In this document: positions 1-64,000 of the stretch, piece by piece
Layout: each line of letters opens with the position of its first letter
Position numbering within the stretch: position 1 is the first letter of the stretch
Source of the DNA: Caulobacterales bacterium RIFCSPHIGHO2_01_FULL_70_19
Lineage (GTDB): Bacteria > Pseudomonadota > Alphaproteobacteria > Caulobacterales > Caulobacteraceae
Assembly: GCA_001794825.1 (NCBI GenBank)
Contig: MGLK01000003.1
Span: 53,429-117,428, forward strand
Direction: 5' to 3'
DNA length: 64,000 nucleotides
The notes under the pieces: generated by a model
Told to the model about the DNA's origin: nothing
What the model saw: the letters and a program-made list of their open reading frames with translations, nothing else
The model's database searches: none
Program-made: the position numbers and the translations under genes

Positions 1-134
1 GATTCACAAAGGACACGACGGGAGCACGGCCGGCCCGGTCCCCCTGCGGGCCAACGGCCCGCGATCGACCAATGCGGGCCTGCGGCCCGCGGAAGTCCGC
101 CCCGCGCCTGGTCCCGTCGTGTTCGTCGTGAATC
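1..134. repeat. REP/MITE-like palindromic element: imperfect outer inverted repeat enclosing two identical-stem hairpins
   Basis: Left end gattcacaaaggacacgacggga pairs imperfectly with tcccgtcgtgttcgtcgtgaatc near 112-134. Inside are two perfect 7-bp hairpins with the same stem: gcgggcc-aac-ggcccgc (46-62) and gcgggcc-tgc-ggcccgc (74-90). Confidence 0.5.
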
Positions 135-217
135 CGTTGTGCTCGTTGTGACGAACCAGCAGCGTCGGAGGCTGGGCAGATGGCGGGGGGGTGAGCGCGG
201 GCTTCACCCCTCCGCGG

Positions 218-2122
218 TCAGGCGGTCGCTTCCGCCAGCGCTTCCTCGGCTTCCATCCAGGCGGCCTCGGCGGCGTCGAGGTCGGCCTGGGTCCGGGCGC
301 GGGCGCGGGTCAGGCCCTCGAGCTTCTTCGGGTCGTGGACGGCGGCGTTGGCGAGCTCGTCGTCGAGGCGGGCGAGGTCGGCGGTCAGCGCCGCCATGCG
401 CTCCTCGGCCTTCTTCGCGGCGTGGCGCAGGGTGGACGGGGAGGGGCCGGATTTTTTTGGAGCCCTGTCGCTCGCGGCGCGGCCGCTCGCTGCTTGAGGG
501 GCGGCGGGGGCCGGTTCCGGCTCCGCCTTCACCTGGGAGGGCTTCATCCCTGCCTGTTTGGCGCGGTCGAGGACGAATTTGGCGTAGTCGTCCATGTCGC
601 CGTCGAAGGGCTTCACCGTGCCGTCGGCGGCCAGCCACAGGCGGTCCGCGACGAGCTCCATCAGCGAGCGGTCGTGGGTGATCAGGATGACGGCGCCGGT
701 GTAGGCGTTGAGGGCGTCCAGCAGGGCGCGGCGGCTGTCGATGTCGAGGTGGTTGGTCGGCTCGTCGAGGATCAGGATGTGCGGCGCGTCCATGGCCACG
801 AGGTTGAGCAGCAGGCGGGCGCGCTCGCCGCCCGACAGGGCTGCGACCTTGGTCTCCTGCTTCTCGAACGGCAGGCCGAAGTGGGCCAGGCGGCTGCGGC
901 GGCTGGACTCCGAGGCGTCCGGCATGGCCCGGCGGATGATCTCCAGCGGTGTGTCGGTCGGGTCCATGGCCTCGATCTGGTGCTGGTGGAACCAGCCGAC
1001 CCGCATCTTGCCGTCCCGGTGGAACTCGCCGGCGTCGATGGTCAGGGCCTTGGCGATGAGCTTGGCGAAGGTCGACTTGCCGGCGCCGTTGACGCCGAGC
1101 AGGCCGATGCGGTCGTCGAGGTCCATGCGCAGGTTCAGATTGCGCAGGATGGGCTTGCCCGGCTCGTAGCCGACCGAGGCCTTCTCCAGCCGGATCAGCG
1201 GCGGCGGCAGGGGGCGCTCGGGCGAGGGCAGGGTGAAGGGGGCGACCCGCTCCTCGGGCGGCAGCTCGACCGTCTGCATTTTCTGCAGCTTCTTCACCCG
1301 CGACTGGGCCTGGGCGGCCTTGGACGCCTTGGCCTTGAAGCGGTCGACGAAGGCCTGCAGGTGGGCCCGCTCGGCGTCCTGCTTGGCCCGGGTGGCGGAC
1401 AGCAGGCGCAGCTTCTCGGCGCGCATCTTCTCGAAGGCGTCGTAGTTGCCGGTGTAGAGCTCCAGCTTGCGGTTGGCGAGGTGGAGGATGTGGGTGCAGA
1501 CCTCGTTCAGCATCTCGCGATCGTGCGAGATGATCAGGGCCGTGGCGGGGTATTTCTTCAGCCGGGCCTCGAGCCACAGGGCGCCCTCGAGGTCGAGGTA
1601 GTTGGTCGGCTCGTCGAGCAGCAGCATGTCGGGCTGGGCGAACAGGGCCGCCGCCAGGGCCACGCGCATGCGCCAGCCGCCGGAGAAGTGCGACATTGGC
1701 CGCTGCATGTCCTCGGGGCTGAAGCCGAGGCCGGCGAGGATCTCGGCGGCGCGGGCGGGGGCGCTGTCGGCGTCGATCTCGATCAGCCGGGCCCAGATCT
1801 CGCCCATCTCCTCGGGCTCGGCCGTCTCCAGCCGGGTCATCAGGTCGTGCCGCTCGACGTCGGCCTCGAGGATGGTGTCGAGCACGCTGACCGGAGTGGC
1901 CGGGTGCTCCTGGTCGACCGAACCGATGCGGGCGGTCTTCGGCAGGGAGACCTCGTCGCCGTTGGCGGCCAGTTCGCCGAGGATGATCTTGAACAGGGTC
2001 GACTTGCCGATGCCGTTGCGGCCGACCAGGCCGACCTTGGCCCCGGGCGGCAGGCTGACCGAGGCGTCGTCGAGGAACTGGCGGCCCCAGGCGTTGAAGG
2101 TCAGGTTGGTGATCTGGAGCAT
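218..2122 (-). CDS. ABC-F family ATP-binding protein (two ABC domains, Uup/EttA-like)
   Basis: Two Walker A motifs (GRNGIGKST, GVNGAGKST), LSGGE signature and DEPTNYLD/DEPTNHLD motifs. Confidence 0.93.
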   Translation of the reverse strand: MLQITNLTFNAWGRQFLDDASVSLPPGAKVGLVGRNGIGKSTLFKIILGELAANGDEVSLPKTARIGSVDQEHPATPVSVLDTILEADVERHDLMTRLETAEPEEMGEIWARLIEIDADSAPARAAEILAGLGFSPEDMQRPMSHFSGGWRMRVALAAALFAQPDMLLLDEPTNYLDLEGALWLEARLKKYPATALIISHDREMLNEVCTHILHLANRKLELYTGNYDAFEKMRAEKLRLLSATRAKQDAERAHLQAFVDRFKAKASKAAQAQSRVKKLQKMQTVELPPEERVAPFTLPSPERPLPPPLIRLEKASVGYEPGKPILRNLNLRMDLDDRIGLLGVNGAGKSTFAKLIAKALTIDAGEFHRDGKMRVGWFHQHQIEAMDPTDTPLEIIRRAMPDASESSRRSRLAHFGLPFEKQETKVAALSGGERARLLLNLVAMDAPHILILDEPTNHLDIDSRRALLDALNAYTGAVILITHDRSLMELVADRLWLAADGTVKPFDGDMDDYAKFVLDRAKQAGMKPSQVKAEPEPAPAAPQAASGRAASDRAPKKSGPSPSTLRHAAKKAEERMAALTADLARLDDELANAAVHDPKKLEGLTRARARTQADLDAAEAAWMEAEEALAEATA

Positions 2123-2275
2123 GGGGAAGGGGAAGTCCGGGGAGAGCGGCGGTCGCCCCTCAGGTAGCGAGCCGCCGCGCGGCGAGCGATAGGGGCGAAT
2201 GACGGGCTGTTGGAATGCGGGGAGGGCGCGTCTATAAGCCCGCGACCTTCAATCTCCCAAACAGAAGTCACTCCC

Positions 2276-2695
2276 ATGACCGAACGCACCTTCTCGATCA
2301 TCAAGCCGGACGCGACCCGTCGCAACCTGACCGGCAAGATCAACGCCGTGATCGAGGAAGCCGGCCTGCGCATCGTGGCCCAGCGCCGCGTCAAGCTCTC
2401 GGAAGAGCAGGCCAAGAAGTTCTACGCCGTCCACGCCGAGCGCCCGTTCTACGGCGAGCTGGTGGCCCAGATGACCGCCGAGCCGGTGGTCGTGCAGGTG
2501 CTGGAAGGCGACAACGCCGTGGCCCGCTACCGCGAGGTCATGGGCGCCACCAACCCGGAACAGGCCGCCGAGGGCACCATCCGCAAGTCGTTCGCCCTGT
2601 CGATCGGCGAGAATTCGGTGCACGGCTCGGACTCGCTGGAGAACGCGAAGATCGAGATCGAGCAGTTCTTCACGGAAGACCAGATCGTCGGCTGA
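2276..2695 (+). CDS. ndk: Nucleoside diphosphate kinase
   Basis: [41 protein letters not shown]...[16 protein letters not shown], canonical Ndk. Confidence 0.97.
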
Positions 2696-2718
2696 TCGCT
2701 CGCGACGCGGATGAAACG

Positions 2719-2749
2719 ACGGCCGGTCCCACCGGGGGCCGGCCGTTTT
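2719..2749 (+). terminator. Rho-independent terminator downstream of ndk
   Basis: acggccgg...ccggccgt stem followed by TTTT; lies between convergent ndk and SulP genes. Confidence 0.75.
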
Positions 2750-2753
2750 CGCA

Positions 2754-4433
2754 TCAGGCGACGGCGTGGCCGGCCTCGATCCGTCGCCGGGCCGTGGCCA
2801 GGGACTTGACGAAGCGGACCCGCTTCAGGCGCTCGCGCGGCGTCGCCTGCATCAGGGCCTTCAGCACGGCGTGGTTGGCCCCGACCACGTAGACATCTGC
2901 GCCCTCGCCCTGCATCCGCCCGACGAGGTCGGCGAAGGCGAAAGCGCCCGTGGGGTCGAGCATCGGAACCGCCTCCAGCTGCAGCACATAGGTCCGCCGC
3001 CGCGCGCCGATGCGGTCCAGCGCGTCCTTGATCAGCCCGGCGCTGCCGAAGAACAGCGGGCCGCGGAAGGTGAGCACGCCGACGTCGGCGGGCAGGCCCT
3101 GGTTGGGAGCGTAGCGGCCCTCGCCCCCGTCCGGCCGGTCGCCCTCGATGAGCGGGTCCCGGCCCTCCAGCGTCGCCAGCTGCGACATGCGGTGCATGAA
3201 GATGAAGGCGGCCAGGGACATGCCGACGCCGATGGCGACGGTCAGGTCGACCAGAACCGTCAGGGCGAAGGTGGCCAGCAGCACGGCCCGGTCGCCGCGC
3301 GAGGTGCGCAGGATCAGCCGGAAGCGGTGCGCCTCGGCCATGTTGAGCGCCACCACGACGAGGATCGCCGCCAGCGCCGCCATCGGGACGAAGCGCATCG
3401 CCGGGGCCAGCGCCAGCATGAAGACGAGCAGGAAGACCGCGTGCAGCATGCCGGCCACGGGCGAGCGCGCGCCGGAGCGGATGCTGGTGGCGGTGCGGGC
3501 TATGGCCCCGGTGGCGGGCAGTCCGCCCACCGCGGCCGAGGCGACGTTGGCGATGCCCTGGGCGGTCAGCTCCATGTTCGAGCGGTGGCGGCGGCCGGTC
3601 ATCTGGTCGGCCACGACCGCGGAGAGCAGCGACTCCAGGCCCGCGAGCAGGGCGATGGCCAGGGCGCTGGGCAGGACGTCGGCCGCCTTGCCCCAGGTCC
3701 AGAAGGAAAGGTCCGGGGCGGGCAGGCGGGCGCTGATATCGCCGAAGCGCGAACCGAGCGTTTCGACCGGCAGGCCGGCGAGGGCGACCACCACGGCGGC
3801 GGCCACCGTGGCGACGAGGAAGCCGGGCACGCGGGGCGCGTAGCGGCGGAGCAGCAGGATGGCGGCGACGCAGGCGGCCGAGAGGCCGACCGCGGGCAGG
3901 CTCAGGGTTTCGCGCGCCGCCCACAGCGCCCGCAGCTTCGGGATGAACTCGGCCGGGACTCCTGACGCAGTCAGGCCGAGCAGGTCGGGAATCTGGCTGG
4001 CCATGATCACTACGGCGATGCCGCTGGTGAAGCCGGTGGTGACAGGATCCGGGATGTATTTGATCAGCGTCCCGATGCGCGCCAGGCCGGCGACGATCAG
4101 GATCAGCCCGGCCATCAGGGTGGCCATCAGCAGACCATCGTAGCCGTGCTTGCTGATCACGCCGTAGACGATGACCACGAAGGCCCCGGTCGGTCCTCCG
4201 ATCTGGAAGCGACTGCCGCCCAGGGCCGAGATCAGGAAGCCGGCGACCACGGCGGTGATCAGCCCCACCTCCGGGGCCGCGCCCGAGGCGATGGCGAGCG
4301 CCATGGCCAGCGGCAGGGCCACCACGGCGACGGTCAGACCGGCGATGGCGTCGGCGCGCAGGTCGCCCGGGCCGTACCCCTGCCGCAGCACGGTGACGGT
4401 CTTGGGCAGGAACAGCTTCCAGTCAGCGTTCAT
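2754..4433 (-). CDS. SulP/SLC26 family anion transporter with C-terminal STAS domain
   Basis: Multi-TM protein with GLTVAVVALPLAMALAIASG...; C-terminal STAS-like segment (DVGVLTFRGPLFFGSAGLIKDALDRI). Confidence 0.92.
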   Translation of the reverse strand: MNADWKLFLPKTVTVLRQGYGPGDLRADAIAGLTVAVVALPLAMALAIASGAAPEVGLITAVVAGFLISALGGSRFQIGGPTGAFVVIVYGVISKHGYDGLLMATLMAGLILIVAGLARIGTLIKYIPDPVTTGFTSGIAVVIMASQIPDLLGLTASGVPAEFIPKLRALWAARETLSLPAVGLSAACVAAILLLRRYAPRVPGFLVATVAAAVVVALAGLPVETLGSRFGDISARLPAPDLSFWTWGKAADVLPSALAIALLAGLESLLSAVVADQMTGRRHRSNMELTAQGIANVASAAVGGLPATGAIARTATSIRSGARSPVAGMLHAVFLLVFMLALAPAMRFVPMAALAAILVVVALNMAEAHRFRLILRTSRGDRAVLLATFALTVLVDLTVAIGVGMSLAAFIFMHRMSQLATLEGRDPLIEGDRPDGGEGRYAPNQGLPADVGVLTFRGPLFFGSAGLIKDALDRIGARRRTYVLQLEAVPMLDPTGAFAFADLVGRMQGEGADVYVVGANHAVLKALMQATPRERLKRVRFVKSLATARRRIEAGHAVA

Positions 4434-4695
4434 CGCGCACCGCCTGCCGCCGCTCGATCAGCCGGACGCCGCGGCCGGTCCCGTGGCTGGGCGTTCCCTC
4501 GGCGATCATCTCGACCCCGGCCTCGGCCAGGGCCGTGACCACCTTCTCGAGGCTGTCGACGACCGCACGGACGGAGCCAGGGCAGGCCTCCATGCGCTGC
4601 ACCGTCTGGGGCGAGAGGCCGGCCAGTCGGGCCAGCTCGCGCTGGTCGATGCCGAGGAGCGCCCGGGCGGCGCGGAGCTGAGGGCCTGTGATCAT
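4423..4695 (-). CDS. Small XRE-type helix-turn-helix regulator
   Basis: ITGPQLRAARALLGIDQRELARLAGLSPQTVQRMEAC; overlaps the SulP start by 11 bp. Confidence 0.85.
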   Translation of the reverse strand: MITGPQLRAARALLGIDQRELARLAGLSPQTVQRMEACPGSVRAVVDSLEKVVTALAEAGVEMIAEGTPSHGTGRGVRLIERRQAVRDER

Positions 4696-4845
4696 CAGAA
4701 CGTCCGTAGTGATATCTCATATATCACATGAGGTGGTGAGAAGCGCATATGCGACGGATCAGCCCACGACGGGAGCGGCCCCGAATCCGGAACCGCACAC
4801 CCCGCGGGGCGTTCGAAGGGCGTCCTTCTCCCCAAGGAGTCCGAA

Positions 4846-5049
4846 ATGAAAACCCTGCTCAAACTCTCCGCCGCGACGGCCGCGCTGTCGCTCCTCGCCG
4901 CCTGCGGCTCCACCATGGAACAGCGGGCCGCCACGGGCGCGATCGCCGGCGCGGCCGCCGGCCAGGCGATCGGCGGCGACACCGGCTCGACCGTCGCGGG
5001 CGCGGCCATCGGCGCGGCCGCGGGCGCGGCCACCCGGCCCGACAAGTAG
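4846..5049 (+). CDS. Small glycine-zipper lipoprotein
   Basis: Lipobox LSLLAACGS followed by GAIAGAAAGQAIGGDTGSTVAGAAIGAAAGAA. Confidence 0.85.
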   Translation: MKTLLKLSAATAALSLLAACGSTMEQRAATGAIAGAAAGQAIGGDTGSTVAGAAIGAAAGAATRPDK

Positions 5050-5070
5050 GACCGCGGCCTGAAAAGAAAG

Positions 5071-5106
5071 CGGCCCCGGCGAGCGATCGCCGGGGCCGTT
5101 TCCTTT
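5071..5106 (+). terminator. Rho-independent terminator
   Basis: cggccccggcga...tcgccggggccg perfect stem followed by a T-rich run. Confidence 0.75.
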
Positions 5107-5123
5107 TCGGGGGATCGCCGCGT

Positions 5124-7196
5124 CTACCAGATCCGGGCGCGGGCCTCCGGCGCAAGGTACTGCGCGTCCTCCGGCGTGACGCCGAACGCCGCATACCAGG
5201 CGTCGATGTTCCGCACCGTGGCCCCCGCCCGGTACTGCGCCGGGGCGTGGGGGTCGACGGTGACCTGCTGGCGCAGGGCCTCGTCGCGGATGTTCTCGCG
5301 CCAGACCTGGGCCCAGCCGAGGAAGACGCGCTGCTCGCCGGTCAGGCCGTTGATCACCGGCGCCGGCTGGCCGTTCAGCGACATGCGGTAGGCGTCGAGC
5401 GCCAGCAGCAGGCCCCCGAGGTCGGCGATGTTCTCGCCCATGGTCAGGTCGCCGTTGACGTTGACGCCCTCGAAGGGGCTGAGGGCCGAATACTGGGCCC
5501 CGAGCACGCGGGCGCGCTCCTCGAACTTGGCGGCGTCCTCGGCGGTCCACCAGTCGCGCAGCACGCCGTCGCCGTCCACCTTGCGGCCCTGGTCGTCGAA
5601 GCCGTGGGTGATCTCATGGCCGATGACCGCGCCGATGCCGCCGTAGTTCACGGCCGGGTCGGCGTTGGGATCGAAGAACGGCGCCTGCAGGATGGCCGCC
5701 GGGAAGACGATCTCGTTGCGCGGCGGGTTGTAGTAGGCGTTCACCGTCTGCGGGGTCATGCCCCACTCCAGCGGATCGACCGGCTTGTCGAGCTTGGACA
5801 GGTTCCAGGCCCATTCGAAGGCCGACGACCGCTCGACGTTGCCGTACAGGTCGGCCGGGTCGAGGTGCAGGCCGTCATAGCTGCGCCACTGCTCCGGATA
5901 GCCGATCTTCACGCCGAAGCGGCTCATCTTGTAGAGCGCCTGCTGGCGGGTTTCGGGGCTCATCCAGTCCAGCCCCTCGATGCGGGCGGTCATGGCCCGA
6001 CGCAGGTTGCCGACCAGCTCCTCCATCTGGGCCTTGGATTCGGCCGGGAAGTGGCGGGCGACGTACTCGCGACCCAGGGCCTCGCCCAGCGAGCCGTCGA
6101 CCAGCTGCACGCCGCGCTTCCAGCGCGGCCGGTTCTCGGGCTGGCCGCCGAGCACCTTGCCGAAGAAGTCGAACTTCGCGTCGACGAAGGCGCTCGAGAG
6201 ATAGGGCGCGGCCTGGTCGATGACGTGGAAGGCCTGCCACGACTGCAGGGTCCCGACCGGCGTTTCGGCGAACACCCGGGCCATGCCCGGGAAGGCGGTG
6301 TTGTTGCCGGCGATCAGGGTGCGGTCGCGTCCGACGCCCGCCGCCTCGGCCCAGGCGCCCCAGTCGAAGCCGGGCGCGGAGGCCGTCAGGTCTGCGACGG
6401 TGGTCGGGTTGTGCAGCCGGTCGATCTGCCGGCTCTGGACCTGGGTCCAGTGCTGTTCGGCGATGCGGGTCTCGAAGGCCACGATGTCGGCGGCGGCCTG
6501 CTCCGCGTCCGGCCAGCCGGCGAGCTCCAGCGCCTTCCGGACGTAGGCCTGGTAGGCCGTCTTCTGCCCGGCGAAGCTGTCCTCCAGATAGTAGTCCCGG
6601 TCCGGCAGGCCGAGGCCGCCCTGGAAGATGTAGGCGCTGTTGCGGTTCGGCTCCTTGAGATCCTCGAACACCGCGAGGCCGAACAGGGTGGAGCCGAATC
6701 CGGCCTGCGTGCGGCCCATCAGGGCGGCCATCTTCTCGTGGGTGTCGGCCGCCCGGACCTCGGCCAGATCAGCGGCCAGGGGCGCGGCGCCCAGTTGCTC
6801 GACCCGGGCCTCGTCCATGAAGCTGGCGAACAGGGCCCCGATGCGGGCGGCCTCGGGGCTGGACGTCGGATTGGCGGCGCTCTCCTCGATCAGCGTCCGC
6901 AGGTTCTCCTGCGAGCGGTCGTAGAGCATGTCGAAGGCGCCGTAGGAGGTCTTGTCGGCCGGTATCTCGGTGTTCGCGAGATAGGTCCCGTTGGCGTGCC
7001 GGTTGAAGTCGGCGCCCGGGCGGACGTTCAGGTCCCGGCCGTTCAGGTCGAAGCCCCAATCGCCGATCACCGGCGCCGCGTGGGCGGCGTGAGCCGCATG
7101 GGCGGAATGGTCCGCGGTGGACTGGGCGACGGCCGGCGCGGCGGCGGCGACGAGGGCGGCGCCGGCGGCGCAGGCGAGAAGGCGAAGCTTGGACAT
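5124..7196 (-). CDS. M13 family metallopeptidase (neprilysin/PepO-like)
   Basis: Signal peptide; GAVIGHEITHGFDDQGRKVDGDG zinc motif; GENIADLGG; NAYYNPPRNEIVFPA. Confidence 0.95.
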   Translation of the reverse strand: MSKLRLLACAAGAALVAAAAPAVAQSTADHSAHAAHAAHAAPVIGDWGFDLNGRDLNVRPGADFNRHANGTYLANTEIPADKTSYGAFDMLYDRSQENLRTLIEESAANPTSSPEAARIGALFASFMDEARVEQLGAAPLAADLAEVRAADTHEKMAALMGRTQAGFGSTLFGLAVFEDLKEPNRNSAYIFQGGLGLPDRDYYLEDSFAGQKTAYQAYVRKALELAGWPDAEQAAADIVAFETRIAEQHWTQVQSRQIDRLHNPTTVADLTASAPGFDWGAWAEAAGVGRDRTLIAGNNTAFPGMARVFAETPVGTLQSWQAFHVIDQAAPYLSSAFVDAKFDFFGKVLGGQPENRPRWKRGVQLVDGSLGEALGREYVARHFPAESKAQMEELVGNLRRAMTARIEGLDWMSPETRQQALYKMSRFGVKIGYPEQWRSYDGLHLDPADLYGNVERSSAFEWAWNLSKLDKPVDPLEWGMTPQTVNAYYNPPRNEIVFPAAILQAPFFDPNADPAVNYGGIGAVIGHEITHGFDDQGRKVDGDGVLRDWWTAEDAAKFEERARVLGAQYSALSPFEGVNVNGDLTMGENIADLGGLLLALDAYRMSLNGQPAPVINGLTGEQRVFLGWAQVWRENIRDEALRQQVTVDPHAPAQYRAGATVRNIDAWYAAFGVTPEDAQYLAPEARARIW

Positions 7197-7281
7197 GACT
7201 GGTTCCCCGACGGAATGGCGGCGGGGACCCTGACTCAGGCCGAGGCCCGTGTCGCGCCGAAAGGCGGCGGATTACAGATTT

Positions 7282-7878
7282 CTAATGCAGCGTCCGGCAG
7301 AAGTCGCCGAGCGCACGGGGATAGAGCGCATGCTCCGCCTCCAGCACCCGGGCGGCGAGGCTCGCGGGCGTGTCGCCAGCCCGCACGGGAACGCGGGCCT
7401 GGGCCAGGACCGGGCCCTCGTCGACCCCTTCGGTCACCAGATGCACGGTGCAGCCCGCCTCGACGTCGCCGGCGGCGAGCGCCCGGGCGTGGGTGTCGAG
7501 CCCCGGATACTTCGGCAGCAGGCTGGGGTGGATGTTGAGCATGCGCCCGGCCCAGCGGCCGACCAGCCACGGCGTGAGCAGGCGCATGTAGCCGGCCAGC
7601 GCCACCACCTCGACCTCGTGCCGGCGCAGGGCGGCGTCGACGGCCCGTTCGTGCGCCTCCCGATCCTTTCCGAAGGGGCGGTGGTCGACCACGGCCGTGG
7701 CGACGCCCGCCGCCGCGGCCGCCGCCAGTCCGCCGGCGTCGGGCCGGTTCGACAGCACCAGGGCGACATCCCAGGGACAATCAGCCGCCCGGGCGGCCTC
7801 GACGAGGGCGGCCATGTTGGAGCCCGTCCCCGAGATCAGCACCGCCACGCGTGTGCGGCCGGTTGCGGCGTCCGGCAT
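7282..7878 (-). CDS. purN: Phosphoribosylglycinamide formyltransferase
   Basis: RVAVLISGTGSNMAALVEAA; GYMRLLTPWLVGRWAGRMLNIHPSLLPKYPGLDTHARAL; CTVHLVTEGVDEGPVLAQ. Confidence 0.95.
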   Translation of the reverse strand: MPDAATGRTRVAVLISGTGSNMAALVEAARAADCPWDVALVLSNRPDAGGLAAAAAAGVATAVVDHRPFGKDREAHERAVDAALRRHEVEVVALAGYMRLLTPWLVGRWAGRMLNIHPSLLPKYPGLDTHARALAAGDVEAGCTVHLVTEGVDEGPVLAQARVPVRAGDTPASLAARVLEAEHALYPRALGDFCRTLH

Positions 7879-9257
7879 CAGCTGGCGGGCGCGGCCGGGT
7901 CGCCGACGGACACGAAGGAGCCGGACGGGCCGGGGAACACCACGGGGCTTTCGTAGCCGTCCTCCGACACCGCCGAGACGCCGAAGAAGTAGTCGTCGAT
8001 GACGACGCCGGGCAGGGTGATCTCCGTGGCGTCGCCGGCCCAGCGGCTGTGGGTCCACTGCGGGGCCGTGGTCGGGCGCCACCAGACGCGGTAGCCCGCG
8101 GCGCCCGGGACGGCCTCCCAGCGCAGGGTGGTGTCCGGCTTCACCGCGCCCTCGATGCTCACGCCGAGCGGCGTCGCGGGCGCGTTGGCGAGGGCGGCCA
8201 TCGAGACGATGTTCAGGCGCGCCACCTGGGCGAGGTAGTCGAAGTCGACGCCGTCGATGGTGTCGCCGTAGTGCACGCCGTTCTCGACCCGCAGATCCTG
8301 GTGCTGGCGGTCATAGTTCTCGGCGCCCTCCGAGATGCGCACCGCCGGGAAGCCGGCGCGGAGCATCTCGACCTGGTCGCCGCCGCGGCCGTACCGGTCG
8401 GTGCGATAGATCATCTCGACGTCGAAATTGGTCAGGTAGCGATCCGCCATGACGTCGATGAAGCGGGCGAGGTTGCGCGAGGAGGAGTCGACCTCGCCGC
8501 CGTTGTAGCGCCGGCGCTCCTCCTGGGCCTCGGTCTCGACGGTCTTGGTGCCTTCCGAGAAGACCCGCACCCGGGTGGTGTCCCGCACGCCCGACTGGCC
8601 CTCGGAATTGCCCACGATGTCGTTGTTGAGGTTGGCCTCGACCCGCCAGCCCTGCGCCCTGGCGTAGTCCGCCAGGATCTTGCCGCCGAGCAGGCCCTGC
8701 TCCTCGCCCGAGAGGGCGGCGAAGACCAGGGTGGCGTCGAACCGGTGTTTCGACAGGATGCGGGCCGCCTCCAGCACCGCCGCCACGCCCGAGGCGTCGT
8801 CATTGGCTCCCGGCGCGTCGTCGGTGAAGTTCATCACGTCGGTGACGCGGGAATCGAGATGGCCGGAGATGATGATCACCCGGTTCGGGTCGCCCGTTCC
8901 GCGCTGGATGGCGACCACGTCGACGACTTCGGTCGGGGTCGGGACGCGCCGGCCGGTGACCGTGTCGGAGGGCGTGACCACGGTCAGGCAGCCGCCGCAG
9001 TCGCTGGAGATGGCCTCGAACTCGCGCTGCACCCAGCGGCGGGCGGCGCCGATGCCGCGAGTCTCGGAGCGGGTCTCCGACAGGGTGTGGCGCGTGCCGA
9101 AATCGACCATGGTCTGGATGTCCGCCCGCATCCGCTCCGGTCGGACCTCGGCCGCGAGCCGGTGCAGCAGGGGGTGCTCGGCGACGGGCGTCTGTGCTCC
9201 GGCGGCGGTCGCGCCGGCGAGCAGCAGTCCGGCGAGAGCGAGCGGCAGCGTGCGCAT
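7878..9257 (-). CDS. M28 family (Zn aminopeptidase-like) peptidase with C-terminal Fn3-like region
   Basis: Signal peptide; IIISGHLDSR, PGANDDASGVAAVLE, SGEEQGLLG metal motifs; ends in TRWEAVPGAAGYRVWWR Fn3-like repeat. Stop overlaps the purN start (ATGA). Confidence 0.92.
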   Translation of the reverse strand: MRTLPLALAGLLLAGATAAGAQTPVAEHPLLHRLAAEVRPERMRADIQTMVDFGTRHTLSETRSETRGIGAARRWVQREFEAISSDCGGCLTVVTPSDTVTGRRVPTPTEVVDVVAIQRGTGDPNRVIIISGHLDSRVTDVMNFTDDAPGANDDASGVAAVLEAARILSKHRFDATLVFAALSGEEQGLLGGKILADYARAQGWRVEANLNNDIVGNSEGQSGVRDTTRVRVFSEGTKTVETEAQEERRRYNGGEVDSSSRNLARFIDVMADRYLTNFDVEMIYRTDRYGRGGDQVEMLRAGFPAVRISEGAENYDRQHQDLRVENGVHYGDTIDGVDFDYLAQVARLNIVSMAALANAPATPLGVSIEGAVKPDTTLRWEAVPGAAGYRVWWRPTTAPQWTHSRWAGDATEITLPGVVIDDYFFGVSAVSEDGYESPVVFPGPSGSFVSVGDPAAPAS

Positions 9258-9336
9258 CCGGTGAATCCTTCCGTGGCGGGGCGGCGACCTTGCCGGGCGG
9301 CTCCGCGGGGGTCAACGGCCAGCCGGTGCGAAGGCC

Positions 9337-10374
<1,038 letters not shown>

Positions 10375-10455
10375 CGGTCACGGGCCTGATTCTGGAGGCG
10401 GAAATGCGTCGGCGGCTCTTGCCACACCGCCGTCGGGCGGGGCTATAGCACCCGA

Positions 10456-11607
10456 ATGACGCCAATCACCACCACCGGGGCGCTGCGCGAGTTCTGCGCC
10501 CGCCTGGCCACAGCTCCCTTCATCACGGTCGACACCGAGTTCATGCGGGAGACGACCTACTGGCCCAAGCTGTGCCTGATCCAGGCGGCCTCGCCGACTG
10601 ACGCGGCCAACATCGACCCGCTGGCGGAGGACCTCGATCTCGAGCCGTTCCTCGAGCTGCTGCGCGACGAATCGATCCTCAAGGTGTTCCACGCCGCCCG
10701 CCAGGACGTGGAGATCTTCGCCAAGCTCGGCGCCATGCCGAAGCCGATGTTCGACACCCAGGTGGCGGCGATGGCCGCCGGCTTCGGCGACCAGGTGTCC
10801 TACGAATCGCTGGTCCGGCAGATGCTGCGCCAGGAGGTGGACAAGGGCAGCCGCTTCACGGACTGGGCGCGCCGGCCGCTTAGCGACGCCCAGCTGACCT
10901 ACGCCATGGGCGACGTGACCCACCTCGCGGCCCTGTACCCGAAGCTGCGCGACCGGCTGAAGAAGGACGGGCGGCTGGACTGGGTCATGGCCGAGATGTC
11001 GGATCTGACCGATCCGGCCCTGTACGACACGGATCCGGAGAAGGCGTGGAAGCGCCTGAAGCCGAAGAAGTACTCGGCGAAGTACCTCGCGGCGTTCAAG
11101 GCCACGGCGGTGTGGCGCGAGCGGGCGGCCCAGGAGCGCGACCAGCCGCGCGGCCGCATTCTCAAGGACGACGCCATCGACGAGATCGCCGCCCAGGCGC
11201 CGACCGATCCCGAAGCCTTCAACCGGCTGCGCTCGGTGCCCAAGGGCTTCGGCGCCTCGCGGCTGGGCCTCGAGCTGACCGAGGAGCTGAAGCGGGTTCT
11301 GGCCGACCCGGAGGCGCATGCGCCGAAGCTGGAGCGGCCGTCCCACAACCAGCCGGCGCCGCCGTCGGTGGTCGAACTGCTCAAGGTTCTGCTCAAGACC
11401 AAGAGCGACAACGCGGGCGTGGCGACGAAGCTGATCGCCAACGTGGCCGACCTCGAGAAGATCGCGCTCAGCGACACCGCCGACGTCGATGCGCTCAAGG
11501 GCTGGCGCCGCCAGCTGTTCGGCGAGGACGCCCTGAAGCTGAAGCGCGGCGAGATCGCCCTGGTCCTGAACGGGACCCGGGTCGAGGTGGTCGAGATCGA
11601 GGGCTAG
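10456..11607 (+). CDS. rnd: Ribonuclease D
   Basis: FITVDTEFMRETTYWPKLCLIQAA DEDD exonuclease motifs; HRDC-like C-terminus. Confidence 0.95.
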   Translation: MTPITTTGALREFCARLATAPFITVDTEFMRETTYWPKLCLIQAASPTDAANIDPLAEDLDLEPFLELLRDESILKVFHAARQDVEIFAKLGAMPKPMFDTQVAAMAAGFGDQVSYESLVRQMLRQEVDKGSRFTDWARRPLSDAQLTYAMGDVTHLAALYPKLRDRLKKDGRLDWVMAEMSDLTDPALYDTDPEKAWKRLKPKKYSAKYLAAFKATAVWRERAAQERDQPRGRILKDDAIDEIAAQAPTDPEAFNRLRSVPKGFGASRLGLELTEELKRVLADPEAHAPKLERPSHNQPAPPSVVELLKVLLKTKSDNAGVATKLIANVADLEKIALSDTADVDALKGWRRQLFGEDALKLKRGEIALVLNGTRVEVVEIEG

Positions 11608-12179
11608 CCGCGCAGGCCCTCGAGCTCGCGGGCGATGTTGGCGCGCGCCCGCGCCTCGAACCGCGCCGCCCAGGCGGGATCGGGGTAGAGCTGCGCGCTG
11701 TCGAGAAAGCGCTGCAGGACGGCCGTACGGCCGGCCCGCCACGCCTCTTCCGGAACGTGACCGTACTCCTGCCGCACGCCCCGGACGTAGGAGTCGTACG
11801 CGGCCGGCGCCGCGCCGAGGATCGACAGGTCGATCGACACCATCCGGGCGCCGAGCACGTCCCCGGCGGCGGCGGCATGGCCGGCGGTGAGGCCGATCAG
11901 ACGCTCGACCTCGGCGACATGGTCCTCCGTCGCCCCGTCGTTCGACAGTTCCTCGCGCGCCAGGCGGGCGCTCTCCGCCTCGTTGTCCGTTCGCGAGGGA
12001 TCATAAATCGCGTCATGGAACCACAGCGCCGTCTCCAGCAGGTCGCGCTGGCTGGTGGTCAGGTCGGTCGAGGCCGCCGCCTGGGCGAGGCAGTCTGTGA
12101 GGTGCGCGAGGGTGTGATAGCGGCGGTGCGGTTCGCGATAGCGTGCGATGAGCCGATCGCGAACCGCGCTTGAGAACAC
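11604..12179 (-). CDS. HD-domain family protein (predicted metal-dependent phosphohydrolase)
   Basis: RYREPHRRYHTLAHLTDCLAQ...ALWFHDAIYDPSRTDNEAESARLA; likely GTG start at 12179 just after the ppiase stop. Confidence 0.8.
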   Translation of the reverse strand: MFSSAVRDRLIARYREPHRRYHTLAHLTDCLAQAAASTDLTTSQRDLLETALWFHDAIYDPSRTDNEAESARLAREELSNDGATEDHVAEVERLIGLTAGHAAAAGDVLGARMVSIDLSILGAAPAAYDSYVRGVRQEYGHVPEEAWRAGRTAVLQRFLDSAQLYPDPAWAARFEARARANIARELEGLRG

Positions 12180-12183
12180 GCGC

Positions 12184-12645
12184 TCAGCCCACCGTGGCCT
12201 TGACGATCTTGCCGGGATTGCGGGGCGGCTCGCCCTTCGGCAGGGCGTCGACGTGCTCCATGCCTTCAATGACCTGGCCCCAGACGGTGTACTGGCGGTC
12301 GAGGAAGGTGGCGTCGTCGAAGCAGATGAAGAACTGGCTGTTGGCGCTGTTCGGATCGGAGGTGCGGGCCATCGAGCAGACGCCGCGCACGTGCGGCTCC
12401 GACGAGAACTCCTGCTTCAGGTTCGGCTTGGAGGAGCCGGAGGTGCCGGTGCCGGTCGGGTCGCCGCCCTGGGCCATGAAGCCCGGGATGACGCGGTGGA
12501 AGACCACGCCGTCGTAGAAGCCTTCCGAGGCCAGGTCGGTGATCTGCTTGACGTGGTTGGGAGCCAGGTCGGGACGCAGCTTGATCACGACGTCGCGAGG
12601 CTCGCCGTCGCCGGTGTCCAGGGTGAAGGTCAGGGTCTCGGCCAT
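12184..12645 (-). CDS. Cyclophilin-type peptidyl-prolyl cis-trans isomerase
   Basis: EGFYDGVVFHRVIPGFMAQGGDPTGTG; SQFFICFDDATFLDRQYTVWGQV. Confidence 0.96.
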   Translation of the reverse strand: MAETLTFTLDTGDGEPRDVVIKLRPDLAPNHVKQITDLASEGFYDGVVFHRVIPGFMAQGGDPTGTGTSGSSKPNLKQEFSSEPHVRGVCSMARTSDPNSANSQFFICFDDATFLDRQYTVWGQVIEGMEHVDALPKGEPPRNPGKIVKATVG

Positions 12646-12708
12646 GTCGGCTCCTTTCGTTTCGCGGGGGTCATAGCCCGCAAACCCGGCGACCGCTATG
12701 TGGGATGC

Positions 12709-13419
12709 ATGAGCGAAGACGATAAGCCGGTCGAGCGCCGTCGCATGGTGCGCCCCCCTTCGGGCGGAACGGCGGCCGGGCGCGGCATGGGCCAGAAGAT
12801 CCGCACGGCCGAGAAGAAATCGATGTCGAGCCAGCAGTGGATCAAGCGGCAGCTGGCGGACGAATGGTCGGAGCGCGCGCGGGCCGAGGGATGGCGCAGC
12901 CGCGCGGCCTTCAAGCTGATGGAGATCGACGACCGTCTCCACCTGATCCGGCGGGGCTCGCGGGTGATCGACCTCGGGGCGGCCCCGGGCGGCTGGGTGC
13001 AGGTGGCGCTGGATCGCGGCGCGGCGGCGGTGGTCGGCGTGGATCTGCTGATGATCGAGCCGATCCCCGGCGCGACCCTGATCCAGGCGGACTTCACCGA
13101 CCCGCTGGTCGGCGACCAGTTGATCGACGCGCTGGGCGGGGCGCCGGACCTGGTGCTGTCGGATATGGCCCACAACACCGTCGGCCACCGCCAGACCGAT
13201 CACCTGAAGATCATCGCCCTGATCGAGATCGCCGCCGACTTCGCCATCCGCCACCTGAAGCCCGGCGGCGCCTTCGTGACCAAGAGCTTCCAGGGCAGCG
13301 ACGCCGGCGAGGTGCTGGCCCGGCTGCGGGCCGAGTTCGAGGACGTGCGGCCGATCAAGCCGAAGGCCAGCCGCAAGGGCTCGTCCGAGGTCTATCTGGT
13401 GGCGACGGGGAAGAAATGA
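12709..13419 (+). CDS. rlmE: 23S rRNA (uridine-2'-O-)methyltransferase
   Basis: RSRAAFKLMEIDDRLHLIRRGSRVIDLGAAPGGWVQVA; DLVLSDMAHNTVGHRQTDHLK; GGAFVTKSFQG. Confidence 0.95.
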   Translation: MSEDDKPVERRRMVRPPSGGTAAGRGMGQKIRTAEKKSMSSQQWIKRQLADEWSERARAEGWRSRAAFKLMEIDDRLHLIRRGSRVIDLGAAPGGWVQVALDRGAAAVVGVDLLMIEPIPGATLIQADFTDPLVGDQLIDALGGAPDLVLSDMAHNTVGHRQTDHLKIIALIEIAADFAIRHLKPGGAFVTKSFQGSDAGEVLARLRAEFEDVRPIKPKASRKGSSEVYLVATGKK

Positions 13420-14407
13420 TCTCCGCGCTGGCCGCCCTGCTGATGCTGCAGACCGCCGAACCAGCGGTCTGGCGGCAGACGGAGGTTCCGGTGGCGGAGC
13501 TGCTGGGGCGCTCCCCCTCCGAGGTCGCGCTACGGCTGGGCGCGGCGCCCGACCCGAACGCCGCCGACGCCCTGCGCGTGGCCGCCGAAGGGCGCTCCCT
13601 GGAGGTCTATCCGTTGCAGCGCTTCTGGCGACAGCCGGGCGAGGGCGAGGGCTGCGCGACCGGCTTCGTCGACCTGCCAGCCGAACCGGGAGATGCGACG
13701 CCGGGGCGGAGGCTCGCCCGGCGGAGCTCGGGCGTCCTCATCTTCGAGGCGGGGCGGCTGGTCAGCGTCCACCCGAACCCGCTGCGCCCCGGGATCGATG
13801 GGCCGGTCACACAGCAGGGGGCGCGCGCCCTCGTCTACGGTCCACATCCCCCGTCGCCTTTCGCGGCCGCGCCAGGCCGGTTGCCGCTGGCCGACGGACT
13901 CGCCGTGCTTCAGCGCCTGGAACCCGCGCCCGAAGGGCTGTCGATCGGCAGCGCTTGCCGTGACCGGCCGGAGACCGGGACACGCAGCGGGGACGTCGGC
14001 ACGGACCTGATCTGGGGCATGATCGGATTGGTGGTGCTGCCGACCGCGCCCTTCGCCCGCGCAGTGGAAGATCGGGCGGAGCGGGAGGGTGTGCCGCTTC
14101 TGGCTTCGATCGGTCCGGGAGAAGTGTTGCCGGGCGGACCGGAGGGCTTCGCCGCCGGGCGCCGGGGCGTCCGCGTCTACCGGGATGCGGAAGACCCCGG
14201 TTTCGCACTTATTGCGATCCGGCTGGGACCGGGCGAGGACAACGCGGCGGACGTCGGCCTCATCGGCGTGCGCGGCGATCAGGTGGTCTGGAAGGTGGAG
14301 CGGGCAGCTGCGGACCGGCTCGGTCTCCGGGGGCTCGTCTGCCGCGATGCGGAGAACCGCGCCAGCCGACGTCGGCCGGGCTGCAGCGGGACCGGCTTCC
14401 TCGTTCC

Positions 14408-14411
<4 letters not shown>
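13416..14411 (+). CDS. Hypothetical protein, translationally coupled to rlmE
   Basis: Continuous ORF starting with an ATGA overlap with the rlmE stop: MISALAALLMLQTAEPAVWRQTEVPVAELLGRSPSEVALRLG; family not recognised. Confidence 0.75.
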
Positions 14412-16544
<2,133 letters not shown>

Positions 16545-16567
16545 GAAAGAGAGGGCAAGTCGTGGAG

Positions 16568-16960
16568 ATGACGCCAGAATTCACCTTCCTGACTTTGACC
16601 CTGATCCTCGCCCTCGTGCAGATCGGGGCCGCCGGCATGGCGCGCACGGCCGAGCTGGGGGCGAAGTGGAACGCCGGGCCGCGCGACGAGGCGACGCCGC
16701 CGCCGGGCAGGCTGGCCGGACGGCTGATGCGGGCCCAGGCCAACCTGTTCGAGACCCTGCCGCTGTTCGCCGCGGCGGTGATCATGGCCGAGATCGCCGG
16801 CAAGACCGGAACCCTGACGCTGTGGGGGGCCGGCCTCTACTTCGCCGCGCGGCTGGTCTACCTGCCGCTCTACGCCCTTGGCGTGGCCTATGTTCGCTCG
16901 CTGGTCTGGCTGGTCGCCGCCGCCGGGCTGGTCATGGTCATCGCCGCCCTGTTCGCCTGA
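16568..16960 (+). CDS. MAPEG family membrane protein
   Basis: RLMRAQANLFETLPLFAAAVIMAEIAGKTGTLTLWGAGLYFAARLVYLPLYALGV. Confidence 0.87.
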   Translation: MTPEFTFLTLTLILALVQIGAAGMARTAELGAKWNAGPRDEATPPPGRLAGRLMRAQANLFETLPLFAAAVIMAEIAGKTGTLTLWGAGLYFAARLVYLPLYALGVAYVRSLVWLVAAAGLVMVIAALFA

Positions 16961-16970
16961 AAGCCCTGAC

Positions 16971-18275
16971 TTGACCCCAGCCGCCCGCCTCGCCGCCGCC
17001 GCCTCCGTCCTGGACTCGATCGCCCAGGGCCGCCAGCCGGCCGAGGCCGTCCTCAGGGCATGGGGGCAGCAGAACCGCTACGCCGGCTCCAAGGACCGGC
17101 GCGCCGTGGCCGACCGGGTCTACAAGGTGCTGCGCGCCCGCGGCCGGCTGTCGTGGGCCATGGGCGGGCGCGAGGACGGCCGGGCGCTGGTCATCGCCTC
17201 GCTCAGCCTGATCGACGGCCTGCCGCTGGAGGAGATCGAGGCCCTGCACGCGGGCGAGGGCTACGGCCCGCGGCCGCTGTCCAAGCAGGAGCGCAGCCGG
17301 CTGACCGCCGCCGGCGAGGGCGAGTTGCCGGGGTGGGTCGCCTCGGGCCTGCCGGAACTGGCGGTGGAGGACTTCAAGGCGACTTTCGGCGAGCGCTGGG
17401 GCGAGGAGGCGCGGGCCCTGATGGCGCCGCGCGCGCCGATCGACCTGCGGGTCAACACCGCCGCGGCGACCGTGGACGCGGTCGAGGCCGAGCTGCGCGA
17501 AGCGGGGCTGGCGCCGGAGCGGACGCCGTTCTCGGCCGTCGGCCTGCGCCTGCTGTCCGAGCCGCCGCCGAACATCCAGGCCCTGGAAGGATTCAAGGCC
17601 GGACGGTTCGAGATCCAGGACGAGGGCAGCCAGATCGTCTCGTGGCTGGCCGGGGCCGCGCCGGGCATGACCGTGGTCGACTACTGCGCCGGGGGCGGCG
17701 GCAAGACCCTGGCGCTGGCGCAGATGCTGGAAGGGCAGGGGCGGCTGGTCGCCTGCGACGTGGTCCAGAAGCGGCTCGACAACATCCGCCCGCGGCTGGC
17801 GCGCGCCGGCGTAGAGGCCGAGCTGCGCCTGCTGGGCCAGAACGGCGGCGGGGCCGAGGACCTGAACGGCCAGGCCGACCTGGTCTTCGTCGACGCGCCG
17901 TGCAGCGGCGCCGGCACCTGGCGGCGGCGGCCCGAGGACGCCTGGCGGCTGACGTCCGAGGAGGTCGACCGCCTGCACGCCCTGCAGATGCGCATCCTTC
18001 AGCAGGCGGCCCTGCTGGTGAAGCCGGGCGGCCGGCTGGTCTACGTCACCTGCTCCATGCTGAGCCGCGAGAACGAGGCCTCGACGGCCGCCTTTGAGGC
18101 AGCCCATCCGTCGTTCCGCCCGGTCCCGGTCGCCGACGCCCTCGCCAGCCCGGGCCTGACCGACGCCGCCCGCGAGCGGCTGGCCGCCCTGGCTGATGGC
18201 CATCGCCTGCGCCTGTCTCCCGCCTCCACGCACACCGACGGCTTCTTCGCCGCGCTCTTCGAGCGGACCGGATGA
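16971..18275 (+). CDS. rsmB: RsmB-family rRNA (cytosine-5) methyltransferase
   Basis: DYCAGGGGKTLALAQ; FVDAPCSGAGTWRRRPEDAWRLT; VYVTCSML; probable TTG start. Confidence 0.88.
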   Translation: MTPAARLAAAASVLDSIAQGRQPAEAVLRAWGQQNRYAGSKDRRAVADRVYKVLRARGRLSWAMGGREDGRALVIASLSLIDGLPLEEIEALHAGEGYGPRPLSKQERSRLTAAGEGELPGWVASGLPELAVEDFKATFGERWGEEARALMAPRAPIDLRVNTAAATVDAVEAELREAGLAPERTPFSAVGLRLLSEPPPNIQALEGFKAGRFEIQDEGSQIVSWLAGAAPGMTVVDYCAGGGGKTLALAQMLEGQGRLVACDVVQKRLDNIRPRLARAGVEAELRLLGQNGGGAEDLNGQADLVFVDAPCSGAGTWRRRPEDAWRLTSEEVDRLHALQMRILQQAALLVKPGGRLVYVTCSMLSRENEASTAAFEAAHPSFRPVPVADALASPGLTDAARERLAALADGHRLRLSPASTHTDGFFAALFERTG

Positions 18276-18969
18276 GGCTGGAGCGATACGGCGCCCTGAC
18301 GGTCCTGCCGGTCATGGCCGCGCCGGCGGAGTACGGCCGTCATCTGGGGGCCCGCATCGACCCGCTGATGACCGGGGTCGGGCCGGTCGAGGCGGCGATC
18401 GCCCTGACGGGCGTGCTGACCCGCCTTGAGGTCGCCGGCAGCCTGCCGGACCTGATCGTCTCCCTCGGGTCATGCGGCTCGCGCACCCTCGAGCACGCCG
18501 CCGTCTACCAGGCCGCCTCGGTCTCCTACCGGGACATGGACGCCAGTCCGCTGGGGTTCCCGAAGGGCGTGACGCCGCTTCTGGAGGAACCGGCGGTCCT
18601 GCCCCTGCCGTGCCCGATTCCCGGCGTGCCGACGGCGCGTCTGTCGACCGGGGCGAACGTCGTCTCCGGCGCCAGCTACGACGCCATCGATGCGGACATG
18701 GTCGACATGGAGACCTGGGCGCTGGTCCGGACCGCGCGGACCTTCGGCCTTCCGCTGGTGGCCCTGCGCGGCGTCTCGGACGGCCGCGCCGAGCTGAAGG
18801 CGCTTGAGGACTGGACCTCGACCCTGCACCAGGTCGACGAGCACCTCGCCGCCGCCCTCGACCGGCTGGCCGCGGCGCTGGAGATGCACGGCCGCGCCGC
18901 CCTTGATCTCGCCGACCCCGCCGGCCAAGACCCCGTCCCATCCGCCCCCGATCTGGAACCCGCCCTGCC

Positions 18970-18973
<4 letters not shown>
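18272..18973 (+). CDS. 5'-methylthioadenosine/S-adenosylhomocysteine nucleosidase-like protein
   Basis: [58 protein letters not shown]-type nucleosidase motif (read as [22 protein letters not shown]). Confidence 0.8.
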
Positions 18974-20532
<1,559 letters not shown>

Positions 20533-20541
20533 TGCGAGGGG

Positions 20542-21189
20542 TCATCTCGGGTCTCTCCAGCTGGGTTCGGATGGCGCGAAGGCGAGGGTCGCGCTGAAGC
20601 GGGCGCGGCCGAACACGTCCCAGGCCGGCGTCTCGGGCGTCCGGGAGGAGGGGGCCTGCGTCGCCGGGCGAACGACGAGCGGCGCTTCGGCGGCGGCGTT
20701 GGCGGTGACGGGTCGGGGCGGGGCCAGCGACAGGGCGACGGCGGCGCGCTCGACGCGGGCGACATAGCCATTGCGGAAGCCACGCTCGGGATGTCCGGTG
20801 TTGTAGCGCGACAGGGCGACCCGCAGCGCCGCCTGGCGGTCGCCGTCCGGCGTGGGCCGGTAGCCCGCGCGGAGGACGACGCCGGCGGCGGACAGGTTGC
20901 GGCAGGGATCGAACGCCGCCTCGACCGAGAGACCGAGCCAGGCCAGGTTGGCGCTGTTGATCTGGGCCAGGCCGAGGTCGAGGTTGGCGCCGCGCGCCAG
21001 CAGGCCGCGGGCGATCCGGGCGGCGTCGGCGGCGTCGCGGGGACGCCGGGCGGGCCGGGGACCGCGGTTCACGCCGATGGCCAGCGGATCGAACCGGCTT
21101 TCGGTCCAGGCGATGGCGGCCATGGTCTGCGGCGCCGCCTGGGGCGCGCAGGCCTGGGACAGGGCGAGGATGAGGTTGAGGTCCAGCAA
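20542..21189 (-). CDS. Lytic transglycosylase, VirB1-like
   Basis: IAWTESRFDPLAIGVN; NLDLGLAQINSANLAWLGLSVEAAFDPCRNLSAAGVVLRAGY; ALSRYNTGHPERGFRNGYVARV. Confidence 0.83.
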   Translation of the reverse strand: MLDLNLILALSQACAPQAAPQTMAAIAWTESRFDPLAIGVNRGPRPARRPRDAADAARIARGLLARGANLDLGLAQINSANLAWLGLSVEAAFDPCRNLSAAGVVLRAGYRPTPDGDRQAALRVALSRYNTGHPERGFRNGYVARVERAAVALSLAPPRPVTANAAAEAPLVVRPATQAPSSRTPETPAWDVFGRARFSATLAFAPSEPSWRDPR

Positions 21190-21264
21190 GGCGGGCTCCG
21201 TTCAGGACCCCAGCAAACGCGATCCCGCCCTCCGCTCGCGACCCGCGGCCGGCCTGTCGGAGAT

Positions 21265-21531
21265 CTACGGTAGGAAGCTGCGGGACTCCGGGTCCGGCCC
21301 GGTGCGGGCGGCGAGGCGGGCGACGGCCTGGATCCGGGTGCGCACGCCCAGAGTTCGGCAGGCCCGCATCAAGTGTTCGTCGACGGTGCGGCCGGAAATG
21401 CCGAGACGCTCGCCGATCGCCGCCGAGGTCAGACCGCGCGCGGCGAGGGCGAGGCAGTCGCGTTGCCGCGCCGACAGGGGCTCGTCGGCGGCGGGCGGCG
21501 CGGCGTGCGGGCACGGGGGCGGCGGCGTCAT
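21265..21531 (-). CDS. Short stand-alone LuxR-type HTH protein
   Basis: LSARQRDCLALAARGLTSAAIGERLGISGRTVDEHLMRACRTLGVRTRIQAVARLA; no N-terminal sensory/receiver domain. Confidence 0.75.
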   Translation of the reverse strand: MTPPPPCPHAAPPAADEPLSARQRDCLALAARGLTSAAIGERLGISGRTVDEHLMRACRTLGVRTRIQAVARLAARTGPDPESRSFLP

Positions 21532-21590
21532 GGCCCCAGCAAAACGCCGAATGAAATCCACGGCCAGACCGCAGCTTTCCGGCGGGGCGT

Positions 21591-22034
21591 TTACGGCCGG
21601 GAGTTCCCGGCGCCGCCCTCGTCCTCGCCCCCGGCGGGCGTGACGAGCTTCGCGACCCGTGTCTCGAGCCAGTCCTGGGCCGCGCTGTCGCGGCGGACCG
21701 CCTGCAGCGCCAAGTCCTTCATGGTCCGGGTGAAGGCGTTGATCAGGGTTCGGGCGTCGAGCTCGACGATGACGTCGCCGAGGGTCTCGTCGAACTCCTG
21801 CAGGGCCACGGTCAGAATGGTCATCAGCTTGTTGTCGGCGCTGCGCAGGGCGAACTGCGGCGAGCCGAGGGCGAGGGCCGCGAGGATGGCGTAGGGGTCG
21901 GAATCCGTAACCTCCGCAAAGCGATGGATGCGTTCCAGATTGATGCGCCCGCCGCCCGCCTCGAAATGTTCGTAGGACCGCAGGGCCATGCCCATGACCC
22001 TGTATCTCCGACATGACGTCCACGCCGTCGCCAT
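21591..22034 (-). pseudogene. Apparently 5'-truncated HTH (XRE-like) regulator
   Basis: Reads as the C-terminal part of an HTH regulator (MALRSYEHFEAGGGRINLERIHRFAEVTDSDPYAILAALALGS...NKLMTILTVALQEFDETLGD). Upstream residues MATAWTSCRRYRVMG look like fortuitous antisense translation of the lasso B gene. Confidence 0.6.
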
Positions 22035-22629
22035 TGGTGAGGATCTGGCCCTTCTCGACCTCGCGCGGGACGCCTATCTTTGCCTGCCCGACGGCGCCGC
22101 CGCCTTGGAGCCCGGTGTCCAGGCCGCGATACGGCCGGGCGCGGTGGCCGACGCCCTCCAGGCCGGGGGCTTGCTGGGTCCCGGGCCGCCGGCCGCGTGG
22201 CCGGACCTGCCGCCGCTTCCGGTGCGAACCCTCATCCATCAGCCCCTGTCCCGCGCCGTGTCGCCCCGGGGTCTCGCCGCCGCCGTCGGCGTACCGGCGG
22301 ACATCCGCCGGGCCCGCCGGGGCGAGGGGCTCGTCGCCTGGCTGGCGCTCGCCGAGGCCCGTCGCCCCCTGTCGCGCGATGCGGAGGCGGTGGCGGCGGC
22401 GGCGCGGCAGTTCTGGGCAGTCGGCGCCTGGTTGCCGGTCGAGGGCGAATGTCTGGTGCGCTCCGCCATGCTGGTCGCCTTCCTGCGCCGCATGGGCCTT
22501 TCCGCGGACTGGGTGTTCGGTGTCAGGCTGTGGCCCTTCGCCGCCCATTGCTGGGTGCAGCTCGGCGACCTCTGTCTCAACGACGACGTCGAGCGGCTGT
22601 GGCCCTATACGCCCCTGTACCGCCGATGA
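21994..22629 (+). CDS. Lasso peptide biosynthesis B protein (PqqD-like N-terminus plus transglutaminase-like cysteine leader peptidase)
   Basis: N-term MTLYLRHDVHAVAIGEDLALLDLARDAYLCLP; C-term GECLVRSAMLVAFLRRMGLSADWVFGVRLWPFAAHCWVQLGDLCLNDDVERLWPYTPLY contains the Cys/His/Asp catalytic context of McjB-type proteins. Confidence 0.9.
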   Translation: MTLYLRHDVHAVAIGEDLALLDLARDAYLCLPDGAAALEPGVQAAIRPGAVADALQAGGLLGPGPPAAWPDLPPLPVRTLIHQPLSRAVSPRGLAAAVGVPADIRRARRGEGLVAWLALAEARRPLSRDAEAVAAAARQFWAVGAWLPVEGECLVRSAMLVAFLRRMGLSADWVFGVRLWPFAAHCWVQLGDLCLNDDVERLWPYTPLYRR

Positions 22630-24419
22630 CGGTCCCGGGACCCGCAGACCACGGCTATCTGATCCTTGACCGGAGCGCCCTGGGCGAGGCGCACCGCGCG
22701 CCGGTCGAAGCCGCGGTCGAGGATCTGGTGCGTCAGGGATGGCGCGCCTCGCACGCGGTCGAGCACCTTCAGATCCTGCTCGGTCCACGCTCGCGTCTCA
22801 AGGTCCGCCAGGTCGGCCGCCGTCATTTCCTGATCGGCGACTGGCGCGGGCCCAGGCCGCTGTCGACCCTTGTGGCCGCCAACAGCCGACCCGCGGACCT
22901 GGCCCGGGCGGTCGTCGGCGCCGGCTGGGGGCGCTACATCCTCGCCTGGCGCGATGACGAGGGCCGTCTCGCCCTGCTGCGCGATCCCACCGGGGCCGTC
23001 GACTGCGTCTGGTGGCGCCATGGCGGAGCCGTGCTGGCCGTGGCGGAGCCGCCGCGCCAGCTGGATCCTGTCCTGCCGGCGGACCTGGCCATCGACTGGA
23101 CCGTGCTGCGCGAAATCGCCGAGGCGCCCGAACTGCTCGGGGACCGCCTGGCGCTGACGGGGCTGGCCGCGGTCAATCCCGGGACGCTCGCCCTGATCTC
23201 AGGGGACCAGGCCTCCATACCGGTGTGGCGGCCCTCGACCTTCTGCCGGTCGGGCGCCGGGTGGGACGAAAGCCCCGGCAGCCTGGCCGGGGTGGTGGAC
23301 GGAACGGTCGCCGACCTGGTCGATCCGCACCGCCGGATCGTGGCCGAACTCTCCGGCGGACTGGATTCGGCCATCGTCGCCGGCAGTCTGGCCGCGACCG
23401 GCCGGGCCGGGCGGGCCCGGTTCCTCAACTTCCATGGCGACTGGCGCGAAGGCGACGAGCGGCCTTGGGCCGAGGCGGTCGCCGACAGGCTGGAACTCGA
23501 CCTCGCCACCGTCCGCAAGCCGGTCGAGGCCGTCACCCTGCGCCAGCTGCGCCCCCTCGGCGAAAGCGTGCGTCCGGCGCTCCAGGGCGTCGATGTCACC
23601 TATGACGGCGAGGTCGCCGCGCGCCTGCGCCGGGGCCGGGCCACGGCTCTGGTGACCGGGCAGGGCGGAGACGCGGTCTTCTTCCAGGCCCCCGATCCCG
23701 CGGTGGCGGCCGACCGGTTCCGGCGCGAGGGACCGCCCGGCCTGTCGCCGGCCTTTCTCGCGGCGGTCGGGCGCTGGACGCGGCATTCGGCCTGGACGGT
23801 GCTCGGCTGCGCCCTGGGACTGCGCGCCCCCAGACCCCGGCCCGCGTCCGGGCGGCGGCATCCGTGGTTGGAGGACCTCGAGGATCTGCCACCGGCCAAG
23901 ACCGGACAGCTGCGCCAGTTCGTCAACGCCCAGCTGTTCTGGGGCGACTGCCTGCGCGCCCGCGCCGGGGATTTGCTCCATCCCCTGCTGAGCCAGCCGG
24001 TGGTTGAGCATTGCCTCGCCATCCCCGCCGACCGGCTGATCGCGGGCGTGCGCGATCGCGGTCTGGCGCGTCAGGCCTTCGCCGACCGCCTGCCGCCCAT
24101 GCTGATCAAGCGTCGCAACAAGGGCGATCTCAGCTGCTTCTACGGTCATGTCACCCGCGCCAGTCTCGCGACCCTGAGGCCGCTGCTGCTCAACGGGCTT
24201 CAGGTCGACCAGGGTCTGTTGGACGGCAAGGCCCTGGAGCGGGACCTGGCGGAGGATCGGCTGATCGTCGGGCCGGGCTACAACCGGTTGCTGGTCGGGG
24301 CCGTGCTGGAGGTCTGGGCGCAGCACTGGGAGGGACGGATCGCCGACATCCGGCGGCACGGATCGCGGCTAAGCCCGGCGAGGATGGGGAGTGGAGGCGG
24401 CGCAGACTGGCCGGGTTGA
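22626..24419 (+). CDS. Lasso peptide cyclase C protein (asparagine synthase-related)
   Basis: VAELSGGLDSAIVAGSL ATP-pyrophosphatase loop; TGQGGDAVF; ATGA overlap with B gene; C-term LATLRPLLLNGLQVDQGLLDGKALERDLAEDRL. Confidence 0.9.
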   Translation: MTVPGPADHGYLILDRSALGEAHRAPVEAAVEDLVRQGWRASHAVEHLQILLGPRSRLKVRQVGRRHFLIGDWRGPRPLSTLVAANSRPADLARAVVGAGWGRYILAWRDDEGRLALLRDPTGAVDCVWWRHGGAVLAVAEPPRQLDPVLPADLAIDWTVLREIAEAPELLGDRLALTGLAAVNPGTLALISGDQASIPVWRPSTFCRSGAGWDESPGSLAGVVDGTVADLVDPHRRIVAELSGGLDSAIVAGSLAATGRAGRARFLNFHGDWREGDERPWAEAVADRLELDLATVRKPVEAVTLRQLRPLGESVRPALQGVDVTYDGEVAARLRRGRATALVTGQGGDAVFFQAPDPAVAADRFRREGPPGLSPAFLAAVGRWTRHSAWTVLGCALGLRAPRPRPASGRRHPWLEDLEDLPPAKTGQLRQFVNAQLFWGDCLRARAGDLLHPLLSQPVVEHCLAIPADRLIAGVRDRGLARQAFADRLPPMLIKRRNKGDLSCFYGHVTRASLATLRPLLLNGLQVDQGLLDGKALERDLAEDRLIVGPGYNRLLVGAVLEVWAQHWEGRIADIRRHGSRLSPARMGSGGGADWPG

Positions 24420-24576
24420 CGGCCGCCTCGACGGCTCCACTGGGCAGCGATGCAGCCGCACGACTCGGCTTGATCATGACCCCGCGACAGTCGTCGCTGA
24501 AAATCGGATCTGGAAATGGAACGGTTGGGTATCCGTCCACGTTTCCAGTCAGTTCATAGTGAACGTCCTTCCTCCC

Positions 24577-24607
24577 GGACCGGCACGGTTGACGATCGTG
24601 CCGGTCC
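24577..24607. terminator. Strong hairpin downstream of lasso C (terminator or processing/attenuation element)
   Basis: ggaccggcacg-gttgacgat-cgtgccggtcc: perfect 11-bp stem, 9-nt loop; no downstream T-tract. Confidence 0.5.
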
Positions 24608-24634
24608 ACCCCCACTTCAGCCATCAGGCGAACC

Positions 24635-25174
24635 ATGATCAGAGCGCGACAATCGATGGTCGTCATCCTGTCAGCTGGAGCGCTGGCGGCGTGCAACGGC
24701 GGGCAATCTCTGGACCGCGGGGTAGAGACGTTCGGCGAAGGGGTGGGGGACGCTGCGGCGACGCCTCTGGAGGATCTGAACATCCGGCCCGCGGAAATCC
24801 CGGCGGTGCTGATCCAGGCCGCTGAGCGGCCTTATGACCTGGCCGGCCTTGGCCGTTGCAACGCCATATCGGCCGAGGTCATCCGCCTGGACGAGGCGCT
24901 TGGACCTGATCTCGACGATCCGGCGCGGGTTCAGGCCGATCAAAGGGATGATGTGGCGGCAGAAGCGGCGCTCGATGTCGTTCGAGACACCGTAACGGAC
25001 TTCATTCCCATGCGGAGTTGGGTGCGTCGTCTGACCGGTGCCGAGCAGCATAGCCAGCGCGTCCAGCAATCCATCCGGGCCGGGCTCGTGCGGCGATCCT
25101 TCCTGAAGGGCGTCGGCCTGCAAAGACACTGCCGGCCGCCCGCCGCTCCGCTTGACGTTCGCCCTCTCAGGTAG
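24635..25174 (+). CDS. Putative lipoprotein of unknown function
   Basis: Lipobox-like LSAGALAACNGG; AERPYDLAGLGRCNAISAEVIRLDEALGPDLDD; continuous ORF; C-terminal sequence repeated in decayed form at ~35.9 kb. Confidence 0.75.
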   Translation: MIRARQSMVVILSAGALAACNGGQSLDRGVETFGEGVGDAAATPLEDLNIRPAEIPAVLIQAAERPYDLAGLGRCNAISAEVIRLDEALGPDLDDPARVQADQRDDVAAEAALDVVRDTVTDFIPMRSWVRRLTGAEQHSQRVQQSIRAGLVRRSFLKGVGLQRHCRPPAAPLDVRPLR

Positions 25175-25252
25175 CTTCATCGGACGCTCCCGAGCGCCGA
25201 ACGATCCATCGGGTCATCCTGTTTCCGACTGGGGGTGTGGGGCGGCGCCTCA

Positions 25253-25440
25253 CCGAAGTCGGTCGGTCATCACAATCCCAGCCGTGTCGATCTCCTGATT
25301 TCGACCATGCCCCAGGGGCTGTCGACAGGACAGACGCTCCCCTGCACCCGATTCCGACGTCCCGGAGACTCCCGGTCAAGGCCCACGGCGGTTCGCACGA
25401 CGTTCCGCGCGCCCAGCGGAAGCCGGGACAGAACACCTGG
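25253..25440 (-). pseudogene. Decayed 3'-part copy of the PagL-like gene at 36898-37479
   Basis: By-eye nucleotide alignment, e.g. ggtcatcacaatcccagccgtgtcgatctcctga versus ggtcatcaccaggccggcggtgtcgatcccctgg, and gacgtcccggagactcccggtcaaggccc versus gacgtccccggagacttcccagtcaagcccc. Confidence 0.7.
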
Positions 25441-25667
25441 GGCACGGTCCCCACCCGGTTAAGCGCGACGTCCAGGCTCCGTATCAGGGTCTTCGGTTAT
25501 CCCTGTTCGACAGCGCCTTCAGTCCCGTCAGGTCCGTGTTACGGAAGATCGTCGGGGCGTCCGCGACCGCCGCGGACCCTTTGCAGGCCTTCAGAAAGGA
25601 CCTGTTCTGATGTTCATCATGACTTAGTCGTTCGCCGCCATCATGGCCCTGTGAAGGGAGACATCTT

Positions 25668-27446
25668 GTGGCTGCGTCAGATGTGACCGAGCTGGAGACA
25701 CGGCCGATCGGCCCGGTGACTCGCCGGATGCTCGCTGTCGTGGCCGCGGGCCATTTGCGCTACTGGATCATCGGCAGCTGGGCGGTCGCGCTGGTCACCG
25801 CCGTGCCCTGGTCGACAGCGCTGATCTGGTATGGGATCACGACCGCTCTGGGATTGCTGCGCAGCCTGGTGGACAGACCCGTCGGCGGCGCGCCCCGGCT
25901 GCGCCTGCCTGTGGCGACGGTGTCCTGTATCGCCTGGGCCGTGGCGCCCTTGCTGGTCTGGTTCAGTGACGCGACCCATGGCGAGGCGCTCGCCATCGGT
26001 TTGCTGTGCGCGGGGTTCACCCTTGTGTTCACCCAGATGCGCGCCTCGCCGAAGGAGGCGCTCATCGTCTCCTCGCCGTACAGTCTGGTGGTCTTGCTGA
26101 TCATTCTCAGCCTCTGGGGGCAGCCGGGCTTCTGGCAGCTGATGGCCGTCGTACCGGTCCTCGGGCTGGCGATGGTGATCAAGCTGATGATCACTCTGAT
26201 GAAGGACAACGAGATCGCCGCCGTCGTCGGACGCCAGCGGGAACTGATCGCCGATCTCAAGCAGGCCCGGGATCAGGCCCAGGCCGCAAACGAGGCCAAG
26301 TCGAGCTTTCTCGGAATCATCTCGCACGAGTTACGCACGCCCATGAACGGGGTGCTCGGCGCCGCCCAGTTGCTCGAGGCGCGGCCGATCGGCGAGGTCG
26401 AGCGGAGTTATGTCTCCATGATCCGCACCAGCGGCGAAGGGTTGCTGGCGTTGCTCAACGACATCCTGGACGTGACCAAGATGGAGGCGGGGCGTCTTGA
26501 CCTCAGAGTGCGATCCACGCCGACGACCGAGGTGTGGGAACAGGCGGTCAGGATCTGCCGGGCCCAGGCCGAGGCCCGGGATCTGGCCCTTGACGTGGAC
26601 GTTCGGGGCGACATTCCGCACAGCGTCGTCACCGATCCCCTCCGCATCGGACAGATCCTGACCAACCTGCTCGGCAATGCGGTCAAATTCACGGATGTCG
26701 GAACGGTGCGCCTGACCATCACCGGCGAGCGGCTCGCTCATGAGGAGGTGCGACTGAGCTTCGCCGTCACCGACACCGGGCCGGGCATCAGCGAGGCCGA
26801 TCAGGCCCGCCTGTTCCAGCCCTTCACCCAGGTCGACACCTCCAGCACCCGCCGGGCGAGCGGGACGGGCCTGGGGCTGGCGATTTCACGCCGGCTGGCG
26901 CACATGCTGGCCGGCGAGATCACCGTCGCCTCCAGACCGGGCGAAGGGGCGACGTTCACCTTCGGCGCGCTGTTCCCGGTCGAGGCCTGGACGGGATCGA
27001 ACACGCCTGAAATGGCGGCCGCTCATTCCGAAGAGCTCGTCGCCCGCCGGGTGTTGGTCGTCGAAGACCATCCGGTCAACCGGCTGATCTTGAGCACCTG
27101 GCTGACAGGTCAGGGGCACAGCGTGTTTACGGCCGAGAACGGCGAGATCGCGCTGGAGATGGCGGCGAAGCAGGCGTTCGACGTCATCGTCATGGACGTG
27201 AACATGCCGGTGATGGACGGCCTGACGGCGACGCGCAGAATTCGCGGCGAGGCTGGACCGAACCGGGACACGCCCATCGTCATCCTTTCGGCCTCGGCGC
27301 GACCGGAGGATCTGGAGCACGGCTGGGCTGCGGGAGCCGACAGCTATGTGGTCAAACCGGTCGATTTCGCCAGATTATCCCACGTGCTGAGCCAGGCCGG
27401 GGACGGACGAGACGCCCTGAGGCGCGGCGCCAATCAGGCCGCTTGA
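25668..27446 (+). CDS. Hybrid sensor histidine kinase (TM region, HisKA, HATPase, receiver)
   Basis: FLGIISHELRTPMNGVLGAAQLL; TNLLGNAVKFTDVG; GTGLGLAISRRL; receiver VLVVEDHPVNRL...DVIVMDVNMPVMDGLTATRRIRG. Confidence 0.93.
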   Translation: MAASDVTELETRPIGPVTRRMLAVVAAGHLRYWIIGSWAVALVTAVPWSTALIWYGITTALGLLRSLVDRPVGGAPRLRLPVATVSCIAWAVAPLLVWFSDATHGEALAIGLLCAGFTLVFTQMRASPKEALIVSSPYSLVVLLIILSLWGQPGFWQLMAVVPVLGLAMVIKLMITLMKDNEIAAVVGRQRELIADLKQARDQAQAANEAKSSFLGIISHELRTPMNGVLGAAQLLEARPIGEVERSYVSMIRTSGEGLLALLNDILDVTKMEAGRLDLRVRSTPTTEVWEQAVRICRAQAEARDLALDVDVRGDIPHSVVTDPLRIGQILTNLLGNAVKFTDVGTVRLTITGERLAHEEVRLSFAVTDTGPGISEADQARLFQPFTQVDTSSTRRASGTGLGLAISRRLAHMLAGEITVASRPGEGATFTFGALFPVEAWTGSNTPEMAAAHSEELVARRVLVVEDHPVNRLILSTWLTGQGHSVFTAENGEIALEMAAKQAFDVIVMDVNMPVMDGLTATRRIRGEAGPNRDTPIVILSASARPEDLEHGWAAGADSYVVKPVDFARLSHVLSQAGDGRDALRRGANQAA

Positions 27447-27563
27447 CGAGAGTCGCCTGTTCGACGGCGCGCAGCCCGGACGGCAACGCTTGTGGCGGCC
27501 AGGCTCGGAGCATAGGGCCGACGGGCCCCACCTTGGCTCCCGTGCGGTCGGCGGACAGATCGT

Positions 27564-27800
27564 GAGTATGGACGGCAGCGTCACGACCACGCACGCCGTC
27601 CGAGCTGCGATGCAGCGATCGAAGGCGCCGCTCAAAAGCTGGGGCGTGGCATGGCCTCAACCCCCAGGACCGTCGCCAAATAGCGCAGGCGGGCCCTCGT
27701 CCATGACGCGCCGATGGGGCCGAAGACGGTCCGGTGGATCCTTCTGACGCCGGCGGAAGGGGCGATCGTCGCCGCCTGCCTCGACGCCACAACTTCGCCG
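27564..27800 (+). pseudogene. Fragment of an IS481-like transposase N-terminal HTH
   Basis: Frameshifted translation TTTHAVRAAMQRSKAPLKS + NPRTVAK*RRRALVHDAPMGPKTVRWILLTPAEGAIVAA, resembling the start of IS481-family transposases. Confidence 0.55.
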
Positions 27801-27813
27801 AAGGGCACAAGAC

Positions 27814-29280
27814 CTACGTGGCCTCAGGCCCTGCCTCGGGACCGGACACCTGGCCCCAGCCCCCCGCCAGCGCCTTGAACAGGGAGATCTGATAGGTCGT
27901 CACCAGGGCGTCAGAGGCGGCCAGCTGGGCATCGGCGGCGGCCAGGGTCCGCTCGGCGTCGAGCACCGTCAGGAAGCTGTCGGCGCCCGCGTCGAAGCGC
28001 AGGCGCGACAGCCGGGCGGCCGTGGCGGCCTCGTCCCGCGCGGCCTGCAGCGCCGCACGGCGGTCGAGCTCGTTGGCGTAATTGGCCAGCGCCGTCTCCG
28101 TCTCCTGCAGCGCGACCAGCACGGTCTGGTCGAAGCGCGCCAGCGCCGCCTCGGAGGCCGCGTCCGCCTGTTCGATCCGCGCCCGGGCGGCGAAGACGTT
28201 GGGGAAGGACCAGCTGATCAGCGGGCCGACGCTGAAGCGGAAGTTCTCGCTGTCGCCCAGCCCGCCGGCGTCCAGGGCCGTGGCCCCGAGGCCGCCGCCG
28301 AGCGTGATGCGCGGAAACAGGTCGGCCGTCGCCACATTGACCCGCGCGGTGGCGGCGGCGAGTTCTCGCTCGGCCCGGCGCACATCGGGGCGACGGGCCA
28401 GCAGTCGGGCCCCGTCGCCGATGGGGACGGGCTGCGTCAGCTGGGGCGGCCGGGCGCAGCTCCGCGCCGCCTCGCTGCTCTCCGCCGGCGTGCGGCCCGT
28501 CAGGGTGGCGAGGCGGAACAGGGCGCCGTCTCGCTCGGCGCGCAGCGGCGGCAGGGACGCACGGGTGGTCTCCAGCGCCGAGCGGGCGCGGGCGACGTCC
28601 AGGCCGTTGCCGGACCCGGCGTCCAGAAGCGTCCGGGTCAGCTCCATCGTCCGGGTCTGCAGGTCGACGGTGCGCTGCGCCACATCGAGGCGGGCGTTGG
28701 CCGAGCAGGCGTCGGCGTAGGCGCGGGCGGTCTCGGCGGCGACGCTGACGCGGACCACGTCGAGGGCGGCCGCGGCCGCATCGGCGTCGGCGCGGGCGGC
28801 GCGGATGACCGAGCCGACGCGGCCGAACAGATCGACCTCATAGGCGACGTCGAGGCCGACGTCATAGGTGTCCGTCTCGGGCGCTTCCGTCCCGGGCGGG
28901 AGACCGGGGATGGTCGCAGCCGAGGGCCGGCCGGTGCTGTAGGCGGCGCTGGTCGTGGTTCCGGGCAGGCGGGCGGTGCGCGCCTCGCCCAGCGCCGCGC
29001 GGACCCGGCGCAGGTTGGCGGCCGCCGCCTCGAGATCATTGTTGTTGGCCAGCGCCTCGGCGACCAGCGCGTCCAGCGCCGGGTCCTGGTAAAGCCGCCA
29101 CCAGTCGTCCCGCGCCGCTTCGGCGGAAACGGCGGGGGTGACTGCACCGATGAAGGCGCCCGATGCGGAGGGGGGAAGGGCCGCGTCGGGCGCCTTCGGC
29201 CCGACCGCGCATGACGCCAGGATCAGACTGGCGCCGGCGGTCGCGGTCAGGAACCGGAGAGAGGGACGTGGGGTCATCAT
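27814..29280 (-). CDS. RND efflux outer-membrane lipoprotein (NodT/OprM-like)
   Basis: Lipobox SLILASCAVGP; WWRLYQDPALDALVAEALANNNDLEAAAANLRRVRA; LLARRPDVRRAERELAAATARVNVA. Confidence 0.94.
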   Translation of the reverse strand: MMTPRPSLRFLTATAGASLILASCAVGPKAPDAALPPSASGAFIGAVTPAVSAEAARDDWWRLYQDPALDALVAEALANNNDLEAAAANLRRVRAALGEARTARLPGTTTSAAYSTGRPSAATIPGLPPGTEAPETDTYDVGLDVAYEVDLFGRVGSVIRAARADADAAAAALDVVRVSVAAETARAYADACSANARLDVAQRTVDLQTRTMELTRTLLDAGSGNGLDVARARSALETTRASLPPLRAERDGALFRLATLTGRTPAESSEAARSCARPPQLTQPVPIGDGARLLARRPDVRRAERELAAATARVNVATADLFPRITLGGGLGATALDAGGLGDSENFRFSVGPLISWSFPNVFAARARIEQADAASEAALARFDQTVLVALQETETALANYANELDRRAALQAARDEAATAARLSRLRFDAGADSFLTVLDAERTLAAADAQLAASDALVTTYQISLFKALAGGWGQVSGPEAGPEAT

Positions 29281-32200
29281 GCGTCTCCCGCCTGCGGCGA
29301 GGCGGACTGGATTTCGGTGTGCGGGGGCATGCCTTCGGTGGTCGGGATCGTCCGCTCCTTTTCCGGGGCCCTGGGCATCTTCGAGGCGAGCCAGCGGCAT
29401 ACGACATAGAAGACCGGGGTGAAGATCAGGCCGAAGAAGGTGACGCCGATCATGCCCCAGACGACCGAGATGCCCAGCGACTGCCGCATCTCGGCGCCCG
29501 GTCCGCTGGCGATCGCCAGAGGTAGCACGCCGAAGATGAAGGCGAAGGAAGTCATGAGAATCGGGCGCAGCCGCTGCCGACCCGCCTGCACCGCCGCGTC
29601 AAAACGGTTGAGACCTTCCTCGTCCTCGGCCTGTTTGGCGAATTCGACGATAAGGATGGCGTTCTTGGCCGCGAGGCCGATCAGCACCACCAGTCCCGCC
29701 TGCACCAGGATGTTGTTGTCGAGGCCATTGACGTTGACCCCGATCAGGGCGGCCAGCACGCACATCGGCACGATCAGGATGACGGCGAGCGGCAGGGTGA
29801 GCGATTCATAGTTCGCCGCCAGCACCAGGAAGACGAACACCACCGCCAGCATGAAGACCAGGACGGCTGAACTGCCCGCCGCCTTCTCCTGCAGCGCCAA
29901 CTCGGTCCATTCGAAGTCAAAGCCGTCGGGCAGGGTTTCCGCAGCCATGGCCTCCATGATCGCCAGCGCCTCGCCCGATGACACGCCCGGCGCGGCCTGA
30001 CCTTGCAGCTCGGAGGCCGGGAACAGGTTGTAGCGGACCACGCGGGCAGGGCCGGAGTCGTTTCGCAGCGTGGCCACCGAACCGATGGGCACCATGTTTC
30101 CGGAGGCCGAGCGCACCTCCAGGTCGGCGATGTCAGCCAGGTCATCGCGATAGGCAGGCTCGGCCTGGGCGGTGACCCGGAAGGTTCGGCCCAGCAGGTT
30201 GAAGTCGTTGATGTAGTTGGAGCCGAGATAGGTGCCCAGGGTGCTGAACACATCCGCCGGCTGGACACCCATCATCAGGGCGCGCTCACGATCGACATCG
30301 GCCTCAACCCGCGGCGAGCCGGTGTTGTAGGTGGAAAACACCTGCTGCACCTGCTCCGGCGACTGCGCCGCTGCGCCCATCATAGCCATGGTGGCGCCTT
30401 CCAGCGCCTTATAGCCCGCGCCGGATCGGTCCTGGATCATCATCTTGAAGCCGCCGCCGGCGCCGAGGCCGGGCACGGCCGGGGGCGAGATCATGAAGAT
30501 GTTCGCTTCCTCGATCACGCCGGTGGCGCCGCTCAGGGCGCCGGCCAGCGCCGCCGCCTGCAACGCGGGCGTCTCGCGCTCGCTCCAGTCATCCAGCTTG
30601 ATGAACATGGTGGCCGCGTTCGAGGCGGCGGAGAAGCTGGAGCCGTCGAGGCCGGCCAGAGCCGTGACCTCGGTCACGCCTTCGGCTTTCCGGATGATGG
30701 CCACGGCTTCGTTCAGCGCCTCGGTGGTGCGCTCCAGCGAGGCGCCGGCGGGCAACTGGACCACGCCGATCAGCACGCCCTGGTCCTGATCCGGGATGAA
30801 GCCCCCTGGAGTGTCCATGAGGCGCCAGCCGGTCAGGCCCAAGAGACCCGCGTAAATGATCAGCATAATGCCGACGGTCCGCACGAGCCGCGCCGTCAGC
30901 CACCCGTAGCGGTCCGACAACCAATCGAAACCCTCGTTGAATCGGGCCCCGGCCGCGCCGAGGTAGTGGAACGCCGTGCCGATGGGTCCCTTCTTGCGAG
31001 CGGAGTGGTCGTGCGGCTTGTGCGGCTTGAGCAGCAGGGCCGCCAGCGCGGGCGACAGCGTGAGCGAAATCAGCAGCGAGATCAGCGTCGCCGAGGCGAT
31101 GGTTACGGCGAACTGACGGAAGAAAATGCCGGGAATGCCGGGGATGAAGGCCGTCGGCACGAACACGGAGGTCAGGACCAGTCCGATCGCCACGAGCGCG
31201 CCCGACACCTCCTTCATCGACCGGTGGGCGGCCTCCCGCGGCGTCAGGCCCTCGCGGATATAGCGCTCGACGTTCTCGACCACGATGATGGCGTCGTCGA
31301 CCACGATGCCGACCGCCAGCACCAGGGCGAAAAGGGACAGGGAGTTGATCGAATAGCCCAGGGCCAGTTGCACGGCGAAGGTGCCGACCAGGGCGACCGG
31401 GATGGCGAGCACCGGAATGATGGCGGCGCGCCAGGTCTGAAGGAAGACCAGAACGACAAGGGCGACCAGGATGACCGCCTCCATCACCGTGTGCTGCACC
31501 GCCTCGACCGAGGCCGCGACGTATTCGGTCGGGTTGTAGGGAATGGTGTAATTGACGCCGGGCGGGAAGTCGGCCGCGATGGCGTCCAGCTCGGCCAACA
31601 CCGCCTCCGCTGTCGACAAGGCATTGGCGCCCGGCTGCTGGACGACGGCCAGGGCGATCCCGGGCTTGCCGGTGAAGTAGGCGTTGATGCCGTAGTCCTG
31701 CGAGCCCAGTTCGACCCGCGCGACGTCACGGACGCGCGTCATGCGACCCTGGGCGTCGGTCTTCAGGACCACGTCGGCGAACTGCTCCGGATCCGTCAGG
31801 CGGCCCTGGACCTGCACCGGCAGCTGGAAGGCGGAGGCGTTGGTGGCGAATGGCGGTTGGCCGATCGCGCCGGCCGCGGCCTGGACGTTCTGCGACCGCA
31901 GGGCCGCCACGATTTCCGTCGCGGTCAGGTCGCGCGCGGCGGCCTTGGCCGGGTCGATCCAGATGCGCATGGAATAGTTGCCGCCGCCGAAAACCTGAAC
32001 CTCTCCCACGCCGTCGAGCCTCAGAATGCGGTCGCGGATGGTGGAGTTGGCGAAATTGCCCAGGTAGTTGACGTCGAGGCCGGGGTCGCTGGACGTCAGG
32101 GCCGCCAGCATCAGGAAGCCGGTGGACTGCTTGGTCACCGAGATTCCAGACTGGCGTACCTGCTCGGGCAGCCTCGGCTCGGCGCGGGCGACCCGGTTCT

Positions 32201-32528
32201 GGATCAGCACCTGGGCGGTGTCGAGGTCGGTGCCGGGCTCGAAGGCGACGGTCAGGCTCACGGCGCCGTCGGAGGTCGAGGACGAGGTCATGTACAGCAT
32301 GCCCTCGACGCCGTTGACCTCCTGCTCGATCGGCGCCGCCACGGTCTCGGCGAGCGTCTCCGCAGAGGCTCCCGCATAGGCCGTGCGGATGCTGATCGTG
32401 GGCGGCGCAATCTCCGGGTACTGCGCCAGCGGCAGGGCCGGATAGGCGAAGGCGCCGATCAGGGTGATGAAGACCGCGATGACGATCGCGAAGATCGGCC
32501 GGTCGATGAAGAAACGCGAGACATTCAT
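29277..32528 (-). CDS. RND efflux permease (HAE1/AcrB family)
   Basis: MNVSRFFIDRPIFAIVIAVFITLIGAFAYPALPLAQYPEIAPPTISI, ~1083 aa. Confidence 0.97.
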   Translation of the reverse strand: MNVSRFFIDRPIFAIVIAVFITLIGAFAYPALPLAQYPEIAPPTISIRTAYAGASAETLAETVAAPIEQEVNGVEGMLYMTSSSTSDGAVSLTVAFEPGTDLDTAQVLIQNRVARAEPRLPEQVRQSGISVTKQSTGFLMLAALTSSDPGLDVNYLGNFANSTIRDRILRLDGVGEVQVFGGGNYSMRIWIDPAKAAARDLTATEIVAALRSQNVQAAAGAIGQPPFATNASAFQLPVQVQGRLTDPEQFADVVLKTDAQGRMTRVRDVARVELGSQDYGINAYFTGKPGIALAVVQQPGANALSTAEAVLAELDAIAADFPPGVNYTIPYNPTEYVAASVEAVQHTVMEAVILVALVVLVFLQTWRAAIIPVLAIPVALVGTFAVQLALGYSINSLSLFALVLAVGIVVDDAIIVVENVERYIREGLTPREAAHRSMKEVSGALVAIGLVLTSVFVPTAFIPGIPGIFFRQFAVTIASATLISLLISLTLSPALAALLLKPHKPHDHSARKKGPIGTAFHYLGAAGARFNEGFDWLSDRYGWLTARLVRTVGIMLIIYAGLLGLTGWRLMDTPGGFIPDQDQGVLIGVVQLPAGASLERTTEALNEAVAIIRKAEGVTEVTALAGLDGSSFSAASNAATMFIKLDDWSERETPALQAAALAGALSGATGVIEEANIFMISPPAVPGLGAGGGFKMMIQDRSGAGYKALEGATMAMMGAAAQSPEQVQQVFSTYNTGSPRVEADVDRERALMMGVQPADVFSTLGTYLGSNYINDFNLLGRTFRVTAQAEPAYRDDLADIADLEVRSASGNMVPIGSVATLRNDSGPARVVRYNLFPASELQGQAAPGVSSGEALAIMEAMAAETLPDGFDFEWTELALQEKAAGSSAVLVFMLAVVFVFLVLAANYESLTLPLAVILIVPMCVLAALIGVNVNGLDNNILVQAGLVVLIGLAAKNAILIVEFAKQAEDEEGLNRFDAAVQAGRQRLRPILMTSFAFIFGVLPLAIASGPGAEMRQSLGISVVWGMIGVTFFGLIFTPVFYVVCRWLASKMPRAPEKERTIPTTEGMPPHTEIQSASPQAGDA

Positions 32529-32532
32529 CGGC

Positions 32533-33741
32533 TCAGTCGCCCGAAACGGAGGCTGCCGGGAGGGAGCCGGTCAGCGTCGCCGCCGAGGCGGGCGGCGCCG
32601 TCGTCGTGGGAACCTCCGTCGTCGTGGCCCTGGCCGTGATGCGAGTCGCCCGCGGCGTAACCTTCTGGCCGGGCCGGGCCCTCTGGACTCCGGTGACGAT
32701 AACCCGATCCGCGGGGGCCAGACCGGAGCGGACGACCCGCAGGTCGCCGGCCAGCGGGCCCAGTTCGACGGCTTTTGCCGCGACGGTCCCATCGGCGGCC
32801 ACGACATAGACCACCTTGCGGGCGCCGTCGGTGACGATGGCGGCGTCGGGCACCAGCATGCCGGTGTAGGTGGTCGTGCCCGCGAGCCGGCCGCGCCCAA
32901 ACATGCCGGGCTTCAGGAAGCCGTCGGCGTTCGCGACAACCGCGCGGAGGCGCACCGTGCCGGAAGAACCGTCGATCGCATTGTCGGTGAAGTCGAGCGT
33001 GCCCGAGCGGGTGAAGGTCGCTTCGTCCTGCAGCCGGACCTGGATCGGCGCGGCGCCATTGCGCGCCTGCCGCTGGTATTTCAGCAGCACCGCCTCGGAT
33101 CCGTCGAAGACGAAGTGGATTGGAGCGCTCGAGACGATGCTGGTCAGTACGTCGGCGGCCGAGGATCCGCCCGCCACCAGGTTGCCCGGATCGACCCGCC
33201 GGTCCGACGCCCTGCCCGAGATGGGCGCGGTGACGCGGGTGAACTCCAGGTCCAGCTGCCGCGCCCGGACATTGGCGTTGGCGGCGGCGATGGCGGCCTG
33301 CGCCGTCTGCAGGGCACCGCGGCGGGTGTCGACCTCCGCTTGGGACACGGCCTGCGACTCGAGCAGGGTCTCGGACCTCGCCAGCTCGCTCCTAGCCAGC
33401 GCCAGCTGGGCCTGCGCCTGGGCCAATTGAGCTCGGGCAGCGGCCAGGGCGGCCTGCGCCGGACGCGGGTCGAGGGTGAACAGCAGCTGGCCGCGGCGGA
33501 CGTAGTCGCCGTCGCGGAAATGGACGCCTGAAATGTAGCCGCCCACGCGGGCGCGCACCTCGACCTCTTGGGTCGCCTCGAAGCGGCCGGTGAACTCGTC
33601 CCAGTCCTGGACTGCCTGCACCAGCGGGGTCGCGACGGTTACCGCCGGCGCCGGCGGCGCCTGGGCCTCGCTCCTCGGGGAACAGCCATAGAGCGCGGCC
33701 GCCACAAGGGTGGACGCTGCCACGAGTTTCGCCGTGCGCAT
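32533..33741 (-). CDS. RND efflux periplasmic adaptor (AcrA/MexA family)
   Basis: EVRARVGGYISGVHFRDGDYVRRGQLLFTLDPRPAQAALAAARAQLAQAQ; VIVTGVQRARPGQKV. Confidence 0.95.
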   Translation of the reverse strand: MRTAKLVAASTLVAAALYGCSPRSEAQAPPAPAVTVATPLVQAVQDWDEFTGRFEATQEVEVRARVGGYISGVHFRDGDYVRRGQLLFTLDPRPAQAALAAARAQLAQAQAQLALARSELARSETLLESQAVSQAEVDTRRGALQTAQAAIAAANANVRARQLDLEFTRVTAPISGRASDRRVDPGNLVAGGSSAADVLTSIVSSAPIHFVFDGSEAVLLKYQRQARNGAAPIQVRLQDEATFTRSGTLDFTDNAIDGSSGTVRLRAVVANADGFLKPGMFGRGRLAGTTTYTGMLVPDAAIVTDGARKVVYVVAADGTVAAKAVELGPLAGDLRVVRSGLAPADRVIVTGVQRARPGQKVTPRATRITARATTTEVPTTTAPPASAATLTGSLPAASVSGD

Positions 33742-33866
33742 GAAGGCCAGTCTCCGAGTGGGAAGAGGGAATGCCCTGTCTTTGTTGACGGCGGTGATCG
33801 GGGAGGAGCCGCTTAGTCAACGCCGGGTGATTTAATGGTAAGCGGGGTTGCAGTTGTCAATGGCTG

Positions 33867-34478
33867 ATGCGAGAGGCTTATGGACGAAGGGCTCAGGGAG
33901 CCAAGTCATTGTTTCGTCATGTCGCGCCCCGGCCGAGAAACTCCGGGGCGACCCGCGCCGCTATCTTGGACGCCGCGCGCGAACGGTTCGCGCGCGAAAG
34001 CTACGACGCCGTTGGTACGCGGGATATCTGCCGCGACGTAGGCGTCGACGCGGCTCTGGTTCCCCGCTATTTCGGCTCCAAGGCAGAGCTCTTCACCGCC
34101 GTCCTCGACAGCTATGAGAACGGCGCGGAACTGATGGCGGGGGACCGATCGACTTTCGGCCGGCGCGTCGCCCACGAGGTGATCTACGAGGCCATGAACG
34201 AGAGCAAGCTCAGGGGCTTGCTGGTCCTCCTGCGGTCGGTCGGCTCGATCAAGGCGATGGAACTGGTCCAGCGCACCGGCAACGAGCGTTTCTTCAATCC
34301 CTTCGCTGAATGGGTTGGGGGGCGCGACGCGGCCGTCCGCGCCCGTCTCGCCGCCGCCTTCGTGATGGGCATGGTGGTCAGCCGCGAGATCACCGGCGGG
34401 TTCGGCCTCAAGCCGGAGGAGTGCAAACGGATGTGCGACCGGATGGCGACCCTCCTCCAGGACATCGTAGACGGCTGA
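33867..34478 (+). CDS. TetR family regulator, divergent from RND operon
   Basis: TRAAILDAARERFARESYDAVGTRDICRDVGVDAALVPRYFGSKAELFTAVL. Confidence 0.9.
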   Translation: MREAYGRRAQGAKSLFRHVAPRPRNSGATRAAILDAARERFARESYDAVGTRDICRDVGVDAALVPRYFGSKAELFTAVLDSYENGAELMAGDRSTFGRRVAHEVIYEAMNESKLRGLLVLLRSVGSIKAMELVQRTGNERFFNPFAEWVGGRDAAVRARLAAAFVMGMVVSREITGGFGLKPEECKRMCDRMATLLQDIVDG

Positions 34479-35080
34479 CGGTCAGCGGCGCGGCCGGAAT
34501 TCCGGATCTCGCCCGGGAAGGTCACCGGGGTGTGCTCGCCGGGTGGATCCGGCCGCCACGAAGGGCCAGGCACTTGCCGGTCGAGGAGGTCGAGGTGGCG
34601 CTCCACGACGACCGGCGCCTCAAGCTGAGGCTGGTCGACCGCGATCGGCCACGAGCCTGGATGTCCTCAAGGCCTGGCGGCGGCCGCTTCGTTCGTGAGC
34701 TTTGCGGAAGCCGCGCGACCGAGGGGTAGCAAGGGCCAGGGTGGACCGGCCGGCGGGCGGATCGCCCGATCTGTACAAGCCTGACCCGATGAGGATCAAG
34801 ACGCCCCTCAACGGCGTGCAAGGTCGGGGAGACCAGCCGGTCCGGCGCCCAGCCGGTTCACCCCGGCCCGCGCGACGGCAGAGCCCTTCCATGTCCTTTT
34901 TCAAATCTGCGAACGTCCGAAAGCGACTCCGCGCCCCGGCGCGGATCGCTGGCGTCACGGTGACGCAGGCGTCCGAAAACTTCGCTTCCTTGCGGGACCA
35001 TGCTCAAACAGCGACGCCGTCAGGCGGAGACGTCCCGGTAGCGTGTATCGCCCCTTTTCCACCCTCGATCATCAAGTGTT

Positions 35081-35686
35081 TCAGGCGCTCAGGGGCCGCA
35101 GCTTGTCACCCCCGAGGCGCCGGATTTCGTCCAGATGGTTTTGGGCCGAGAGGCTGGCTGCCTGGGCATGAGACTTCAGACGCGGATCGTCGGCATGAAG
35201 GGAGAAGGTGGTGTGCAGCAGAGAGGATTCGAGCAACACGGTGATCTGCTGCGCCAACCAGAGCCGATCACGCTCCCGCGGAGCGGCGGCTTCGAGATCG
35301 GCGACATAGGCGGCATGTCGGGCCGACAGGCGCGACGGGGCCGCCGGCCCGCCGAGATCCGCCAGGAAGGCTGACTGGATCGTCAGCAACCGGACGTGTC
35401 GTGTTTCCAGCAGGGTGGCCAGAGCCTTGATCTCCGGGTCCGGGGATCGGGCCTTGATCGCCTTTGCCGCCGCGAGGACATAGAGGTCGTCATAGCAGGC
35501 CGCGACAAGATATCCCTCGGGCGCATGAACGTCCCTGATCACCGGGTCAGCGGCGGCCGCCGTTGGCGTCTCCAGGGGAACCGCGTCGACCGGTTCCGGA
35601 CCCCCATCCTTCTGTTCGCAGGCCGCCACGCCCACCACAGCGCAAGCCATCAGCATCGTAATTTTCTGCACAGGGTAGCCCGCCAC
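35081..35686 (-). CDS. DUF4142-like lipoprotein
   Basis: Lipobox AVVGVAACEQ; DLYVLAAAKAIKARSPDPEIKALATLLETRHVRLLTIQSAF. Confidence 0.7.
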   Translation of the reverse strand: MAGYPVQKITMLMACAVVGVAACEQKDGGPEPVDAVPLETPTAAAADPVIRDVHAPEGYLVAACYDDLYVLAAAKAIKARSPDPEIKALATLLETRHVRLLTIQSAFLADLGGPAAPSRLSARHAAYVADLEAAAPRERDRLWLAQQITVLLESSLLHTTFSLHADDPRLKSHAQAASLSAQNHLDEIRRLGGDKLRPLSA

Positions 35687-35902
35687 AAAGCGCCTTCAAC
35701 ACGAAGACCGAAATAGAACGCGCGGGTACCCTAATCAGTTCGTCAAGTCTTTGTCTGGGTGCATTTCCCTCGGGCCGAGCGCGGCCCTCGGCCGCGATGG
35801 GTTTCCCTGCGCCTGGGCCCGCCTGATTCCGGCTATCACGCAAAGAAGATCCAGATGTTCCTCCTGCTGGTCGCGCTGGCGGCAGGCGTAGCCGGGAGCC
35901 CC

Positions 35903-36003
35903 GTTTGTCCGGCGTGGAACAACACAGCCGCCGGGTTCGGGCGGGGTTGCGCCCGATCGCTCAACGGCGTCGGCCCGCAAAGAGACTGCGGCCCGCCCGT
36001 CGG
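35903..36003 (+). pseudogene. Decayed copy of the 3' part of lipoprotein gene 24635-25174
   Basis: gatcgctcaacggcgtcggcccgcaaagagactgcggcccgcccg aligns with gatccttcctgaagggcgtcggcctgcaaagacactgccggccgcccg (25094-25140 region); upstream tttgtccggcgtggaacaacacagccg matches tctgaccggtgccgagcagcatagcca. Confidence 0.6.
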
Positions 36004-36081
36004 CCGCGCCGCTGGGCGTCGCCCCCTGCGCGAAGGCTGGTTTTCCAGTCGACGGCCGTTGGAGTCCCGCAGTGAAAGGGG

Positions 36082-36720
36082 TTATGTTTCCTCGCGCCCG
36101 CACCCATACATCCGTAGAAATCGGTCAGCGGCGGTACGGGCCTCCTTTGAGGCGTCGCCGATCTCTGCGGCGTCGAACAAGCCGGCGAGCATGCGCAGTT
36201 GGGTCCGCGTCACCGTCATGGCGCGAAACTCAGCGGCGGCCTCGTCCGGATCCGCGCCCTTCAGGCGTCCTGCTCTCATCTCCCGCTCGAGGAAGTCTCT
36301 GAGGCTCGACGTGCACGCTTCCGAGATTTCAGCGCAGATCGCATTCGCCAAGGTCTTGTCGTCGGGCAGGACCCTGCCGAGGGCTCGGATCGCGCGGTAG
36401 TACCGGGCGGTGCGAACATGCCTCAAGGCGGATTCCGCATAGGCGGCCAGGGCGGTTCGGATGTCCGATTGGGCGGGAAAGTTTTCAAACGGTTCCCGGA
36501 GCGCCGCCTCGCACCAGTTGAGGACCGCACGCCTCACGCCCTGCGCGTCGCCGAACTGGTTGTAAACGGTCTGGCGTGATACCCGCGCCCTGCTGGCGAT
36601 CGCGGCCAGGGAGGGGCTTGCGCTGCCCGCGAGATCGATCGCCGCCTCAAGAATGGCGTTCTGCTTGTCCCGGTCGATCGCTCCGCATTGTCGACTCAAC
36701 GTGCGGCCTCCGCCGATCAA
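36082..36720 (-). CDS. TetR family regulator
   Basis: DKQNAILEAAIDLAGSASPSLAAIASRARVSRQTVYNQFGDAQGVRRAVLNWCE. Confidence 0.88.
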   Translation of the reverse strand: MIGGGRTLSRQCGAIDRDKQNAILEAAIDLAGSASPSLAAIASRARVSRQTVYNQFGDAQGVRRAVLNWCEAALREPFENFPAQSDIRTALAAYAESALRHVRTARYYRAIRALGRVLPDDKTLANAICAEISEACTSSLRDFLEREMRAGRLKGADPDEAAAEFRAMTVTRTQLRMLAGLFDAAEIGDASKEARTAADRFLRMYGCGREET

Positions 36721-36897
36721 CTGCCCGCCCGAAAGGCCAGGGCGCTCCGAGACTGCGCTCTCGCGCCAAGGTGAGGAAGACCGAAGCGCCGAGTTGAAGC
36801 CCCTCTTCGGCCTCCGTCAACTCAAGCTGGAGAACGTATTGAACGCCCGGGAGTCGCTACGGCGGAGTTGAAAATCCCGGGAAGTCATCCCCCTCCG

Positions 36898-37479
36898 TTA
36901 CCGAAAGCGGTAGGTCATCACCAGGCCGGCGGTGTCGATCCCCTGGTTGCGTCCATCTCCCAGGACCTGTCCGTGGGACAGGTGCACCCACTGTAGACCG
37001 ATCTTGACGTCCCCGGAGACTTCCCAGTCAAGCCCCAGGGCGGTGCGAAAGAGATCCCGGGAGCCCAGCAGAAGCCGGGACCGCACCTCCACCGGATCGT
37101 CCGTATCCAGCATCCCGTCATGAACGGCGTAACCGAACTGAAACTCGCCGCTGACCCGGTCCGAGACGGCGCGGCGCCAGGAAAGCCCGACCGAAGCGAA
37201 ATTCGTGTCGCCGTCGCTGTTCAGCGAGCCGCTTATATAGGCCCGGGGCCGCCCGACCGCATCGAGGGCGGTGATGGGGCGGCTCAGCAACGCCATCTCC
37301 AGGTTGGCTCCGCCTTCGCGATCATCGGACCCCGGGTGAAGAACATCGTGCTGCATGACGGCGACCCGGAGTTCGCGGGTGTCTTCCTGCGACCGGACTT
37401 CGCCTGCAAAGCCCAGGGCGGCCAGGCAGCCGATCGCCGCCGCCGACGGAACCCGTCGGGAATTTCTTCTTGTCTGCAT
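36898..37479 (-). CDS. PagL-like lipid A deacylase / acyloxyacyl hydrolase family beta-barrel
   Basis: Signal peptide; C-term LGLDWEVSGDVKIGLQWVHLSHGQVLGDGRNQGIDTAGLVMTYRFR with an H-S...N-x-G-aromatic-terminus pattern of PagL-like proteins. Confidence 0.7.
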   Translation of the reverse strand: MQTRRNSRRVPSAAAIGCLAALGFAGEVRSQEDTRELRVAVMQHDVLHPGSDDREGGANLEMALLSRPITALDAVGRPRAYISGSLNSDGDTNFASVGLSWRRAVSDRVSGEFQFGYAVHDGMLDTDDPVEVRSRLLLGSRDLFRTALGLDWEVSGDVKIGLQWVHLSHGQVLGDGRNQGIDTAGLVMTYRFR

Positions 37480-37496
37480 GATTGTGATCCGGAGGG

Positions 37497-38699
37497 CTAC
37501 TGGGGGATGGACGCCGGTTCGGTGGTCGGTTCAGCCTCCTGCGGGGAGGGCGGCTCAACCAGTTCGACGTTGAGCGGGGCCCAGCCGCTCCCGCTCACGC
37601 CGCGGCGCCGACCCTCTTCAAAAAGGGCTCTCATGGCGTCTTGATCAAAATCAAGCGCGGATGCCTCAACCTCCGGCGGGATGGCGGCTACGCTGATGCG
37701 CATGCCGTTGCGGCGCGCGAACGCGCCTTGCGCCGCAAGGCTGGTTCGCAGAAGCGACTGGGTCATGCTCTGGTAGGAGCGGGCGAATACGGAGGGCAGA
37801 CTCCCGCGGGTCTGACGCGGACTCAGCCCCAGCTTCCCATTGACGATGATGAAGAGTTCGCTGCCACTCCAGCCGGGCAGCGTTTCGGCGCTGAGGATCA
37901 TGCCTTCGGGCACCCCCAGGAAGGGGGTGTTGACCCCGCCGTCGACATGCATTTCCTGCCGCACTGTTCCGGACTCGCTCACCCCCGCGATCAGGACCGG
38001 AGGGAAGACGCCCGGAATGCTGGCCGAGGCGAGCAGAACCTGCCGGAACAGGCGCAGTGCGTTTTCATCCCCGGCCTCGGCCAGAAGACCCATGTCCCAG
38101 ATCACCGTCTCGCCTGAATCCAGATTGGTCGTGGCGACGAGAAGCCGTCGGCCCTCGCGATTCGCCTGCGCGATTTCCGCCAGCAACGCCGGCGTGACAT
38201 GTTCCTCCACCAGCGCTTCCAGCGTACGAGGACTGAAGAGCCCCGGGGACAGGAAGGCGGCGAAGCTTCGCCAGCTCAGCAATCCCTCTGTACTGCCTTC
38301 GGAATAGGCTGCGGCGAGCTCGTCGTCCCAGTCCGCACCCAGGAAGGCGTAGGGCGCGGCAAGCGCGCCCGTACTGACGCCCGTCACGATGTCGAATTCC
38401 GGGCGATCGCCGCGGTGGCTCCAACCCACAAGCATGCCTGCGCCGTAGGCGCCGTTTGCGCCGCCTCCGGAGAGGGCGAGAATGGAGCGTCGTTTGTCAC
38501 CCCTGTTGAGGCGCCTTCGGAAATCTTCGGCGATGCGCTCCAGTCGGGCTTCATCGCCAGGCGAAATTCTCGGGTCTTGCGTCGCGACCAGGCCGCGCTC
38601 CAGGTCGTGGAGCGCCATTTCGGGGGCACGGTCGATGGTCGCGCACGCGCTGAGGATCAGAAGGCTGGATGCGATCAGGGCGATCCGGACCTGCTTCAT
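37497..38699 (-). CDS. Patatin-like phospholipase lipoprotein
   Basis: Lipobox LLILSACATI; LALSGGGANGAYGAGMLVGW; GVSTGALAAPYAFLG (GxSxG); DGGVNTPF. Confidence 0.92.
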   Translation of the reverse strand: MKQVRIALIASSLLILSACATIDRAPEMALHDLERGLVATQDPRISPGDEARLERIAEDFRRRLNRGDKRRSILALSGGGANGAYGAGMLVGWSHRGDRPEFDIVTGVSTGALAAPYAFLGADWDDELAAAYSEGSTEGLLSWRSFAAFLSPGLFSPRTLEALVEEHVTPALLAEIAQANREGRRLLVATTNLDSGETVIWDMGLLAEAGDENALRLFRQVLLASASIPGVFPPVLIAGVSESGTVRQEMHVDGGVNTPFLGVPEGMILSAETLPGWSGSELFIIVNGKLGLSPRQTRGSLPSVFARSYQSMTQSLLRTSLAAQGAFARRNGMRISVAAIPPEVEASALDFDQDAMRALFEEGRRRGVSGSGWAPLNVELVEPPSPQEAEPTTEPASIPQ

Positions 38700-38786
38700 A
38701 CATCGTTCTCCAGCCGCGCGGATAATGCACCGTACCATTACCCTCAGAAACTCGCTCAATGGGCTTGAGTTCCTTAGAGTATGAGG

Positions 38787-39470
38787 ATGACTCGCCATGT
38801 CCCACCCACGTCTCAGGCCGCTCTCGATCGTGATCGAAAGGTGGGGCGTCCCACGCCCGAGGCGGCTGAGCTTATCGAGCCGGACCTGCTGGCGGCCACA
38901 TGGCGGATTTTCGTCGAACGCGGATACTCAAGGACCACCATCGAGGCGGTCGCCCGACAGGCGCGCATGAGCAAGCGCACGATCTATCAACGGTATAGCT
39001 CCAAGGACCAGCTCGTTGAGGCCGCGATCCGGGCCGCGCTGGAACGGTGGCGATCGCATGTTCGGGAAAGCCTGATCGACACGGGCCCCGGCGCGGAAGA
39101 TTGGTTGGAAGAGTTCGTTCGACGGTGCCTTGGCATCCTGGTCGCTTCGGAAGGGCGCGCCCTGATGGGCTTTCTGCTCACGGAAGATGAGACCTTCCAA
39201 CCCGTCCGCGATACCGTTTTCGCGGCCGTCCGGCAAAGCATGGGGGTCTTCTCGGCGCTTTTGGCGCAGAGGTCCCCTGGCTTGTCGGCGGAGCTTGCGG
39301 AGGACATCTCGTTCGCCGTCCTCGACGTGATGATCGGCTTCGCGACACGGCTCAACGCGCTGCAGCCCCAACTTGCGCTCGAGGAGATCAGGGCGCGGGG
39401 TCCACGGTTCACGGCCGTCGTGCGCTTCCTCGTGGAGGTTCAGGGCGGAGCGATTCCCAAGGCCGACTGA
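38787..39470 (+). CDS. TetR family regulator
   Basis: LLAATWRIFVERGYSRTTIEAVARQARMSKRTIYQRYSSKDQLVEAAIRAAL. Confidence 0.9.
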   Translation: MTRHVPPTSQAALDRDRKVGRPTPEAAELIEPDLLAATWRIFVERGYSRTTIEAVARQARMSKRTIYQRYSSKDQLVEAAIRAALERWRSHVRESLIDTGPGAEDWLEEFVRRCLGILVASEGRALMGFLLTEDETFQPVRDTVFAAVRQSMGVFSALLAQRSPGLSAELAEDISFAVLDVMIGFATRLNALQPQLALEEIRARGPRFTAVVRFLVEVQGGAIPKAD

Positions 39471-39475
39471 AACCG

Positions 39476-41143
39476 TCAGGCGGCGCCCCTCTTCCGCTGC
39501 GGACCTGTATCGTCCGGCAGAACCGGTTCGAGCGCGAAGCCGGCCTCGATATCCCCTTCGGCTTCCATGGCGGTCGGAGGCGCCGCGGAAGGCTTTCGGT
39601 TCGATTGCAGGGCGTGGTGGAGAATGTAGGTGGGCAGGAGTGCGCCGGCGAAAACGATCGCTGTGATCAGAAAGCCGTCGCGATAGGCGGCGGCGGCGGC
39701 CTGATAGACGACTGTCTGTCCCAGTAGCCAGCCCGAGGCCGCGGCCTGGTCCAGCCCGCCCACGCCAAGTTGGGCGATGGCCCGTCCTGCCCCCTGAACA
39801 TACGCAGTGGTCGCGACATTGTCCGACGTCTGGGTTGCGGCGATGAGATCGCCGTGGAAGGCGGTGCGCCGTTCCACAATGACTGCCAGCAGGCCGGTGC
39901 CCAGGGCGCCGCCGAGCTGCCGGGTGAAGTTCATCGCGCCCGACCCCTGGCTCAGAAGCTGCGGCGGCAAGACGGTCAGCGAACCAGCGCTGAGCGAAGG
40001 AAAGACGAACCCCATGCCGACCCGGCTGATCACGGTCCACCAGGCCAGCGTCCAGAAGGCGGTGTCGACGCTGACATGCGAGAGGAGCCACGATGCGTAA
40101 GCGAAGATGGCCATGCCAAGACCGATGAGCACGCCCGGGGGCGCCATGTCGCTGAGCTTTCCGGCAAGGGGGAAGACGAAAACAAGGGCGAACCCCGCCG
40201 GCATGAGAAGAAGTCCGGCCTGCGTTGGCGTAAGATTCTGGATCTGCTGGACGAAGATGGGCAGCAGATAGGTCGAGCCGAACAGCCCGGCCCCCAAGAC
40301 GAAGCTGACCACGCACGCCGCAGCGAAGGGCGCGTTTGCGAACAGTCTGAGGTCGAGCATCGGATGAGGGGTTCGGTGTTCATGCCAGAGGAAGGCTCCA
40401 CCGGCCGCGAGGGCCAGAGCGATCTCACCGATCACGATGTTGGAGTCCCATCCCAGGCGCTGGCCGCTCGAAATCGCCTGAAGCACCGACAGCAGGAACA
40501 CGGAGAGATACAGGATCGCCGGCCAGTCGAGCCTTTGCCGCTCAAGGTCCGGGTTCCGGGACGGCAGGAACAGGTTGGCGAGGACGATGCCGACGACCCC
40601 GAACGGGATCCCCAGATAGAAGAGAAAGCGCCAATCGAAATTATCCATCAGCACCCCGCCCACCCAGGGACCGAGGGCCGGCGCCAGCACCACGCCGATG
40701 CCGAAAATGCCCATCGCCGCTCCTCGCTGCTGCGGCGGGAAGACCTGGAACATCACCACCATGGCCAACGGCTGGACGAGGCCGGCGGCCAGGCCCTGAA
40801 GAATGCGGGAGATCACCAGAACCGTCTGATCGGGCGCGACGCCGCCGACAACCGATCCGAACAGGAACAGCGCCAGGGCGCCGATCATCGTCATCCGCTG
40901 ACCGAAGGCGCGTTCGCACCACGCCGTCATCAGCATCGTCACCGTCATGGCGGCGAGAAAGCCCGTCGAGAGCCATTGGGCCTGGACCGAGTCGATGCCG
41001 AACTGGCCCATGATGGCGGGAATCGCGACATTGACGATCGTCGAAGACAGCACGACCGCGACGGCGGCGACCATCGCCGTCAGAGTGGCCAGCCAGCGAT
41101 ATCCGGGGCCGAAGCGGGCGAAAAAGGCGTCAGTCGACGACAT
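39476..41143 (-). CDS. DHA2 family MFS multidrug exporter (EmrB-like)
   Basis: 14-TM-type MFS; STIVNVAIPAIMGQFGIDSVQAQWLSTGFLAAMTVTMLMTAW; GPWVGGVLMDNFDWRFLFYLGIPFG. Confidence 0.95.
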   Translation of the reverse strand: MSSTDAFFARFGPGYRWLATLTAMVAAVAVVLSSTIVNVAIPAIMGQFGIDSVQAQWLSTGFLAAMTVTMLMTAWCERAFGQRMTMIGALALFLFGSVVGGVAPDQTVLVISRILQGLAAGLVQPLAMVVMFQVFPPQQRGAAMGIFGIGVVLAPALGPWVGGVLMDNFDWRFLFYLGIPFGVVGIVLANLFLPSRNPDLERQRLDWPAILYLSVFLLSVLQAISSGQRLGWDSNIVIGEIALALAAGGAFLWHEHRTPHPMLDLRLFANAPFAAACVVSFVLGAGLFGSTYLLPIFVQQIQNLTPTQAGLLLMPAGFALVFVFPLAGKLSDMAPPGVLIGLGMAIFAYASWLLSHVSVDTAFWTLAWWTVISRVGMGFVFPSLSAGSLTVLPPQLLSQGSGAMNFTRQLGGALGTGLLAVIVERRTAFHGDLIAATQTSDNVATTAYVQGAGRAIAQLGVGGLDQAAASGWLLGQTVVYQAAAAAYRDGFLITAIVFAGALLPTYILHHALQSNRKPSAAPPTAMEAEGDIEAGFALEPVLPDDTGPQRKRGAA

Positions 41144-42254
41144 CGATCGTCGCCTCGACCATCATGCCGGGCCTCAGCCGGCCTTGCTGCTGGACGATCT
41201 CGAGACGGACCGGGATGCGCTGCGTGACCTTGGTGAAATTCCCGCTGGGATTCGGGTTGGGCAACAGGGCGAACTGACTCGTCGCGGCCCCTCCCACGTA
41301 CGACACCCGGGCTTCGAAGACTTCGCCCGGGTAGGCGTCGATCTTGATCCGGGCGGGTGCGCCGATGGAAATCTTGCGGACATCGGTCTCCTTGACGTTT
41401 GCGTCGATCCAGACCTGGGAAGGATTGTGATACATCAGCAACCGCGTGCCGGCGGCGACGAACTCGCCCGGATCGACGAAGGTCTGATCGACGATCCCGT
41501 CGAACGCGGCGCGGATCTCACGACGACCGAGATCCAGGTTCTGCTGGCCGCGTTGAGCCCGCAACCCTTGCTTCTGAGCCTCGAGGGCGGCGATCTGCGC
41601 CTCCAGCACCTCGACCTCGCTGGAGCCTTCGCGGGTGACGCCGACCTGGGCCCGCGACCCGGCGATCTGCGCCTCGGCCCGCGCCGCGTTTTGCTCGGCC
41701 GCGCGAAGCCGAGCCTGATCTTCGTCGAAACGGCTTTGGGCCACCAAGCCCCGCTCGAACAGGGTCCTGGACCGCTCGAAGGCGCTGCGCGCCGCCGCGA
41801 CCTCCGCCTGGCGAGCCAGGGCATCCGCCTGGGCCGCTGAGACTCCGGCCGCCGACACGCCCATCTGCTCTCCGACCCGCCGCACTACCGCCGCCTGTTG
41901 CGCCCGGAGCTGGCTCTGCTGGGCCTCGATCCGCGCGATCTCCGCATCGATCCGTTCGAGGGCCAGGCGGGAGTCCGCGGGATCAATTCGCGCCAGGAGT
42001 TGCCCGGCGCGGACCCGTTGACCCGCGCGGACCTGAAGATCAACCACCCGTCCCGAGACCTCGCTGCTGACGGCGACGACGTGAGCGCCAATGCGCGCGT
42101 CGTTGGTCGACACCTTTCCTGCCCGCAGGTGCATCCAGCCGAAAACGAGTGCGACGACGGCCACGACGACGCCGACGAGGATGATCAGCCTGCGCCGCCC
42201 TGGTTTGGACTTTTCCTTCGGGGCGGAGGGGGGAGGCGAGGGAGCGTCGCTCAT
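41130..42254 (-). CDS. HlyD/EmrA family membrane fusion protein
   Basis: KVSTNDARIGAHVVAVSSEVSGRVVDLQVRAGQRVRAGQLLARIDPADSRLALE; VWIDANVKETDVRKI. Confidence 0.94.
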   Translation of the reverse strand: MSDAPSPPPSAPKEKSKPGRRRLIILVGVVVAVVALVFGWMHLRAGKVSTNDARIGAHVVAVSSEVSGRVVDLQVRAGQRVRAGQLLARIDPADSRLALERIDAEIARIEAQQSQLRAQQAAVVRRVGEQMGVSAAGVSAAQADALARQAEVAAARSAFERSRTLFERGLVAQSRFDEDQARLRAAEQNAARAEAQIAGSRAQVGVTREGSSEVEVLEAQIAALEAQKQGLRAQRGQQNLDLGRREIRAAFDGIVDQTFVDPGEFVAAGTRLLMYHNPSQVWIDANVKETDVRKISIGAPARIKIDAYPGEVFEARVSYVGGAATSQFALLPNPNPSGNFTKVTQRIPVRLEIVQQQGRLRPGMMVEATIDVVD

Positions 42255-42691
42255 TTGTCGTCTAGTCTTTCGTTGATGTGCGCAATGACCCGGGTGGCGG
42301 TGGCCAGGTCGTCCCTGGACAATCCCCCGGTGATCTCGCGCCGGACCTGTTCGGCGATCTCCAGAATCGCATCCAGCACGGGCCCGGCGGCCTCTGTCAG
42401 ATAGACAGCGTTGGCCCTTCGGTCTCCTTCGATCGCCGCGCGGCGAACAAGTCCGCGCCGTTCCAGGTCGTCCAGCTGACGGACGAGCGTGGGAGGCTCG
42501 ATGCCGATGCGCGCCGCCAGATCTTTCTGGCTCAACATCCTGTCGGCTTTCTTGAGTTCAAGCAGCACATGCCAACGCGCCTGCGTCAGGTCGAGGTGCC
42601 TGAGGCGCTCGTCCAGACGCGAACGCCATTTGCGGCTTGCCAGGCCGATCGCGCGGCCGAGCGGGATGTCGGTGGTGGTCATTCCCGCCAT
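42251..42691 (-). CDS. MarR family regulator
   Basis: LTQARWHVLLELKKADRMLSQKDLAARIGIEPPTLVRQLDDLERRGLVRRAAIEGDRRANAVYLT; ATGA overlap with EmrA. Confidence 0.93.
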   Translation of the reverse strand: MAGMTTTDIPLGRAIGLASRKWRSRLDERLRHLDLTQARWHVLLELKKADRMLSQKDLAARIGIEPPTLVRQLDDLERRGLVRRAAIEGDRRANAVYLTEAAGPVLDAILEIAEQVRREITGGLSRDDLATATRVIAHINERLDDK

Positions 42692-42725
42692 ATAGGTTGC
42701 AAATAAATAGCAGGCAAATCATATT

Positions 42726-43070
42726 GTGGACATGCATTTTGGGTTCGTTGCGAACGATGTTCTGGTCGCCGAAGACCTTGCATTCGTGCAATGGTTCGGT
42801 CTTTCCGCAGGCCGCGCCCGGGTGCTTTCCATGCTCTGGCGGGCCCAAGGCGAGATTGTGAGCGCCGGCTCTTTCGGTCTCAGTCGCCGTAGCGCTTATG
42901 TTTACGTTTCTGAGTTGCGCATGGCGCTCGATCCTGGCGCCATCCATACACGGTCCAAGTCCGGATACGCCTTGACCCAATCGGGCCTCGAAGAATGCCG
43001 GGCCGCCCTTGGGGCGATGCATCGCTGGTGGTCGTCAGAGGCCGCGGAATCGAGAAGCATCGCCGCATAG
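42726..43070 (+). CDS. Winged-helix/HTH-domain protein of unknown function
   Basis: LSAGRARVLSMLWRAQGEIVSAGSFGLSRRSAYVYVSELRMALDPGAIHTRSKSGYALTQSG; divergent from MarR. Confidence 0.6.
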   Translation: MDMHFGFVANDVLVAEDLAFVQWFGLSAGRARVLSMLWRAQGEIVSAGSFGLSRRSAYVYVSELRMALDPGAIHTRSKSGYALTQSGLEECRAALGAMHRWWSSEAAESRSIAA

Positions 43071-43099
43071 CGGCCAAATGGAGTGCTTGACGCGCGATA

Positions 43100-44224
43100 T
43101 CAGTCGAGGGTGGTCCTGTAGCGCACGATCGCGAGGGCCGTGACTACGACGACGAAGGCGGCCAGCGCCATCACGCTTGGCCAGGCGTCCGCCAGACCGA
43201 CGCCCTTCAACAGGGCGCCGCGGACGATCCTCAGGAAATGGGTGACCGGAATCAACGAGCCCAAGGCCTGGGCCCAGTCCGGCATGCCGCGGAAGGGGAA
43301 CAGAAAGCCGGAGAGCAGCATCGAGGGCAGGATGTAGAAGATGGACATCTGCATGGCCTGCATCTGGGTCTGGGCGAGGGTGGACAGGAAGAAGCCAAGG
43401 GCCAGCGATCCCACGATGAACAGCATGACGCCGACCACAAGGGCGTCCCAGCCGCCGGCCATGGGGACGTCGAACAGGAGCCGCGCCATCACCAGGAAGA
43501 GGGTCACCTGCACAACGCCCACCCCGACGTAGGGGGCGAGCTTGCCGATCATGACTTCGAGCGGCCGCACGGGCGTCGCCAGCAGGCTTTCCAGCGTTCC
43601 GCGCTCCCGCTCGCGCGCCATGGCCAGCGACGTCATCATGACCAGGGTCATCGACAGGATGACCCCGAGCAGGCCGGGAACGATGTTGAAGGCCGTTATG
43701 CCCTCCGGATTATAGCGCCTGTGAACGATGACCTCGAACGGGGCGCCTTGTGTCGACCGGACCAGCGGGCCGGTCAGGTCGCGAGCCAGCGCTTGACCCG
43801 GAAGGCCCGCGAGCGCGGCCAGGGCCCCGCCGGTCGCCGAAGGATCCGCGGCGTCGGCTTCGATCAGGACCGTGGGATTTTCCCCGCGGACAACCCGGCG
43901 CGTGAAATCCTGGGGGATCACCACGGCGAACTGCACCTCTCCGCGGGCCAGCGCCCGGTCCAGTTCGGCCTGACTGTTCGCCGACTGGGTTATGCGAAAA
44001 TAGCCGCTGTTCGTCAGGGCGCTCAGAAACGAGCGCGAAAAGCTTCCGTGGTCCTGCACATAGACGGCGGTCGGCAGATTTCGGGGATCGTCGTTGATCG
44101 CATAGCCGAATAACACCAGCTGGAGGATCGGCATGATGAGGATCATGGCGTAGGCGAGGTGATCGCGCGTGAGCTGAATGAATTCCTTGGCCATCACGGC
44201 CCAGATTCGGGTCGCGGAGAGCAT
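43100..44224 (-). CDS. ABC-2 type transporter permease (YhhJ/YbhR-like)
   Basis: AVMAKEFIQLTRDHLAYAMILIMPILQLVLFGYAINDDPRNLPTAV; MLLSGFLFPFRGMP. Confidence 0.93.
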   Translation of the reverse strand: MLSATRIWAVMAKEFIQLTRDHLAYAMILIMPILQLVLFGYAINDDPRNLPTAVYVQDHGSFSRSFLSALTNSGYFRITQSANSQAELDRALARGEVQFAVVIPQDFTRRVVRGENPTVLIEADAADPSATGGALAALAGLPGQALARDLTGPLVRSTQGAPFEVIVHRRYNPEGITAFNIVPGLLGVILSMTLVMMTSLAMARERERGTLESLLATPVRPLEVMIGKLAPYVGVGVVQVTLFLVMARLLFDVPMAGGWDALVVGVMLFIVGSLALGFFLSTLAQTQMQAMQMSIFYILPSMLLSGFLFPFRGMPDWAQALGSLIPVTHFLRIVRGALLKGVGLADAWPSVMALAAFVVVVTALAIVRYRTTLD

Positions 44225-45150
44225 CAGTCCGAGTCTCGCTGAAGGTCGGCCGTCAACTGGATGAAGACGTCCTCCAGGGTCGGCCGGGTTTCCGTCCAGA
44301 CGACCGGCGCTTGACTGAGGGGTGCAATCGCCTTTTCCAGTGCGGCGCGATCTCGTCCGGAGACGTGCAGCGTCGTTCCGAACACCGTCGCCATTTCGAC
44401 GCCGGCCTGGTTCCGAAGGCGCGGAATGAGCCGACCGACGTTCGGTCCTTCCGCCAGGAATGTGGTCAGGCCGGACTCATCGATGACCTGGTCGGCCGTA
44501 CCGCGGGCAAGCGTTCGACCGCCCGCGATATAGGCGATCTCGTGACACCGTTCCGCCTCGTCCATGTAATGCGTGGACACCAGAACGGTCATGCCCTCGT
44601 CGGACAGCGCATGAATCTCGTCCCAGAAGGTCCGCCGGGCTTCGGGATCGACGCCGGCGGTCGGCTCGTCGAGCAGGAGCAACTCGGGTTCGTGCAGCGT
44701 CGCGGCGGCGAGCGCCAGACGTTGCTTCCAGCCGCCGGAGAGCGTGCCTGCCAGCTGTCGGCGCCGCTTGACCAGCCCCAGACGTTCGAGCGCGGCCTCG
44801 ACCCGGGCGGCGCGGCGGTCCAGTTCGTGAACCCGGCTCGTGAAGATCAGGTTCTGCTCGATGGACAGGTCGTCATAGAGCGAGAATTTCTGCGTCATGT
44901 AGCCGACCCGACGTTTGATGAGTTCGGACTGGCTCATGACGTTGTAGCCCAGAACCTCGCCCTCGCCGCTGTCGGGCGTCAGCAGACCACACAGAAGGCG
45001 AAGCGTGGTCGTTTTGCCCGCTCCGTTTGGGCCGAGGAATCCACAAATTCTGCCGCGTTCGACGGTAATGCCAAAATCCTGAACGGCATGGAGATCGCCG
45101 AACGACTTGTTCAGGCCTCGAACGTCGATCACTGGCTTTGCATCGGTCAT
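44224..45150 (-). CDS. ABC transporter ATP-binding protein
   Basis: GFLGPNGAGKTTTLRLLCGLL; GTLSGGWKQRLALAAATLHEPELLLLDEPTAGVDPEARR. Confidence 0.95.
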   Translation of the reverse strand: MTDAKPVIDVRGLNKSFGDLHAVQDFGITVERGRICGFLGPNGAGKTTTLRLLCGLLTPDSGEGEVLGYNVMSQSELIKRRVGYMTQKFSLYDDLSIEQNLIFTSRVHELDRRAARVEAALERLGLVKRRRQLAGTLSGGWKQRLALAAATLHEPELLLLDEPTAGVDPEARRTFWDEIHALSDEGMTVLVSTHYMDEAERCHEIAYIAGGRTLARGTADQVIDESGLTTFLAEGPNVGRLIPRLRNQAGVEMATVFGTTLHVSGRDRAALEKAIAPLSQAPVVWTETRPTLEDVFIQLTADLQRDSD

Positions 45151-46130
45151 TTCGCGCCCCGCAACCGTTCGACATCGACGGGCAAGCCCGGTTGTAGCGC
45201 GCGTGGGTTTTCCGGGGCCGCCTCGATCATGAAGACCAGTCGATCCCGGCTGCCCTGGCTGTAGAGAATAGGCGGGGTGAACTCGGGTCGCGGGCTGATC
45301 CAGGTGATCCGGGCCTTGCGCGGCGCACCGCAGCCGTCACAGCTGAATCTGACCACGCCCCCCGGTCGATAGTGGATCAACTCGCGTTCCGGCACGAAGA
45401 ACCGCAACTTGACCTCTGCGTCGGGCAGCAGCGCGAGGACGGGTTGATTGGCGGGGACGAATTCGCCCTGGCGGAAGAAAATTTCCTCGACACGGGCTTC
45501 CACCGGCGCCCGGGGAGAGAGGGTGCGCAGGCGAACCTCGGCTTCGTTCAGTCCGCCTTCGGCCTGGCGGATCTGTTGTTCGGCGGCCCGCAACGCATCT
45601 TCCCGTGCGCCAAGCGTGGCCACCTCTCGGCGACGGCGGACGGCCTCGACCTGCGCCCTTGCCGTGTCCCGGTTCGCTCGCTCCTGGTCGAGCCTGGCCG
45701 GCGCGTAGATGCCCCGGCGCACCAAGGGTTCGATCCGGGCATAGCTGGCTTCGGCTTCGCGGAGCTGCGCCAGGGCGGCGGCGAGTTCGGTGTCGAACAC
45801 CTCGAGTTCCTGCGCCCTCTGTCCCGTACGAAGATCGTCCGCGCGAGCTCGGGCGGCCTCGACGGACGCGGCCGCGCCGCGCTCCTGGGCCTCCTGCACG
45901 CCGGGGTCGATCTGGAAGGTCACCGCGCCGGCCTGGACGCGGTCGCCTTCCCGCACATACAGGGCTTCAAGCGCGCCGGAGGCGGGCGCCGCGAGATAGA
46001 CCGACTCGCCTTCGACGTAGCCGGAAAGGGGCCGGTTCGTCTGGTCGGTCTGTAGAAACGACCAGACCGCGGCGCCCGTCGCGACGACACCGATAACGGC
46101 GGCGATCCTGTAGATGAGCCGGCGCCTCAC
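45147..46130 (-). CDS. HlyD family secretion protein (YhiI-like)
   Basis: GYVEGESVYLAAPASGALEALYVREGDRVQAGAVTFQIDP; likely GTG start overlapping the TetR stop. Confidence 0.9.
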   Translation of the reverse strand: MRRRLIYRIAAVIGVVATGAAVWSFLQTDQTNRPLSGYVEGESVYLAAPASGALEALYVREGDRVQAGAVTFQIDPGVQEAQERGAAASVEAARARADDLRTGQRAQELEVFDTELAAALAQLREAEASYARIEPLVRRGIYAPARLDQERANRDTARAQVEAVRRRREVATLGAREDALRAAEQQIRQAEGGLNEAEVRLRTLSPRAPVEARVEEIFFRQGEFVPANQPVLALLPDAEVKLRFFVPERELIHYRPGGVVRFSCDGCGAPRKARITWISPRPEFTPPILYSQGSRDRLVFMIEAAPENPRALQPGLPVDVERLRGAK

Positions 46131-46753
46131 GCCTTCATTCCCTTGAGGATCGTGTCCAGGTGCTGGCATGCGAGCGCCTCAAGCGGCAATGACTCGGCCC
46201 CGATGGGTTCGAAGGTTTCCCGCCACAGCAGCCCCAGCACTAAGGGGCCCAACAGGCCCATCGCAAACAATTCGGGATCGCCGGACCGGACTTCGCCGGA
46301 CCTTTGACCGCGACGGATGATGTCTGAGATCAGCGAAAGCAGCGGTGTTATCACGGTTTGATGCCAGATCAGGGCCAGTTCGGGCAGGTTTCGGCTTTCC
46401 GCGACAATCAGCTTCAACACTCCGCCGATGCGGGGATTCGACTGGATCGCGGAGACGAGAACACCGACGCCCAGCCGCGCGGCTTCGTCGAAGGGGATTT
46501 CGGTTCCGGCGCCGGTTCGAATCTTCAGCAGTCTCGGTTCGATGGCGTCCTGCACCACGGCCTTGAACAGATCCTGTTTCGTTTCGAAATACAGGTAGAG
46601 CGCGCCCTTCGAGACCCCGGCCGCCCTGGCGATGTCGTCCAGCCGGGCTCGGGTGAAGCCATGCTCGGAAAAGACCTCAAGCGCGGCCGCGATGATCTCT
46701 TTGGGCCGGTCAGCCGCGCGGCGGCGCCATTTGGGTTCACCAGGAGGCAACAT
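46127..46753 (-). CDS. TetR/AcrR family regulator
   Basis: RPKEIIAAALEVFSEHGFTRARLDDIARAAGVSKGALYLYFETKQDLFKAVV. Confidence 0.93.
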   Translation of the reverse strand: MLPPGEPKWRRRAADRPKEIIAAALEVFSEHGFTRARLDDIARAAGVSKGALYLYFETKQDLFKAVVQDAIEPRLLKIRTGAGTEIPFDEAARLGVGVLVSAIQSNPRIGGVLKLIVAESRNLPELALIWHQTVITPLLSLISDIIRRGQRSGEVRSGDPELFAMGLLGPLVLGLLWRETFEPIGAESLPLEALACQHLDTILKGMKA

Positions 46754-46765
46754 CGAGGATCATCC

Positions 46766-46789
46766 TAATAACTGATCAGTCGGTTATTA
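46766..46789. promoter_or_regulatory. Candidate operator palindrome upstream of TetR-HlyD-ABC operon
   Basis: taataactgatcagtcggttatta: near-perfect inverted repeat containing the perfect core actgatcagt, 13 bp upstream of the TetR start. Confidence 0.6.
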
Positions 46790-47423
46790 GCGTGCTCGGG
46801 ACTCTTGAGCAAGGGGCCGGGCCTCTGGCGCTGAGCGGCTCGCACCGGTTCGGCCTGACCTGGGGCCGTAGCCGCCGGGTTGATCTGTCGCCGAGCATCG
46901 ATGGGGAGCGGCCACCTACCCTCGCGTCCAGGAGGGAAGTTCGCCGAAGCCGCGCCGCACGGCCTGGCGCAATTTCCTTCAGGGCAAGGGCGGCGCCATT
47001 GCGCGGACCGCCCCCGGCCCGGCATTGAGCCGCGCTCGATCAAGGCCGGCGAGACGCCTCCCGATCACCGGCGACTCCGGGCTCGTCCCGATTCACCGGG
47101 GAGCAAGCGGGGGGCGTGTGGCCCCGCACTTGCCGCAGACCTCCATTTGACGGCGTTCCGACCAGGAAAAGCTGTGCCTGCAAAAAAGTCGGCGAACTCG
47201 CTTGAACATGAATGACTTGCCTCCCGCGAGAAAATGACGCTGGCAAAGCCTGCCCCCCGATCCTCAATGGGCAAACCCCCGGCGGGTTTCGTTGACAACG
47301 CCCGGACACACCGCCTCCATAGGCAAACTGCGCCAAGGTTGACGTCTTTGCACGCGTTTGGCACCGTTTTGATGTCCGCCCGCCGTTTCATGACCTCCAG
47401 CTCGGGATTCCCGATCCGGCCGT

Positions 47424-47640
47424 GTCATCGCGCAGTCTCGCGACCCTGAGCCGCTGCTGCCAAACGGCCTTCAGGTCCACCGGGGGCTGCTGGACGGCAA
47501 GACCCTGGAGCGCGATCTGGCGGAGGACCGGCTAATCGTCGGTCCCGCGATAACCGGTTGCTGGTCGGGGTCTTGCTGGAAGTCCGGGCGCGGCACTGGG
47601 AGGGTCGCCTCGCCGACGTTCGCCGGGCGCATCGGACGAA
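47424..47640 (+). pseudogene. Frameshifted 3'-terminal fragment of a second lasso C (cyclase) gene
   Basis: agtctcgcgaccctgagccgctgctgccaaacggccttcaggtccaccgggggctgctggacggcaagaccctggagcgcgatctggcggaggaccggct closely matches 24161 onward of the intact C gene; single-nucleotide deletions break the frame. Confidence 0.88.
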
Positions 47641-47683
47641 GCGTTCCATCGTCCGTCGGCTTGGCGATCGCCGAGCGGGCGGC

Positions 47684-50179
47684 TCAGCTCGAGGGAATGC
47701 TCGCGGACTGGAGCCCCGACGCGTGTCCAGGATGGCGACAGCCGGGGACCTGAGCGGCCGGCCCCGGCGCGCGGGGGGCGTCGCCGAGCTCCGCGGGGCC
47801 CAGATAGCGGTCCAGCCAGGCGAGGATACGGGCGTGAAGGTCGCGCAGATTGGCGGGGCTGACGAACACATGGCCTTCGCCTGCATAGGTCACGAGATCG
47901 GCCTCGCGTCCCAGCCGGTACAGGGCCCCGAACAGGACATCGCCGCCGGCCGGGTCGAGGTCGCCCTCGATCAGCAGGACGGGCGTGCGGATCCGGTCGG
48001 CGAGGTAGATCGGACTGTTTTCGACATAGGCCTCGGGTCGCGCCGGCAGGCTGGCGCCGATCGCGCCCTGACCGCTCTCGGCCCAGCCCGCCAGGGCGTT
48101 GATCGGCACCCCGTCGTCGGGGGAGACCAGGAAATGCGGCGTCAAAGCATAGACCCGGGAGAGGTCGGCGTAGCCGGCCGAGGCGATCACGGTCCGGAAG
48201 CGCTCGCTCCGCGCCGCAGTCAGCAGAGCGGCGTGTCCGCCGTAGCTATGGCCGATCAGGGCCACGCGGGCCGGGTCGATCGGCGCCTGTCGGGCCGCCT
48301 GATCGACGATAGCGTCGATCCGTGCGGCCAGATCGTCCAGCCCCGTACCGGCGCCGCTGGGGCGAGGCAGGGCGGGCACAAGCACGGCATAGCCGTGGGC
48401 GGCCATGACGGCTGGATTGATGTGTCGCCGCTCTCCGCCTGGCCTGAGCCAGGATGGCGGAACGGGGTAGGCGGCGCCGGGGTAGAGGACCACCGCCACG
48501 GGGACCCTCCCGCCGCCGGGGTCCGGCGGCGGGAGCAGCAACCAGCTGGTCAGGACCTGGCCGTCCGGCCCGGGGTGGGTGACGGCTTCAATCCGGCCCC
48601 AGGCCAGCAGGTCGAGCGCGAGGTTGAGCGTCGCAAGCGGATGGTCGCCGTTCGGGTCGCGGCGCAGCAGGCGGGTCGATCCCATCGCCGAAAGGCGCTG
48701 CACGACCGCAAACCGCGCGTCCGGGCTGGCGGCGAGGAGGGTCTCGTCCGGGCCCAGCGGCGGCAGGCAGGCGCCGGAGCGCGACGCGCCGAGGCGGGTG
48801 AGACATCCGGCCTGCAGCAGGACGCCCGGCGTTGGGTCGACCTCGGTCGGGTTGGTTCGCGCCCGGCCGCCGCCGTCGGCGGCGCGCTCGCGGCTCTGCA
48901 CACGCCCGGGGAGACCCGGAGCTTCGGAGGGGGTGTCGAGGCGATACAGCCCGTCACCGCGTTCGATCCAGGCGTGACCGCCGGCCTGCAGCAGGCGTTC
49001 CGAGGGCTCTCGGACCGGAACGGTCAGGGCGTTCGGGTCCGCCCGAAGCCACGCCTGGGCCCCGTCTGTCGTCCGGACCTGGACGACGGGCGCTCCGCCG
49101 TCCCAGCCCGCCCGCACGAAGGGCATGCCGTCGGCCTGTTCGGCGACCCAGGGTCGGGCGTCGCCGAGTCGCACGGGCCGGGCCGGACCGGCGCGGGAGA
49201 TGCGCCAGAATCGGCCGTCGTCCCACGCCCCGCCGGGCGTCCGGCCGAAGGCCAGTACGGATCGCCCGTCCGGCGACCAGCTCAGCAGATGCGACAGGAT
49301 GTCCTGATCGGGCAGGGGCTCGTCCACTTGCCGGTTTTCAATGTCGACCAGCCACAGCCGCCTGCGTCGCGCCGGCGTCCCGACCCGCACCGGGGCGTCG
49401 CCGCTCGCCTGCAGATCCTCGGCGTCGGCGAGGACGGCGACCGCCGCGCCGTCCGGGGACAGTTCGAAGTCGAACAACGCCCCGATGGCGAGCTCCGTCT
49501 GGGCCCCCGTGCCGAGATCGAGGCGGACCAGGCGCGCCGGCGCGGCGGGATCGCGGTCGCCGCGACGCGCGCCGCTGGGAATCGAGACCGCGGAGGGCGC
49601 GTGACCCGCCTCGAACCGGCGCCACAGCGCCGCCTTGCGCGCCTGGGTCTGGCCGCCGAGGCGGAACACCAGGGGAAGATCGTCGGGCGCCCGCGAGATC
49701 AGGATGACCTCAGTCGCCGAGCGCCAGGCGACCGTGCGGCCGAGGCCGGTGAACTCCGGGGTCAGGGCGAACCAACGGGTTTCGCCGGTCGCCAGGGTCA
49801 GGACCCCGAGGCGCCAGCTCGTCTCGGTCAACCGGAAGACCAGCATCCGGTCGCCATCGGGGGAGAAGGGTCCGGAGACATAGCCGGTCGCGTGGCCGGG
49901 GTCGGAAATGACCCGCGGCGGCGCGCCGGACGTCGCGTCGTGTATCTCCAGACCGCTCAGCAGATGGGTGGTCATCAGCCCGAAACGGAAGCTTGCCGCC
50001 GACGACCAGGCGGCGCGGCGCTCGACGACGATCCAGCGGCCTCCTGGGCCGATCCGGACCTGGCCGAGACTTTCCTGACCCAGCACCGCCTCGATGGTGA
50101 CCGGCCGCGGCGTCTCGCCCACGCCCGGGCTGGCCGCCGTCCCGAGGACGGCGGCCAGCAGCAGACAGACCGGACGCAT
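47684..50179 (-). CDS. Lasso peptide isopeptidase-like serine hydrolase (AtxE2 family; beta-propeller plus prolyl-oligopeptidase-type catalytic domain)
   Basis: Signal peptide; VVERRAAWSSAASFRFGLMTTHLLSGLEIHDATSG; catalytic GHSYGGHAALLTAA, PVLLIEGDLDPAGG, GEGHVF; adjacent to TonB receptor and lasso C fragment. Confidence 0.82.
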   Translation of the reverse strand: MRPVCLLLAAVLGTAASPGVGETPRPVTIEAVLGQESLGQVRIGPGGRWIVVERRAAWSSAASFRFGLMTTHLLSGLEIHDATSGAPPRVISDPGHATGYVSGPFSPDGDRMLVFRLTETSWRLGVLTLATGETRWFALTPEFTGLGRTVAWRSATEVILISRAPDDLPLVFRLGGQTQARKAALWRRFEAGHAPSAVSIPSGARRGDRDPAAPARLVRLDLGTGAQTELAIGALFDFELSPDGAAVAVLADAEDLQASGDAPVRVGTPARRRRLWLVDIENRQVDEPLPDQDILSHLLSWSPDGRSVLAFGRTPGGAWDDGRFWRISRAGPARPVRLGDARPWVAEQADGMPFVRAGWDGGAPVVQVRTTDGAQAWLRADPNALTVPVREPSERLLQAGGHAWIERGDGLYRLDTPSEAPGLPGRVQSRERAADGGGRARTNPTEVDPTPGVLLQAGCLTRLGASRSGACLPPLGPDETLLAASPDARFAVVQRLSAMGSTRLLRRDPNGDHPLATLNLALDLLAWGRIEAVTHPGPDGQVLTSWLLLPPPDPGGGRVPVAVVLYPGAAYPVPPSWLRPGGERRHINPAVMAAHGYAVLVPALPRPSGAGTGLDDLAARIDAIVDQAARQAPIDPARVALIGHSYGGHAALLTAARSERFRTVIASAGYADLSRVYALTPHFLVSPDDGVPINALAGWAESGQGAIGASLPARPEAYVENSPIYLADRIRTPVLLIEGDLDPAGGDVLFGALYRLGREADLVTYAGEGHVFVSPANLRDLHARILAWLDRYLGPAELGDAPRAPGPAAQVPGCRHPGHASGLQSASIPSS

Positions 50180-53136
50180 CACCAGGTCCGGGTCAGCTGC
50201 AGGGCGATGAAGCGGCCGATGACGCTGGTGTTGGCCGCGTCGTAACCGATGCCTTCGGGCGCGTTGTAGAAAGGCGGATCGCGATCGAACAGATTCTGCA
50301 CGGTCAGGGCGACCGCAGACCCCTGGAAGGGGCCGGTCTCCGGCGCATAGCGGATCTGGGCGTCGGCCGTGGTCCAGGAGCCGATCCGCGACCCGGCGAG
50401 GTCGTGATAGGAATCGACATACTGCACCGAGGTCGAGGCGCTCCAGGGACCCCGCGCCCAAGCCAGGGAGCCGCGGCCCCGCAGACCGACTGGGTAGTTG
50501 GGGCGGTCGCGCAGCGACTGGGGCGAAGCGTCCGGGGTCGTCCAGCTGTCGAACCGGGCCAGATACGACAGCGTCAGTCCGAGGTCGAAGGCGTCCGGTC
50601 CGAGATCGAAGGCGTAGCGGGCGTTGGCGTCGATCCCCTCCACCTCGACGCGCGCGGCGTTGACGTAGCGGGCGTCGACGATCGCCCCATAGGACGTGGC
50701 CGGAAAGGCATCGCGCGAATTGGTGGTCGGCAGGTCGAAGATGGCCTGGACGGCGGCGCGGTCATCCGCGTTGTTGAGCGGATCGACGATGCGGACAAAG
50801 GCCGACAGGGCGGGATCGGACAGGGCCGTCAGGATGTTCTCGAAGGTCGGCTGGCCGATCCGGTTGTCGAACTCGGTGCGAAACCAGTTGAAGCCGAGCT
50901 TGAGCCCGGGAAGGGCCTGTGGCGCATAGTCGGCGCCCACCGTCCAGGTGTCGGCCTCTTCCGGCTTGAGGTCGGGATTGCCGCCGTACAGGATTATCGA
51001 CAGGACCTGCTGGGCGCCGCGCGGAAGGAAGGTCGGGCTCTGTCGCGCGGCGTCGTTCAGCTCGCGCAGCGCCGGAGCGCGGAAGGAGGCGCCGTAGTTG
51101 CCCCGCACGACGAGTTCCGTCGTGGGCTCCCAGACGAGTCCGATCTTCGGACTGGTGGTCTCGCCGATGTCCTCATAATTTTCGAACCGGGCCGCCAGCG
51201 ACAGCTCGAGCCGCTCGAAGCCGGGACGGCGGTTGTCGCGGCCGAACAACGGCACGCGCAGTTCGCCGAAGACGGCCGAGACCTGGCGGCTGGTGTCGGT
51301 CGCCACGCCCGTCGTCGGCGCAAGGCCGCTGCTGAAGCTGTCGTTGCGCCGCCAGAAGGTCTCCTCCCGGAACGCGAGGCCGGCGGCGAGGCGGACATCG
51401 CCGCCGGGCAGGGCGAACACCGGGCCGTCGAGCTGCAGGTTGGCCGAGCTGACCCCGGTCTCCGCCTGGCTGTGCGTCCAGCCGGAACTGATGAAGGCCA
51501 GAGCCGCGGGCGAGCTGACGCCGCCGCCGCCGAACGGGTTGAAAAAGCCGTCGCGCGCGGCGCTGTAGGGCGTCGCGGCATTGTCGGCGATCGCGCCCAG
51601 GGCTTCGCGCAGGAAGGTCGAATTCAGGGCGCCGAATGTCTCGTTGTCAGTTCGTTCGGAGGCATGGGCGACATAGGCGTCCAGGGTCCAATCGCCCGTC
51701 AGGTCGATCCGGGCGCCGACAGAACCGCCGAAGCTTTCGGCCTCGCCGCGGATGCCGGGATTGGGCAGGTCGTTCTCGAACGAATAGGCGATGGTGTGGG
51801 AGGCGGCCCCGGTCGGCGAGACGAACCACGGATTGCCGGTGTTGACGGTGAGCAGGGTGGCCGTCGGCGCCGAGACGGTCTCGTAGCGACGCTGGCCGTA
51901 GCGCGCGTCGGCGCTGACCTCAAGGCGCGCTCCAAGCTCCTGTCGCAGGGCGGTGAACAGGCTGTGCCGCGTCTGACGCGGCAGGACGTTCATGCCGCGC
52001 CTCTGGTTGCTGAGATTGGTCTGGCCGGGGAGGAAGGCGCCCGGCTCCAGATCGGTCCCGTCCTGGCCGGGCGGGATGGCGTGGGTCGAGACATAGCCGC
52101 CGGCGACGGGGTCGAAGACCACCAGATTGCCGGGCGCGGCGTAGTTGAGCCGCCGGTCCGATCCGCCGCGCCAGCGCAGATCCGCGTCGCCCGCGAGCCG
52201 CCGGGCCGAGACCGGCAAGGCCCCGCGGTCGTAATATTCATAGGTCCCCATCAGACTGCCGGAGGACCAGCGCCGGCCGAGGGTCTGACCCAGTTGGACT
52301 TCGTCGCTGGCCCCGTCGGCGGTTCCGCCGACCCGCAGACGGGTTTCCGCCCCGTCGTAGTCGTCGCGCAGGATGATGTTGACGACGCCCCCGACCGCGT
52401 CGGCGCCGTAGAGGGCCGAGGCCCCATCGAGCAGGACGTCGATGCGGGCGATGGCGCTCGTGGGAATGGTGGAGACGTCGGCGAAATCGCCCATGGCGCC
52501 GGTTCCGGCCATGCGCCGGCCGTTGATCAGCACCAGGGTGGCGTCGCTGCCGAGACCGCGCAGATTGACGCCGGAGGCGAAGCTGCCGTTGGTCGCGGTG
52601 CGATCCGCGCCGTTCTGCAGCGCGCCTTCATTGGCCGTGCCCCCGAAATTCTGGGGCAGGGCGGCGAGGGCCTGGGCGACGGTGGCGTGGCCGGCCCGGT
52701 CGATGTCGTCCCGGCTGATCATCACCACGGGCGAAGGTCCGTCGGCCACGCCGCGGATCAGGCTGCCCGTCACCACGACGTCGTCCAGCTCGGCCGGCTC
52801 CTCCGGGATCGCCGCCCGGGCGGCCGGGTCATAGAGGACGAAGACGTTCGGGCGCGAGCGCCGGTGGGCGAGACCGGTCTCGCGCAACAGAGCCGCCAGG
52901 GCGCCGTCCGGGGCGTGCTCGCCGCTCAGCCCGGGTGATCGTCGACCCGCGACAAGGGCGGCGGGGTACAGGATCTGGACGCCGCTCTGGCGGGCGAAGG
53001 CGGTCAGGGCCGCGTCGAGCGGTCCGGCCGCGATCTCATAGCGCCGCACCGGTTCGGCGGTCTGCGCCATGACCGGCGACGCCGAAGCCAGCATCAGCGC
53101 CGAGAGCGCCGTTGAACCCAATCCTCTGTGCATCAT
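50179..53136 (-). CDS. TonB-dependent receptor with N-terminal STN (signalling) domain
   Basis: RRYEIAAGPLDAALTAFARQSGVQILYPAALVAGRRSPGLSGEHAPDGALAALLRETGL (STN); VVVTGSLIRGVADGP; plug and barrel; ends LQLTRTW. Confidence 0.95.
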   Translation of the reverse strand: MMHRGLGSTALSALMLASASPVMAQTAEPVRRYEIAAGPLDAALTAFARQSGVQILYPAALVAGRRSPGLSGEHAPDGALAALLRETGLAHRRSRPNVFVLYDPAARAAIPEEPAELDDVVVTGSLIRGVADGPSPVVMISRDDIDRAGHATVAQALAALPQNFGGTANEGALQNGADRTATNGSFASGVNLRGLGSDATLVLINGRRMAGTGAMGDFADVSTIPTSAIARIDVLLDGASALYGADAVGGVVNIILRDDYDGAETRLRVGGTADGASDEVQLGQTLGRRWSSGSLMGTYEYYDRGALPVSARRLAGDADLRWRGGSDRRLNYAAPGNLVVFDPVAGGYVSTHAIPPGQDGTDLEPGAFLPGQTNLSNQRRGMNVLPRQTRHSLFTALRQELGARLEVSADARYGQRRYETVSAPTATLLTVNTGNPWFVSPTGAASHTIAYSFENDLPNPGIRGEAESFGGSVGARIDLTGDWTLDAYVAHASERTDNETFGALNSTFLREALGAIADNAATPYSAARDGFFNPFGGGGVSSPAALAFISSGWTHSQAETGVSSANLQLDGPVFALPGGDVRLAAGLAFREETFWRRNDSFSSGLAPTTGVATDTSRQVSAVFGELRVPLFGRDNRRPGFERLELSLAARFENYEDIGETTSPKIGLVWEPTTELVVRGNYGASFRAPALRELNDAARQSPTFLPRGAQQVLSIILYGGNPDLKPEEADTWTVGADYAPQALPGLKLGFNWFRTEFDNRIGQPTFENILTALSDPALSAFVRIVDPLNNADDRAAVQAIFDLPTTNSRDAFPATSYGAIVDARYVNAARVEVEGIDANARYAFDLGPDAFDLGLTLSYLARFDSWTTPDASPQSLRDRPNYPVGLRGRGSLAWARGPWSASTSVQYVDSYHDLAGSRIGSWTTADAQIRYAPETGPFQGSAVALTVQNLFDRDPPFYNAPEGIGYDAANTSVIGRFIALQLTRTW

Positions 53137-53217
53137 GTCCCCCTCTGGTTACCCGCGAGAGCGCGGGCCAGGGAAGAGACGCTGTGACGGCCGGGCGACC
53201 CTAAGTCGGTGGGCGGA

Positions 53218-54204
53218 TTATTTTTGCGTGGACGAACCCGACAGGATCACCGTGCCGTCCGGCCGACGTTCGGCGGCGACCGGGTAGAGATCCTCGAGGG
53301 CGGCGACGAAGCCGTCGACATCGCCGGCGTCGAAGGCGCCGCTGACGGCGATGTCGGCGATGTCCGGCGCCTGGAGCTCTACCTTGCGCGCGCTGTAGCG
53401 GTTGACCTCCGCCACCGCCGTCCGGATCGGCACGCCGTCGAAGATGAGCCGGCCGGTGGTCCAGCTGGTGGCGCGCGCGGCGTCGACCGGCGTGACCTCG
53501 GGACGGTCGACGGTGGTGACGATCTGTTCGCCGGGCTTCAGGGTCCAGTCGGCCCGGGGGGCGCGCTGATCGCCGACCTTCACGCGTCCTTCGACCAGGA
53601 CCACGCGGGTGCCTTCGCCGACCCGCCGCACCTCGAAGCGGGTGCCTATCGCCGTGACCCGGGTGTCGCCCGCCTCGACGACGAAGGGCCGGCCCGGGTC
53701 TCCCTCGACGTCGAACAGGGCCTGCCCCCGCACCAGGGTGACCGAACGCAGGCCGGCGTCGAGCCGGACATGGACGCGGGTGTCCGTGTCCAGGGTCAGC
53801 CTTGACCCGTCTTCAAGCTGGATGGTCCGCAGTTCGCCGACGTCCGTCGCATAGGCGAGCGGCCGGTTGACCATCCACATCCCCGCCGCGGCCACGACGA
53901 CGAGGGCGGCGGCGAGACCGGCGAAAGGTTTGAGCAGGCCCGAGGCGGAGAATTTCGCCTGCGCGGGACGCGCCCGGCCCAAGGCCTCGGTCGTCAGCGC
54001 CGCGATGTCGGCGTCGCCGGCGAGCTCGCGGCTCGAGTCCCAGACGGATTCCACCCGCTCGTAAGCCCGGGCGTTGTCGGGGTCCCGCCGCCAGGCGCTG
54101 AACGCCTTGACGTCGTCCGTCGACACCCGGCGCTGGCTCAGCCGGGCGAACCAGGCGGCGGCTTCCCGCCGCCGGATGTCGAGGTCGTCGTCGACCGTCA
54201 TCAT
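53218..54204 (-). CDS. FecR family anti-sigma factor
   Basis: EAAAWFARLSQRRVSTDDVKAFSAWRRDPDNARAYERVESVW; YATDVGELRTIQLEDGSRLTLDTDTRVHVRL. Confidence 0.95.
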   Translation of the reverse strand: MMTVDDDLDIRRREAAAWFARLSQRRVSTDDVKAFSAWRRDPDNARAYERVESVWDSSRELAGDADIAALTTEALGRARPAQAKFSASGLLKPFAGLAAALVVVAAAGMWMVNRPLAYATDVGELRTIQLEDGSRLTLDTDTRVHVRLDAGLRSVTLVRGQALFDVEGDPGRPFVVEAGDTRVTAIGTRFEVRRVGEGTRVVLVEGRVKVGDQRAPRADWTLKPGEQIVTTVDRPEVTPVDAARATSWTTGRLIFDGVPIRTAVAEVNRYSARKVELQAPDIADIAVSGAFDAGDVDGFVAALEDLYPVAAERRPDGTVILSGSSTQK

Positions 54205-54211
54205 ACCCTGC

Positions 54212-54697
54212 CTAATCGTCCAGTCGCGCCACGCAATGCTCGAGCGCCTTCGACATCCGCCATTCGACGGTCTTGACTTTGAGCCCGCGCGCGGCGGCGA
54301 TCTCCGCATAGGTCATACCGCCAAAGCGGCTCAGGACGAAGACGTCCCGGTAAAGGGGCGGCATCGTCAGCACGATCTGCTTCAGCAACAGCTGGTCCGC
54401 CTGGGACGCGGCCTCGGCGAGAGCCGCGGGCTCGGCCGCCAGGGATTGGCGTCTGGCGCGGCGGCTTTCGTCCCGCACGAGGTTCATGGCGATCCGCAGC
54501 AGGAAGGCCCGGGGGTGGCGGATGTCGCCGATACGGTAGGGCGCGGCGCGCAGATAGGTGTCCTGCACCACATCGGCGGCGCGATCCGGATCGACATGGG
54601 CCCTGAGCCGGCCGTCGAGCCAGCCCGCATAGCGGCGATAGAGGCTGTTCAGCCCCTCCGCCGCTTCCGGGTCCAGCTGCCTGGTGTCGGTCAACAC
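54212..54697 (-). CDS. FecI-type ECF RNA polymerase sigma factor
   Basis: LYRRYAGWLDGRLRAHVDPDRAADVVQDTYLRAAPYRIGDIRHPRAFLLRIAMNLVRDESRR; probable GTG start at 54697. Confidence 0.93.
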   Translation of the reverse strand: MLTDTRQLDPEAAEGLNSLYRRYAGWLDGRLRAHVDPDRAADVVQDTYLRAAPYRIGDIRHPRAFLLRIAMNLVRDESRRARRQSLAAEPAALAEAASQADQLLLKQIVLTMPPLYRDVFVLSRFGGMTYAEIAAARGLKVKTVEWRMSKALEHCVARLDD

Positions 54698-55168
54698 GCC
54701 TCTCCGTCCGGGGGGCAGAACCGGAATCCTCAGGCGCGAGGGCTCGGCGTCGACCCGGCGCAGGCGTGCGCAGGATCGGACCGCCGTTGGCGACGGGCGC
54801 GCCGGGCGCGCGTCGTTGTGTTTGACTTCGCACAGGGGATTCCAGGCCCCTGCCGGCGCAGGCGCCGACGCCCCACCATGAATCAATCGGAATCGCGACG
54901 CAAGGCGGAGGGGTCGGGCGTTGGAATCCTGCGAAACGAGGCCCGCTACTTCAGCGCGCAGCGCCGCCTCCGCCCTGGGGCGAACCCCGGCTCCGGCTGC
55001 GCGCCTGTCTCACGGCGCCCGACCGGAGGTCTGTAGGGGCCGCATCGCCGCGGTTCAATCCGCCTGGCGGCGAGGCCGCCGCAATAATTCTGCGGCCAGC
55101 CCGCAAAACATCGACGTTGCCGAGGTCGGGCGGGCGCGGCTACGCAAGGAGGCCTGACAACCTGCGGT

Positions 55169-55417
55169 GTGAGTATGGACGCGCTGTCAACCGAACCCGA
55201 TCCGGCGAATCCCGGGGTCACGCTCAGTCCAAGGGAACGGGAATGTCTCCACTGGGCGAGCCTGGGCAAGAGCTCCGCCGACATCGGGACGATTCTCTCG
55301 CTGTCGCCGCGCACGGTCGACAGCTACCTTGAGAAGGTCTGCGCCAAATTCCGCGTCAGGACCCGCATCGAGGCGGTGGCCGCCGCGGTCCGGCAAGGGA
55401 TCATCGATCCCGGCTAG
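55169..55417 (+). CDS. Short stand-alone LuxR-type HTH protein
   Basis: LSPRERECLHWASLGKSSADIGTILSLSPRTVDSYLEKVCAKFRVRTRIEAVAAAVRQG. Confidence 0.8.
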   Translation: MSMDALSTEPDPANPGVTLSPRERECLHWASLGKSSADIGTILSLSPRTVDSYLEKVCAKFRVRTRIEAVAAAVRQGIIDPG

Positions 55418-56677
55418 GGGAGGGGGCGGGCCAGGAACTTCTGTGAGGAAGCCCGGCGTTTCGGCGCCGATCGCCGCCGACGTTCTCACGTCCCCTGGCT
55501 CAAGATCGACGCCTATCGTTCCCGGGACCCGCCAGGGCGTATTCTAGACATCGGTCGCCCGGCTTCCAATCGATTTTCCGGCGCGGATGCGGTCGGCGCC
55601 CGCGGTTCGCTGCGACCCCTCACCGTTCGGGCGCCGGATGGCAACCGCGCGGCGCTGTAACGATTTCAGTTTCGCTGCGAATGGATCAGACGGCCGAGCG
55701 CCGACACCCTGGGAGGATGAGATGAACACGAACGTCCAAGGCGCCGGATCGCGCGGTTGGCATGTTCCGGATCGGCAAGGCGCTTGAGGCCGAGGCCTTG
55801 TCCCGTCCGGGCGCTGAGCTCGTCGTGTTCAGCGGCCGCGAGATGGGCGGGATTGTCCGGGTCGATGCCGATGCCGCGCTTGAAACCGGCCTTGGCGGAT
55901 GGATCGATCTTGCCACGGAATTCGCCGGCCCCCTGCCGCCCAAATAGTTCCGAGGGGGTGTAGCGGTTTCGTGGGCGCTTGGCCGATGCTGCTTCCGGCA
56001 TCGCAGTCTGGATGCTCACCGGCCGGATCGAGTTTGGGATTGTGTCGCCTTGACATCGTCGAAGACACCGCCGCGTGCTACATTGTGTGGGTGGGGTTAC
56101 CTCAGGTGAGTCCCTAAATAATCGACTGCGCGACGTTGCCAATACATCTCGAAAGATGTCGAGATCATGCGTTTTTTTCATCAAACTATTTCACAAGCGT
56201 TTTCAGCGTACCAGAATTTTGTCGGCTTGCTGAACGGCCTAGCTGATCGCGCCTACAAAAAGTGCCGAAAAACAATAGTCCAAGAGAAATTGAGTAATCG
56301 AGTGGGAGTGAGGGGTGGCGGGCATGCGGGGTCGGCCACTGGAGAGAGGATTTCGTTGATGACAGAGGGACCTTAGCGGTCGGGATCGGGCAGGGCGATC
56401 CTGTAGCCCTACCGTAGTAGATTTACGGGAGCAGGCGACCCCGCGCATGATCGAAGGATCACGCGAGGTCTGGTTCTGAGGTACCGACAACTCAAATCCT
56501 GTCGACTTGAGCCGATCTCAACGGCTCGCTTTATCCGGTGTCCGGTCAGAGTCCGGCGGTCCGCCGGAACAGAATCTCGTTGATGTCGACATCGTCGACC
56601 TCGTTGATGGCGAGGGCGATCAAGCGGGAAGGTCTTGCCGACACCGAAACGGTCCTCTGGCTGAAGATCGACAGCCA

Positions 56678-58375
56678 TCATTCCGGAACCCGCCGCGCGC
56701 TTCCTGCACCAGCGCCGTGGCCGAGCGCCAGCGCCACCGCCGCCTCCAGGTCGTCGACCTTGAACGGCTTCCGCAGGATCCGGTCCCGGTCCATGACCGC
56801 GTCGACCGCCTTCATGTCGGCGTAGCCGGTCGCCAGGAGGATGGGCAGGTCCGGCGCCCGCCGCCAGGCTTCCTTCACCACGTCCACGCCGTTCAGGCCG
56901 GGCATGGCGAAATCGACGATCAGCAGATCGGGCGCCTGCTCGTCCAGAAGCTGCAAGGCCTCGGCGCCGTCTGCGGCCTGGATGACGGCGTAGCCGACGG
57001 CCTCCAGGCAATCGCAGATGAAGGTTCGCACCCCGGTGTCGTCGTCGGCCACCAGAATGCGGGCCTGACCCGCCTGGCGCGCGCGCGGAACGGCCGCGGC
57101 GGGGGCCTCCGGCTGCGCCTGCGCTTCAGTTCGGGGCAGCCAGATCTCTATGGTCGCGCCCTGCCCCGGCGGACTGTCGATCCGCACGAAGCCGCCCGAT
57201 TGTCTGGCGATGCCGTAGACCTGGCTCAGGCCCAGTCCCGTCCCCTTGCCGACCGGCTTGGTGGTGAAGAAGGGGTCGAAGACCTTCTCGATCAGATGAG
57301 GCGGAATGCCGGGTCCCGTGTCCGTGACGCTGATCACGACATAGGGGCCCGGGCCTTCGACGGCGTCGGGCGCCATGCGCTCGGCGCTCTCGATCGCCAG
57401 GGCGCCGCGCTCGCCCATGGCGTCCCGGGCGTTGATCGCCAGGTTGAGGAGCGCCAGTTCGAGCTGATGGGGATCGGCCATCGCCCATGGGCCCTCCGGG
57501 GCCAGCTTGATGCGGATGTCGATCTGGGATCCGAGCGTGCGCCGGAGCAGATCGTCCGTACCGACCACCAGCGTGTTCACGTCGACGGGACGGAGCGCGA
57601 GCTTCTGGGTTCTCGAGAAGGCGAGAAGCTGATGCGTCAGCTTCGCCGCCCGGTCGGCGGCTTCGCGGGCGAAACCCACCAGGCGCGCGGTCGGGGCGTC
57701 GGCGAGGCGGCGCTCGACGAGCTCCAGGTTGCCGACGATGACCGTCAGCAGGTTGTTGAAGTCGTGCGCGATGCCTCCGGTGAGTTGCCCAACGGCTTCC
57801 ATCTTCTGCGCCTGGACGAAGGCCTGCTGGGCCCGTTCGCGTTCGGCGATCTCCGCCATCAGCCGGTTGTTGGCCTCCGACAGCTCCCGGGTCCGCTGGT
57901 GAATGCGGGACTCCAGCGTCGCATTCAACTGCGTCAGCCGCTCCTCGGCCTCCCGCAACTGCTCGAGATGGCGCCGCGTCTCGTACTGCTTGCGCCGCGC
58001 CCGGAGCGCCGAGGCGGCGGCCCTGGCCAGGGTTTCGCCGTGGATCGGCCGCTCCAGGACCAGGACGTTGCCCAACTCCTCGAGGATGCGGACCGCCGCC
58101 GGCGGCCGGCGGCCGGTCCGCTTGGTCGACAGCAGGATGAAGGGCAGGTCCGACCACGGCGGCTGGGCGCCGATCCGCCGGACGAGCGCGTCCCGGTCCG
58201 CCTGCGCCAGGGCCTCCTCGGTGATCAGGACGGCGCCGGCGCCGCGTCCGATCTCCCGGGCCAGGGCGGCGATATCGGGACAGATCGAGCAGACCCGTCC
58301 CTGCCGGGTCAGGACCTGCGCGACCACTTCCGCGTCGCGACCTCTCGGCGCGAGGACCAGGATGCGATCTTCCAC
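56678..58375 (-). CDS. Hybrid histidine kinase (N-terminal receiver-like region, HisKA/HATPase, C-terminal receiver)
   Basis: VGQLTGGIAHDFNNLLTVIVGNLELVERRL; GTGLGLSQVYGIARQSGGFVRIDS; ILVADDDTGVRTFICDCLEAVGYAVIQAADG; GTG start. Confidence 0.93.
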   Translation of the reverse strand: MEDRILVLAPRGRDAEVVAQVLTRQGRVCSICPDIAALAREIGRGAGAVLITEEALAQADRDALVRRIGAQPPWSDLPFILLSTKRTGRRPPAAVRILEELGNVLVLERPIHGETLARAAASALRARRKQYETRRHLEQLREAEERLTQLNATLESRIHQRTRELSEANNRLMAEIAERERAQQAFVQAQKMEAVGQLTGGIAHDFNNLLTVIVGNLELVERRLADAPTARLVGFAREAADRAAKLTHQLLAFSRTQKLALRPVDVNTLVVGTDDLLRRTLGSQIDIRIKLAPEGPWAMADPHQLELALLNLAINARDAMGERGALAIESAERMAPDAVEGPGPYVVISVTDTGPGIPPHLIEKVFDPFFTTKPVGKGTGLGLSQVYGIARQSGGFVRIDSPPGQGATIEIWLPRTEAQAQPEAPAAAVPRARQAGQARILVADDDTGVRTFICDCLEAVGYAVIQAADGAEALQLLDEQAPDLLIVDFAMPGLNGVDVVKEAWRRAPDLPILLATGYADMKAVDAVMDRDRILRKPFKVDDLEAAVALALGHGAGAGSARRVPE

Positions 58376-59893
58376 CTACGCCTCGGCGGCGGCGGGTTCG
58401 GCCGCCATCAGCGGCGTGGCGCCCCGGTAGTTCGGCAGGCCGCTCAGCACCCCCTCGAAGTCCTTCAGGGGTTCCCCGATCTTGACGCCGGTCGGGCCCA
58501 GCCGGAACTCCCGGATGCTCGCCTCGTGCGGCGTGGTGCGGCTCTTGGCGACGGACAGGGCCTTGTACACGCTGCCGCGGGACTCGAAATAGCGGAAGAG
58601 CACGATGGTGTCGGAGAGATAGCTGAGATCGACCTCCGAGCGGACCTCGCCGACGATGCCGTGCTGGCCGAGGATCAGGACGGTGATCACGCCCTGCTGG
58701 TTCAGATAGCTCAGCATCTCGTGCATCTGCAGCAGCAGGTACTTCTCCCCCGGCATGGCCTGCAGGAAGGCGTTAAGGCTGTCGATCACGATGAACCGGA
58801 CGCCGTCCCGCTCCACCGCCCGCCGGACGCGGCTGGAGAATTCGCCGGGCGACAGTTCGGCCGGGTCGATCTGGGAGATCTGCAGCCGACCGCTGTCCAT
58901 GTGGGACTGCAGGTCCATGCCCATGGACCGGGCGCGGGCCAGCATGGTCGCCTTGCCCTCGTCGAACAGATAGTAGGCGGCCTTCTCGCCGCGTTCGAGC
59001 GCGGTCAGTCCGCAGCGCACCGCCGTCGTGGTCTTGCCCACGCCCGAGGGGCCGTTGAGCAGGGTGTTGGTGCCGGGCGACATGCCGCCCCCCAGCATCT
59101 GGTCCAGGGGCTCGACCCCGGTGGAGACCAGGTCGCCGGTGAACTCCCGGTGATGTTCCGCCGCCACCAGCCGCGGGAACACCACCACGCCGCCGGTCTC
59201 GATGGCGAAGTCATGATAGCCGCCGCGATACTTGACGCCGCGCATCTTGACGACGCGCAGGCGTCGCCGCTCCGAGCCGTACTCCTGCGCCGCCTGCTCC
59301 AGGGTGATCACGCCGTGGGCGATGCTGTGCAGTTGCAGGTCGCCGGGGTCCGAGCTGCGGTCGTCGAGCAGCAGCACGGTGCACTGGCGCGTCGAGAAAT
59401 ATTGCTTCAGGGCCAGGATTTGGCGGCGGTAGCGCAGCGAGTTCTGGGCCAGCAGGCGCATCTCCGACAGGCTGTCGAACACCACGCGCGACGGCTGCAG
59501 GCGATCGACGCAGGCGATCACGCCCTGAATGGTTTCGCCCAGCTCCACCTCGGACGGATCGAGGATCGATTGCTCGCGGTCCTGGTTGAGCCCCTCCTCA
59601 TTGACCAGTTCGAACAGCTCGATGTCGTCCAGGGCCCAGTTGTGGCTTCGGGCGACCTCGGTCAGTTCCGCGGCGGTTTCCGACAGGGTAATGTAGAGCC
59701 CGCGTTCGCCCGCCCGCGCGCCTTCCAGCAGGAATTGCAGGGCGATGGTGGTCTTGCCGCTGCCGGGGGTGCCCTCGAGCAGGTAGGCGCGGTTGGCGGT
59801 GATGCCGCCGCCGAGCACGTTGTCGAGCTCGGCGATGCCGGTGGAGACCCGGCGGCGATCGGCGTCAGAACGGTCGGTCATCGAATTACGCAT
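58376..59893 (-). CDS. Double-domain KaiC/RAD55-like ATPase
   Basis: Two P-loops (LEGTPGSGKTTIALQFLLEGA; LNGPSGVGKTTTAVRCGLTAL); STGIAELDNVLGGGI and STGVEPLDQMLGGGM; C-term SDTIVLFRYFESRGSVYKALSVAKSR. Confidence 0.93.
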   Translation of the reverse strand: MRNSMTDRSDADRRRVSTGIAELDNVLGGGITANRAYLLEGTPGSGKTTIALQFLLEGARAGERGLYITLSETAAELTEVARSHNWALDDIELFELVNEEGLNQDREQSILDPSEVELGETIQGVIACVDRLQPSRVVFDSLSEMRLLAQNSLRYRRQILALKQYFSTRQCTVLLLDDRSSDPGDLQLHSIAHGVITLEQAAQEYGSERRRLRVVKMRGVKYRGGYHDFAIETGGVVVFPRLVAAEHHREFTGDLVSTGVEPLDQMLGGGMSPGTNTLLNGPSGVGKTTTAVRCGLTALERGEKAAYYLFDEGKATMLARARSMGMDLQSHMDSGRLQISQIDPAELSPGEFSSRVRRAVERDGVRFIVIDSLNAFLQAMPGEKYLLLQMHEMLSYLNQQGVITVLILGQHGIVGEVRSEVDLSYLSDTIVLFRYFESRGSVYKALSVAKSRTTPHEASIREFRLGPTGVKIGEPLKDFEGVLSGLPNYRGATPLMAAEPAAAEA

Positions 59894-60452
59894 CTCAATA
59901 CTCGTTGCATGGGAGGCCGCCGGCGGGCCGCCGTCGCGCCTGTGATCGGGGACTTATCGGGACCCGGACCGGACAGGCGGCCGACGGGCTAGGGTCGCCA
60001 CGCCTGGCGGGGCGGCCAGAGGACCATGAGGCCGGCGCTCGCGTGAGGAGGATCCGCTGTCGCCCGTGACCGACGCCGCCTGGGACCCCGCAGCGGCGAT
60101 CCTCGGTTCTCTGGGGAAGCCGTCGTCGCCGTCATCCGCCGCAGCGGCGTCGGGGACGCCTGGGACGGGGGCCACTTTTTCACGCGCTTGCGCCAGGGCG
60201 GTTGTCTGAAAAACCTGAAAACCCGTTCCGGTCAACCCTCCGGCGGCCGGGAGCCGGCCGCTGGCAATTCGGTCCCGGGACGTGCCGGGGGGCGACGCGG
60301 CGTCGGCCGTTCGATCTGGTTTCCAAAAGCGGCTATCCCGGTTCGTGTCTCCCCCTGCCGGGGGATTAGATCATCGGAGCCGCAAGCGTTATGTCCTAGG
60401 ACATACGGCGAAGGTCGCCGATGCGATAATGCCGGGCCGGCCCGATCGGGCT

Positions 60453-61247
60453 ATGGTCTCCCTGGCGGAGCACCCCGCCAGCGCCCCGAGTGATTCCGTG
60501 ACCGAGACCATCCCGCCTTCGACCGTCCCCTGCGTCGCCTGCCCCTTGCGCGCCCTGCCGGTCTTCAGGACCAATACGCCGGAGGAGACCGCCTTCATCG
60601 AGAGCATGCGCCTGGGCCAGGTCGATGCGCCGGCGGGGGCGACCATCATCGAGGAGGGCTCCCAGAACCCGCCGCTCTATTCCCTCATTTCGGGCTGGGC
60701 CTTCCGTTACAAGACGCTGCGGGATGGCCGGCACCAGATCCTGAACTTCCTGCTGCCCGGCGACGTGATCGGCTTCCAGGCGCACATGCTAGGCGACTCC
60801 GCCCACGGCGTGGAGGCGCTGACCGACGTCCGCCTGTGTCGGCACGCCCGGCCCAAGGTCTGGGAGCTCTATCGCAACTATCCCGAACTGGCCTTCGACA
60901 CGACCTGGCTCACCGCCAAGGAGGAGAACCTCGTCGACGAGATCCTGACCTCCGTCGGGCGGCGTTCCGCCTCAGAGCGCATCGCGATGCTCATGATCAA
61001 TCTCTACAAGCGGGCCCGCTCGCTCGATCCGCACGGCCCCGACCCGGTGCACGTGCCGCTGACCCAGCTGCACGTCGCCGACGCCCTGGGCCTGTCGCTT
61101 GTCCACACCAACAAGACCCTGAGGCGGCTGCAGCGCCGGGGGCTCTTCGTCTTCGAACAGCAACGGCTGACCTTGCTCGATCCCGCCGGACTGGAGCGGC
61201 TCGCGGATTATTTCGAAGGTCCGCTGGCGACCCGTCCGCTGCTCTAG
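60453..61247 (+). CDS. Crp/Fnr family transcriptional regulator
   Basis: PCVACPLRALPVF; LFSLISGWAFRYKTLRDGRHQILNFLLPGDVIGFQ-type cNMP domain; HVPLTQLHVADALGLSLVHTNKTLRRLQRRGL HTH. Start uncertain (GTG 60498 possible). Confidence 0.9.
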   Translation: MVSLAEHPASAPSDSVTETIPPSTVPCVACPLRALPVFRTNTPEETAFIESMRLGQVDAPAGATIIEEGSQNPPLYSLISGWAFRYKTLRDGRHQILNFLLPGDVIGFQAHMLGDSAHGVEALTDVRLCRHARPKVWELYRNYPELAFDTTWLTAKEENLVDEILTSVGRRSASERIAMLMINLYKRARSLDPHGPDPVHVPLTQLHVADALGLSLVHTNKTLRRLQRRGLFVFEQQRLTLLDPAGLERLADYFEGPLATRPLL

Positions 61248-61387
61248 TCGAGGCGAAGCGCCTGCCGGTGTTCCGGGCAAACCTCAGCCCCGGCAGCGGG
61301 CGCGGCGCCCGTGCGCCTCGACGCAGAAGCGGGTGAGCTGATAGTCGCTCTGGGCCCGGATCGCCTCCGCCACGTCGGGGAGCGGGC

Positions 61388-61453
61388 AAGTACCTGCGCA
61401 TCCTGGTGGGCCAGCTTCGACAAAAGCTCAAGGCCGATCGAGCCCATCCGTAA
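61388..61453 (+). pseudogene. Short fragment resembling the C-terminal wHTH of a KdpE-type response regulator
   Basis: KYLRILVGQLRQKLKADRAHP* resembles the YLR-(x)n-G-LRQKLE-D motif of KdpE; no upstream receiver domain. Confidence 0.4.
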
Positions 61454-61599
61454 TTGATCGAGATCGAGCCGGCGGTCGGATGCAGGCTGAGACTCTAGCC
61501 GCCTCGCGAGCGGCCCTCGTTCCGTCCTTCTGAGGTCCCATGGGCGCGGGCGAGGCGGCGATGGAGCGTGAGGCCGCCCTGCGAGTTCCGAAGGAAGCC

Positions 61600-62484
61600 A
61601 TGAGCCTTGAGATCCGCGACATGAAGGTCGCCGCCTTGGTCAACGCCGCCAGCGGGCGTTGCGACCTGCGCGCCGGCGAGGCGCTGCAGGCCTGCCTCGC
61701 CGATTACGGCTTGCGGCCGGCGGTGTCGTGGTGCGGCCCGGGCGCCGAGTTGGAGCGCGCTCTGGACCTGGCGTTCGCCCGCCGGCCGGACCTGGTGATC
61801 GTCCGGGGCGGCGACGGCACCATCCGGACGGCGGCGCAGCGATGCGCCGGGGAGGGGGTCCTCCTGGCCCCGCTCCCCGGAGGGACGATGAACCTGCTGC
61901 CGCGAGCTCTCTACGGCACGGCGGACTGGCGGCAGGCGTTGGGCCGGGTCTTCGCCGAAGCGGCGCGCCGAAAGGTCCACGGCGCCCGGGCGCAGGGACA
62001 GCTGTTCTTCGCCGCGGGCCTGTTCGGCGGACCCTCGCGATTGGCCGAGGCCCGCGAAGCGGCTCGCTACGGCGAGCTGTCGGCGGCGCTTCGATCGGGA
62101 CTGGCGGCCGTGAAGAGCGCTTTCGATCAGGAAATCGTCTGCCGCGTGGACGGGGAGACGGAGACCGCCGGCGAGGCCGTCGCCGTCCTCTGCCCGCTGG
62201 CTTCACGCCGGCTGCCGTCGGAGGCGCCGCTGTTGGAGGCCGCCGCCGTCGATCTGGAAAGCACCCTGGACGCGCTGCGCCTGGTCCTGAACGCCGCCTT
62301 CCGTGACTGGCGCGCGGATCCGGCGGTGCGCTGCAGCGAGACGACCGGGCTGGAGATCGACTCCGACGCGGAGGTTCCCGCCCTGCTGGACGGGGAGCGG
62401 TTCGAATTCGCGGCGCCGTTCCGGGTCGAGGTGGCCGAGCAGGCCTTCGAAGCCCTGGTCCCTGCCGCGCTCTCCGCCGGCTGA
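61600..62484 (+). CDS. Diacylglycerol kinase catalytic-domain (lipid kinase-like) protein
   Basis: MKVAALVNAASGRCDLRAGEAL; DLVIVRGGDGTIRTAAQRC; LLAPLPGGTMNLLPRAL. Confidence 0.88.
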   Translation: MSLEIRDMKVAALVNAASGRCDLRAGEALQACLADYGLRPAVSWCGPGAELERALDLAFARRPDLVIVRGGDGTIRTAAQRCAGEGVLLAPLPGGTMNLLPRALYGTADWRQALGRVFAEAARRKVHGARAQGQLFFAAGLFGGPSRLAEAREAARYGELSAALRSGLAAVKSAFDQEIVCRVDGETETAGEAVAVLCPLASRRLPSEAPLLEAAAVDLESTLDALRLVLNAAFRDWRADPAVRCSETTGLEIDSDAEVPALLDGERFEFAAPFRVEVAEQAFEALVPAALSAG

Positions 62485-62508
62485 CGTCGCAAGGAGGGAT
62501 GCAGCTGG

Positions 62509-63498
62509 TCAGCCGGGCGTCGGACCGCTGGGCGTACGCCGCGTGCGCCAGAACGAATAGGCGACGCCTCCGATCAGCACCGACAAGGTTACGGTCAGGG
62601 AGACCATCGGGTCGATCTTTCCGAACAACGCGTTGTAGAAGATCTTCACCCCCGCCAGGCCCAGCAGCAGGCCCATCGCCGTCTTCAGATGCTCGAACCG
62701 GCGGATGACGTCCGAGAGGGCGAAATAGAGCGCCCTCAGGCCCAGCACTGCGAAGATGTTGGAGGTGTAGACGATGTAGGGATCGGTGGTGATGGCGAAT
62801 ATCGCCGGTACGCTGTCGATGGCGAACAGGACGTCGCTGAGCTCGACCAGGATCAGGGCGAGCAGCAGGGGCGTCGCGGCCAGCCGCGCCGAACCGCCGC
62901 CCGGCCGGACCTCGCGGACGACGAAGCGGTCGCCGTGCAACTCGGCCGTGACCGGCAGCCGGCGCCGCAGAAGGCCGTAGAGCGGATTCTGCAACGCGTC
63001 TCCGGCCTGGCTGTGCGGCCGGGCCAGGCGATAGCCGGCATAGAGCAGAAAGGCGCCGAAGACCGGCAGCACCCAGGCGAACGCGTGCACCAGCGCCGCG
63101 CCCAGACCGATCAGCATGGCGCGAAGCAGCAGGACGCTGAGAATCCCCCAGAAAAGCACCCGGTGCTGGAACTCCCGGGGAATGGCCAGGGCGCCGAAGA
63201 TGGCCGAGATGACGAAGATGTTGTCCAGCGAGAGGCTCTTCTCCAGCAGGTAGCCGCTGAAGAAGGCGGCGCCCGCATCGGGCCCCAGGCTCCACCAGGT
63301 CCATGCGCCGAATGCCGCCGCGACGGCGACATAGGCCCCGCTCAGCAGCAGGCTCTCGCGCAGGGGGATCTCGCGCGACCGGCGGTGCAGGACGCCCAGG
63401 TCGAAGACCAGGAGCGCCAGCACGACTGCTCCGAACAGACCCCAGAGCCACAACGGCTTGTCGAGAAACGCCCCGCCCAGGTCCAGGGCCATGCTCAC
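62509..63498 (-). CDS. TerC/Alx family integral membrane protein
   Basis: SGYLLEKSLSLDNIFVISAIFGALAIPREFQHRVLFWGI; LILVELSDVLFAIDSVPAIFAITTDPYIVYTSNIFAVLGLRALYFAL. Confidence 0.95.
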   Translation of the reverse strand: MSMALDLGGAFLDKPLWLWGLFGAVVLALLVFDLGVLHRRSREIPLRESLLLSGAYVAVAAAFGAWTWWSLGPDAGAAFFSGYLLEKSLSLDNIFVISAIFGALAIPREFQHRVLFWGILSVLLLRAMLIGLGAALVHAFAWVLPVFGAFLLYAGYRLARPHSQAGDALQNPLYGLLRRRLPVTAELHGDRFVVREVRPGGGSARLAATPLLLALILVELSDVLFAIDSVPAIFAITTDPYIVYTSNIFAVLGLRALYFALSDVIRRFEHLKTAMGLLLGLAGVKIFYNALFGKIDPMVSLTVTLSVLIGGVAYSFWRTRRTPSGPTPG

Positions 63499-64000
63499 GC
63501 CGCTCCTGGAGCAACGCGCTGGCCCGCCGGGACGCGGGGTTCTTGCGGCGCGGGCTCGGGAAGGCGTGTCTGCAGCGCCCTGAGCATATGCGTCTGAACC
63601 TTTTCGAACGCCCGGGCCTCGATCTGCCGGATGCGCTCACGGCTGAGGCCGTACTGCCGGCCAAGGTCCTCCAGCAGGCTGGGCGGCTCCTTCAGGCGTC
63701 TCTCGCCGAGGATATGCCGTTCGCGGGGCGTCAGCGTCGCCAGCGCCGCCTCCAGGCAGGCGCTGCGCAGCCGCCACTCTTCGGCCTCGGCCAGTTGACG
63801 CTCCGGATCGGCGGCGGCCTCGTCCTGGAGGACGTCCTGCCATTCCTCATCGGAGTCGGCGGCGATCGGGGCGTTGAGCGAGGCGTCGCGCGCCGCCAGG
63901 CGGCGGTTCATCGAAAGGACCTCGTCTTCGCGGACGCCGAGGCGATCGGCGATCAGGCGCGTCTGCTCGGGCGGCAGGTCGCCGTCCGACAGGGCGGCGA
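63495..64000 (-). CDS. RpoH-like sigma-32 factor, 3' part (5' end beyond window)
   Basis: VREDEVLSMNRRLAARDASLNAPI; TLTPRERHILGERRLKEPPSLLEDLGRQYGLSRERIRQIEARAFEKVQ; reading frame open to the window end. Confidence 0.9.
   Translation of the reverse strand, partial: AALSDGDLPPEQTRLIADRLGVREDEVLSMNRRLAARDASLNAPIAADSDEEWQDVLQDEAAADPERQLAEAEEWRLRSACLEAALATLTPRERHILGERRLKEPPSLLEDLGRQYGLSRERIRQIEARAFEKVQTHMLRALQTRLPEPAPQEPRVPAGQRVAPGAA

Follow-up and report, generated by a model that had tools for sequence, protein, structure and literature searches.

The window, the whole 64,000-nucleotide stretch of Brevundimonas DNA analysed here, very probably contains a former isopeptidase-type lasso cluster whose production head was lost through one illegitimate deletion. 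Comparison of its sequence with orthologous loci strongly supports one clean event that would have joined a truncated regulator gene directly to the beginning of lasso B and removed the precursor gene. The event is an ordinary loss, well resolved, and the locus is a broken member of the isopeptidase-type lasso clusters. Clusters of this type have a GntR gene ahead of the precursor gene, with the genes for TonB and the sigma/anti-sigma pair lying past the isopeptidase (PMC9266682). Similar to the alpha-proteobacterial examples of the astexin, caulosegnin, benenodin and sphingopyxin type (PMC9266682), the cluster of Brevundimonas genome G048 and a second cluster in the window's own genome, on contig C14, carry GntR, A-B-C, isopeptidase, TonB receptor and FecI/FecR. 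As opposed to those known clusters, the window locus has neither A nor GntR and its C lies 23 kb from the isopeptidase, and the relatives of the window locus additionally have an XRE-type regulator in divergent orientation, and precursors with tandem cores.

The reverse-strand open reading frame at 21591–22034 encodes 147 amino acids and has two unequal parts. An XRE/HTH-type regulator remnant (21591–21996, minus strand) corresponds to residues ~35–168 of a full-length family of ~168 amino acids; in the alignment, homology begins at MGMALRSYEHF and covers the C-terminal ~134 residues, with residues 1–34, including HTH helices 1–2, missing. The rest (21997–22034, minus strand; MATAWTSCRRYRV) is a spurious N-terminus inside B, its first ~13 residues being antisense read-through of lasso B that has no regulator homology. 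The homology stops exactly at the ATG at 21994–21996, which is the B start codon (MTLYLRHDVHAV; homologues, MTRYLKPDVHAV). The first-pass annotation had described the C-terminal part of an HTH regulator abutting B on the opposite strand, conserved up to the B start and antisense beyond, with no intergenic room for a promoter or an A gene; the alignment of the full-length family bears this out to the base. A search for the full-length form found orthologues in Brevundimonas genomes G102 (98.5% identity to the remnant) and G048 (97%), and the family occurs in 66 of 131 Brevundimonas genomes. A weak but consistent Pfam HTH_31 match is present in 18 of the 19 aligned family members; the window remnant, scanned alone for an HTH, gave no match, and a complete helix-turn-helix is absent from it. 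The dN/dS of the remnant is 0.35 on the window branch versus 0.05 and 0.13 on the other branches, a hint of relaxation that comes from a handful of changes. A search of solved structures for this family returned none.

In the close relatives G102 (contig C26) and G048 (contig C39), the orthologous locus is intact, with the full-length regulator, a divergent promoter region, GntR, A, B and C, and these clusters are mostly 91–94% identical to the window in DNA. Two blastn blocks, one pairing window 20534–21996 with G102 L038:16211–17674 (94.5% identity) and the other window 21994–25300 with L038:18994–22300 (91.5% identity), share in the window the three bases 21994–21996, an ATG microhomology common to a codon of the regulator and the start of B. 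The letters read CATGCCC-ATG-GCCTCC at the left side in G102, TTCGGCG-ATG-ACCCTG at the right side and CATGCCC-ATG-ACCCTG in the window. Between the two ATGs, G102 has 1,322 bp, the length missing from the window relative to it, comprising regulator codons 1–34, the promoter region, all of GntR, all of A and the sequence leading up to B. No mobile element, Ns or repeat is present at the junction, and the combination of a 3-bp microhomology with no mobile element would fit illegitimate recombination or slippage. The intact gene order is also found in the C14 paralogue, G077 and G002; because G048, C14, G077 and G002 all have it, the deletion is the derived state, in the window lineage. Plasmid records searched with 20534–24421 gave no match.

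These comparisons show that the ancestral order was regulator (minus strand), promoter region, GntR, A, B and C. In the window lineage, ~1,322 bp was excised at the ATG microhomology, from regulator codon ~34 to the B start codon, so that the regulator lacks the N-terminal half of its HTH, and B–C have lost both their A gene and their native upstream region. A single deletion taking the regulator N-terminus, the promoter and the precursor had been proposed in the first-pass annotation, and the intact G102 and G048 loci, the 3-bp junction and the 1,322 bp lost support it; all three parts went as proposed, together with a GntR gene whose loss had not been suspected.

The precursor is missing throughout the window. 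When its 1,338 six-frame open reading frames were searched with a profile built from 32 precursor units, the best match had an E of 0.13, upholding the earlier reading of no precursor around B–C and the C fragment or upstream of FecI; the same profile recovers the C14 precursor at E 2e-33. Pattern scans of the window in all six frames found nothing above noise. An A gene of the expected kind (Thr at −2, and Asp or Glu at position 7–9 of the core) is absent from the window and present in C14 and relatives. An orphan A elsewhere in the genome was considered and rejected: the search recovered the A of the intact C14 cluster, which is near neither half of the window locus, and the best other match, on contig C5, has E 0.1 and a stop.

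The Gly-core precursor assumed in the first-pass annotation proved to be the wrong model for this family, in which cores start with Ala, have Glu at position 9 and occur in tandem. In G102, the orthologue of the missing A reads MKTATTPRLIGLGSARIATR/ADATEGDMEQIPVRLYESAG-VRADLVRLGSAEQATR/ADSTTGDFEQIPVRLWQQG, two units in tandem; both combine a leader-like motif, LGSAxxxTR (Thr at −2), with a core starting with Ala. Glu occupies core position 9 in 31 of the 32 family units and position 8 in the other, with the putative core boundaries assigned from lasso rules. In about 20 Brevundimonas loci, a single open reading frame holds two or three units (L005:9685–9912; L090, L091, L093–L102 and L104–L110, upstream of B); G017, G089 and G019 instead encode single-core precursors in two or three separate genes. 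Within the closest B subfamily, to which the locus-by-locus survey was confined, nearly all complete relative loci examined show A upstream, as a gene or as a match; G110 and G075, whose contigs end inside or at B, were left out of this judgement. Single-core Gly1 rules would miss tandem-core precursors, as the earlier reading did. The open literature searched, which most subscription journals lie outside, contained no account of tandem-core lasso precursors, and a limited literature search found no published account of this precursor-less locus.

The second lasso cluster of the genome, on contig C14 (L005), was found with PF13471 and the regulator remnant as queries. Its order is a VirB1-like transglycosylase, a LuxR-type HTH gene, the regulator (minus strand, 168 amino acids), GntR (plus strand), A, B, C, isopeptidase (minus strand) and TonB receptor (minus strand). 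It shares the gene order of the window locus, at ~74–77% DNA identity over the regulator, B, C, isopeptidase and receptor, but is contiguous and retains the full regulator, GntR and A. Alignment blocks at window 20653–21995 and 21990–24421 skip only the stretch between regulator and B, and the alignment resumes from 47.4 kb. The GntR regulator that should precede a precursor, deleted from the window, is present in C14 (PF00392 above cut-off) and in the stretch of G102 that the window has lost. The C14 precursor (L005:9685–9912) has the putative cores ADSHTGDMELIPVRLYEPTG and ADSPTGDFELIPVRLWQQG.

Lasso B (21994–22629, plus strand, 211 amino acids) and lasso C (22626–24419, plus strand, 597 amino acids) are open and free of internal stops. 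B matches NF033537 at 71.7 bits (cut-off 33) and PF13471 above its cut-off, which assigns it as a B2-type transglutaminase-like leader peptidase; the RRE part is presumed by analogy with fused proteobacterial B proteins. Its start codon fits 21994 better than 21988, and it is 88–89% identical to B of G102 and G048. C is an Asn-synthetase-like macrolactam synthetase with the SGGLDS motif, 92% identical to its G102 counterpart, with PF00733 above cut-off and weak, below-cut-off matches to the lasso cyclase models NF033561 and NF033535. In a three-taxon comparison, B and C each have a dN/dS of 0.25 on the window branch, a value inside the range seen on the branches of G102 and G048. Relaxed selection on B–C as proof of disuse was rejected; the lack of detectable relaxation means that the loss was recent, or that B–C are still selected or act in trans. 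Against a dead locus stand the stop-free frames and the dN/dS that is not raised, so that any disuse is invisible in the sequence. If the production head was deleted as set out above, the regulator remnant would no longer bind DNA, B–C would be silent or transcribed fortuitously, and no lasso peptide would be produced from the window locus.

It is improbable, although the best of the alternatives, that B–C are still expressed and process the C14 tandem-core precursor in trans, the deletion having cost only a redundant precursor. The open B and C frames and their window-branch dN/dS of about 0.25 would suit such a role, as would the C14 precursor, which shares 81% identity and the LGSAxxxTR leader motif with the G102 counterpart of the missing A. 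However, C14 owns a B and a C, the B proteins of the window and C14 are only 65% identical, and the native upstream region of the window B is gone with no promoter-like site found in its place (a sigma-70-like promoter was sought at 21200–22200, a weak test as the host is an alpha-proteobacterium). There is a small chance that, in this cluster family with tandem leader–core precursors, the window B–C serve the C14 precursor, in which case the cell would have two sets of processing enzymes for one precursor, along with two systems for uptake. That the junction is an assembly artefact, made by joining the flanks of sequence missing from the assembly, is very unlikely: the assembly is a draft in 42 contigs and the intact C14 copy has eight Ns just upstream of B (between A and B, L005:9936–9943), but the window junction has no Ns, the sequence on either side of it is specific to the window and differs from C14, the breakpoint lies outside repeats, and a 3-bp overlap alone would not make an assembler join the flanks. 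A natural HTH-less short regulator, one that might for example pair with the C14 regulator or antagonise it, is scarcely credible: the remnant does keep the conserved C-terminal region and 73% identity to the C14 regulator, but it has an antisense of B for its N-terminus, has lost the HTH match and has no counterpart among the 18 aligned relatives, the partial match in G058 (from residue 29) being a 45%-identical paralogue in a different arrangement.

The other half of the original cluster, at 47.7–54.9 kb and 23 kb away from C, consists of minus-strand genes for an isopeptidase-like S9 peptidase (47684–50179), a TonB-dependent receptor (50179–53136) and FecR-like and FecI-like regulators (53218–54886). 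The isopeptidase matches PF00326 above cut-off and NF033523 (Atxe2 family) at 65.9 bits, below the cut-off of 400, and is collinear with those of G102, G048 and C14. The receptor, 96% identical to that of G102, is named from its sequence and its collinearity with C14, G048 and G102, and the FecR/FecI pair, collinear with the same three, is named by homology and position. Beside the isopeptidase, where the 23-kb segment ends, lies a second, decayed copy of the 3′ end of C (47417–47631, plus strand), 82–86% identical to the corresponding part of C in the window, G102 and G048. G102 resembles the window in having both the 23-kb separation and the decayed C 3′ copy and, like G048, differs from it in keeping the full regulator, GntR and A; in G048, C adjoins the isopeptidase. 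Because G102 has the separation yet keeps A, the split is a separate, older event, and the separation was rejected as the cause of the loss of A.

With the deletion of the production head as the preferred reading, the cell may retain uptake and linearisation of such peptides, because the isopeptidase, TonB receptor and FecI/FecR half is intact and C14 can still make a closely related peptide. The locus would then be a base-exact case of an isopeptidase-type lasso cluster dying from its producing end, with the uptake and linearisation half surviving and an intact sister in the same cell. Producer and receiver functions are genetically separated here, which makes the role of the mostly non-antimicrobial lasso peptides more testable.

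The surroundings of the locus hold several further features. The 24421–47417 segment contains efflux and other genes, and no integrase was noticed in it. G110 carries a different insertion, of 4.2 kb (L046:2331–6557), at the same boundary between C and isopeptidase, with SulP-like transporter and USP-like open reading frames named by eye, so this boundary seems prone to insertion. The right flank past FecI, from 55.5 kb onward, differs among the window, G102 and G048, and the region is thus variable. The conserved left neighbour is a VirB1-like lytic transglycosylase (20542–21189, minus strand; NF010438 and PF01464 matches), which in the window directly follows guaA, a known island integration site. 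A VirB1-like transglycosylase borders both lasso cluster copies; on C14 (region L005:4013–7822) it has a VirB4/TraE-like gene beside it, and these neighbours suggest that the cluster travels with a conjugation locus.

Follow-up and report, generated by a model that had tools for sequence, protein, structure and literature searches.

An isopeptidase-bearing series of proteobacterial lasso clusters has been described (PMC5067487). The isopeptidase-type clusters of astexin, caulosegnin and sphingopyxin are the closest counterparts of the locus analysed here, which likewise encodes a B protein, a cyclase C, an isopeptidase-like E, a TonB-dependent receptor, FecR and FecI. The locus lies in a window of 64,000 nucleotides, the whole stretch of DNA that was analysed, corresponding to positions 53429-117428 of contig C3 of genome G000 (assembly in 42 contigs), which its named relatives place in the genus Brevundimonas. 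In contrast to the described clusters, however, that of the window is split by 23 kb, has no precursor gene, and its C and E fall below curated cut-offs. B and C are on the plus strand, separated by this interval from E, the receptor and the regulators on the minus strand:

21988-22629, plus strand: lasso B protein gene, B2-type peptidase, transglutaminase-like (NF033537 lasso_biosyn_B2, PF13471)
22626-24419, plus strand: intact lasso cyclase C, asparagine-synthase-like (PF00733)
47684-50179, minus strand: isopeptidase-like E, S9 family (PF00326)
50179-54697, minus strand: TonB-dependent receptor, FecR and FecI-type sigma factor (Pfam)

The B protein scored 71.7 bits with NF033537, above the cut-off of 33, and on this basis is assigned to a lasso cluster. 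The reading frame of C is open across 597 codons and its product is 92% identical in amino acids to those of the related genomes G103 and G048; it was above the cut-off of PF00733, with lasso and macrolactam cyclase models matched below theirs. For E, the top NCBIfam match was NF033523 (Atxe2 family), with an E-value of 4e-18 and a score of 65 bits, where the cut-off is 400. As these models were matched below their curated cut-offs, the names lasso cyclase and isopeptidase are putative, and are based on weaker sequence matches together with gene context.

We consider it highly probable that the split results from an old insertion-duplication at the C/E junction, of Campbell-like geometry, in an ancestor shared by the window and G103. 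Such an event explains how a lasso cluster can appear broken in two, in which state cluster-mining tools would miss the link of E, receptor and regulators to a B and C 23 kb away. The locus is an example, with a phylogenetic placement among its relatives, of how accessory DNA can divide a biosynthetic cluster and leave the flanking genes intact. No report of such a split-cluster arrangement was found in the open-access literature that was searched.

The duplicated C/E junction

Four features make up the two ends of the interval:

24143-24421, plus strand: left copy of the duplicated C/E junction, within which 24330-24421 (e') is a decayed piece of the 3' end of E
47417-47626, plus strand: fossil 3' end of C (c') with four 1-bp deletions (blastn, global alignment)
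47627-47774, strand not given: spacer of ~150 bp between c' and E, encoding the new tail of E and its stop
47775-47866, strand not given: right-hand copy of the C/E overlap (92 bp), which forms the intact end of E

The initial annotation had placed a fossil copy of the C 3' end at 47,424-47,640, aligned to about 24,160-24,367 and carrying frameshifting single-base deletions. This fossil is real, with its start moved to 47417. A blastn search within the window gave 24143-24356 and 47417-47626 as its strongest repeat, in the same orientation and 84% identical including gaps (E-value 3e-57). Global alignment of c' with C, which the annotation had proposed as a check, counted 180 identities, 30 mismatches (17 of them transitions) and four 1-bp deletions, all of which were in the fossil and none in intact C; both of the indels quoted in the annotation were present. 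Outside the lasso region, the window also contains a 180-bp direct repeat (14442-14620 and 14748-14926) that is 74% identical.

The repeat at the ends of the interval proved to be longer than had been claimed. The 3' tail of C (24330-24421) matches the 3' end of E (47775-47866), the second co-linear match running from 24340-24422 to 47781-47865 with 76% identity and a local score of 64; the highest score among 100 shuffles was 30, and that of any unrelated site in the window 35. The right copy of this stretch codes in antisense for the end of E (VSPANLRDLHARILAWLDRYLGP), and its left copy forms the C tail with a few bases past it. Because the second match falls inside E, the duplication extends beyond C, and its unit is the C-3'/E-3' junction. 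The claim that ~23 kb are bracketed by direct repeats is thus upheld, with the correction that what is repeated is the C/E junction rather than C. Truncation of the two copies is reciprocal, the left end holding an intact C with a piece of E and the right end a piece of C with an intact E. The spacer at 47627-47774 is common to G103 only, and gave no match outside that genome among the neighbouring and related sequences searched.

The site in relatives and the lineage of the fossil

In Brevundimonas, 24 C/E pairs were located, including that of a second lasso cluster of G000 (C14:20607-22364). In 18 of the 24 pairs the protein match of C overlaps that of E tail to tail, by about 30-80 bp, and the six non-overlapping pairs are those of the window, G103, G111, G030, G036 and G054, the C/E gap in G054 being only ~200-250 bp. 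The close relative G048 has a single-copy, uninterrupted site, in which window positions 21994-24421 and 47775-55549 are matched side by side, and 92 bp of G048 (31852-31943) match both window ends. As G048 joins both flanks with these 92 bp shared, the two ends of the interval were once one point. G103 (NZ_JAQSDK010000026.1) has the same order as the window, with C followed by a ~25.7-kb interval, the fossil, the spacer and E. The insert (~23-26 kb) is therefore present in the window and in G103, and absent from G048. Reciprocally truncated direct repeats of the target, together with this uninterrupted site, are the marks of an insertion-duplication, and the relatives bear out that reading, which the initial annotation had listed.

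The fossils of the window and G103 differ by 13% and the intact C ends by 5%, as expected since the fossil copy is unconstrained. While the deletion 'ctga-gccgctg' in c' occurs in the window only, the deletion 'gtccc-gcgataacc' and those near 'cacc--gcg', at two of its deletion sites, are common to the G103 fossil, and these frameshifts are older than the split between the window and G103. The annotation had held that the event was not recent, with which the insertion common to G103 and the distance between the two fossils agree.

In the tree, the fossils of the window and G103 are sisters (support 100/99) and fall within the clade of the C genes of the window, G103, G048 and G111 (100/100). 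A topology in which the sole partner of the window fossil is window C was rejected (p-AU 0.0004). The tree, built on 203 columns, is compatible with c' branching within the group of the four intact C genes or immediately outside it, and entry from the junction of a diverged strain would therefore account for it as well as self-duplication would; a tree of the whole C gene leaves the order of the window, G103 and (G048,G111) unsettled. The second lasso cluster on C14 of G000 could have suggested that the fossil is the relic of a separate cluster of another lineage, which we regard as extremely improbable, since c' lies 0.151 from window C and 0.276 from the C14 gene and groups with its own lineage. 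The grouping of c' with a different lasso lineage, which the annotation had named as the outcome that would speak against a duplication, did not occur, and derivation of the fossil from the C14 cluster in particular is rejected by distance and tree.

The insert and its entry

The interval between the two junction copies was divided as follows:

24422-47416, strand not given: inserted ~23 kb, absent from G048 and present in G103 (Pfam)
24681-25429, plus strand: partial, degenerate second copy of the stretch at 35.8-37.1 kb
34939-47033, strand not given: segment 2 of the insert, which occurs as a single block at another locus in G130

Pfam matches in the insert comprise a hybrid histidine kinase, an RND pump, TetR, DUF4142, patatin, an EmrAB-like pump, MarR, an ABC exporter and a further TetR. 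GC content is 0.65-0.69 in the insert and 0.715-0.735 in the flanking lasso genes. We infer that the cargo is of outside origin. At the left end of the insert lies a gene with weak homologues throughout the genus, and its right end (47034-47416) is matched in G103 only, apart from scraps of ~40-50 bp elsewhere. A search of a plasmid set for a source of the insert gave only generic pump similarity.

Segment 2 lies in G130 at an unrelated locus (C7:621284-633647), and over most of 39.5-44.5 kb G130 is 93-98% identical to the window, compared with 86-96% for G103 at the same locus. Because the G130 block is thus in part closer to the window than is same-locus G103, segment 2 appears, from these identities, to have been exchanged between species. 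The RND segment is itself bracketed by a direct-repeat pair, 24681-25429 and 35800-37081, of which the latter is the fuller version; in G130 the matching stretch occurs once, adjoining a block without RND genes. This repeat pair may be the hint of a previous event with a similar geometry. The insert is composite, and was probably built in more than one step. In its lower-GC accessory genes, in breaking no operon and in the presence of segment 2 elsewhere in G130, the insert resembles a genomic island with accessory cargo. In contrast to such islands, however, it has no detectable mobility gene, tRNA target or short attachment repeat: Pfam detected neither recombinase nor transposase among its genes, its ends have no 9-mer in common, direct or inverted, outside the junction repeat, and no tRNA or RNA-gene target was found.

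The event may be reconstructed from a lasso cluster in which A, B and C would have been followed by the convergent E, TonB receptor, FecR and FecI genes, with the tails of C and E overlapping. Foreign DNA would then have entered the C/E junction in an ancestor common to the window genome and G103, leaving about 280 bp of the junction (24143-24421) at both ends, as C with e' on the left and c' with E on the right, and both working genes would have survived because each retained one full copy. As reciprocal truncation is the expected outcome of one crossover, entry may have been by a single crossover in which the chromosome recombined with a circular (or tandem) molecule bearing the ~280-bp C/E segment. 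The redundant halves c' and e' would subsequently have decayed, and a change of ~150 bp between c' and E would have given E its new tail. As in a Campbell-type insertion-duplication, the insert lies between direct repeats of its target, with a full C on one side and a full E on the other, while the diverged repeats, the ~150-bp spacer in the right copy and the lack of a visible circular donor set it apart. Integration of a circle by recombination in C, which the initial annotation had also put forward, is thus consistent with the geometry, although no circle, plasmid or recombinase was found.

Within the insertion-duplication reading, the main alternative for the entry step is that slippage or repair produced a small tandem duplication of the junction between C and E, the efflux genes being added stepwise between the copies later and no circle being involved. 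This route would produce an identical final geometry, and the composite insert with its second direct-repeat pair around the RND segment speaks for it; as no genome with a doubled junction but without the insert was found, we entertain it tentatively. The ~150-bp spacer needs an extra step under crossover and under local duplication alike. The annotation had further proposed a tandem cluster that lost its middle, and the end of C does precede an E on both sides, as two tandem lasso clusters with the middle lost and replaced would predict. However, the 23-kb interval gave no significant relics of A, B, the body of E, the TonB receptor, FecR or FecI, and G048 and other relatives have a single uninterrupted cluster, which makes this history very improbable.

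Cargo at other C/E junctions and loss of the precursor

Three further Brevundimonas genomes carry DNA between C and E: a SulP permease and Usp in G111 (L077, ~4.2 kb), an AbiEi/AbiEii toxin-antitoxin in G030 (L127, ~2 kb) and ~6.2 kb with a serine recombinase in G036 (L128). An integrative, site-specific element aimed at the C/E junction, its recombinase lost later, would accommodate this other cargo and the recombinase encoded in G036. It is nevertheless a very unlikely source of the split in the window, where neither a recombinase or transposase nor short terminal or attachment repeats were detected and where ~280 bp far exceeds an ordinary target or att duplication; nor was any long repeat found at the insertions of G111, G030 and G036. 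With four unrelated cargos among the 24 pairs, the convergent C/E junction is indicated as a collecting point for accessory genes. Whether the tail-to-tail overlap of Brevundimonas is a recurrent integration hotspot, for a cause beyond the sparing of operons, seems rather doubtful to us, and selection alone may explain the pattern, since an insertion at a convergent junction breaks no operon.

The copy in the window also shows a cluster in decay. Unlike G103 and G048, it is without ~1.3 kb directly before B (site 21985-22000), a stretch in which G103 has the gene of precursor A, that of a GntR regulator and the 5' part of a helix-turn-helix regulator gene. The window cluster is thus without a precursor A gene; G103 has one, as does the second cluster on C14, whose precursor is the only one found in G000. 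The split came first and the precursor was lost later in the lineage of the window, and the split is compatible with a complete gene set, as in G103.

Putative precursors of 75-78 amino acids were found at G103:C26:32710-32937, G000:C14:19684-19908, L127:1682-1918 and L128:5507-5743. On multi-core lasso precursors, nothing pertinent was found in the open-access literature searched. Each of these reading frames has two leader-core units, as in the example in which LGSARIATR precedes ADATEGDMEQIPVRLYESAG and LGSAEQATR precedes ADSTTGDFEQIPVRLWQQG, the putative core boundaries being placed by the Thr at leader position -2.
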